NCBI GenBank assembly: GCA_023053545.1
Contig: JAKZAN010000067.1
Coordinates: 140,424 to 204,423 of the forward strand
Length of the DNA stretch: 64,000 nt
Origin: Lepidurus packardi
Lineage: Eukaryota; Arthropoda; Branchiopoda; Notostraca; Triopsidae
Direction of reading: 5' to 3'
The notes under the pieces are model-generated. The model saw nothing but the letters and a program-made list of their open reading frames with translations. It had not been told where the DNA came from and made no database searches. Each line of letters starts with the position of its first letter. The first letter of the stretch is position 1. This document shows positions 1 to 64,000 of this stretch, piece by piece. A program made the position numbers and the translations under genes.

Positions 1-805
1 ATTCCTTACGAACTGAATTAATTCCTTACGGAATGAATTAATTCCTTACGGACTGAATTAATTCCTTAATTAATTCCTTACGGACTGAATTAATTTCATA
101 CGGACTGAATTAATTACTTACGGACTGAATTATTTCCTTACGTACTGAAGTTATTCCTTACGGACTGAATTAATACCTTACGGACTGAATTAAATCCTTA
201 CGGACTGAATTAATTCCTTACGGACTTAATTAATTCCTTACGGACTTAATTAATTCCTTACGGACTAAATTAATTCCTTACGGACTGTATTAAATTCCTT
301 ACGGACTGAATTAATTCCTTACGGACTGAATTAATTCCTTACGGAATGAATTAATTCCTTACGGACTGAATTAATTCCTTACGGACTGAATTAATTCCTT
401 AATTAATTCCTTACGGACTGAATTAATTTCATACGGATTGAATTAATTTCACACGGACTGAATTAATTCATTTCGGACTTAATTAATCGATTACGGACTG
501 AAATAATTCCTCACGTAATGAACTTATTCCTTACGGACTGGATTAATTCCTTACGGACTGAATTAATTCCTTACGGACTGAATTAATTCCTTACGGACTG
601 AATTAATTCCTTACGGACTGAATTAATACCTTACGGACTGAATTAAATCCTAACGGACTGAATTAATTCCTTACGGACTGAATAAATTCCTTACGGACTT
701 AATTAATTCCTTACGGACTGAATTAAATTCATACGGACTGAATTTATTCATTACGGACTGAATTAATTCCTTACGGACTGAATTAGTTCCTTACGGACTG
801 AATTA

Positions 806-844
806 ATTCTTTAGGATTGATTGAATTCCTTTCTTACGGAATTA
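806..844 (+). repeat. 39-bp diverged dimer, GGAATTA subtype
   Basis: The first half is ATTCTTTAGGATTGATTGA (19 bp) and the second ATTCCTTTCTTACGGAATTA (20 bp). It aligns to two monomers with one base missing and heavy change in the first core, so it shifts the register by one base. Other copies of this subtype start at 1697, 2388, 3731 and 5818. Each is followed by the same monomers, including GAATGAATTCC. The subtype is confined to domain A. Confidence 0.85.
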
Positions 845-1164
845 ATTCCTTACGGACTGAATGAATTCCTTACGGACTGAATTAATTTCATACGGACTGA
901 GTTAATTCATTACGGACTGAATCAATTCCTTTCGGACTTAATTAATTCCTTACGTACTTAATTAATTCCTTACGGTCTGAATTAATTCCGTACGGATTTT
1001 ATTAATTCCTTACGGACTGAATTAATTCATTACGGACTTAATTAATCCATTACGGACTGAATTATTTCCTTACGAATTGAAGTTATTCCTTACGGACTGA
1101 ATTAATTACTTACGGACTGCATTAATTCCTTACGGAATGAATTAATTCCTTACGGACTGAATTA

Positions 1165-2746
1165 ATTCCTTAATTAATTCCTTACGGACTGAATTAATTT
1201 CATACGGACTGAATTAATTACTTACGGACTGAATTATTTCCTTACGTACTGAAGTTATTCCTTACGGACTGAATTAATACCTTACGGACTGAATTAAATC
1301 CTTACGGACTGAATTAATTCCTTACGGACTTAATTAATTCCTTACGGACTTAATTAATTCCTTACGGACTAAATTAATTCCTTACGGACTGTATTAATTC
1401 CTTACGGACTGAATTAAATTCATACGGACTGAATTTATTCATTACGGACTGAATTAATTCCTTACGGACTGAATTAATTCCTTACGGACTGAATTAATTC
1501 CTTACGGACTGAATTAATACCTTACGGACTGAATTAAATCCTAACGGACTGAATTAATTCCTTACGGACTGAATAAATTCCTTACGGACTTAATTAATTC
1601 CTTACGGACTGAATTAAATTCATACGGACTGAATTTATTCATTACGGACTGAATTAATTCCTTACGGACTGAATTAGTTCCTTACGGACTGAATTAATTC
1701 TTTAGGATTGATTGAATTCCTTTCTTACGGAATTAATTCCTTACGGACTGAATGAATTCCTTACGGACTGAATTAATTTCATACGGACTGAGTTAATTCA
1801 TTACGGACTGAATCAATTCCTTTCGGACTTAATTAATTCCTTACGTACTTAATTAATTCCTTACGGTCTGAATTAATTCCGTACGGATTTTATTAATTCC
1901 TTACGGACTGAATTAATTCATTACGGACTTAATTAATCCATTACGGACTGAATTATTTCCTTACGAATTGAAGTTATTCCTTACGGACTGAATTAATTAC
2001 TTACGGACTGCATTAATTCCTTACGGAATGAATTAATTCCTTACGGACTGAATTAATTCCTTAATTAATTCCTTACGGACTGAATTAATTTCATACGGAC
2101 TGAATTAATTACTTACGGACTGAATTATTTCCTTACGTACTGAAGTTATTCCTTACGGACTGAATTAATACCTTACGGACTGAATTAAATCCTTACGGAC
2201 TGAATTAATTCCTTACGGACTTAATTAATTCCTTACGGACTTAATTAATTCCTTACGGACTAAATTAATTCCTTACGGACTGTATTAATTCCTTACGGAC
2301 TGAATTAAATTCATACGGACTGAATTTATTCATTACGGACTGAATTAATTCCTTACGGACTGAATTAGTTCCTTACGGACTGAATTAATTCTTTAGGATT
2401 GATTGAATTCCTTTCTTACGGAATTAATTCCTTACGGACTGAATGAATTCCTTACGGACTGAATTAATTTCATACGGACTGAGTTAATTCATTACGGACT
2501 GAATCAATTCCTTTCGGACTTAATTAATTCCTTACGTACTTAATTAATTCCTTACGGTCTGAATTAATTCCGTACGGATTTTATTAATTCCTTACGGACT
2601 GAATTAATTCATTACGGACTTAATTAATCCATTACGGACTGAATTATTTCCTTACGAATTGAAGTTATTCCTTACGGACTGAATTAATTACTTACGGACT
2701 GCATTAATTCCTTACGGAATGAATTAATTCCTTACGGACTGAATTA
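1165..2746 (+). repeat. Two related HOR copies, 891 and 691 bp
   Basis: The copies run 1165-2055 and 2056-2746, each starting with a 12-bp truncated monomer and each holding one 39-bp dimer (1697 and 2388). They carry the same ordered monomer variants: TTTCATACGG, TTACTTACGG, TTTCCTTACGTACTGAAGTT, ATACC, AAATCC, then GTATT, and after the dimer GAATGAATTCC, GAGTTAATTC, GAATCAATTCC and CCGTACGGATTTTATTA. The first copy is longer by exactly 200 bp, ten whole monomers, placed before the dimer. The region around 394-1164 (771 bp) has the same 3' half. This is a gain or loss of whole monomers within one HOR family. Confidence 0.8.
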
Positions 2747-5700
2747 ATTCCTTAATTAATTCCTTACGGACTGAATTAATTTCATACGGACTGAATTAAT
2801 TACTTACGGACTGAATTATTTCCTTACGTACTGAAGTTATTCCTTACGGACTGAATTAATACCTTACGGACTGAATTAAATCCTTACGGACTGAATTAAT
2901 TCCTTACGGACTTAATTAATTCCTTACGGACTTAATTAATTCCTTACGGACTAAATTAATTCCTTACGGACTGTATTAATTCCTTACGGACTGAATTAAT
3001 TCCTTACGGACTGAATTAATTCCTTACGGACTTAATTAATTCCTTACGGACTTAATTAATTCCTTACGGACTAAATTAATTCCTTACGGACTGTATTAAT
3101 TCCTTACGGACTGAATTAAATCCTTACGGACTGAATTAATTCCTTACGGATTTAATTAATTCCTTACGGACTTAATTAATTCCTTACGGACTAAATTAAT
3201 TCCTTACGGACTGTATTAATTCCTTACGGACTGAATTAATTCCTTACGGACTGAATTAATTCCTTACGGAATGAATTAATTCCTTACGGACTGAATTAAT
3301 TCCTTACGGACTGAATTAATTCCTTAATTAATTCCTTACGGACTGAATTAATTTCATACGGATTGAATTAATTTCACACGGACTGAATTAATTCATTTCG
3401 GACTTAATTAATCGATTACGGACTGAAATAATTCCTCACGTAATGAACTTATTCCTTACGGACTGGATTAATTCCTTACGGACTGAATTAATTCCTTACG
3501 GACTGAATTAATTCCTTACGGACTGAATTAATTCCTTACGGACTGAATTAATACCTTACGGACTGAATTAAATCCTTACGGACTGAATTAATTCCTTACG
3601 GACTGAATAAATTCCTTACGGACTTAATTAATTCCTTACGGACTTAATTAAATTCATACGGACTGAATTAATTCATTACGGACTGAATTAATTCCTTACG
3701 GACTGAATTAGTTCCTTACGGACTGAATTAATTCTTTAGGATTGATTGAATTCCTTTCTTACGGAATTAATTCCTTACGGACTGAATGAATTCCTTACGG
3801 ACTGAATTAATTTCATACGGACTGAGTTAATTCATTACGGACTTAATTAATTTATTACGGACTGAATTAATTCCTTACGGACTGAATCAATTCCTTTCGG
3901 ACTTAATTAATTCCTTACGTACTTAATTAATTCCTTACGGTCTGAATTAATTCCGTACGGATTTTATTAATTCCTTACGGACTGAATTAATTCATTACGG
4001 ACTTAATTAATCCATTACGGACTGAATTATTTCCTTACGAATTGAAGTTATTCCTTACGGACTGAATTAATTACTTACGGACTGCATTAATTCCTTACGG
4101 AATGAATTAATTCCTTACGGACTGAATTAATTCCTTAATTAATTCCTTACGGACTGAATTAATTTCATACGGACTGAATTAATTACTTACGGACTGAATT
4201 ATTTCCTTACGTACTGAAGTTATTCCTTACGGACTGAATTAATACCTTACGGACTGAATTAAATCCTTACGGACTGAATTAATTCCTTACGGACTTAATT
4301 AATTCCTTACGGACTTAATTAATTCCTTACGGACTAAATTAATTCCTTACGGACTGTATTATTTCCTTACGTACTGAAGTTATTCCTTACGGACTGAATT
4401 AATACCTTACGGACTGAATTAAATCCTTACGGACTGAATTAATTCCTTACGGACTTAATTAATTCCTTACGGACTTAATTAATTCCTTACGGACTAAATT
4501 AATTCCTTACGGACTGTATTAATTCCTTACGGACTGAATTAATACCTTACGGACTGAATTATTTCCTTACGAATGGAAGTTATTCCTTACGGACTGAATT
4601 AATTACTTACGGACTGCATTAATTCCTTACCGAATGAATTAATTCCTTACGGACTGAATTAATTCCTTAATTAATTCCTTACGGACTGAATTAATTTCAT
4701 ACGGACTGAATTAATTACTTACGGACTGAATTATTTCCTTACGTACTGAAGTTATTCCTTACGGACTGAATTAATACCTTACGGACTGAATTAAATCCTT
4801 ACGGACTGAATTAATTCCTTACGGACTTAATTAATTCCTTACGGACTTAATTAATTCCTTACGGACTAAATTAATTCCTTACGGACTGTATTAATTCCTT
4901 ACGGACTGAATTAATTCCTTACGGACTGAATTAATTCCTTACGGAATGAATTAATTCCTTACGGACTGAATTAATTCCTTACGGACTGAATTAATTCCTT
5001 AATTAATTCCTTACGGACTGAATTAATTTCATACGGACTGACTTAATTTCACACGGACTGAATTAATTCATTTCGGACTTAATTAATCGATTACGGACTG
5101 AAATAATTCCTCACGTAATGAACTTATTCCTTACGGACTGGATTAATTCCTTACGGACTGAATTAATTCCTTACGGACTGAATTAATTCCTTACGGACTG
5201 AATTAATTCCTTACGGACTGAATTAATACCTTACGGACTGAATTAATACCTTACGGACTGAATTAAATCCTTACGGACTGAATTAATTCCTTACGGAATT
5301 AATTAATTCCTTACGGACTTAATTAATTCCTTACGGACTAAATTAATTCCTTACGGACTGTATTAATTCCTTACGGACTGAATTAATTCCTTACGGACTG
5401 TATTAATTCCTTACGGACTGAATTAATTCCTTACGGACTGAATTAATTCCTTACGGAATGAATTAATTCCTTACGGACTGAATTAATTCCTTACGGACTG
5501 AATTAATTCCTTAATTAATTCCTTACGGACTGAATTAATTTCATACGGACTGAATTAATTTCACACGGACTGAATTAATTCATTTCGGACTTAATTAATC
5601 GATTACGGACTGAAATAATTCCTCACGTAATGAACTTATTCCTTACGGACTGGATTAATTCCTTACGGACTGAATTAATTCCTTACGGACTGAATAAATT

Positions 5701-7232
5701 CCTTACGGACTTAATTAATTCCGAACGGACTTAATTAATTCCTTACGGACTTAATTAATTCCTTACGGACTGAATTAATTCCTTACGGACTGAATTAGTT
5801 CCTTACGGACTGAATTAATTCTTTAGGATTGATTGAATTCCTTTCTTACGGAATTAATTCCTTACGGACTGAATGAATTCCTTACGGACTGAATTAATTT
5901 CATACGGACTGAGTTAATTCATTACGGACTTAATTAATTTATTACGGACTGAATTAATTCCTTACGGACTGAATCAATTCCTTTCGGACTTAATTAATTC
6001 CTTATGTACTTAATTAATTCCTTACGGTCTGAATTAATTCCGTACGGATTTTATTAATTCCTTACGGACTGAATTAATTCATTACGGACTTAATTAATCC
6101 ATTACGGACTGAATTATTTCCTTACGAATTGAAGTTATTCCTTACGGACTGAATTAATTACTTACGGACTGCATTAATTCCTTACCGAATGAATTAATTC
6201 CTTACGGACTGAATTAATTCCTTAATTAATTCCTTACGGACTGAATTAATTTCATACGGACTGAATTAATTACTTACGGACTGAATTATTTCCTTACGTA
6301 CTGAAGTTATTCCTTACGGACTGAATTAATACCTTACGGACTGAATTAAATCCTTACGGACTGAATTAATTCCTTACGGACTTAATTAATTCCTTACGGA
6401 CTTAATTAATTCCTTACGGACTAAATTAATTCCTTACGGACTGTATTAATTCCTTACGGACTGAATTAATTCCTTACGGACTGAATTAATTCCTTACGGA
6501 ATGAATTAATTCCTTACGGACTGAATTAATTCCTTACGGACTGAATTAATTCCTTAATTAATTCCTTACGGACTGAATTAATTTCATACGGACTGAATTA
6601 ATTTCACACGGACTGAATTAATTCATTTCGGACTTAATTAATCGATTACGGACTGAAATAATTCCTCACGTAATGAACTTATTCCTTACGGACTGGATTA
6701 ATTCCTTACGGACTGAATTAATTCCTTACGGACTAAATTAATTCCTTACGGACTGTATTAATTCCTTACGGACTGAATTAATTCCTTACGGACTGAATTA
6801 ATTCCTTACGGAATGAATTAATTCCTTACGGACTGAATTAATTCCTTACGGACTGAATTAATTCCTTAATTAATTCCTTACGGACTGAATTAATTTCATA
6901 CGGACTGAATTAATTTCACACGGACTGAATTAATTCATTTCGGACTTAATTAATCGATTACGGACTGAAATAATTCCTCACGTAATGAATTAATTCCTTA
7001 CGGACTGAATTAATTCCTTACGGACTGAATTAATTCCTTACGGACTGAATTAATACCTTACGGACTGAATTAAATCCTTACGGACTGAATTAATTCCTTA
7101 CGGACTTAATGAATTCCTTACGGACTGAATTAATTCATTACGGACTGAATTAATTCCTTACGGGCTGAATTAATTCCTTACGGACTGAATTAATTCCTTA
7201 CGGACTGAATTAATTCATTATGGACTTAATTA

Positions 7233-7246
7233 ATTCCGTAAGGAAT
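7233..7246 (-). repeat. Reversed-core monomer (CCGTAAGG), first copy seen
   Basis: ATTCCGTAAGGAAT is the exact reverse complement of ATTCCTTACGGAAT, a monomer core that occurs normally in the array. The flanking linkers keep the array orientation, so only the core is turned, or two substitutions (T to G and C to A) mimic it. This is the first instance I see. From here the monomer recurs about once per HOR through domains B to F, almost always just after a monomer reading TTATGGACTT. It forms an 11-bp exact inverted repeat (TTCCTTACGGA) with any consensus core. Confidence 0.8.
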
Positions 7247-10200
7247 GAATGAATTAATTACGGACTGAATTAATTCCTTACGGACTTAATTAATTCCTTA
7301 CGGACTGAATTAATTCCTTACGGACTGAATTAATTCCTTACGGACTGAATTAGTTCCTTACGGACTGAATTAATTCTTTAGGATTGATTGAATACCTTTC
7401 TTACTGAATAAATTCCTTACGGAATGAATTAATTCCTTAATTAATTCCTTACGGACTGAATTAATTCCTTACGGACTGAATTAGTTCTTTACGTACTGAA
7501 TTAGTTCCTTACGGACTGAATTAACTACTTAGGGACTGAATTAATTTCTTTACGGACTTAATTAATTCCTTAATTAATTCCTTACGGACTGAATTAATTT
7601 CATACTGACTGAATTAATTACTTACGGACTGAATTATTTCCTTACGTACTGAAGTTATTCCTTACGGACTGAATAATTCCTTTCGGAGTGAATTAATTCC
7701 TTACGGACTGAATTAATATATTACGGACTGAATTAAATCCTTACGGACTGAATAAATTCCTTACGGACTTAATTAATTCCTTACGGACTTAATTAATTCC
7801 TTACGGACTTAATTAATTCCTTACGGACTGAATTAATACCTTACGGACTGAATTAAATCCTTACGGACAGAATTAATTCCTTACGAACTGAATTAATTTC
7901 TTACGGACTGAATTAATTCCTTACGGACTGAATTAATTCATTACGGACTTAATTAAATCCTTACAGACTGAATTAATTCCTTATGGACTTAATTAATTCC
8001 GTAAGTAATGAATTAATTAATTAAGGACTGAAATAATTCCTTACGGACTGAATTAATTCCTTACGGACTTAATTAATCGATTACGGACTGAATTAAATCC
8101 TTACGGACTGAATTAATTCCTTACGGACTGAATTAGTTCCTTACGGACTGAATTAATTCCTTAATTAATTCCTTACGGACTGAATTATTTTCATACGGAC
8201 TGAATTAATTACTTACGGACTGATTTATTTCCTTACGTACTGAAGTTATTCCTTACGGACTGAATTAATACCTTACGGACTGAATTAAATCCTTACGGAC
8301 AGAATTAATTCCTTACGAACTGAATTAATACCTTACGGACTGAATTAAATCCTTACGGACAGAATTAATTCCTTACGAACTGAATTAATTCCTTACGGAC
8401 TGAATTAATTCCTTACGGACTGAATTAATTCATTACGGACTTAATTAAATCCTTTCAGACTGAATTAATTCCTTATGGACTTAATTAATTCTGTAAGGAA
8501 TGAATTAATTAATTACGGACTGAAATAATTCCTTACGGACTGAATTAATTCCTTACGGACTGAATTAATACCTTAATAAATTCCTTACGGACTGAATTAA
8601 TTTCATACGGGCTGAATTAATTCATTTCGGACTTAATTAATCGATTACGGACTGAATTAACTCCTTACGTAATGAACTTATTCCTTACGGACTAAATTAA
8701 TTCCTTACGGACTGAATTAATTCCTTACGGACTGAAATAATTCCTTACGGACTGAATTAGTACCTTACGGACTGAATTAAATCCTTACGGACCGAATTAA
8801 TTCCTTACGGACTTAATTAATTCCTTTCGGACTTAATTAATTCCTTACGTACTTAATTAATTCCTTACGGTCTGAATTAATTCCGTACGGATTTTATTAA
8901 TTCCTTACGGACTGAATTAATTCATTACGGACTTAATTAATCCATTACGGACTGAATTATTTCCTTACGAATTGAAGTTATTCCTTACGGACTGAATTAA
9001 TTACTTACGGACTGCATTAATTCATTACGGACTTAATTAAATCCTTACAGACTGAATTAATTCCTTATGGACTTAATTAATTCCGTAAGGAATGAATTAA
9101 TTAATTACGGACTGATAATAATTCCTTACGGACTGAATTAATTCCTTACGGACTGAATTAATTCCTTACGGACTGAATTAATACCTTAATTAATTCCTTA
9201 CGGACTGAATTAATTTCATACGGACTGAATTAATTCATTTCGGACTTAATTAATCGATTACGGAGTGAATTAATTCCTTACGTAATGAACTTATTCCTTA
9301 CGGACTGAATTAATTCCTTACGGACTGAATTAATTCCTTACGGACTGAATTAATTCCTTACGGACTGAATTAATTCCTTACGGACTGAATTAATACCTTA
9401 CGGACTGAATTAAATCCTTACGGACTGAATTAATTCCTTACGGACTTAATTAATTCCTTTCGGACTTAATTAATTCCTTACGTACTTATTAATTCCTTAC
9501 GGTCTGAATTAATTCGGTACGGATTTTATTAATTCCTTACGGACTGAATTAATTCATTACGGATTTAATTAATCCATTACGGACTGAATTATTTCCTTAC
9601 GAATTGAAGTTATTCCTTACGGACTGAATTAATTCCTTACGGACTGAATTAATTCCTTACGGACTGAATTAATTCCTTACGGACTGAATTAATTCCTTAC
9701 GGACTGAATTAATACCTTACGGACTGAATTAAATCCTTACGGACTGAATTAATTCCTTACGGACTTAATTAATTCCTTTCGGACTTAATTAATTCCTTAC
9801 GTACTTAATTAATTCCTTACGGTCTGAATTAATTCCGTACGGATTTTATTAATTCCTTACGGACTGAATTAATTCATTACGGACTTAATTAGTCCATTAC
9901 GGACTGAATTATTTCCTTACGAATTGAAGTTATTCCTTACGGACTGAATTAATTACTTACGGACTGAATTAATTCCTTACGGACTGAATTAATTACTTAC
10001 GGACTGAATTAATTCCTTACGGACTGAATTAATTCATTACGGACTTAATTAAATCCTTACGGACTGAATTAATTCCTTACGGACTGAATTAATTCCTTAC
10101 GGACTGAATTAATTCCTTACGGACTGAATTAATTCCTTACGGACTGAATTAATACCTTACGGACTGAATTAAATCCTTACGGACTGAATTAATTCCTTAC

Positions 10201-12627
10201 GGACTTAATTAATTCCTTTCGGACTTAATTAATTCCTTACGTACTTAATTAATTCCTTACGGTCTGAATTAATTCCGTACGGATTTTATTAATTCCTTAC
10301 GGACTGAATTAATTCATTACGGACTTAATTAATCCATTACGGACTGAATTATTTCCTTACGAATTGAAGTTATTCCTTACGGACTGAATTAATTACTTAC
10401 GGACTGAATTAATTCCTTACGTACTGAATTAATTCCTTACGGACTGAATTAATTCCTTACGGACTGAATTAATTCATTACGGACTTAATTAAATCCTTAC
10501 AGACTGAATTAATTCCTTATGGACTTAATTAATTCCGTAAGGAATGAATTAATTAATTACGGACTGAAATAATTCCTTACGGACTGAATTAATTCCTTAC
10601 GGACTGAATTAATACCTTAATTAATTCCTTACGGATTGAATTAATTTCATACGGACTGAATTAATTCATTTCGGACTTAATTAATCGATTACGGACTGAA
10701 TTAATTCCTTACGTAATGAACTTATTCCTTACGGACTGAATTAATTCCTTACGGACTGAATTAATTCCTTACGGACTGAATTAATTCCTTACGGACTGAA
10801 TTAATTCCTTACGGACTGAATTAATACCTTACGGACTGAATTAAATCCTTACGGACTGAATTAATTCCTTACGGACTTAATTAATTCCTTTCGGACTTAA
10901 TTAATTCCTTACGTACTTAATTAATTCCTTACGGTCTGAATTAATTCCGTACGGATTTTATTAATTCCTTACGGACTGAATTAATTCATTACGGACTTAA
11001 TTAATCCATTACGGACTGAATTATTTCCTTACGAATTGAAGTTATTCCTTACGGACTGAATTAATTACTTACGGACTGAATTAATTCCTTACGGACTGAA
11101 TTAATTACTTACGGACTGAATTAATTCCTTACGGACTGAATTAATTCATTACGGACTTAATTAAATCCTTACAGACTGAATTAATTCCTTATGGACTTAA
11201 TTAATTCCGTAAGGAATGAATTAATTAATTACGGACTGAAATAATTCCTTACGGACTGAATTAATTCCTTACGGACTGAATTAATACCTTAATTAATTCC
11301 TTACGGACTGAATTAATTTCATACGGACTGAATTAATTCATTTCGGACTTAATTAATTGATTACGGACTGAATTAATTCCTTACGTAATGAACTTATTCC
11401 TTACGGACTGAATTAATTCCTTACGAACTGAATTAATTCCTTACGGACTGAATTAATTCCTTACGGACTGAATTAATTCCTTACGGACTGAATTAATACC
11501 TTACGGACTGAATTAAATCCTTACGGACTGAATTAATTCCTTACGGACTTAATTAATTCCTTTCGGACTTAATTAATTCCTTACGTACTTAATTAATTCC
11601 TTACGGTCTGAATTAATTCCGTACGGATTTTATTAATTCTTTACGGACTGAACTAATTCATTACGGACTTAATTAATCCATTACGGACTGAATTATTTCC
11701 TTACGAATTGAAGTTATTCCTTACGGACTGAATTAATTACTTACGGACTGAATTAATTCCTTACGGACTGAATTAATTCATTACGGACTTAATTAAATCC
11801 TTACAGACTGAATTAATTCCTTATGGACTTAATTAATTCCGTAAGGAATGAATTAATTAATTACGGACTGAAATAATTCCTTACGGACTGAATTAATTCC
11901 TTACGGACTGAATTAATACCTTAATTAATTCCTTACGGACTGAATTAATTTCATACGGACTGAATTAATTCATTACGGACTTAATTAATCCATTACGGAC
12001 TGAATTATTTCCTTACGAATTGAAGTTATTCCTTACGGACTGAATTAATTACTTACGGACTGAATTAATTCCTTACGGACTGAATTAATTACTTACGGAC
12101 TGAATTAATTCCTTACGGACTGAATTAATTCATTACGGACTTAATTAAATCCTTACAGACTGAATTAATTCCTTATGGACTTAATTAATTCCGTTAGGAA
12201 TGAATTAATTAATTACGGACTGAAATAATTCCTTACGGACTGAATTAATTCCTTACGGACTGAATTAATTCCTTACGGACTGAATTAATTCCGTACGGAT
12301 TTTATTAATTCCTTACGGACTGAACTAATTCATTACGGACTTAATTAATCCATTACGGACTGAATTATTTCCTTACGAATTGAAGTTATTCCTTACGGAC
12401 TGAATTAATTACTTACGGACTGAATTAATTCCTTACGGACTGAATTAATTACTTACGGACTGAATTAATTCCTTACGGACTGAATTAATTCATTACGGAC
12501 TTAATTAAATCCTTACAGACTGAATTAATTCCTTATGGACTTAATTAATTCCGTAAGGAATGAATTAATTAATTACGGACTGAAATAATTCCTTACGGAC
12601 TGAATTAATTCCTTACGGACTGAATTA

Positions 12628-15600
12628 ATACCTTAATTAATTCCTTACGGACTGAATTAATTTCATACGGACTGAATTAATTCATTTCGGACTTAATTAA
12701 TCGATTACGGACTGAATTAATTCCTTACGTAATGAACTTATTCCTTACGGACTGAATTAATTCCTTACGGACTGAATTAATTCCTTACGGACTGAATTAA
12801 TTCCTTACGGACTGAATTAATTCCTTACGGACTGAATTAATACCTTACGGACTGAATTAAATCCTTACGGACTGAATTAATTCCTTACGGACTTAATTAA
12901 TTCCTTTCGGACTTAATTAATTCCTTACGTACTTAATTAATTCCTTACGGTCTGAATTAATTCCGTACGGATTTTATTAATTCCTTACGGACTGAATTAA
13001 TTCATTACGGACTTAATTAATCCATTACGGACTGAATTATTTCATTACGAATTGAAGTTATTCCTTACGGACTGAATTAATTACTTACGGACTGAATTAA
13101 TTCCTTACGGACTGAAGTAATTACTTACGGACTGAATTAATTCCTTACGGACTGAATTAATTCATTACGGACTTAATTAAATCCTTACAGACTGAATTAA
13201 TTCCTTATGGACTTAATTAATTCCGTAAGGAATGAATTAATTAATTACGGACTGAAATAATTCCTTACGGACTGAATTAATTCCTTACGGACTGAATTAA
13301 ATCCTTACGGACTGAATTAATTCCGTACGGATTTTATTAATTCCTTACGGACTGAACTAATTCATTACGGACTTAATTAATCCATTACGGACTGAATTAT
13401 TTCCTTACGAATTGAAGTTATTCCTTACGGACTGAATTAATTACTTACGGACTGAATTAATTCCTTACGGACTGAATTAATTACTTACGGACTGAATTAA
13501 TTCCTTACGGACTGAATTAATTCATTACGGACTTAATTAAATCCTTACAGACTGAATTAATTCCTTATGGACTTAATTAATTCCGTAAGGAATGAATTAA
13601 TTAATTACGGACTGAAATAATTCCTTACGGACTGAATTAATTCCTTACGGACTGAATTAATACCTTAATTAATTCCTTACGGACTGAATTAATTTCATAC
13701 GGACTGAATTAATTCCTTACGGACTTAATTAATTCCTTTCGGACTTAATTAATTCCTTACGTACTTAATTAATTCCTTACGGTCTGAATTAATTCCGTAC
13801 GGATTTTATTAATTCCTTACGGACTGAATTAATTCATTACGGACTTAATTAATCCATTACGGACTGAACTATTTCCTTACGAATTGAAGTTATTCCTTAC
13901 GGACTGAATTAATTACTTACGGACTGAATTAATTCCTTACGTACTGAATTAATTCCTTACGGACTGAATTAATTCCTTACGGACTGAATTAATTCATTAC
14001 GGACTTAATTAAATCCTTACAGACTGAATTAATTCCTTATGGACTTAATTAATTCCGTAAGGAATGAATTAATTAATTACGGACTGAAATAATTCCTTAC
14101 GGACTGAATTAATTCCTTACGGACTGAATTAATACCTTAATTAATTCCTAACGGACTGAATTAATTTCATACGGACTGAATTAATTCATTTCGGACTTAA
14201 TTAATCGATTACGGACTGAATTAATTCCTTACGTAATGAACTTATTCCTTACGGACTGAATTAATTCCTTACGGACTGAATTAATTCCTTACGGACTGAA
14301 TTAATTCCTTACGGACTGAATTAATTCCTTACGGACTGAATTAATACCTTACGGACTGAATTAAATCCTTACGGAGTGAATTAATTCCTTACGGACTTAA
14401 TTAATTCCTTTCGGACTTAATTAATTCCTTACGTACTTAATTAATTCCTTACGGTCTGAATTAATTCCGTACGGATTTTATTAATTCCTTACGGACTGAA
14501 TTAATTCATTACGGACTTAATTAATCCATTACGGACTGAATTATTTCCTTACGAATTGAAGTTATTCCTTACGGACTGAATTAATTACTTACGGACTGAA
14601 TTAATTCCTTACGGACTGAATTAATTACTTACGGACTGAATTAATTCCTTACGGACTGAATTAATTCATTACGGACTTAATTAAATCCTTACAGACTGAA
14701 TTAATTCCTTATGGACTTAATTAATTCCGTTAGGAATGAATTAATTAATTACGGACTGAAATAATTCCTTACGGACTGAATTAATTCCTTACGGACTGAA
14801 TTAATTCCTTACGGACTGAATTAATTCCGTACGGATTTTATTAATTCCTTACGGACTGAACTAATTCATTACGGACTTAATTAATCCATTACGGACTGAA
14901 TTATTTCCTTACGAATTGAAGTTATTCCTTACGGACTGAATTAATTACTTACGGACTGAATTAATTCCTTACGGACTGAATTAATTACTTACGGACTGAA
15001 TTAATTCCTTACGGACTGAATTAATTCATTACGGACTTAATTAAATCCTTACAGACTGAATTAATTCCTTATGGACTTAATTAATTCCGTAAGGAATGAA
15101 TTAATTAATTACGGACTGAAATAATTCCTTACGGACTGAATTAATTCCTTACGGACTGAATTAATACCTTAATTAATTCCTTACGGACTGAATTAATTTC
15201 ATACGGACTGAATTAATTCATTTCGGACTTAATTAATCGATTACGGACTGAATTAATTCCTTACGTAATGAACTTATTCCTTACGGACTGAATTAATTCC
15301 TTACGGACTGAATTAATTCCTTACGGACTGAATTAATTCCTTACGGACTGAATTAATTCCTTACGGACTGAATTAATACCTTACGGACTGAATTAAATCC
15401 TTACGGACTGAATTAATTCCTTACGGACTTAATTAATTCCTTTCGGACTTAATTAATTCCTTACGTACTTAATTAATTCCTTACGGTCTGAATTAATTCC
15501 GTACGGATTTTATTAATTCCTTACGGACTGAATTAATTCATTACGGACTTAATTAATCCATTACGGACTGAATTATTTCCTTACGAATTGAAGTTATTCC

Positions 15601-17799
15601 TTACGGACTGAATTAATTACTTACGGACTGAATTAATTCCTTACGGACTGAATTAATTACTTACGGACTGAATTAATTCCTTACGGACTGAATTAATTCA
15701 TTACGGACTTAATTAAATCCTTACAGACTGAATTAATTCCTTATGGACTTAATTAATTCCGTAAGGAATGAATTAATTAATTACGGACTGAAATAATTCC
15801 TTACGGACTGAATTAATTCCTTACGGACTGAATTAATTCCTTACGGACTGAATTAATACCTTAATTAATTCCTTACGGACTGAATTAATTTCATACGGAC
15901 TGAATTAATTCATTTCGGACTTAATTAATCGATTACGGACTGAATTAATTCCTTACGTAATGAACTTATTCCTTACGGACTGAATTAATTCCTTACGGAC
16001 TGAATTAATTCCTTACGGACTGAATTAATACCTTACGGACTGAATTAAATCCTTACGGACTGAATTAATTCATTTCGGACTTAATTAATCGATTACGGAC
16101 TGAATTAATTCCTTACGTAATGAACTTATTCCTTACGGACTGAATTAATTCCTTACGGACTGAATTAATTCCTTACGGACTGAATTAATTCCTTACGGAC
16201 TGAATTAATTCCTTACGGACTGAATTAATACCTTACGGACTGAATTAAATCCTTACGGACTGAATTAATTCCTTACGGACTGAATTAATACCTTACGGAC
16301 TGAATTAAATCCTTACGGAGTGAATTAATTCCTTACGGACTTAATTAATTCCTTTCGGACTTAATTAATTCCTTACGTACTTAATTAATTCCTTACGGTC
16401 TGAATTAATTCCGTACGGATTTTATTAATTCCTTACGGACTGAATTAATTCATTACGGACTTAATTAATCCATTACGGACTGAATTATTTCCTTACGAAT
16501 TGAAGTTATTCCTTACGGACTGAATTAATTACTTACGGACTGAATTAATTCCTTACGGACTGAATTAATTACTTACGGACTGAATTAATTCCTTACGGAC
16601 TGAATTAATTCATTACGGACTTAATTAAATCCTTACAGACTGAATTAATTCCTTATGGACTTAATTAATTCCGTTAGGAATGAATTAATTAATTACGGAC
16701 TGAAATAATTCCTTACGGACTGAATTAATTCCTTACGGACTGAATTAATTCCTTACGGACTGAATTAATTCCGTACGGATTTTATTAATTCCTTACGGAC
16801 TGAACTAATTCATTACGGACTTAATTAATCCATTACGGACTGAATTATTTCCTTACGAATTGAAGTTATTCCTTACGGACTGAATTAATTACTTACGGAC
16901 TGAATTAATTCCTTACGGACTGAATTAATTACTTACGGACTGAATTAATTCCTTACGGACTGAATTAATTCATTACGGACTTAATTAAATCCTTACAGAC
17001 TGAATTAATTCCTTATGGACTTAATTAATTCCGTAAGGAATGAATTAATTAATTACGGACTGAAATAATTCCTTACGGACTGAATTAATTCCTTACGGAC
17101 TGAATTAATACCTTAATTAATTCCTTACGGACTGAATTAATTTCATACGGACTGAATTAATTCATTTCGGACTTAATTAATCGATTACGGACTGAATTAA
17201 TTCCTTACGTAATGAACTTATTCCTTACGGACTGAATTAATTCCTTACGGACTGAATTAATTCCTTACGGACTGAATTAATTCCTTACGGACTGAATTAA
17301 TTCCTTACGGACTGAATTAATACCTTACGGACTGAATTAAATCCTTACGGACTGAATTAATTCCTTACGGACTTAATTAATTCCTTTCGGACTTAATTAA
17401 TTCCTTACGTACTTAATTAATTCCTTACGGTCTGAATTAATTCCGTACGGATTTTATTAATTCCTTACGGACTGAATTAATTCATTACGGACTTAATTAA
17501 TCCATTACGGACTGAATTATTTCCTTACGAATTGAAGTTATTCCTTACGGACTGAATTAATTACTTACGGACTGAATTAATTCCTTACGGACTGAATTAA
17601 TTACTTACGGACTGAATTAATTCCTTACGGACTGAATTAATTCATTACGGACTTAATTAAATCCTTACAGACTGAATTAATTCCTTATGGACTTAATTAA
17701 TTCCGTAAGGAATGAATTAATTAATTACGGACTGAAATAATTCCTTACGGACTGAATTAATTCCTTACGGACTGAATTAATTCCTTACGGACTGAATTA
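12628..17799 (+). repeat. Super-HOR blocks of about 1.7-1.9 kb
   Basis: Truncated monomers divide this stretch into 1032, 472, 1032, 692, 1252 and 692 bp. The two 1032-bp blocks (12,628 and 14,132) share the same variant order, including CCGTACGGATTTTATTA twice and GAACTAATTCATTACGG once. The two 692-bp blocks (15,164 and 17,108) match each other. The 1252-bp block at 15,856 looks like the 1032-bp block with 220 bp, eleven monomers, added near its start. So 14,132-15,855 (1032 + 692) and 15,856-17,799 (1252 + 692) are successive copies of one super-repeat, and a further related copy begins at 17,800. Confidence 0.75.
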
Positions 17800-19030
17800 A
17801 TACCTTAATTAATTCCTTACGGACTGAATTAATTTCATACGGACTGAATTAATTCATTTCGGACTTAATTAATCGATTACGGACTGAATTAATTCCTTAC
17901 GTAATGAACTTATTCCTTACGGACTGAATTAATTCCTTACGGACTGAATTAATTCCTTACGGACTGAATTAATACCTTACGGACTGAATTAAATCCTTAC
18001 GGACTGAATTAATTCATTTCGGACTTAATTAATCGATTACGGACTGAATTAATTCCTTACGTAATGAACTTATTCCTTACGGACTGAATTAATTCCTTAC
18101 GGACTGAATTAATTCCTTACGGACTGAATTAATTCCTTACGGACTGAATTAATTCCTTACGGACTGAATTAATACCTTACGGACTGAATTAAATCCTTAC
18201 GGACTGAATTAATTCCTTACGGACTGAATTAATACCTTACGGACTGAATTAAATCCTTACGGACTGAATTAATTCCTTACGGACTTAATTAATTCCTTTC
18301 GGACTTAATTAATTCCTTACGTACTTAATTAATTCCTTACGGTCTGAATTAATTCCGTACGGATTTTATTAATTCCTTACGGACTGAATTAATTCATTAC
18401 GGACTTAATTAATCCATTACGGACTGAATTATTTCCTTACGAATTGAAGTTATTCCTTACGGACTGAATTAATTACTTACGGACTGAATTAATTCCTTAC
18501 GGACTGAATTAATTCCTTACGGACTGAATTAATTCCTTACGGACTGAATTAATTCCTTACGGACTGAATTAATTACTTACGGACTGAATTAATTCCTTAC
18601 GGACTGAATTAATTCCTTACGGACTGAATTAATTCCTTACGGACTGAATTAATTCATTACGGACTTAATTAAATCCTTACAGACTGAATTAATTCCTTAT
18701 GGACTGAATTAATTCCTTACGGACTGAATTAATTCCTTACGGACTGAATTAATACCTTACGGACTGAATTAAATCCTTACGGACTGAATTAATTCCTTAC
18801 GGACTGAATTAATTCCTTACGGACTTATTAATTCCTTTCGGACTTAATTAATTCCTTACGTACTTAATTAATTCCTTACGGTCTGAATTAATTCCGTACG
18901 GATTTTATTAATTCCTTACGGACTGAATTAATTCATTACGGACTGAATTAATCCATTACGGACTGAATTATTTTCTTACGAATTGAAGTTATTCCTTACG
19001 GACTGAATTAATTACTTACGGACTAAATTA

Positions 19031-19045
19031 TTTCGGACTGAATTA
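19031..19045 (+). repeat. Truncated 15-bp monomer (5-bp deletion)
   Basis: The expected TTTCCTTACGTACTGA or TTTCCTTACGGACTGA monomer reads TTTCGGACTGAATTA, so five bases of the core (CCTTA or equivalent) are missing. It is the only isolated 5-bp indel I noticed and it shifts the 20-bp register once. Confidence 0.7.
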
Positions 19046-19585
19046 ATTCCTTACGGACTAAATTAATTCCTTACGGACTGAATTAATTCATTACGGACTG
19101 AATTAATTCCTTACGGACTGAATTAATTCCTTACGGACCTAATTAATTCCTTACGGACGGAATTAATTCCTTACGGACTGAATTAATTCATTACGGACTT
19201 AATTAAGTCCTTGCGGTCTGAATTAATTCCGTACGGATTTAATTAATTCCTTGCGGACTGAATTAATTCTTTACGGACTGAATTAATTCCTTATGGACTT
19301 AATTAATTCCGTAAGGAATGAATGAATTAATTACGGACTGAAATAATTCCTTACGGACTGAATTAATTCCGTAGGGGTTATATTAATTCCTTACGGACTG
19401 AATTAATTCTTTACGGACTGAATTAATTCATTATGGACTTAATTAATTCCGTAAGGAATGAATGAATTAATTACGGATTGAAATAATTCCTTACGGACTG
19501 AATTAATTCCTTACGGACTGAATTAATTCGTTACGGACTGAATTAATTCCTTACGGACTGAATTAATTCCTTACGGACTGAATTA

Positions 19586-19656
19586 ATTCTTTAGGATTGA
19601 TTGAATTCCGTTCTTACTGAATTAATTCCTTACGTACTGAATAAATTCCTTAATTA
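19586..19656 (+). repeat. 71-bp cassette: CCG-type 39-bp dimer, monomer, 12-bp truncated monomer
   Basis: The dimer is ATTCTTTAGGATTGATTGA followed by ATTCCGTTCTTACTGAATTA; neither half keeps the ACGGAC core. One 20-bp monomer and then ATTCCTTAATTA follow. The truncated monomer begins 59 bp after the dimer start in all 15 CCG-type copies. Their dimer starts are 19586, 20981, 23357, 27008, 28279, 32174, 35789, 38939, 43086, 46101, 58152, 59483, 62094, 62405 and 63416. The same spacing holds for the copies at 7373, 21864 and 24460, which have a different second half. In domains C, D and F the cassette marks super-HOR copies. Confidence 0.88.
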
Positions 19657-21306
19657 ATTCCTTACGGACTGAATTAATTCCTTAATTAATTCCTTACTTA
19701 CTGAATTAATTCCTTACGGACTGAATTAACTACTTAGGGACTGAATTAATTCCTAAGGGACTTAATTAAATCCTTGGGGACTGAATTAATTACTTTCTTA
19801 CTGAATTAATTCCTTACGGACTGAATGAATTCCTTACGGACTGAATTAATTCCTTAATTAATTCCTTACGGACTGAATTAATTCCTTAATTAATTCCTTA
19901 CTTACTGAATTAATTCCTTACGGACTGAATTAACTACTTAGGGACTGAATTAATTCCTAAGGGACTTAATTAAATCCTTACAGACTGAATTAATTCCTTA
20001 CGGACTGAATTAATTCCTTACGGACTGAATTAATTCCTTACGGACTGAATTAATTCCTTTATTAATTCCTTACGGACTGAATTAATTCCTTACGGACTGA
20101 ATTAATTCCTTACGGACTGAATTAATACCTTACGGACTGAATTAAATCCTTACGGACTGAATTAATTCCTTACGGACTGAATTAGTTCCTTACGTACTGA
20201 ATTAATTCCTTACGGACTGAATTAATTCCTTTCGGACTTAATTAATTCCTTACGTACTTAATTAATTCCTTACGGTCTGAATTAATTCCGTACGGATTTT
20301 ATTAATTCCTTACGGACTGAATTAATTCATTACGGACTTAATTAATCCATTACGGACTGAATTATTACCTTACGAACTGAAGTTATTCCTTACGGACTGA
20401 ATTAATTACTTACGGACTAAATTATTTCCTTACGTACTGAAATTATTCCTTACGGACTGAATTAATTCCTTACGGACTGAATTAATTCCTTACGGACTGA
20501 ATTAATTCCTTAATTAATTCCTTACGGACTGAATTAATTCCTTAATTAATTCCTTACGGACTGAATTAATTTCATACGGACTGAATTAATTACTTACGGA
20601 CTGAATTATTTCCTTAAGTACTGAAGTTATTCCTTACGGACTGAATTAATACCTTACGGACTGAATTAAATCCTTACGGACAGAATTAATTCCTTACGAA
20701 CTGAATTAATTCCTTACGGACTGAATTAATTCCTTAATTAATTCCTTAAGGACTGAATTAATTTCATACGGACTGAATTAATTACTTACGGACTGAATTA
20801 TTTCCTTAAGTACTGAAGCTATTCCTTACGGACTGAATTAATACCTTACGGACTGAAATAATTCCTTACGGACTGAATTAATTCCTTACGGACTGAATTA
20901 ATTCGTTATGGACTTAATTAATTCCTTACGGACTGAATTAGTTCCTTACGGACTGAATTATTTCCTTACGGACTGAATTAATTCTTTAGGATTGATTGAA
21001 TTCCGTTCTTACTGAATTAATTCCTTACGGACTGAATTAATTCCTTAATTAATTCCTTACGGACTTAATTAATTCCTTACGGAATGAATTAATACCTTAC
21101 GGACTGAATTAAATCCTTACGGACTAAATTAATTCCTTACGGTCTGAATTAAATCATTACGGACTGAATTAATTCCTTACGGACTGAATTAATTCATTAC
21201 GGACCTAATTAATTCCTTACGGACGGAATTAATCCTTTACGGACTTAATTAATTCCTTACGGACTTAATTAATTCCTTACGTACTTAATTAAATCCTTAC
21301 GGTCTG

Positions 21307-21330
21307 AATTAAATCCGTACGGATTTAATT
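21307..21330. repeat. Perfect 24-bp palindrome, copy 1
   Basis: The stretch AATTAAATCCGT is followed directly by its exact reverse complement ACGGATTTAATT. It arises from two changes to the monomer: CCTTACGG to CCGTACGG, and AATTAATTCC to AATTAAATCC with a matching GGATTT on the other side. The next base pair outside breaks the symmetry. It could extrude a cruciform or bind a symmetric dimeric protein; no function is shown. Confidence 0.9.
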
Positions 21331-22194
21331 AATTCCTTACGGACTGAATTAAATCCTTACGGTCTGAATTAATTCCGTACGGATTTAATTAATTCCTTAC
21401 GGACTGAATTAAATCCTTACGGACTGAATTAATTCATTATGGACTTAATTAATTCCGTAAGGAATGAATGAGTTAATTACGGACTGAATTAATTCCTTAC
21501 GGCCTGAATTATTTCCTTACGGACTGAATTAATTTCATACGTACTGAAATAATTCCTTATGGACTGAATTAATTCCTTACGGACTGAATTAATTCCTTAC
21601 GGACTGAATTAATTCCTTAATTAATTCCTTACGGACTGAATTAATTTCATACGGACTGAATTAATTACTTACGGACTGAATTATTTCCTTACGTACTGAA
21701 GTTATTCCTTACGGACTGAATTAATACCTTACGGACTGAATTAAATCCTTACGGACAGAATTAATTCCTTACGGACTGAATTAATACCTTACGGACTGAA
21801 TTAATTCCTTACGGACTGAATTAATTCCTTATGGACTGAATTATTTCCTTACGGACTGAATTAATTCTTTAGGATTGATTGAATTCCTTTCTTATTGAAT
21901 TAATTCCTTACGGACTGAATTAATTCCTTAATTAATTCCTTACGGACTGAATTAATTTCATACGGACGGAATTAATTTATTACGGAGTTAATTAATCCAT
22001 TACGGACTGAATTAATTCCTTACGTACTGAACTTATTCCTTACGGACTGAATTAATTCCTTACGGACTGAATTAATATCTTACGGACTGAATTAAATCCT
22101 TACGGACAGAACTAATTCCTTACGGACTGAATTAATTCCTTACGGACTTAATTATTTCCTTACGGACTGAATTTTTTCCTTACGGACTGAATTA

Positions 22195-22292
22195 ATTCTT
22201 TAGGATTGATTGATTTCCATTTTTACTGAATTAATTCCTTACGGACTGAATTAATTCTTTAGGATTGATTGAATTCCATTCTTACTGAATTA
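22195..22292 (+). repeat. Paired 39-bp dimers (CCATTTTTACT then CCATTCTTACT)
   Basis: Two dimers of related subtype lie 59 bp apart (22195 and 22254) with one normal monomer between them. The same ordered pair recurs at 24731/24790 and 28888/28947, always with the CCATTTTT form first. At 28888 the first half reads CTTAAGGATTGATT rather than CTTTAGGATTGATT. The pair occurs only in domain C. Spacing between pairs is 2,536 and 4,157 bp, so the pair was copied as a unit. Confidence 0.85.
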
Positions 22293-23682
22293 ATTCCTTA
22301 CGGACTGAATTAATTCCTTACGGACTTAATTAATTCCTTACGGACTTAATTAATTCCTTACGGACTTAATTAATTCCTTATGGACTAAATTAATTCCTTA
22401 CGGACTGAATTAATTCATTACGGACTGAATTAATTCCTTACAGACTGAATTAATTCCTTATGGACTTAACTAATTCCGTAAGGAATGAATTAATTAATTA
22501 CGGACTGAAATAATTCCTTACGGACTGAATTAATTCCTTACGGACTGAATTAATTCCTTAATTAATTCCTTACGGACTGAATTAATTTCATACGGACTGA
22601 ATTAATTCATTTCGGACTTAATTAATCAATTACGGACTGAATTAATTCCTTACGTAATGAACTTATTCCTTACGGACTGAATTAATTCCTTACGGACTGA
22701 ATTAATTCCTTACGGACTGAATTAATTCCTTACGGACTGAACTAATTCCTTACGGACTGAATTAATACCTTACGGACTGAATTAAATCCTTACGGACTGA
22801 ATTAATTCCTTACGGACTGAATTAGTTCCTTACGGACTGAACTAATTCCTTACGGACTGAATTAATTCCTTTCGGATTTAATTAATTCCTTACGTACTTA
22901 ATTAATTCCTTACGGTCTGAATTAATTCCGTACGGATTTTATTAATTCCTTACGGACTGAATTAATTCATTACGGACTTAATTAATCCATTACGGACTGA
23001 ATTATTTCCTTACGAACTGAAGTTATTCCTTACGGACTGAATTAATTACTTACGGACTAAATTATTTCCTTACGTACTGAAATAATTCCTTATGGACTGA
23101 ATTAATTCCTTACGAACTGAATTAATTCCTTACGGACTGAATTAATTCCTTAATTAATTCCTTAAGGACTGAATTAATTTCATACGGACTGAATTAATTC
23201 CTTACGGACTGAATTAATACCTTACGGACTGAAATAATTCCTTACGGACTGAATTAATTCCTTACGGACTGAATTAATTCGTTATGGACTTAATTAATTC
23301 CTTACGGACTGAATTAGTTCCTTACGGACTGAATTATTTCCTTACGGACTGAATTAATTCTTTAGGATTGATTGAATTCCGTTCTTACTGAATTAATTCC
23401 TTACGGACTGAATTAATTCCTTAATTAATTCCTTACGGACTTAATTAATTCCTTACGGAATGAATTAATACCTTACGGACTGAATTAAATCCTGACGGAC
23501 TAAATTAATTCCTTACGGTCTGAATTAAATCATTACGGACTGAATTAATTCCTTACGGACTGAATTAATTCATTACGGACCTAATTAATTCCTTACGGAC
23601 GGAATTAATCCTTTACGGACTTAATTAATTCCTTACGGACTTAATTAATTCCTTACGTACTTAATTAAATCCTTACGGTCTG

Positions 23683-23706
23683 AATTAAATCCGTACGGAT
23701 TTAATT
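23683..23706. repeat. Perfect 24-bp palindrome, copy 2
   Basis: Same 24-bp perfect palindrome as at 21,307, with centre CCGTACGG, in the same monomer context (between a GGTCTG monomer and a normal one). It was carried here by the domain C HOR. Confidence 0.9.
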
Positions 23707-26700
23707 AATTCCTTACGGACTGAATTAAATCCTTACGGTCTGAATTAATTCCGTACGGATTTAATTAATTCCTTACGGACTGAATTAAATCCTTACGGAC
23801 TGAATTAATTCATTATGGACTTAATTAATTCCGTAAGGAATGAATGAGTTAATTACGGACTGAATTAATTCCTTACGGCCTGAATTATTTCCTTACGGAC
23901 TGAATTAATTTCATACGGACTGAAATAATTCATTACAGACTTAATTAATTCCTTACGGACTGAATTAATTCCTTACGGACTTAATTAATTCCTTACGGAC
24001 TTAATTAATTCCTTACGGACTTAATTAATTCCTTACGGACTAAATTAATTCCTTACGGACTGAACTAATTCATTACGGACTGAATTAATTCCTTACGGAC
24101 TGAATTAATTACTTACGGACTAAATTATTTCCTTACGTACTGAAATAATTCCTTATGGACTGAATTAATTCCTTACGGACTGAATTAATTCCTTACGGAC
24201 TGAATTAATTCCTTAATTAATTCCTTACGGACTGAATTAATTTCATACGGACTGAATTAATTACTTACGGACTGAATTATTTCCTTACGTACTGAAGTTA
24301 TTCCTTACGGACTGAATTAATACCTTACGGACTGAATTAAATCCTTACGGACAGAATTAATTCCTTACGGACTGAATTAATACCTTACGGACTGAATTAA
24401 TTCCTTACGGACTGAATTAATTCCTTATGGACTGAATTATTTCCTTACGGACTGAATTAATTCTTTAGGATTGATTGAATTCCTTTCTTATTGAATTAAT
24501 TCCTTACGGACTGAATTAATTCCTTAATTAATTCCTTACGGACTGAATTAATTTCATACGGACGGAATTAATTTATTACGGACTTAATTAATCCATTACG
24601 GACTGAATTAATTCCTTACGTACTGAACTTATTCCTTACGGACTGAATTAATTCCTTACGGACTGAATTAATATCTTACGGACTGAATTAAATCCTTACG
24701 GACAGAACTAATTCCTTACGGACTGAATTAATTCTTTAGGATTGATTGATTTCCATTTTTACTGAATTAATTCCTTACGGACTGAATTAATTCTTTAGGA
24801 TTGATTGAATTCCATTCTTACTGAATTAATTCCTTACGGACTGAATTAATTCCTTACGGACTTAATTAATTCCTTACGGACTTAATTAATTCCTTACGGA
24901 CTTAATTAATTCCTTATGGACTAAATTAATTCCTTACGGACTGAATTAATTCATTACGGACTGAATTAATTCCTTACAGACTGAATTAATTCCTTATGGA
25001 CTTAACTAATTCCGTAAGGAATGAATTAATTAATTACGGACTGAAATAATTCCTTACGGACTGAATTAATTCCTTACGGACTGAATTAATTCCTTAATTA
25101 ATTCCTTACGGACTGAATTAATTTCATACGGACTGAATTAATTCATTTCGGACTTAATTAATCAATTACGGACTGAATTAATTCCTTACGTAATGAACTT
25201 ATTCCTTACGGACTGAATTAATTCCTTACGGACTGAATTAATTCCTTACGGACTGAATTAATTCCTTACGGACTGAACTAATTCCTTACGGACTGAATTA
25301 ATACCTTACGGACTGAATTAAATCCTTACGGACTGAATTAATTCCTTACGGACTGAATTAGTTCCTTACGGACTGAACTAATTCCTTACGGACTGAATTA
25401 ATTCCTTACGGTCTGAATTAATTCCGTACGGATTTTATTAATTCCTTACGGACTGAATTAATTCATTACGGACTTAATTAATCCATTACGGACTGAATTA
25501 TTTCCTTACGAACTGAAGTTATTCCTTACGGACTGAATTAATTACTTACGGACTAAATTATTTCCTTACGTACTGAAATAATTCCTTATGGACTGAATTA
25601 ATTCCTTACGGACTGAATTAATTCCTTACGGACTGAATTAATTTCATACGGACTGAATTAATTACTTACGGACTGAATTATTTCCTTACGTACTGAAGTT
25701 ATTCCTTACGGACTGAATTAATACCTTACGGACTGAATTAAATCCTTACGGACAGAATTAATTCCTTACGAACTGAATTAATTCCTTACGGACTGAATTA
25801 ATTCCTTACGTACTGAATTAATTCCTTACGGACTGAATTAATTCCTTACGGACTGAATTAATTCATTACGGACTTAATTAAATCCTTACAGACTGAATTA
25901 ATTCCTTACGGACTGAATTAATTCCTTACGGACTGAATTAATTCCTTTATTAATTCCTTACGGACTGAATTAATTCCTTACGGACTGAATTAATTCCTTA
26001 CGGACTGAATTAATACCTTACGGACTGAATTAAATCCTTACGGACTGAATTAATTCCTTACGGACTGAATTAGTTCCTTACGTACTGAATTAATTCCTTA
26101 CGGACTGAATTAATTCCTTTCGGACTTAATTAATTCCTTACGTACTTAATTAATTCCTTACGGTCTGAATTAATTCCGTACGGATTTTATTAATTCCTTA
26201 CGGACTGAATTAATTCATTACGGACTTAATTAATCCATTACGGACTGAATTATTACCTTACGAACTGAAGTTATTCCTTACGGACTGAATTAATTACTTA
26301 CGGACTAAATTATTTCCTTACGTACTGAAATTATTCCTTACGGACTGAATTAATTCCTTACGGACTGAATTATTCCTTACGGACTGAATTAATTCCTTAA
26401 TTAATTCCTTACGGACTGAATTAATTCCTTAATTAATTCCTTACGGACTGAATTAATTTCATACGGACTGAATTAATTACTTACGGACTGAATTATTTCC
26501 TTAAGTACTGAAGTTATTCCTTACGGACTGAATTAATACCTTACGGACTGAATTAAATCCTTACGGACAGAATTAATTCCTTACGAACTGAATTAATTCC
26601 TTACGGACTGAATTAATTCCTTAATTAATTCCTTAAGGACTGAATTAATTTCATACGGACTGAATTAATTACTTACGGACTGAATTATTTCCTTAAGTAC

Positions 26701-27333
26701 TGAAGTTATTCCTTACGGACTGAATTAATACCTTACGGACTGAATTAATTCCTTACGGACTGAATTTATTCCTTACGGACTGAATTAATTCATTACGTAC
26801 TTAATTAAATCCTTACAGACTGAATTTATTCCTTATGGACTTAATTAATTCCGTAAGGAATGAATTAATTAATTACGGACTGAAATAATTCCTTACGGAC
26901 TGAATTAATTCCTTACGGACTGAATTAATTCGTTATGGACTTAATTAATTCCTTACGGACTGAATTAGTTCCTTACGGACTGAATTATTTCCATACGGAC
27001 TGAATTAATTCTTTAGGATTGATTGAATTCCGTTCTTACTGAATTAATTCCTTACGGACTGAATTAATTCCTTAATTAATTCCTTACGGACTTAATTAAT
27101 TCCTTACGGAATGAATTAATACCTTACGGACTGAATTAAATCCTTACGGACTAAATAAATTCCTTACGGTCTGAATTAAATCATTACGGACTGAATTAAT
27201 TCCTTACGGACTGAATTAATTCATTACGGACCTAATTAATTCCTTACGGACGGAATTAATCCTTTACGGACTTAATTAATTCCTTACGGACTTAATTAAT
27301 TCCTTACGTACTTAATTAAATCCTTACGGTCTG

Positions 27334-27357
27334 AATTAAATCCGTACGGATTTAATT
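27334..27357. repeat. Perfect 24-bp palindrome, copy 3
   Basis: Third copy of the 24-bp palindrome with centre CCGTACGG in the same HOR context. Elsewhere the equivalent monomer reads AATTCCGTACGGATTT and is symmetric over only about 10 bp (TCCGTACGGA). Confidence 0.9.
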
Positions 27358-29819
27358 AATTCCTTACGGACTGAATTAAATCCTTACGGTCTGAATTAAT
27401 TCCGTACGGATTTAATTAATTCCTTACGGACTGAATTAAATCCTTACGGACTGAATTAATTCATTATGGACTTAATTAATTCCGTAAGGAATGAATGAGT
27501 TAATTACGTACTGAATTATTTCCTTACGGCCTGAATTATTTCCTTACGGACTGAATTAATTTCATACGGACTGAAATAATTCATTACAGACTTAATTAAT
27601 CCATTACGGACTGAATTAATTCCTTACGTACTGAACTTATTCCTTACGGACTGAATTAATTCCTTACGGACTGAATTAATTCCTTACGGACTTAATTAAT
27701 TCCTTACGGACTTAATTAATTCCTTACGGACTTAATTAATTCCTTACGGACTAAATTAATTCCTTACGGACTGAACTAATTCATTACGGACTGAATTAAT
27801 TCCTTACGGACTGAATTAATTCCTTACGGACCTAATTAATTCCTTACGGACGTAATTAATTCCTTACGGATTGAATTAAATCCTTACGGACTGAATTAAT
27901 TCCGTACGGATTATATTAATTCCTTACGGACTGAATTAATTCTTTACGGATTATATTAATTCCTTACGGACTGAATTAATTCTTTACGGACTGAATTAAT
28001 TCCTTACGGACTGAATTAAATCCTTACGGACTGAATTAATTCCGTACGGATTACATTAATTCCTTACGGACTGAATTAATTCTTTACGGACTGAATTAAT
28101 TCATTATGGACTTAATTAATTCCGTAAGGAATAAATGAATTAATTACGGACTGAAATAATTCCTTACGGACTGAATTAATTCCTTACGGACTAAATTAAT
28201 TCGTTACGGACTGAATTAATTCCTTACGGACTGAATTAATTCCTTACGGACTGAATTATTTCCTTGCGGACTGAATTAATTCTTTAGGATTGATTGAATT
28301 CCGTTCTTACTGAATTAATTCCTTACGGACTGAATTAATTCCTTAATTAATTCCTTACGGACTGAATTAATTCCTTACGGACTTAATTAATTCCTTACGG
28401 ACTGAATTAATTCCTTACAAACTGAATTAATTCCTTACGGACTGAATTATTTCCTTACGGACTGAATTAATTCTTTAGGATTGATTGAATTCCTTTCTTA
28501 CTGAATTAATTCCTTACGGACTGAATTAATTCCTTACGGACTGAATTAATACCTTACGGACTGAATTAATTCCTTACGGACTGAATTAATTCCTTATGGA
28601 CTGAATTATTTCCTTACGGACTGAATTAATTCTTTAGGATTGATTGAATTCCTTTCTTATTGAATTAATTCCTTACGGACTGAGTTAATTTCATACGGAC
28701 TGAATTAATTTATTACGGACTGAACTTATTCCTTACGGACTGAATTAATTCCTTACGGACTGAATTAATACCTTACGGACTGAATTAAATCCTTACGGAC
28801 AGAACTAATTCCTTACGGACTGAATTAATTCCTTACGGACTTAATTAATTCCTTACGGACTGAATTTTTTCCTTACGGACTGAATTAATTCTTAAGGATT
28901 GATTGATTTCCATTTTTACTGAATTAATTCCTTACGGACTGAATTAATTCTTTAGGATTGATTGAATTCCATTCTTACTGAATTAATTCCTTACGGACTG
29001 AATTAATTCCTTACGGACTTAATTAATTCCTTACGGACTTAATTAATTCCTTACGGACTTAATTAATTCCTTATGGACTAAATTAATTCCTTACGGACTG
29101 AATTAATTCATTACGGACTGAATTAATTCCTTACAGACTGAATTAATTCCTTATGGGCTTAACTAATTCCGTAAGGAATGAATTATTTAATTACGGACTG
29201 AAATAATTCCTTACGGACTGAATTAATTCCTTACGGACTGAATTAATTCCTTACGGACTGAATTAATTCCTTAATTAATTCCTTACGGACTGAATTAATT
29301 TCATACGGACTGAATTAATTCATTTCGGACTTAATTAATCAATTACGGACTGAATTAATTCCTTACGTAATGAACTTATTCCTTACGGACTGAATTAATT
29401 CCTTACGGACTGAATTAATTCCTTACGGACTGAACTAATTCCTTACGGACTGAATTAATACCTTACGGACTGAATTAAATCCTTACGGACTGAATTAATT
29501 CCTTACGGACTGAATTAGTTCCTTACTGACTGAACTAATTCCTTACGGACTGAATAAATTCCTTTCGGATTTAATTAATTCCTTACGTACTTAATTAATT
29601 CCTTACGGTCTGAATTAATTCCGAACGGATTTTATTAATTCCTTACGGACTGAATTAATTCATTACGGACTTAATTAATCCATTACGGACTGAATTATTT
29701 CCTTACGAACTGAAGTTATTCCTTACGGACTGAATTAGTTACTTACGGACTAAATTATTTCCTTACGTACTGAAATAATTCCTTATGGACTGAATTAATT
29801 CCTTACGGACTGAACTAAT

Positions 29820-32800
29820 TCCTTACGGACTGAATTAATTCCTTAATTAATTCCTTACGGACTGAATTAATTTCATACGGACTGAATTAATTACTTACGG
29901 ACTGAATTATTTCCTTACGTACTGAAGTTATTCCTTACGGACTGAATTAATACCTTACGGACTGAATTAAATCCTTACGGACAGAATTAATTCCGTACGA
30001 ACTGAATTAATTCCTTACGGACTGAATTAATTCCTTACGTACTGAATTAATTTCTTACGGACTGAATTAATTCCTTACGGACTGAATTAATTCATTACGG
30101 ACTTAATTAAATCCTTACAGACTGAATTAATTCCTTACGGACTGAATTAATTCCTTACGGACTGAATTAATTCCTTAATTAATTCCTTACGGACTGAATT
30201 AATTCCTTACGGACTGAATTAATTCCTTACGGACTGAATTAATACCTTACGGACTGAATTAAATCCTTACGGACTGAATTAATTCCTTACGGACTGAATT
30301 AGTTCCTTACGGACTGAATTAATTCCTTACGGACTGAATTAATTCCTTTCGGACTAAATTAATTCCTTACGTACTTAATTAATTCCTTACGGTCTGAATT
30401 AATTCCGTACGGATTTTATTAATTCCTTACGGACTGAATTAATTCATTACGGACTTAATTAATCCATTACGGACTGAATTATTACCTTACGAACTGAAGT
30501 TATTCCTTACGGACTGAATTAATTACTTACGGACTAAATTATTTCCTTACGTACTGAAATTATTCCTTACGGACTGAATTAATTCCTTACGGACTGAATT
30601 AATTCCTTAATTAATTCCTTACGGACGGAATAAATTCCTTAATTAATTCCTTAAGGACTGAATTAATTTCATACGGACTGAATTAATTACTTACGGACTG
30701 AATTATTTCCTTAAGTACTGAAGTTATTCCTTACGGACTGAATTAATACCTTACGGACTGAATTAAATCCTTACGGACAGAATTAATTCCTTACGAACTG
30801 AATTAATTCCTTACGTACTTAATTAAATCCTTACAGACTGAATTTATTCCTTATGGACTTAATTAATTCCGTAAGGAATGAATTAATTAATTACGGACTG
30901 AATTAATTCCTTACGGACTGAATTAATTCGTTATGGACTTAATTAATTCCTTACGGACTGAATTAATTCCTTACGGACTGAATTAATTCCTTACGGACTG
31001 AATTAATTCATTACGGACTTAATTAAATCCTTACAGACTGAATTAATTCCTTACGGACTGAATTAATTCCTTACGGACTGAATTAATTCCTTAATTAATT
31101 CCTTACGGACTGAATTAATTCCTTACGGACTGAATTAATTCCTTACGGACTGAATTAATTCCTTACGGACTGAATTAATACCTTACGGACTGAATTAAAT
31201 CCTTACGGACTGAATTAATTCCTTACGGACTGAATTAGTTCCTTACGTACTGAATTAATTCCTTACGGACTGAATTAATTCCTTTCGGACTTAATTAATT
31301 CCTTACGTACTTAATTAATTCCTTACGGTCTGAATTAATTCCGTACGGATTTTATTAATTCCTTACGGACTGAATTAATTCATTACGGACTTAATTAATC
31401 CATTACGGACTGAATTATTACCTTACGAACTGAAGTTATTCCTTACGGACTGAATTAATTACTTACGGACTAAATTATTTCCTTACGTACTGAAATTATT
31501 CCTTACGGACTGAATTAATTCCTTACGGACTGAATTAATTCCTTACGGACTGAATTAATTCCTTAATTAATTCCTTACGGACTGAATTAATTTCATACGG
31601 ACTGAATTAATTCCTTACGGACTGAATTAATTCCTTACGGACTGAATTAATTCCTTAATTAATTCCTTAAGGACTGAATTAATTCCTTACGGACTGAATT
31701 AATTCCTTAATTAATTCCTTAAGGACTGAATTAATTTCATACGGACTGAATTAATTACTTACGGACTGAATTATTTCCTTAAGTATTCAAGTTATTCCTT
31801 ACGGACTGAATTAATACCTTACGGACTGAATTAAATCCTTACGGACAGAATTAATTCCTTACGAACTGAATTAATTCCTTACGGACTGAATTAATTCCTT
31901 ACGTACTGAATTAATTCCTTACGGACTGAATTTATTCCTTACGGACTGAATTAATTCATTACGTACTTAATTAAATCCTTACAGACTGAATTTATTCCTT
32001 ATGGACTTAATTAATTCCGTAAGGAATGAATTAATTAATTACGGACTGAAATAATTCCTTACGGACTGAATTAATTCCTTACGGACTGAATTAATTCGTT
32101 ATGGACTTAATTAATTCCTTACGGACTGAATTAGTTCCTTACGGACTGAATTATTTCCTTACGGACTGAATTAATTCTTTAGGATTGATTGAATTCCGTT
32201 CTTACTGAATTAATTCCTTACGGACTGAATTAATTCCTTAATTAATTCCTTACGGACTTAATTAATTCCTTACGGAATGAATTAATACCTTACGGACTGA
32301 ATTAAATCCTTACGGACTAAATTAATTCCTTACGGTCTGAATTAAATCATTACGGACTGAATTAATTCCTTACGGACTGAATTAATTCATTACGGACCTA
32401 ATTAATTCCTTACGGACGGAATTAATCCTTTACGGATTTAATTAATTCCTTACGGACTGAATTAAATCCTTTCGGACTTAATTAATTCATTACGGACTTT
32501 ATTAATTCATTACGGACTTAATTAATTCATCACGGACTTAATTAATTCATTACGGACTTAATTAATTCATCACGGACTTAATTAATTCATTACGGACTTA
32601 ATTAAATCCTTACGGACTGAATTAATTCATTATGGACTTAATTAATTCCGTATAGAATGAATGAGTTAATTACGGACTGAATTAATTCCTTACGGCCTGA
32701 ATTATTTCTTTACGGACTGAATTAATTTCATACGGACTGAATTAATTCATTACAGACTTAATTAATCCATTACGGACTGAATTAATTCCTTACGTACTGA

Positions 32801-35800
32801 ACTTATTCCTTACGGACTGAATTAATTCCTTACGGACTGAATTAATTCCTTACGGACTTAATTAATTCCTTACGGACTTAATTAATTCCTTACGGACTTA
32901 ATTAATTCCTTACGGACTGAATTAATTCATTACGGACTGAATTAATTCCTTACGGACTGAATTAATTCCTTACGGACCTAATTAATTCCTTACGGACGGA
33001 ATTAATTCCTTACGGAGGGAATTAATCCCTTACGTACTTAATTAATTCCTTACGGTCTGAATTAATTCCGTGCGGATTTAATTAATTCCTTACGGACTGA
33101 ATTAAATCCTTACGGACTGAATTAATTCATTATGGACTTAATTAATTCCGTAAGAAATGAATGAATTAATTACGGACTGAAATAATTCCTTACGGACTGA
33201 ATTAATTCCTTACGGACTGAATTAATTCGTTACGGACTGAATTAATTTCATACGGACTGAATTAATTCATTACTGACTTAATTAATCCATTACGGACCTA
33301 ATTAATTCCTTACGTACTGAACTTATTCCTTACGGACTTAATTAATTCCTTACGGACTGAATTAATACCTTACGGACTGAATGAAATCCTTACGGACTAA
33401 ATTAATTCCTTACGGACTGAATTAATTCATTACGGACCTAATTCATTCCTTACTGACGGAATTAATTCCTTACGTACTTAATTAATTCCTTACGGTCTGA
33501 ATTAATTCCGTACGGATTTAATTAATTCCTTACGGACTGAATTAAATCCTTACGGACTGAATTAATTCATTATGGACTTAATTAATTCCGTAAGGAATGA
33601 AATAATTCCTTACGGACTGAAATAATTCCTTACGGACTGAATTAATTCCTTATGGACTGAATTAATTCCTTACGGACTGAACTAATTCCTTACGGACTGA
33701 ATTAATTCCTTAATTAATTCCTTACGGACTGAATTAATTTCATACGGACTGAATTAATTACTTACGGACTGAATTATTTCCTTACGTACTGAAGTTATTC
33801 CTTACGGACTGAATTAATACCTTACGGACTGAATTAAATCCTTACGGACAGAATTAATTCCGTACGAACTGAATTAATTCCTTACGGACTGAATTAATTC
33901 CTTACGTACTGAATTAATTTCTTACGGACTGAATTAATTCCTTACGGACTGAATTAATTCATTACGGACTTAATTAAATCCTTACAGACTGAATTAATTC
34001 CTTACGGACTGAATTAATTCCTTACGGACTGAATTAATTCCTTAATTAATTCCTTACGGACTGAATTAATTCCTTACGGACTGAATTAATTCCTTACGGA
34101 CTGAATTAATACCTTACGGACTGAATTAAATCCTTACGGACTGAATTAATTCCTTACGGACTGAATTAGTTCCTTACGGACTGAATTAATTCCTTACGGA
34201 CTGAATTAATTCCTTTCGGACTAAATTAATTCCTTACGTACTTAATTAATTCCTTACGGTCTGAATTAATTCCGTACGGATTTTATTAATTCCTTACGGA
34301 CTGAATTAATTCATTACGGACTTAATTAATCCATTACGGACTGAATTATTACCTTACGAACTGAAGTTATTCCTTACGGACTGAATTAATTACTTACGGA
34401 CTAAATTATTTCCTTACGTACTGAAATTATTCCTTACGGACTGAATTAATTCCTTACGGACTGAATTAATTCCTTAATTAATTCCTTACGGACGGAATAA
34501 ATTCCTTAATTAATTCCTTAAGGACTGAATTAATTTCATACGGACTGAATTAATTACTTACGGACTGAATTATTTCCTTAAGTACTGAAGTTATTCCTTA
34601 CGGACTGAATTAATACCTTACGGACTGAATTAAATCCTTACGGACAGAATTAATTCCTTACGAACTGAATTAATTCCTTACGTACTTAATTAAATCCTTA
34701 CAGACTGAATTTATTCCTTATGGACTTAATTAATTCCGTAAGGAATGAATTAATTAATTACGGACTGAATTAATTCCTTACGGACTGAATTAATTCGTTA
34801 TGGACTTAATTAATTCCTTACGGACTGAATTAATTCCTTACGGACTGAATTAATTCCTTACGGACTGAATTAATTCATTACGGACTTAATTAAATCCTTA
34901 CAGACTGAATTAATTCCTTACGGACTGAATTAATTCCTTACGGACTGAATTAATTCCTTAATTAATTCCTTACGGACTGAATTAATTCCTTACGGACTGA
35001 ATTAATTCCTTACGGACTGAATTAATTCCTTACGGACTGAATTAATACCTTACGGACTGAATTAAATCCTTACGGACTGAATTAATTCCTTACGGACTGA
35101 ATTAGTTCCTTACGTACTGAATTAATTCCTTACGGACTGAATTAATTCCTTTCGGACTTAATTAATTCCTTACGTACTTAATTAATTCCTTACGGTCTGA
35201 ATTAATTCCATACGGATTTTATTAATTCCTTACGGACTGAATTAATTCATTACGGACTTAATTAATCCATTACGGACTGAATTATTACCTTACGAACTGA
35301 AGTTATTCCTTACGGACTGAATTAATTACTTACGGACTAAATTATTTCCTTACGTACTGAAATTATTCCTTACGGACTGAATTAATTCCTTACGGACTGA
35401 ATTAATTCCTTACGGACTGAATTAATTCCTTAATTAATTCCTTACGGACTGAATTAATTTCATACGGACTGAATTAATTCCTTACGGACTGAATTAATTC
35501 CTTACGGACTGAATTAATTCCTTAATTAATTCCTTAAGGACTGAATTAATTTCATACGGACTGAATTAATTACTTACGGACTGAATTATTTCCTTAAGTA
35601 TTCAAGTTATTCCTTACGGACTGAATTAATACCTTACGGACTGAATTAAATCCTTACGGACAGAATTAATTCCTTACGGACTGAATTACTTCCTTACGGA
35701 CTGAATTAATTCGTTATGGACTTAATTAATTCCTTACGGACTGAATTAGTTCCTTACGGACTGAATTATTTCCTTACGGACTGAATTAATTCTTTAGGAT

Positions 35801-37400
35801 TGATTGAATTCCGTTCTTACTGAATTAATTCCTTACGGACTGAATTAATTCCTTAATTAATTCCTTACGGACTTAATTAATTCCTTACGGAATGAATTAA
35901 TACCTTACGGACTGAATTAAATCCTTACGGACTAAATTAATTCCTTACGGTCTGAATTAAATCATTACGGACTGAATTAATTCCTTACGGACTGAATTAA
36001 TTCATTACGGACCTAATTAATTCCTTACGGACGGAATTAATACTTTACGGATTTAATTAATTCCTTACGGACTGAATTAAATCCTTTCGGACTTAATTAA
36101 TTCATTACGGATTTTATTAATTCATTACGGACTTAATTAATTCATCACGGACTTAATTAATTCATTACGGACTTAATTAATTCATCACGGACTTAATTAA
36201 TTCATTACGGACTTAATTAAATCCTTACGGACTGAATTAATTCATTATGGACTTAATTAATTCCGTATAGAATGAATGAGTTAATTACGGACTGAATTAA
36301 TTCCTTACGGCCTGAATTATTTCTTTACGGACTGAATTAATTTCATACGGACTGAATTAATTCATTACAGACTTAATTAATCCATTACGGACTGAATTAA
36401 TTCCTTACGTACTGAACTTATTCCTTACGGACTGAATTAATTCCTTACGGACTGAATTAATTCCTTACGGACTTAATTAATTCCTTACGGACTTAATTAA
36501 TTCCTTACGGACTTAATTAATTCCTTACGGACTGAATTAATTCATTACGGACTGAATTAATTCCTTACGGACTGAATTAATTCCTTACGGACCTAATTAA
36601 TTCCTTACGGACGGAATTAATTCCTTACGGAGGGAATTAATCCCTTACGTACTTAATTAATTCCTTACGGTCTGAATTAATTCCGTGCGGATTTAATTAA
36701 TTCCTTACGGACTGAATTAAATCCTTACGGACTGAATTAATTCATTATGGACTTAATTAATTCCGTAAGAAATGAATGAATTAATTACGGACTGAAATAA
36801 TTCCTTACGGACTGAATTAATTCCTTACGGACTGAATTAATTCGTTACGGACTGAATTAATTTCATACGGACTGAATTAATTCATTACTGACTTAATTAA
36901 TCCATTACGGACCTAATTAATTCCTTACGTACTGAACTTATTCCTTACGGACTTAATTAATTCCTTACGGACTGAATTAATACCTTACGGACTGAATGAA
37001 ATCCTTACGGACTAAATTAATTCCTTACGGACTGAATTAATTCATTACGGACCTAATTCATTCCTTACTGACGGAATTAATTCCTTACGTACTTAATTAA
37101 TTCCTTACGGTCTGAATTAATTCCGTACGGATTTAATTAATTCCTTACGGACTGAATTAAATCCTTACGGACTGAATTAATTCATTATGGACTTAATTAA
37201 TTCCGTAAGGAATGAATGAATTAATTACGGACTGAAATAATTCCTTACGGACTGAATTAATTCCTTACGGACTGAATTAATTCGTTACGGACTGAATTAA
37301 TTTCATACGGACTGAATTAATTCATTACTGACTTAATTAATCCATTACGGACTTAATTAATTCCTTACGTACTGAACTTATTCCTTACGGACTTAATTAA
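29820..37400 (+). repeat. Imperfect tandem duplication with about 3.87-kb offset
   Basis: Sequence from about 29,820 recurs from about 33,690 at an offset of 3,867 bp. For example, the unusual ACGGACGGAA junction is at 30,621 and 34,488, and CCTTAATTAATTCC at 29,841 and 33,708. After about 31,650 the offset falls to 3,615 bp (dimers at 32,174 and 35,789) because the second copy lacks 52 bp and then 200 bp present in the first. The 52 bp equal 20 + 20 + 12, so they include one truncated monomer. Repeats of CATCACGGACTT near 32,527 and 36,142 belong to both copies. Confidence 0.75.
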
Positions 37401-37832
37401 TTCCTTACGGACTGAATTAATACCTTACGGACTGAATGAAATCCTTACGGACTAAATTAATTCCTTACGGACTGAATTAATTCATTACGGACCTAATTCA
37501 TTCCTTACTGACGGAATTAATTCCTTACGTACTTAATTAATTCCTTACGGTCTGAATTAATTCCGTACGGATTTAATTAATTCCTTACGGACTGAATTAA
37601 ATCCTTACGGACTGAATTAATTCATTATGGACTTAATTAATTCCGTAAGGAATGAATGAGTTAATTACGGACTGAAATAATTCCTTACAGACTGAATTAA
37701 TTCCTTACGGACTGAATTAATTCCTTACGGACTGAATTATTTCCTTACGGACTGAATTATTTCCTTACGGACTGAATAAATTTCATACGGACTGAATTAA
37801 TTCATTACGGACTTAATTAATCCATTACGGAC
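36191..37832 (+). repeat. Segment repeated at 40,101-41,742 (offset 3,910 bp)
   Basis: Reversed-core monomers spaced 500, 440 and 440 bp match those at 40,171-41,551. The upstream match begins near 36,191/40,101. Downstream the copies agree until 37,832/41,742, after which this copy enters the core-less tract while the other continues with normal monomers. The first copy therefore ends exactly at the unusual tract. I noticed scattered single-base differences, such as TTATATAA near 41,244, but did not compare base by base. Confidence 0.75.
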
Positions 37833-37947
37833 ATTAATCCATTAATTCCATTAATTTCATTAATAATTTCATTAATAATTTCATTAATTTTCATTAATAA
37901 TTTCATTAATTTCATTAATTCCATTAATACATTAATCCATTAATTCC
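37833..37947. repeat. 115-bp core-less linker tract interrupting the array
   Basis: The tract is twelve modules, each starting with ATTAAT: ATTAATCC, ATTAATTCC, ATTAATTTC, ATTAATAATTTC (twice), ATTAATTTTC, ATTAATAATTTC, ATTAATTTC, ATTAATTCC, ATTAATAC, ATTAATCC and ATTAATTCC. Module lengths are 8, 9, 9, 12, 12, 10, 12, 9, 9, 8, 8, 9, so long modules sit in the middle and short ones at both ends. Most modules match linker variants of the array (ATTAATTCC, ATTAATCC, ATTAATTTC, ATTAATAC), but the following TTACGGACTGA core is absent throughout. It contains no G at all on the + strand. It is the only such tract in the window and lies at a junction between two array segments. Confidence 0.92.
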
Positions 37948-40112
37948 TTACGGACTGAATTAATTCGTTATGGACTTAATTAATTCCTTACGGACTGAAT
38001 TAATTCCTTACGGACTGAATTAATTCCTTACGGACTGAATTAATTCATTACGGACTTAATTAAATCCTTACCGACTGAATTAATTCCTTACGGACTGAAT
38101 TAATTCCTTACGGACTGAATTAATTCCTTAATTAATTCCTTACGGACTGAATTAATTCCTTACGGACTGAATTAATTCCTTACGGACTGAATTAATTCCT
38201 TACGGACTGAATTAATACCTTACGGACTGAATTAAATCCTTACGGACTGAATTAATTCCTTACGGACTGAATTAGTTCCTTACGTACTGAATTAATTCCT
38301 TACGGACTGAATTAATTCCTTTCGGACTTAATTAATTCCTTACGTACTTAATTAATTCCTTACGGTCTGAATTAATTCCGTACGGATTTTATTAATTCCT
38401 TACGGACTGAATTAATTCATTACGGACTTAATTAATCCATTACGGACTGAATTATTACCTTACGAACTGAAGTTATTCCTTACGGACTGAATTAATTACT
38501 TACGGACTAAATTATTTCCTTACGTACTGAAATTATTCCTTACGGACTGAATTAATTCCTTACGGACTGAATTAATTCCTTACGGACTGAATTAATTCCT
38601 TAATTAATTCCTTACGGACTGAATTAATTTCATACGGACTGAATTAATTCCTTACGGACTGAATTAATTCCTTACGGACTGAATTAATTCCTTAATTAAT
38701 TCCTTAAGGACTGAATTAATTTCATACGGACTGAATTAATTCCTTACGGACTGAATTAATACCTTACGGACTGAATTAAATCCTTACGGACAGAATTAAT
38801 TCCTTACGAACTGAATTAATTCCTTACGGACTGAATTAATTCCTTACGGACTGAATTAATTCGTTATGGACTTAATTAATTCCTTACGGACTGAATTAGT
38901 TCCTTACGGACTGAATTATTTCCTTACGGACTGAATTAATTCTTTAGGATTGATTGAATTCCGTTCTTACTGAATTAATTCCTTACGGACTGAATTAATT
39001 CCTTAATTAATTCCTTACGGACTTAATTAATTCCTTACGGAATGAATTAATACCTTACGGACTGAATTAAATCCTTACGGACTAAATTAATTCCTTACGG
39101 TCTGAATTAAATCATTACGGACTGAATTAATTCCTTACGGACTGAATTAATTCATTACGGACCTAATTAATTCCTTACGGACGGAATTAATCCTTTACGG
39201 ATTTAATTAATTCCTTACGGACTGAATTAAATCCTTTCGGACTTAATTAATTCATTACGGACTTTATTAATTCATTACGGACTTAATTAATTCATCACGG
39301 ACTTAATTAATTCATTACGGACTTAATTAATTCCTTACGGACTGAATTAATTCCTTACGGACTGAATTAAATCCTTACGGACTGAATTAATTCATTATGG
39401 ACTTAATTAATTCCGTAAGGAATGAATGAGTTAATTACGGACTGAATTAATTCCTTACGGCCTGAATTATTTCTTTACGGACTGAATTAATTTCATACGG
39501 ACTGAATTAATTCATTACAGACTTAATTAATCCATTACGGACTGAATTAATTCCTTACGTACTGAACTTATTCCTTACGGACTGAATTAATTCCTTACGG
39601 ACTGAATTAATTCCTTACGGACTTAATTAATTCCTTACGGACTTAATTAATTCCTTACGGACTTAATTAATTCCTTACGGAATAAATTAATTCCTTACGG
39701 ACTGAATTAATTCATTACGGACTGAATTAATTCCTTACGGACTGAATTAATTCCTTACGGACCTAATTAATTCCTTACGGACGGAATTAATTCCTTACGG
39801 AGGGAATTAATCCCTTACGTACTTAATTAATTCCTTACGGTCTGAATTAATTCCGTACGGATTTAATTAATTCCTTACGGACTGAATTAAATCCTTACGG
39901 ACTGAATTAATTCATTATGGACTTAATTAATTCCGTAAGGAATGAATGAATTAATTACGGACTGAAATAATTCCTTACGGACTGAATTAATTCCTTACGG
40001 ACTGAATTAATTCCTTACGGACTGAATTAATTCGTTACGGACTGAATTAATTTCATACGGACTGAATTAATTCATTACTGACTTAATTAATCCATTACGG
40101 ACTTAATTAATT
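37948..40112 (+). repeat. Segment repeated at 42,095-44,259 (offset 4,147 bp)
   Basis: Starting directly after the core-less tract, the sequence matches that from about 42,095: TTCGTTATGG, the shared CTTACCGACTG monomer, the 12-bp truncated monomers, the CCG dimer (38939 and 43086) and CATCACGG (39292 and 43439). The match ends near 40,112/44,259. At 42,09x the same sequence is joined on its left to an ordinary CCGTACGG monomer, with no core-less tract. The start also matches about 34,778 onward at an offset of 3,170 bp. Confidence 0.75.
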
Positions 40113-42681
40113 CATTACGGACTTAATTAAATCCTTACGGACTGAATTAATTCATTATGGACTTAATTAATTCCGTATAGAATGAATGAGTTAATTACGG
40201 ACTGAATTAATTCCTTACGGCCTGAATTATTTCTTTACGGACTGAATTAATTTCATACGGACTGAATTAATTCATTACAGACTTAATTAATCCATTACGG
40301 ACTGAATTAATTCCTTACGTACTGAACTTATTCCTTACGGACTGAATTAATTCCTTACGGACTGAATTAATTCCTTACGGACTTAATTAATTCCTTACGG
40401 ACTTAATTAATTCCTTACGGACTTAATTAATTCCTTACGGACTGAATTAATTCATTACGGACTGAATTAATTCCTTACGGACTGAATTAATTCCTTACGG
40501 ACCTAATTAATTCCTTACGGACGGAATTAATTCCTTACGGAGGGAATTAATCCCTTACGTACTTAATTAATTCCTTACGGTCTGAATTAATTCCGTGCGG
40601 ATTTAATTAATTCCTTACGGACTGAATTAAATCCTTACGGACTGAATTAATTCATTATGGACTTAATTAATTCCGTAAGAAATGAATGAATTAATTACGG
40701 ACTGAAATAATTCCTTACGGACTGAATTAATTCCTTACGGACTGAATTAATTCGTTACGGACTGAATTAATTTCATACGGACTGAATTAATTCATTACTG
40801 ACTTAATTAATCCATTACGGACCTAATTAATTCCTTACGTACTGAACTTATTCCTTACGGACTTAATTAATTCCTTACGGACTGAATTAATACCTTACGG
40901 ACTGAATGAAATCCTTACGGACTAAATTAATTCCTTACGGACTGAATTAATTCATTACGGACCTAATTCATTCCTTACTGACGGAATTAATTCCTTACGT
41001 ACTTAATTAATTCCTTACGGTCTGAATTAATTCCGTACGGATTTAATTAATTCCTTACGGACTGAATTAAATCCTTACGGACTGAATTAATTCATTATGG
41101 ACTTAATTAATTCCGTAAGGAATGAATGAATTAATTACGGACTGAAATAATTCCTTACGGACTGAATTAATTCCTTACGGACTGAATTAATTCGTTACGG
41201 ACTGAATTAATTTCATACGGACTGAATTAATTCATTACTGACTTATATAATCCATTACGGACTTAATTAATTCCTTACGTACTGAACTTATTCCTTACGG
41301 ACTTAATTAATTCCTTACGGACTGAATTAATACCTTACGGACTGAATGAAATCCTTACGGACTAAATTAATTCCTTACGGACTGAATTAATTCATTACGG
41401 ACCTAATTCATTCCTTACTGACGGAATTAATTCCTTACGTACTTAATTAATTCCTTACGGTCTGAATTAATTCCGTACGGATTTAATTAATTCCTTACGG
41501 ACTGAATTAAATCCTTACGGACTGAATTAATTCATTATGGACTTAATTAATTCCGTAAGGAATGAATGAGTTAATTACGGACTGAAATAATTCCTTACAG
41601 ACTGAATTAATTCCTTACGGACTGAATTAATTCCTTACGGACTGAATTATTTCCTTACGGACTGAATTATTTCCTTACGGACTGAATAAATTTCATACGG
41701 ACTGAATTAATTCATTACGGACTTAATTAATCCATTACGGACTGAATTAATCCATTACGGACTGAATTAATTCCTTACGTACTGAACTTATTCCTTACGG
41801 ACTGAATTAATTCCTTACGGACTGAATTAATTCCTTACGGACTTAATTAATTCCTTAGGGACTTAATTAATTCCTTACGGACTTAATTAATTCCTTACGG
41901 ACTAAATTAATTCCTTACGGACTGAATTAATTCATTACGGACTGAATTAATTCCTTACGGACTGAATTAATTCCTTACGGACCTAATTAATTCCTTACGG
42001 ACGGAATTAATTCCTTACGGAGGGAATTAATCCCTTACGTACTTAATTAATTCCTTACGGTCTGAATTAATTCCGTACGGACTGAATTAATTCCTTACGG
42101 ACTGAATTAATTCGTTATGGACTTAATTAATTCCTTACGGACTGAATTAATTCCTTACGGACTGAATTAATTCCTTACGGACTGAATTAATTCATTACGG
42201 ACTTAATTAAATCCTTACCGACTGAATTAATTCCTTACGGACTGAATTAATTCCTTACGGACTGAATTAATTCCTTAATTAATTCCTTACGGACTGAATT
42301 AATTCCTTACGGACTGAATTAATTCCTTACGGACTGAATTAATTCCTTACGGACTGAATTAATACCTTACGGACTGAATTAAATCCTTACGGACTGAATT
42401 AATTCCTTACGGACTGAATTAGTTCCTTACGTACTGAATTAATTCCTTACGGACTGAATTAATTCCTTTCGGACTTAATTAATTCCTTACGTACTTAATT
42501 AATTCCTTACGGTCTGAATTAATTCCGTACGGATTTTATTAATTCCTTACGGACTGAATTAATTCATTACGGACTTAATTAATCCATTACGGACTGAATT
42601 ATTACCTTACGAACTGAAGTTATTCCTTACGGACTGAATTAATTACTTACGGACTAAATTATTTCCTTACGTACTGAAATT

Positions 42682-45600
42682 ATTCCTTACGGACTGAATT
42701 AATTCCTTACGGACTGAATTAATTCCTTACGGACTGAATTAATTCCTTAATTAATTCCTTACGGACTGAATTAATTTCATACGGACTGAATTAATTCCTT
42801 ACGGACTGAATTAATTCCTTACGGACTGAATTAATTCCTTAATTAATTCCTTAAGGACTGAATTAATTTCATACGGACTGAATTAATTCCTTACGGACTG
42901 AATTAATACCTTACGGACTGAATTAAATCCTTACGGACAGAATTAATTCCTTACGAACTGAATTAATTCCTTACGGACTGAATTAATTCCTTACGGACTG
43001 AATTAATTCGTTATGGACTTAATTAATTCCTTACGGACTGAATTAGTTCCTTACGGACTGAATTATTTCCTTACGGACTGAATTAATTCTTTAGGATTGA
43101 TTGAATTCCGTTCTTACTGAATTAATTCCTTACGGACTGAATTAATTCCTTAATTAATTCCTTACGGACTTAATTAATTCCTTACGGAATGAATTAATAC
43201 CTTACGGACTGAATTAAATCCTTACGGACTAAATTAATTCCTTACGGTCTGAATTAAATCATTACGGACTGAATTAATTCCTTACGGACTGAATTAATTC
43301 ATTACGGACCTAATTAATTCCTTACGGACGGAATTAATCCTTTACGGATTTAATTAATTCCTTACGGACTGAATTAAATCCTTTCGGACTTAATTAATTC
43401 ATTACGGACTTTATTAATTCATTACGGACTTAATTAATTCATCACGGACTTAATTAATTCATTACGGACTTAATTAATTCCTTACGGACTGAATTAATTC
43501 CTTACGGACTGAATTAAATCCTTACGGACTGAATTAATTCATTATGGACTTAATTAATTCCGTAAGGAATGAATGAGTTAATTACGGACTGAATTAATTC
43601 CTTACGGCCTGAATTATTTCTTTACGGACTGAATTAATTTCATACGGACTGAATTAATTCATTACAGACTTAATTAATCCATTACGGACTGAATTAATTC
43701 CTTACGTACTGAACTTATTCCTTACGGACTGAATTAATTCCTTACGGACTGAATTAATTCCTTACGGACTTAATTAATTCCTTACGGACTTAATTAATTC
43801 CTTACGGACTTAATTAATTCCTTACGGAATAAATTAATTCCTTACGGACTGAATTAATTCATTACGGACTGAATTAATTCCTTACGGACTGAATTAATTC
43901 CTTACGGACCTAATTAATTCCTTACGGACGGAATTAATTCCTTACGGAGGGAATTAATCCCTTACGTACTTAATTAATTCCTTACGGTCTGAATTAATTC
44001 CGTACGGATTTAATTAATTCCTTACGGACTGAATTAAATCCTTACGGACTGAATTAATTCATTATGGACTTAATTAATTCCGTAAGGAATGAATGAATTA
44101 ATTACGGACTGAAATAATTCCTTACGGACTGAATTAATTCCTTACGGACTGAATTAATTCCTTACGGACTGAATTAATTCGTTACGGACTGAATTAATTT
44201 CATACGGACTGAATTAATTCATTACTGACTTAATTAATCCATTACGGACTTAATTAATTCCTTACGTACTGAACTTATTCCTTACGGACTTAATTAATTC
44301 CTTACGGACTGAATTAATACCTTACGGACTGAATGAAATCCTTACGGACTAAATTAATTCCTTACGGACTGAATTAATTCATTACGGACCTAATTCATTC
44401 CTTACTGACGGAATTAATTCCTTACGTACTTAATTAATTCCTTACGGTCTGAATTAATTCCGTACGGATTTAATTAATTCCTTACGGACTGAATTAAATC
44501 CTTTCGGACTTAATTAATTCATTACGGACTTTATTAATTCATTACGGACTTAATTAATTCATCACGGACTTAATTAATTCATTACGGACTTAATTAATTC
44601 CTTACGGACTGAATTAATTCCTTACGGACTGAATTAAATCCTTACGGACTGAATTAATTCATTATGGACTTAATTAATTCCGTAAGGAATGAATGAGTTA
44701 ATTACGGACTGAATTAATTCCTTACGGCCTGAATTATTTCTTTACGGACTGAATTAATTTCATACGGACTGAATTAATTCATTACAGACTTAATTAATCC
44801 ATTACGGACTGAATTAATTCCTTACGTACTGAACTTATTCCTTACGGACTGAATTAATTCCTTACGGACTGAATTAATTCCTTACGGACTTAATTAATTC
44901 CTTACGGACTTAATTAATTCCTTACGGACTTAATTAATTCCTTACGGACTAAATTAATTCCTTACGGACTGAATTAATTCATTACGGACTGAATTATTTC
45001 CTTACGGACTGAATTAATTCCTTACGGACCTAATTAATTCCTTACGGACGGAATTAATTCCTTACGGAGGGAATTAATCCCTTACGTACTTAATTAATTC
45101 CTTACGGTCTGAATTAATTCCGTACGGATTTAATTAATTCCTTACGGACTGAATTAAATCCTTACGGACTGAATTAATTCATTATGGACTTAATTAATTC
45201 CGTAAGGAATGAATGAATTAATTACGGACTGAAATAATTCCTTACGGACTGAATTAATTCCTTACGGACTGAATTAATTCGTTACGGACTGAATTAATTT
45301 CATACGGACTGAATTAATTCATTACTGACTTAATTAATCCATTACGGACTTAATTAATTCCTTACGTACTGAACTTATTCCTTACGGACTTAATTAATTC
45401 CTTACGGACTGAATTAATACCTTACGGACTGAATGAAATCCTTACGGACTAAATTAATTCCTTACGGACTGAATTAATTCATTACGGACCTAATTCATTC
45501 CTTACTGACGGAATTAATTCCTTACGTACTTAATTAATTCCTTACGGTCTGAATTAATTCCGTACGGATTTAATTAATTCCTTACGGACTGAATTAAATC

Positions 45601-48600
45601 CTTACGGACTGAATTAATTCATTATGGACTTAATTAATTCCGTAAGGAATGAATGAGTTAATTACGGACTGAAATAATTCCTTACAGACTGAATTAATTC
45701 CTTACGGACTGAATTAATTCCTTACGGACTGAATTAATTCCTTACGGACTGAATTAATTCCTTAATTAATTCCTTACGGACTGAATTAATTTCATACGGA
45801 CTGAATTAATTCCTTACGGACTGAATTAATTCCTTACGGACTGAATTAATTCCTTAATTAATTCCTTAAGGACTGAATTAATTTCATACGGACTGAATTA
45901 ATTCCTTACGGACTGAATTAATACCTTACGGACTGAATTAAATCCTTACGGACAGAATTAATTCCTTACGAACTGAATTAATTCCTTACGGACTGAATTA
46001 ATTCCTTACGGACTGAATTAATTCGTTATGGACTTAATTAATTCCTTACGGACTGAATTAGTTCCTTACGGACTGAATTATTTCCTTACGGACTGAATTA
46101 ATTCTTTAGGATTGATTGAATTCCGTTCTTACTGAATTAATTCCTTACGGACTGAATTAATTCCTTAATTAATTCCTTACGGACTTAATTAATTCCTTAC
46201 GGAATGAATTAATACCTTACGGACTGAATTAAATCCTTACGGACTAAATTAATTCCTTACGGTCTGAATTAAATCATTACGGACTGAATTAATTCCTTAC
46301 GGACTGAATTAATTCATTACGGACCTAATTAATTCCTTACGGACGGAATTAATCCTTTACGGATTTAATTAATTCCTTACGGACTGAATTAAATCCTTTC
46401 GGACTTAATTAATTCATTACGGACTTTATTAATTCATTACGGACTTAATTAATTCATCACGGACTTAATTAATTCATTACGGACTTAATTAATTCCTTAC
46501 GGACTGAATTAATTCCTTACGGACTGAATTAAATCCTTACGGACTGAATTAATTCATTATGGACTTAATTAATTCCGTAAGGAATGAATGAGTTAATTAC
46601 GGACTGAATTAATTCCTTACGGCCTGAATTATTTCTTTACGGACTGAATTAATTTCATACGGACTGAATTAATTCATTACAGACTTAATTAATCCATTAC
46701 GGACTGAATTAATTCCTTACGTACTGAACTTATTCCTTACGGACTGAATTAATTCCTTACGGACTGAATTAATTCCTTACGGACTTAATTAATTCCTTAC
46801 GGACTTAATTAATTCCTTACGGACTTAATTAATTCCTTACGGAATAAATTAATTCCTTACGGACTGAATTAATTCATTACGGACTGAATTAATTCCTTAC
46901 GGACTGAATTAATTCCTTACGGACCTAATTAATTCCTTACGGACGGAATTAATTCCTTACGGAGGGAATTAATCCCTTACGTACTTAATTAATTCCTTAC
47001 GGTCTGAATTAATTCCGTACGGATTTAATTAATTCCTTACGGACTGAATTAAATCCTTACGGACTGAATTAATTCATTATGGACTTAATTAATTCCGTAA
47101 GGAATGAATGAATTAATTACGGACTGAAATAATTCCTTACGGACTGAATTAATTCCTTACGGACTGAATTAATTCCTTACGGACTGAATTAATTCGTTAC
47201 GGACTGAATTAATTTCATACGGACTGAATTAATTCATTACTGACTTAATTAATCCATTACGGACTTAATTAATTCCTTACGTACTGAACTTATTCCTTAC
47301 GGACTTAATTAATTCCTTACGGACTGAATTAATACCTTACGGACTGAATGAAATCCTTACGGACTAAATTAATTCCTTACGGACTGAATTAATTCATTAC
47401 GGACCTAATTCATTCCTTACTGACGGAATTAATTCCTTACGTACTTAATTAATTCCTTACGGTCTGAATTAATTCCGTACGGATTTAATTAATTCCTTAC
47501 GGACTGAATTAAATCCTTTCGGACTTAATTAATTCATTACGGACTTTATTAATTCATTACGGACTTAATTAATTCATCACGGACTTAATTAATTCATTAC
47601 GGACTTAATTAATTCCTTACGGACTGAATTAATTCCTTACGGACTGAATTAAATCCTTACGGACTGAATTAATTCATTATGGACTTAATTAATTCCGTAA
47701 GGAATGAATGAGTTAATTACGGACTGAATTAATTCCTTACGGCCTGAATTATTTCTTTACGGACTGAATTAATTTCATACGGACTGAATTAATTCATTAC
47801 AGACTTAATTAATCCATTACGGACTGAATTAATTCCTTACGTACTGAACTTATTCCTTACGGACTGAATTAATTCCTTACGGACTGAATTAATTCCTTAC
47901 GGACTTAATTAATTCCTTACGGACTTAATTAATTCCTTACGGACTTAATTAATTCCTTACGGACTAAATTAATTCCTTACGGACTGAATTAATTCATTAC
48001 GGACTGAATTATTTCCTTACGGACTGAATTAATTCCTTACGGACCTAATTAATTCCTTACGGACGGAATTAATTCCTTACGGAGGGAATTAATCCCTTAC
48101 GTACTTAATTAATTCCTTACGGTCTGAATTAATTCCGTACGGATTTAATTAATTCCTTACGGACTGAATTAAATCCTTACGGACTGAATTAATTCATTAT
48201 GGACTTAATTAATTCCGTAAGGAATGAATGAATTAATTACGGACTGAAATAATTCCTTACGGACTGAATTAATTCCTTACGGACTGAATTAATTCGTTAC
48301 GGACTGAATTAATTTCATACGGACTGAATTAATTCATTACTGACTTAATTAATCCATTACGGACTTAATTAATTCCTTACGTACTGAACTTATTCCTTAC
48401 GGACTTAATTAATTCCTTACGGACTGAATTAATACCTTACGGACTGAATGAAATCCTTACGGACTAAATTAATTCCTTACGGACTGAATTAATTCATTAC
48501 GGACCTAATTCATTCCTTACTGACGGAATTAATTCCTTACGTACTTAATTAATTCCTTACGGTCTGAATTAATTCCGTACGGATTTAATTAATTCCTTAC

Positions 48601-48751
48601 GGACTGAATTAAATCCTTACGGACTGAATTAATTCATTATGGACTTAATTAATTCCGTAAGGAATGAAGGAGTTAATTACGGACTGAAATAATTCCTTAC
48701 AGACTGAATTAATTCCTTACGGACTGAATTAATTCCTTACGGACTGAATTA
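42682..48751 (+). repeat. Tandem duplication with 3,015-bp period
   Basis: Positions 42,682-45,736 align to 45,697-48,751 without a length change. The dimers at 43086/46101 and the CATCACGG monomers at 43439/46454 and 44559/47574 all give 3,015 bp. The only base difference I noticed is T at 45,654 against G at 48,669 (GAATGAG to GAAGGAG). The copies diverge on the left at 42,681/45,696 and on the right at 45,737/48,752. Near-identity over 3 kb indicates a recent duplication. Each copy also contains an internal 1,120-bp near-repeat. Confidence 0.85.
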
Positions 48752-50740
48752 TTTCCTTACGGACTGAATTATTTCCTTACGGACTGAATAAATTTCATAC
48801 GGACTGAATTAATTCATTACGGACTTAATTAATCCATTACGGACTGAATTAATCCATTACGGACTGAATTAATTCCTTACGTACTGAACTTATTCCTTAC
48901 GGACTGAATTAATTCCTTACGGACTGAATTAATTCCTTACGGACTTAATTAATTCCTTACGGACTTAATTAATTCCTTACGGACTTAATTAATTCCTTAC
49001 GGACTAAATTAATTCCTTACGGACTGAATTAATTCATTACGGACTGAATTAATTCCTTACGGACTGAATTAATTCCTTACGGACCTAATTAATTCCTTAC
49101 GGACGGAATTAATTCCTTACGGAGGGAATTAATCCCTTACGTACTTAATTAATTCCTTACGGTCTGAATTAATTCCGTACGGATTTAATTAATTCCTTAC
49201 GGACTGAATTAAATCCTTACGGACTGAATTAATTCATTATGGACTTAATTAATTCCGTAAGGAATGAATGAATTAATTACGGACTGAAATAATTCCTTAC
49301 GGACTGAATTAATTCCTTACGGACTGAATTAATTCGTTACGGACTGAATTAATTTCATACGGACTGAATTAATTCATTACTGACTTAATTAATCCATTAC
49401 GGACTTAATTAATTCCTTACGTACTGAACTTATTCCTTACGGACTTAATTAATTCCTTACGGACTGAATTAATACCTTACGGACTGAATGAAATCCTTAC
49501 GGACTAAATTAATTCCTTACGGACTGAATTAATTCATTACGGACCTAATTCATTCCTTACTGACGGAATTAATTCCTTACGTACTTAATTAATTCCTTAC
49601 GGTCTGAATTAATTCCGTACGGATTTAATTAATTCCTTACGGACTGAATTAAATCCTTACGGACTGAATTAATTCATTATGGACTTAATTAATTCCGTAA
49701 GGAATGAAGGAGTTAATTACGGACTGAAATAATTCCTTACAGACTGAATTAATTCCTTACGGACTGAATTAATTCCTTACGGACTGAATTATTTCCTTAC
49801 GGACTGAATTATTTCCTTACGGACTGAATAAATTTCATACGGACTGAATTAATTCATTACGGACTTAATTAATCCATTACGGACTGAATTAATCCATTAC
49901 GGACTGAATTAATTCCTTACGTACTGAACTTATTCCTTACGGACTGAATTAATTCCTTACGGACTGAATTAATTCCTTACGGACTTAATTAATTCCTTAC
50001 GGACTTAATTAATTCCTTACGGACTTAATTAATTCCTTACGGACTAAATTAATTCCTTACGGACTGAATTAATTCATTACGGACTGAATTAATTCCTTAC
50101 GGACTGAATTAATTCCTTACGGACCTAATTAATTCCTTACGGACGGAATTAATTCCTTACGGAGGGAATTAATCCCTTACGTACTTAATTAATTCCTTAC
50201 GGTCTGAATTAATTCCGTACGGATTTAATTAATTCCTTACGGACTGAATTAAATCCTTACGGACTGAATTAATTCATTATGGACTTAATTAATTCCGTAA
50301 GGAATGAATGAATTAATTACGGACTGAAATAATTCCTTACGGACTGAATTAATTCCTTACGGACTGAATTAATTCGTTACGGACTGAATTAATTTCATAC
50401 GGACTGAATTAATTCATTACTGACTTAATTAATCCATTACGGACCTAATTAATTCCTTACGTACTGAACTTATTCCTTACGGACTTAATTAATTCCTTAC
50501 GGACTGAATTAATACCTTACGGACTGAATGAAATCCTTACGGACTAAATTAATTCCTTACGGACTGAATTAATTCATTACGGACCTAATTCATTCCTTAC
50601 TGACGGAATTAATTCCTTACGTACTTAATTAATTCCTTACGGTCTGAATTAATTCCGTACGGATTTAATTAATTCCTTACGGACTGAATTAAATCCTTAC
50701 GGACTGAATTAATTCATTATGGACTTAATTAATTCCGTAA
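48661..50740 (+). repeat. Tandem copies of a 1,040-bp HOR (600 + 440 bp)
   Basis: Copies at 48,661-49,700 and 49,701-50,740 share the private GAAGGAG variant (G at 48,669 and 49,709) that is GAATGAG elsewhere. They also share two successive AATCCATTACGG monomers near 48,841 and 49,881. One difference I noticed is GGACTTAATT at 49,401 against GGACCTAATT at 50,441. The next copy diverges at 50,747 (GATTG instead of GAATG or GAAGG). Confidence 0.85.
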
Positions 50741-52080
50741 GGAATGATTGAATTAATTACGGACTGAAATAATTCCTTACGGACTGAATTAATTCCTTAC
50801 GGACTGAATTAATTCGTTACGGACTGAATTAATTTCATACGGACTGAATTAATTCATTACTGACTTAATTAATCCATTACGGACTTAATTAATTCCTTAC
50901 GTACTGAACTTATTCCTTACGGACTTAATTAATTCCTTACGGACTGAATTAATACCTTACGGACTGAATGAAATCCTTACGGACTAAATTAATTCCTTAC
51001 GGACTGAATTAATTCATTACGGACCTAATTCATTCCTTACTGACGGAATTAATTCCTTACGTACTTAATTAATTCCTTACGGTCTGAATTAATTCCGTAC
51101 GGATTTAATTAATTCCTTACGGACTGAATTTAATCCTTACGGACTGAATTAATTCATTATGGACTGAATTAATTCATTATGGACTTAATTAATTCCGTAA
51201 GGAATGAATGAATTAATTACGGACTGAAATAATTCCTTACGGACTGAATTAATTCCTTACGGACTGAATTAATTCGTTACGGACTGAATTAATTTCATAC
51301 GGACTGAATTAATTCATTACTGACTTAATTAATCCATTACGGACCTAATTAATTCCTTACGTACTGAACTTATTCCTTACGGACTTAATTAATTCCTTAC
51401 GGACTGAATTAATACCTTACGGACTGAATGAAATCCTTACGGACTAAATTAATTCCTTACGGACTGAATTAATTCATTACGGACCTAATTCATTCCTTAC
51501 TGACGGAATTAATTCCTTACGTACTTAATTAATTCCTTACGGTCTGAATTAATTCCGTACGGATTTAATTAATTCCTTACGGACTGAATTAAATCCTTAC
51601 GGACTGAATTAATTCATTATGGACTTAATTAATTCCGTAAGGAATGATTGAATTAATTACGGACTGAAATAATTCCTTACGGACTGAATTAATTCCTTAC
51701 GGACTGAATTAATTCGTTACGGACTGAATTAATTTCATACGGACTGAATTAATTCATTACTGACTTAATTAATCCATTACGGACTTAATTAATTCCTTAC
51801 GTACTGAACTTATTCCTTACGGACTTAATTAATTCCTTACGGACTGAATTAATACCTTACGGACTGAATGAAATCCTTACGGACTAAATTAATTCCTTAC
51901 GGACTGAATTAATTCATTACGGACCTAATTCATTCCTTACTGACGGAATTAATTCCTTACGTACTTAATTAATTCCTTACGGTCTGAATTAATTCCGTAC
52001 GGATTTAATTAATTCCTTACGGACTGAATTTAATCCTTACGGACTGAATTAATTCATTATGGACTTAATTAATTCCGTAA
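50741..52080 (+). repeat. Run of 440-460-bp HORs with a 900-bp dimeric period
   Basis: Reversed-core monomers at 50741, 51201, 51641 and 52081 give 460, 440 and 440 bp. Variants GGAATGATTG (50,741 and 51,641), GGACCTAATT (50,441 and 51,341) and GAATTTAATCC (51,121 and 52,021) each recur at 900 bp, so two neighbouring HORs were copied together. The 460-bp copy carries one extra CATTATGG monomer at about 51,161-51,180 that the later copy lacks. Confidence 0.8.
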
Positions 52081-52680
52081 GGAATGAATGAGTTAATTAC
52101 GGACTGAAATAATTCCTTACAGACTGAATTAATTCCTTACGGACTGAATTAATTCCTTACGGACTGAATTATTTCCTTACGGACTGAATTATTTCCTTAC
52201 GGACTGAATAAATTTCATACGGACTGAATTAATTCATTACGGACTTAATTAATCCATTACGGACTGAATTAATCCATTACGGACTGAATTAATTCCTTAC
52301 GTACTGAACTTATTCCTTACGGACTGAATTAATTCCTTACGGACTGAATTAATTCCTTACGGACTTAATTAATTCCTTACGGACTTAATTAATTCCTTAC
52401 GGACTTAATTAATTCCTTACGGACTGAATTAATTCCTTACGGACTGAATGAATTCATTACGGACTGAATTAATTCCTTACGGACTGAATTAATTCCTTAC
52501 GGACCTAATTAATTCCTTACGGACGGAATTAATTCCTTACGGAGGGAATTAATCCCTTACGTACTTAATTAATTCCTTACGGTCTGAATTAATTCCGTAC
52601 GGATTTAATTAATTCCTTACGGACTGAATTAAATCCTTACGGACTGAATTAATTCATTATGGACTTAATTAATTCCGTAA

Positions 52681-52980
52681 GGAATGAATGAATTAATTAC
52701 GTACTGAACTTATTCCTTACGGACTTAATTAATTCCTTACGGACTGAATTAATACCTTACGGACTGAATGAAATCCTTACGGACTAAATTAATTCCTTAC
52801 GGACTGAATTAATTCATTACGGACCTAATTCATTCCTTACTGACGGAATTAATTCCTTACGTACTTAATTAATTCCTTACGGTCTGAATTAATTCCGTAC
52901 GGATTTAATTAATTCCTTACGGACTGAATTAAATCCTTACGGACTGAATTAATTCATTATGGACTTAATTAATTCCGTAA
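52681..52980 (+). repeat. HOR copy with an exact seven-monomer deletion
   Basis: After the reversed-core monomer the sequence passes from AATTAATTAC straight to GTACTGAACTTATTCC at about 52,700. In the 440-bp copies seven monomers lie between these points (including TTCGTTACGG, TTTCATACGG, CATTACTGAC and TCCATTACGG). The HOR is therefore 300 bp rather than 440 bp, and the register is kept. Confidence 0.8.
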
Positions 52981-55900
52981 GGAATGAATGAGTTAATTAC
53001 GGACTGAAATAATACCTTACAGACTGAATTAATTCCTTACGGACTGAATTAATTCCTTACGGACTGAATTATTTCCTTACGGACTGAATTATTTCCTTAC
53101 GGACTGAATAAATTTCATACGGACTGAATTAATTCATTACGGACTTAATTAATCCATTACGGACTGAATTAATTCCTTACGTACTGAACTTATTCCTTAC
53201 GGACTGAATTAATTCCTTACGGACTGAATTAATTCCTTACGGACTGAATTAATACCTTACGGACTAAATTAATTCCTTACGGACTGAATTAATTCATTAC
53301 AGACTGATGTAATTCCTTACGGACTGAATTAATTCCTTACGGACCTAATTCATTCCTTACGGACGGAATTAATTCTTTACGGACTTAATTAATTCCTTAC
53401 GGACTTAATTAATTCCTTACGTACTTAATTAATTCCTTACGGTCTGAATTAATTCCGTACGGACTGAATTAATTCCTTACGGACTTAATTAATTCCTTAC
53501 GGACTTAATTAATTCCTTACGGAATAAATTAATTCCTTACGGACTGAATTAATTCATTACGGACTGAATTAATTCCTTACGGACTGAATTAATTCCTTAC
53601 GGACCTAATTAATTCCTTACGGACGGAATTAATTCCTTACGGAGGGAATTAATCCCTTACGTACTTAATTAATTCCTTACGGTCTGAATTAATTCCGTAC
53701 GGATTTAATTAATTCCTTACGGACTGAATTAAATCCTTACGGACTGAATTAATTCATTATGGACTTAATTAATTCCGTAAGGAATGAATGAATTAATTAC
53801 GGACTGAAATAATTCCTTACGGACTGAATTAATTCCTTACGGACTGAATTAATTCGTTACGGACTGAATTAATTTCATACGGACTGAATTAATTCATTAC
53901 TGACTTAATTAATCCATTACGGACTTAATTAATTTCTTACGTACTGAACTTATTCCTTACGGACTTAATTAATTCCTTACGGACTGAATTAATACCTTAC
54001 GGACTGAATGAAATCCTTACGGACTAAATTAATTCCTTACGGACTGAATTAATTCATTACGGACCTAATTCATTCCTTACTGACGGAATTAATTCCTTAC
54101 GTACTTAATTAATTCCTTACGGTCTGAATTAATTCCGTACGGATTTAATTAATTCCTTACGGACTGAATTAAATCCTTACGGACTGAATTAATTCATTAT
54201 GGACTTAATTAATTCCGTAAGGAATGAATGAGTTAATTACGGACTGAAATAATTCCTTACAGACTGAATTAATTCCTTACGGACTGAATTAATTCCTTAC
54301 GGACTGAATTATTTCCTTACGGACTGAATTATTTCCTTACGGACTGAATAAATTTCATACGGACTGAATTAATTCATTACGGACTTAATTAATCCATTAC
54401 GGACTGAATTAATTCCTTACGGACTTAATTAATTCCTTACGGACTAAATTAATTCCTTACGGACTGAATTAATTCATTACGGACTGAATTAATTCCTTAC
54501 GGACTGAATTAATTCCTTACGGACCTAATTAATTCCTTACGGACGGAATTAATTCCTTACGGAGGGAATTAATCCCTTACGTACTTAATTAATTCCTTAC
54601 GGTCTGAATTAATTCCGTACGGATTTAATTAATTCCTTACGGACTGAATTAAATCCTTACGGACTGAATTAATTCATTATGGACTTAATTAATTCCGTAA
54701 GGAATGAATGAATTAATTACGGACTGAAATAATTCCTTACGGACTGAATTAATTCCTTACGGACTGAATTAATTCGTTACGGACTGAATTAATTTCATAC
54801 GGACTGAATTAATTCATTACTGACTTAATTAATCCATTACGGACTTAATTAATTCCTTACGTACTGAACTTATTCCTTACGGACTTAATTAATTCCTTAC
54901 GGACTGAATTAATACCTTACGGACTGAATGAAATCCTTACGGACTAAATTAATTCCTTACGGACTGAATTAATTCATTACGGACCTAATTCATTCCTTAC
55001 TGACGGAATTAATTCCTTACGTACTTAATTAATTCCTTACGGTCTGAATTAATTCCGTACGGATTTAATTAATTCCTTACGGACTGAATTAAATCCTTAC
55101 GGACTGAATTAATTCATTATGGACTTAATTAATTCCGTAAGGAATGAATGAGTTAATTACGGACTGAAATAATTCCTTACAGACTGAATTAATTCCTTAC
55201 GGACTGAATTAATTCCTTACGGACTGAATTATTTCCTTACGGACTGAATTATTTCCTTACGGACTGAATAAATTTCATACGGACTGAATTAATTCATTAC
55301 GGACTTAATTAATCCATTACGGACTGAATTAATTCCTTACGTACTGAACTTATTCCTTACGGACTGAATTAATTCCTTACGGACTGAATTAATTCCTTAC
55401 GGACTGAATTAATACCTTACGGACTAAATTAATTCCTTACGGACTGAATTAATTCATTACAGACTGAATTAATTCCTTTCGGACTGAATTAATTCCTTAC
55501 GGACCTAATTCATTCCTTACGGACGGAATTAATTCTTTACGGACTTAATTAATTCCTTACGGACTTAATTAATTCCTTACGTACTTAATTAATTCCTTAC
55601 GGTCTGAATTAATTCCGTACGGACTGAATTAATTCCTTACGGACTTAATTAATTCCTTACGGACTTAATTAATTCCTTACGGAATAAATTAATTCCTTAC
55701 GGACTGAATTAATTCATTACGGACTGAATTAATTCCTTACGGACTGAATTAATTCCTTACGGACCTAATTAATTCCTTACGGACGGAATTAATTCCTTAC
55801 GGAGGGAATTAATCCCTTACGTACTTAATTAATTCCTTACGGTCTGAATTAATTCCGTACGGATTTAATTAATTCCTTACGGACTGAATTAAATCCTTAC

Positions 55901-57120
55901 GGACTGAATTAATTCATTATGGACTTAATTAATTCCGTAAGGAATGAATGAATTAATTACGGACTGAAATAATTCCTTACGGACTGAATTAATTCCTTAC
56001 GGACTGAATTAATTCGTTACGGACTGAATTAATTTCATACGGACTGAATTAATTCATTACTGACTTAATTAATTCCTTACGTACTGAACTTATTCCTTAC
56101 GGACTTAATTAATTCCTTACGGACTGAATTAATACCTTACGGACTGAATGAAATCCTTACGGACTAAATTAATTCCTTACGGACTGAATTAATTCATTAC
56201 GGACCTAATTCATTCCTTACTGACGGAATTAATTCCTTACGTACTTAATTAATTCCTTACGGTCTGAATTAATTCCGTACGGATTTAATTAATTCCTTAC
56301 GGACTGAATTAAATCCTTACGGACTGAATTAATTCATTATGGACTTAATTAATTCCGTAAGGAATGAATGAGTTAATTACGGACTGAAATAATTCCTTAC
56401 GGACTTAATTAATTCCTTACGGACTTAATTAATTCCTTACGGAATAAATTAATTCCTTACGGACTGAATTAATTCATTACGGACTGAATTAATTCCTTAC
56501 GGACTGAATTAATTCCTTACGGACCTAATTAATTCCTTACGGACGGAATTAATTCCTTACGGAGGGAATTAATCCCTTACGTACTTAATTAATTCCTTAC
56601 GGTCTGAATTAATTCCGTACGGATTTAATTAATTCCTTACGGACTGAATTAAATCCTTACGGACTGAATTAATTCATTATGGACTTAATTAATTCCGTAA
56701 GGAATGAATGAATTAATTACGGACTGAAATAATTCCTTACGGACTGAATTAATTCCTTACGGACTGAATTAATTCGTTACGGACTGAATTAATTTCATAC
56801 GGACTGAATTAATTCATTACTGACTTAATTAATTCCTTACGTACTGAACTTATTCCTTACGGACTTAATTAATTCCTTACGGACTGAATTAATACCTTAC
56901 GGACTGAATGAAATCCTTACGGACTAAATTAATTCCTTACGGACTGAATTAATTCATTACGGACCTAATTCATTCCTTACTGACGGAATTAATTCCTTAC
57001 GTACTTAATTAATTCCTTACGGTCTGAATTAATTCCGTACGGATTTAATTAATTCCTTACGGACTGAATTAAATCCTTACGGACTGAATTAATTCATTAT
57101 GGACTTAATTAATTCCGTAA

Positions 57121-58320
57121 GGAATGAATGAGTTAATTACGGACTGAAATAATTCCTTACAGACTGAATTAATTCCTTACGGACTGAATTAATTCCTTAC
57201 GGACTGAATTATTTCCTTACGGACTGAATTATTTCCTTACGGACTGAATAAATTTCATACGGACTGAATTAATTCATTACGGACTTAATTAATCCATTAC
57301 GGACTGAATTAATTCCTTACGTACTGAACTTATTCCTTACGGACTGAATTAATTCCTTACGGACTGAATTAATTCCTTACGGACTGAATTAATACCTTAC
57401 GGACTAAATTAATTCCTTACGGACTGAATTAATTCATTACAGACTGAATTAATTCCTTACGGACTGAATTAATTCCTTACGGACCTAATTCATTCCTTAC
57501 GGACGGAATTAATTCTTTACGGACTTAATTAATTCCTTACGGACTTAATTAATTCCTTACGTACTTAATTAATTCCTTACGGTCTGAATTAATTCCGTAC
57601 GGATTTAATTAATTCCTTACGGACTGAATTAAATCCTTACGGACTGAATTAATTCATTATGGACTTAATTAATTCCGTAAGGAATGAATGAGTTAATTAC
57701 GGACTGAAATAATTCCTTACGGACTGAATTAATTCCTTACGGACTGAATTAATTCCTTACGGACTAAATTATTTCCTTACGGACTGAATTATTTCCTTAC
57801 GGACTGAATTAATTTCATACGGACTGAATTAATTCATTACGGACTTAATTAATCCATTACGGACTGAATTAATTCCTTACGTACTGAACTTATTCCTTAC
57901 GGACTGAATTAATTCCTTACGGACTGAATTAATTCCTTACGGACTGAATTAATACCTTACGAACTGAATTAAATCCTTACGGACTGAATTAATTCCTTAC
58001 GGACTTAATTAATTCCTTACGGACTTAATTAATTCCTTACGGACTTAATTAATTCCTTACGGACTAAATTAATTCCTTACGGACTGAAATAATTCCTTAC
58101 GGACTGAATTAATTCCTTACGGACTGAATTATTTCCTTACGGACTGAATTAATTCTTTAGGATTGATTGAATTCCGTTCTTACTGAATTAATTCCTTATG
58201 GACTGAATTAATTCCTTAATTAATTCCTTACGGACTGAATTAATTTCATACGGACTGAATTAATTCCTTACGGACTGAATTAATTCCGTACGGATTTTAT
58301 TAATTCCTTACCGACTGAAT
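57121..58320 (+). repeat. Segment repeated near 61,063-62,262 (offset 3,942 bp)
   Basis: The reversed-core monomer at 57121 pairs with 61063, the GAATAAATTTC monomer at 57241 with 61183, and the CCG dimer at 58152 with 62094, all 3,942 bp apart. Upstream the offset becomes 3,922 bp because the earlier copy lacks one monomer near 56,830. The match ends near 58,320/62,262. Confidence 0.75.
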
Positions 58321-61300
58321 TAATTCATTACGGACTTAATTAATCCATTACGGACTGAATTATTTCCTTACGTACTGAAGTTATTCCTTACGGACTGAAT
58401 TAATTCCTTTCGGACTGAATTAACTCCTTACGAACTGAATTAATACCTTACGGACTGAATTAAATCCTTACGGACTGAATTAATTCCTTACGGACTTAAT
58501 TAATTCCTTACGGACTTAATTAATTCCTTACGGACTTAATTAATTCCTTACGGACTAAATTAATTCCTTTCGGACTGAATTAATTCCTTACGGACTGAAT
58601 TAATTCATTATGGACTTAATTAATTCGTTACGGACTGAATTAATTCCTTACGGACTGAATTAATTCCTTACGGACTGAATTAATTCCTTACGGACTGAAT
58701 TAATTTCATACGGACTGAATTAATCCATTACGGACTTAATTAATTCCTTACGTACTGAACTTATTCCTTACGGACTGAATTAATTCCTTACGGACTTAAT
58801 TAATTCCTTACGGACTGAATTAATTCCTTACGGACTGAATTAAATACTTACGGACTAAATTAATTCCTTACGGACTGAATTAATTCATTACGGACTGAAT
58901 TAATTCCTTACGGACTGAATTAATTCCTTACGGACCTAATTAATTCCTTACGGACGGAATTAATTCTTTACGGACTGAATTAATTCCTTACGGACTTAAT
59001 TAATTCCTTACGTACTTAATTAATTCCTTACGGTCTGAATTAATTCCGTAAGGATTTAGTTAATTCCTTACGGACTGAATTAATTCCTTACGGACTGAAT
59101 TAATTCATTACGGACTGAATTAATTCTTTACGGACTGAATTAATTCCTTACGGACTTAATTAATCCATTACGGACTGAATTATTTCCTTACGTACTGAAG
59201 TTATTCCTTACGGACTGAATTAATTGCTTACGGACTGAATTAATTCCTTACGGACTGAATTAATACCTTACGGACTGAATTAAATCCTTACGGACTGAAT
59301 TAATTCCTTACGGACTTAAGTAATTCCTTACTTACTTAATTAATTCCTTACGGAGTAAATTAATTCCTTACGGACTGAATTAATTCCTTACGGACTGAAT
59401 TAATTCATTATGGACTTAATTAATTCGTTACGGACTGAATTAATTCCTTACGGACTGAATTATTTCCTTACGGACTGAATTAATTCTTTAGGATTGATTG
59501 AATTCCGTTCTTACTGAATTAATTCCTTACGGACTGAATTAATTCCTTAATTAATTCCTTACGGACTGAATTAATTTCATACGGACTGAATTAATCCATT
59601 ACGGACTGAAGTTATTCCTTACGGACTGAATTAATTGCTTACGGACTTAATTAATTCCTTACGGACTGAATTAATACCTTACGGACTGAATTAAATCCTT
59701 ACGGACTGAATTAATTCCTTACGGATTTAATTAATTCCTTACGGACTTAATTAATTCCTTACGGAGTAAATTAATTCCTTACGGACTGAATTAATTCATT
59801 ACGGACTGAATTGATTCCTTACGGACTGAATTTAATCCTTACGGACTGAATTAATTCATTATGGACTTAATTAATTCCGTAAGGAATGAATGAGTTAATT
59901 ACGGACTGAAATAATTCCTTACAGACTGAATTAATTCCTTACGGACTGAATTAATTCCTTACGGACTGAATTATTTCCTTACGGACTGAATTATTTCCTT
60001 ACGGACTGAATAAATTTCATACGGACTGAATTAATTCATTACGGACTTAATTAATCCATTACGGACTGAATTAATTCCTTACGGACTTAATTAATTCCTT
60101 ACGGACTAAATTAATTCCTTACGGACTGAATTAATTCATTACGGACTGAATTAATTCCTTACGGACTGAATTAATTCCTTACGGACCTAATTAATTCCTT
60201 ACGGACGGAATTAATTCCTTACGGAGGGAATTAATCCCTTACGTACTTAATTAAATCCTTACGGACTGAATTAATTCATTATGGACTTAATTAATTCCGT
60301 AAGGAATGAATGAATTAATTACGGACTGAAATAATTCCTTACGGACTGAATTAATTCCTTACGGACTGAATTAATTCGTTACGGACTGAATTAATTTCAT
60401 ACGGACTGAATTAATTCATTACTGACTTAATTAATCCATTACGGACCTAATTAATTCCTTACGGACGGAATTAATTCCTTACGGAGGGAATTAATCCCTT
60501 ACGTACTTAATTAATTCCTTACGGTCTGAATTAATTCCGTACGGATTTAATTAATTCCTTACGGACTGAATTAAATCCTTACGGACTGAATTAATTCATT
60601 ATGGACTTAATTAATTCCGTAAGGAATGAATGAATTAATTACGGACTGAAATAATTCCTTACGGACTGAATTAATTCCTTACGGACTGAATTAATTCGTT
60701 ACGGACTGAATTAATTTCATACGGACTGAATTAATTCATTACTGACTTAATTAATCCATTACGGACTTAATTAATTCCTTACGTACTGAACTTATTCCTT
60801 ACGGACTTAATTAATTCCTTACGGACTGAATTAATACCTTACGGACTGAATGAAATCCTTACGGACTAAATTAATTCCTTACGGACTGAATTAATTCATT
60901 ACGGACCTAATTCATTCCTTACTGACGGAATTAATTCCTTACGTACTTAATTAATTCCTTACGGTCTGAATTAATTCCGTACGGATTTAATTAATTCCTT
61001 ACGGACTGAATTAAATCCTTACGGACTGAATTAATTCATTATGGACTTAATTAATTCCGTAAGGAATGAATGAGTTAATTACGGACTGAAATAATTCCTT
61101 ACAGACTGAATTAATTCCTTACGGACTGAATTAATTCCTTACGGACTGAATTATTTCCTTACGGACTGAATTATTTCCTTACGGACTGAATAAATTTCAT
61201 ACGGACTGAATTAATTCATTACGGACTTAATTAATCCATTACGGACTGAATTAATTCCTTACGTACTGAACTTATTCCTTACGGACTGAATTAATTCCTT

Positions 61301-64000
61301 ACGGACTGAATTAATTCCTTACGGACTGAATTAATACCTTACGGACTAAATTAATTCCTTACGGACTGAATTAATTCATTACAGACTGAATTAATTCCTT
61401 ACGGACTGAATTAATTCCTTACGGACCTAATTCATTCCTTACGGACGGAATTAATTCTTTACGGACTTAATTAATTCCTTACGGACTTAATTAATTCCTT
61501 ACGTACTTAATTAATTCCTTACGGTCTGAATTAATTCCGTACGGATTTAATTAATTCCTTACGGACTGAATTAAATCCTTACGGACTGAATTAATTCATT
61601 ATGGACTTAATTAATTCCGTAAGGAATGAATGAGTTAATTACGGACTGAAATAATTCCTTACGGACTGAATTAATTCCTTACGGACTGAATTAATTCCTT
61701 ACGGACTAAATTATTTCCTTACGGACTGAATTATTTCCTTACGGACTGAATTAATTTCATACGGACTGAATTAATTCATTACGGACTTAATTAATCCATT
61801 ACGGACTGAATTAATTCCTTACGTACTGAACTTATTCCTTACGGACTGAATTAATTCCTTACGGACTGAATTAATTCCTTACGGACTGAATTAATACCTT
61901 ACGAACTGAATTAAATCCTTACGGACTGAATTAATTCCTTACGGACTTAATTAATTCCTTACGGACTTAATTAATTCCTTACGGACTTAATTAATTCCTT
62001 ACGGACTAAATTAATTCCTTACGGACTGAAATAATTCCTTACGGACTGAATTAATTCCTTACGGACTGAATTATTTCCTTACGGACTGAATTAATTCTTT
62101 AGGATTGATTGAATTCCGTTCTTACTGAATTAATTCCTTATGGACTGAATTAATTCCTTAATTAATTCCTTACGGACTGAATTAATTTCATACGGACTGA
62201 ATTAATTCCTTACGGACTGAATTAATTCCGTACGGATTTTATTAATTCCTTACCGACTGAATTAATTCATTACGGACTTAATTAATTCCTTACGGACTTA
62301 ATTAATTCCTTACGGACTAAATTAATTCCTTACGGACTGAAATAATTCCTTACGGACTGAATTAATTCCTTACGGACTGAATTGTTTCCTTACGGACTGA
62401 ATTAATTCTTTAGGATTGATTGAATTCCGTTCTTACTGAATTAATTCCTTATGGACTGAATTAATTCCTTAATTAATTCCTTACGGACTGAATTAATTTC
62501 ATACGGACTGAATTAATTCCTTACGGACTGAATTAATTCCGTACGGATTTTATTAATTCCTTACCGACTGAATTAATTCATTACGGACTTAATTAATCCA
62601 TTACGGACTGAATTAATTCCTTACGTACTGAACTTATTCCTTACGGACTGAATTAATTCCTTACGGACTTAATTAATTCCTTACGGACTGAATTAATTCC
62701 TTACGGACTGAATTAAATACTTACGGACTAAATTAATTCCTTACGGACTGAATTAATTCATTACGGACTGAATTAATTCCTTACGGACTGAATTAATTCC
62801 TTACGGACCTAATTAATTCCTTACGGACGGAATTAATTCTTTACGGACTGAATTAATTCCTTACGGACTTAATTAATTCCTTACGTACTTAATTAATTCC
62901 TTACGGTCTGAATTAATTCCGTAAGGATTTAATTAATTCCTTACGGACTGAATTAATTCCTTACGGACTGAATTAATTCATTATGGACTTAATTAATTCC
63001 GTAAGGAATGAATGAATTAATTACGGACTGAATTAATTCCTTACGGACTGAATTAATTCTTTACGGACTGAATTAATTCCTTACGGACTTAATTAATCCA
63101 TTACGGACTGAATTATTTCCTTACGTACTGAAGTTATTCCTTACGGACTGAATTAATTGCTTACGGACTGAATTAATTCCTTACGGACTGAATTAATACC
63201 TTACGGACTGAATTAAATCCTTACGGACTGAATTAATTCCTTACGGACTTAAGTAATTCCTTACTTACTTAATTAATTCCTTACGGAGTAAATTAATTCC
63301 TTACGGACTGAATTAATTCCTTACGGACTGAATTAATTCATTATGGACTTAATTAATTCGTTACGGACTGAATTAATTCCTTACGGACTGAATTATTTCC
63401 TTACGGACTGAATTAATTCTTTAGGATTGATTGAATTCCGTTCTTACTGAATTAATTCCTTACGGACTGAATTAATTCCTTAATTAATTCCTTACGGACT
63501 GAATTAATTTCATACGGACTGAATTAATCCATTACGGACTGAAGTTATTCCTTACGGACTGAATTAATTGCTTACGGACTTAATTAATTCCTTACGGACT
63601 GAATTAATACCTTACGGACTGAATTAAATCCTTACGGACTGAATTAATTCCTTACGGATTTAATTAATTCCTTACGGACTTAATTAATTCCTTACGGAGT
63701 AAATTAATTCCTTACGGACTGAATTAATTCATTACGGACTGAATTGATTCCTTACGGACTGAATTAATTCCTTACATACCTAACTAATTCCTTAAGGACG
63801 GAATTCATTCTTTACGGACTGTATTAATTCCTTACGGTCTGAATTAATTCCGTACGGATTTAATTAATTCCTTACGGACTGAATTAAATCCTTACGGACT
63901 GAATTAATTCATTATGGACTTAATTAATTCCGTAAGGAATGAATGAGTTAATTACGGACTGAAATAATTCCTTACGGACTGAATTAATTCCTTACGGACT
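58152..64000 (+). repeat. Array domain F: dimer-bearing array at the window end
   Basis: CCG-type dimers at 58152, 59483, 62094, 62405 and 63416, each followed 59 bp later by a truncated monomer (58211, 59542, 62153, 62464, 63475). Sequence from 58,741 to about 59,100 recurs at 62,614 onward (offset 3,873 bp). It continues at 3,933 bp around the dimers at 59,483/63,416, after 60 extra bases in the later copy. GGAGGGAATTAATCCC monomers of the domain D/E type intervene at about 60,230 and 60,490. The array continues past 64,000. Confidence 0.8.
62094..62715 (+). repeat. Local 311-bp tandem repeat around the CCG dimer
   Basis: The dimers at 62,094 and 62,405 are 311 bp apart. Each is followed by a GAATTAATTCCTTATGG monomer, the 12-bp truncated monomer, TTTCATACGG, CCGTACGGATTTTATT and CTTACCGACTG. 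The period of 311 bp equals 300 + 11, as expected for one 71-bp cassette plus twelve monomers. The second copy diverges near 62,598. The element occurs once at 58,152, so this is a recent local duplication. Confidence 0.8.

Follow-up and report, generated by a model that had tools for sequence, protein, structure and literature searches.

A core-less tract in a 20-bp satellite array of Lepidurus packardi, a possible deletion-with-filler scar

How can a satellite array come to hold a stretch in which linker-like units follow one another with every core gone? The birth of new satellite repeats is mostly inferred from old arrays, and the locus described here, in Lepidurus packardi, bears on how such a step might look while it is still young. 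It lies in the last 64,000 bases (the window) of the 204,423-bp contig C56, in an assembly of 108.6 Mb and 344 contigs; positions refer to the window unless a contig is named. The tract is a real and odd feature of this assembly, a single case known from the assembly alone. We put the chance that it is a deletion-with-filler scar within the satellite array, produced in one event, at roughly one in two.

The tract and the array around it

A reading made from the sequence only had reported twelve ATTAAT-headed modules in place of the 20-bp monomers at 37833-37947. Their positions and lengths (8-12 bp) are correct, with ATTAAT starting at 37833, 37841, 37850, 37859, 37871, 37883, 37893, 37905, 37914, 37923, 37931 and 37939. 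As also reported, the + strand has no G over these 115 bp (T55 A43 C17 G0); in full, the G-free run extends over 121 bp (37831-37951), and the runner-up in C56 measures 38 bp. That the cores are missing was confirmed as well: the tract is the fifth-longest stretch of C56 in which no core is matched even when 3 mismatches are allowed, and the four longer ones are at non-satellite insertions near C56:47.4-52.1 kb. The extent needs one amendment. Eleven modules, 106 bp in all, make up the tract proper, while the twelfth does not belong to it, since identity with the tandem copy described below, from 42086 onward, already starts at 37939 (Table 1).

In order, the eleven modules consist of ATTAAT followed by CC, TCC, TTC, AATTTC, AATTTC, TTTC, AATTTC, TTC, TCC, AC and CC. 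The claim that most modules match linker variants used by the array holds for eight of the twelve (the CC, TCC, TTC and AC types) and fails for four, namely ATTAATAATTTC (three modules) and ATTAATTTTC (one), which are found nowhere else in C56. Spacing sets the tract apart too: ATTAAT motifs 5-11 bp from each other occur eight times inside it and never elsewhere in C56, and the longest run of spacings of 13 bp or less is the tract's own, with 11, followed by a run of 2 at one place. All twelve modules start as CATTAAT, a motif present 20 times in the window, 12 of these in the tract. It can be read as the linker end CATTA fused with the linker start ATTAAT through their shared ATTA, the core being skipped.

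Outside the insertions mentioned above, the rest of C56 is the same 20-bp satellite, judging by core matches, and a 36-base piece of the array has 2,129 forward and 1,580 reverse matches in the assembly. Some of the matches listed are near the ends of the large contigs C1, C2, C3 and C4, and from these positions the array may be subtelomeric. Core-less units of 12 bp also occur singly, as a regular variant, throughout C56, window included; there are 204, of which 189 are ATTAATTCCTTA. The window also holds an exact duplication of 2,972 bp (42682-45653 and 45697-48668, offset 3,015), and many more exact blocks of at least 250 bp are present in the array, which indicates that large exchanges turn it over. 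The insertions, outside the window at C56:47,385-47,893 and 50,319-52,138, have their right-hand part in common and may be copies of one mobile element within the satellite; the second includes a 1,693-bp stretch with 48% G+C. At the other end, C284:42534-51499 reversed is identical to C56:195458-204423 over 8,966 bases and C284 extends past the end of C56, so the two contigs overlap and were left unjoined in the assembly. Within the window we found no open reading frames of at least 150 aa, no Rfam families at gathering score and no tRNA genes, and a 16-base piece of the monomer gave no match in the satellite DNA array literature.

Table 1. Features of the window that bear on the core-less tract.
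Feature	Position	Strand	Basis
20-bp satellite array (consensus ATTCCTTACGGACTGAATTA)	1..64000	+	fills the window
Tandem duplication (recent), copy 1 with the tract, 3,910 bp	36187..40096	+	flank comparison with copy 2
Last three left-flank monomers, candidate local template	37776..37832	+	mixed evidence
Core-less tract (filler), 11 modules	37833..37938	+	modules read; edges from the tandem copy
Twelfth module ATTAATTCC, already right flank (segment B)	37939..37947	+	matches the right flank's copy
Copy 2, 4,147 bp, normal monomers at the tract's place	40097..44243	+	comparison with copy 1
Normal array missing from copy 1, 343 bp (about 17 monomers)	41743..42085	+	copy comparison
In-register seam where segments A and B of the array meet, copy 2	42076..42081	.	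A-type matches end, B-type matches begin

Two states of one locus in a tandem duplication

The sequence-only reading had placed the tract on a rearrangement junction, with a left-flank offset of 3,910 and a right-flank offset of 4,147. Both offsets are correct, and they reflect two tandem copies that differ at the tract: the 106 bp in copy 1 stand against 343 bp of normal monomers in copy 2. Around this difference the copies are nearly perfect, with 2 mismatches in 1,646 bp to the left and none in 2,158 bp to the right (3,802 of 3,804 bases agree). The two mismatches lie side by side and are confined to copy 2; each of eight further places checked has the state of copy 1. Perfect matches to the 600 bp just left of the tract also occur at four further places, two each in C56 and C284; for the 600 bp just right of it the only perfect match is copy 2.

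The same comparison reveals a seam in copy 2. Its bases 41700-42081 match the A-type copies at offsets +7102, +8142 and +10522 with 1, 1 and 3 mismatches respectively, and all three diverge from 42082, while the copies at -7317 and -11184, which we call B-type, match copy 2 from 42076 onward. In copy-2 terms the right edge of the tract falls at 42086, or up to 42095 given that the twelfth module is generic, and the A|B seam is thus about 5-19 bp from it. The junction claim therefore holds in both respects: the copies differ at the tract, and the seam adjoins the tract's right edge.

Which state came first? Past the break point, eight of nine offsets compared with copy 2 run on as normal array, and the ninth, 4087, is out of register. 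Because segment A and its normal continuation are repeated in several places, the normal state is probably the older one and the tract derived. In copy 2, bases 42082-42085 read CTGA, which is the B type and lies upstream of the start of B in copy 1; this suggests that the seam preceded the tract, although CTGA is also the common monomer form. The agreement of the copies in all but two of the bases around the tract means that the replacement is recent. The duplication is itself recent, and the tract, if derived, would be younger still. At a rate of 2/3,804, about 0.06 later substitutions are expected in 106 bases, yet the eleven modules are of six types, and for this reason the six types were probably made together with the tract.

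Module order, folding and the source of the filler

The order of the modules had been described as close to mirror-symmetric in length. For lengths this did not stand up, since 8,726 of 50,000 permutations were as symmetric, which is not significant. Module identities do better: they are palindromic in order to 9/11, a degree reached in 350 of 50,000 permutations (998 of 50,000 with the twelfth module included). Likeness between neighbouring modules is borderline (2,678 of 50,000). Both the symmetry and the neighbour tests were picked after the data were seen, and we regard the mirror order as a mild, post-hoc effect. A growing end moving to and fro across neighbouring linkers would yield such a mirror-like order. 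As a single strand, the tract folds better than its dinucleotide shuffles (z -3.56, 0 of 200). A hairpin or foldback origin was rejected nonetheless: 558 of 2,000 permutations of module order fold equally well or better, so that the palindromic ATTAAT accounts for the folding, and a foldback copy would hold G, of which the tract has none.

A local source for the filler was looked for in the flanks. The left flank ends in two linkers of the CATTA type, with a third following in copy 2; our search expression matched 6,320 monomers, and about 16% of them have a linker of this type. The first 12 bases of the tract equal 37816-37827, but they equal the continuation in copy 2 just as well. Split into 7-mers, the 60 bp next to the tract on its left account for 96 of its 106 bases, a coverage equalled by 0.5% of C56 segments; split into 8-mers they account for 70 (1.2% of segments). 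Coverage falls to only 12 bases with 9-mers, equalled by 80% of segments, and stays at 12 with 10-mers, equalled by 11%. The best segments elsewhere in C56 cover up to 102 (7-mers) and 89 (8-mers) bases. No enrichment is seen for the right flank, and coverage by the reverse strand is low for either flank. By a jump-copy score, computed over 10,196 segments, the 100 bp left of the tract are among the top 14%, with a score of 41 against a maximum of 51 and higher-scoring segments elsewhere; the 100 bp to its right rank at 84%, and the deleted stretch, taken by its first 100 bp, ranks at 37%. Local templating is thus a lead and not a result. We also considered whether the tract might be the deleted 343 bp read in a collapsed form, and rejected this: only the first two modules keep the order of the deleted linkers, and the whole 343 bp cover 87 of the 106 tract bases with 7-mers and 34 with 8-mers.

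The full examination for core-less runs covered C56 and those 8,966 bases of C284 that are identical to its end. Searching the rest of the genome for further tandem tracts had been proposed alongside the idea that the tract seeds a new satellite. We ran two pattern searches over the 108.6-Mb assembly and neither found a second tract, which speaks against a satellite that has already spread. Three closely spaced CATTAAT motifs occur together at 55 places of the genome. The tract accounts for 10 of these; among the other 45, 44 contain CATTAATTCATTAAT, and the one such place inspected is a different 20-bp satellite. The central 23-mer of the tract, at up to 3 mismatches, is matched at 9 places, of which the tract holds 3, and its reversed control at 4. 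A looser pattern of three closely spaced ATTAAT motifs carried no information: it has 834 places on each strand, and the reversed control has 2,257. No ectopic donor for the tract was found in the assembly searches.

Repair scar or something else

The reading that we prefer would run as follows. Copy 1 would have suffered a break or a stalled fork, healed in one event during which a 3' end annealed time and again at the ATTA/ATTAAT repeats on either side of each linker. Each round would add a few bases and end in release ahead of the core, leaving a C-ATTAAT joint, until the growing end was finally joined to the right side. The machinery is likely polymerase-theta-mediated end joining, or replication template switching of a like kind. 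Two facts sit awkwardly with this reading. Among the 14-mers that touch the tract, 117 of 119 are absent from the remainder of C56, and the near-coincidence of the A|B seam with the right edge is not accounted for by it. A filler of 106 bp is also long for an end-joining insert. Templated repair synthesis and slippage on AT linkers, both proposed from the sequence, are still the best candidates, with weak and mixed evidence for templating from the immediate neighbourhood.

The genome has a gene of the Pol theta type, assessed by its polymerase part. A-family polymerase exons are found at C3:8443195-8444475, and two of them were tested against PDB chains: one matched 7 chains, all of them Pol theta, and the other matched 63, the best 7 of which are Pol theta. 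Models of A-family DNA polymerase or COX1 also match long stop-free open frames on C43, C52, C129 and C214, perhaps bacterial contigs within the assembly, and many COX1 pieces with internal TGA codons, on C1, C2, C4, C5, C6, C21 and C38, are probably nuclear copies of mitochondrial DNA.

Known scars offer partial parallels. Work on C. elegans describes, in translesion-polymerase mutants, a Pol theta-type class of deletions of 50-500 bp (PMC7202663), and the 343 bp missing here, measured against the tandem copy, lie within that range. The C. elegans end-joining deletions with templated insertions resemble our case in having a junction insert, microhomology-rich ends and a Pol theta-type gene (PMC7202663). 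Unlike those scars, the insert here is 106 bp of short repeated modules; it also sits in a satellite, where microhomology is everywhere, and an origin of 5 bp or more of it within 40 bp of the breakpoints, as in such scars, is a candidate only (PMC7202663). Drosophila CNV breakpoints carry insertions with no clear match in the genome, for which the authors tested an origin in neighbouring repeats (PMC4056370). Our tract is likewise a breakpoint insert lacking a clear genomic match, but differs from that filler DNA in being itself a short tandem repeat of linker-like units (PMC4056370). Serial replication slippage, FoSTeS and MMBIR, as summarised in PMC4056370 and PMC8421209, involve repeated release and re-annealing at microhomology, which would yield such a product; they differ from our case in that no long template stretch was found here, as the 14-mers indicate.

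Among the alternatives, a local read, library or assembly fault, by which a poor read or a polymerase artefact in amplified DNA replaced 343 bp of normal array, deserves the most attention, though we think it unlikely. In its favour, the tract was found only once in the assembly searches, and nanopore basecalling can convert a repeat into another of different unit length (PMC9414165), a likeness to what is seen here. Those errors, however, are frequent at the same kind of repeat (PMC9414165), whereas the tract is single; a systematic miscall should recur, and copy 2 and the near-identical copies at +7102 and +8142 read normally. The same study saw no such errors in HiFi reads (PMC9414165), which would tell against a fault here if the assembly were built from reads of that type. 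The consensus, moreover, looks accurate: C284 equals C56 in 8,966 of 8,966 bases, though the reads may be shared, and the tandem copies agree almost throughout. The assembly or consensus fault suggested from the sequence is hence disfavoured in its systematic form, and what is left of it is a sporadic fault at one place. Less probable still is stepwise growth, in which a monomer lost its core and slippage then multiplied an 8-12-bp unit over time. Core loss does happen, as the 204 solitary units attest, the module types are separated by small steps, and neighbours are alike at the border of significance. Yet all those units are 12 bp long and none has the CATTAAT joint, growth alone does not achieve the removal of 343 bp, and, if the tract is younger than the duplication, flanks differing at 2 of 3,804 bases leave little time for six module types to arise.

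Two further explanations seem to us distinctly improbable, to a similar degree. The tract could have been captured from a short satellite at another locus that has diverged or is missing from the assembly; four of twelve modules do lack an exact counterpart in C56, and another satellite of this genome holds CATTAATTCATTAAT runs, but the counts given above for the central 23-mer and its reversed control tell against it. Alternatively, the tract could be the older state, left by the first joining of A and B, with copy 2 later restored by homologous repair that trimmed it away. This would account for the near-coincidence of the right edge (42086) and the seam, which the deletion-with-filler reading leaves aside. 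Against it stand the B-type CTGA of copy 2, not decisive in so common a form, and the three nearest A copies, which differ from copy 2 at 42082 and 42084.

Under the deletion-with-filler reading, the locus has its before and after states side by side in a young duplication. Going further, one burst of repair or replication may have built a new 8-12-bp repeat array from the linkers of an old satellite, seen here before later changes set in, a potential satellite birth whose date would be bounded by the near-perfect duplication; we advance this broader claim with low confidence. If reads do not confirm the tract, it would be an example of a bad stretch of satellite assembly that resembles biology. 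If they do, a short new tandem repeat may be within what error-prone joining can produce in a single step.
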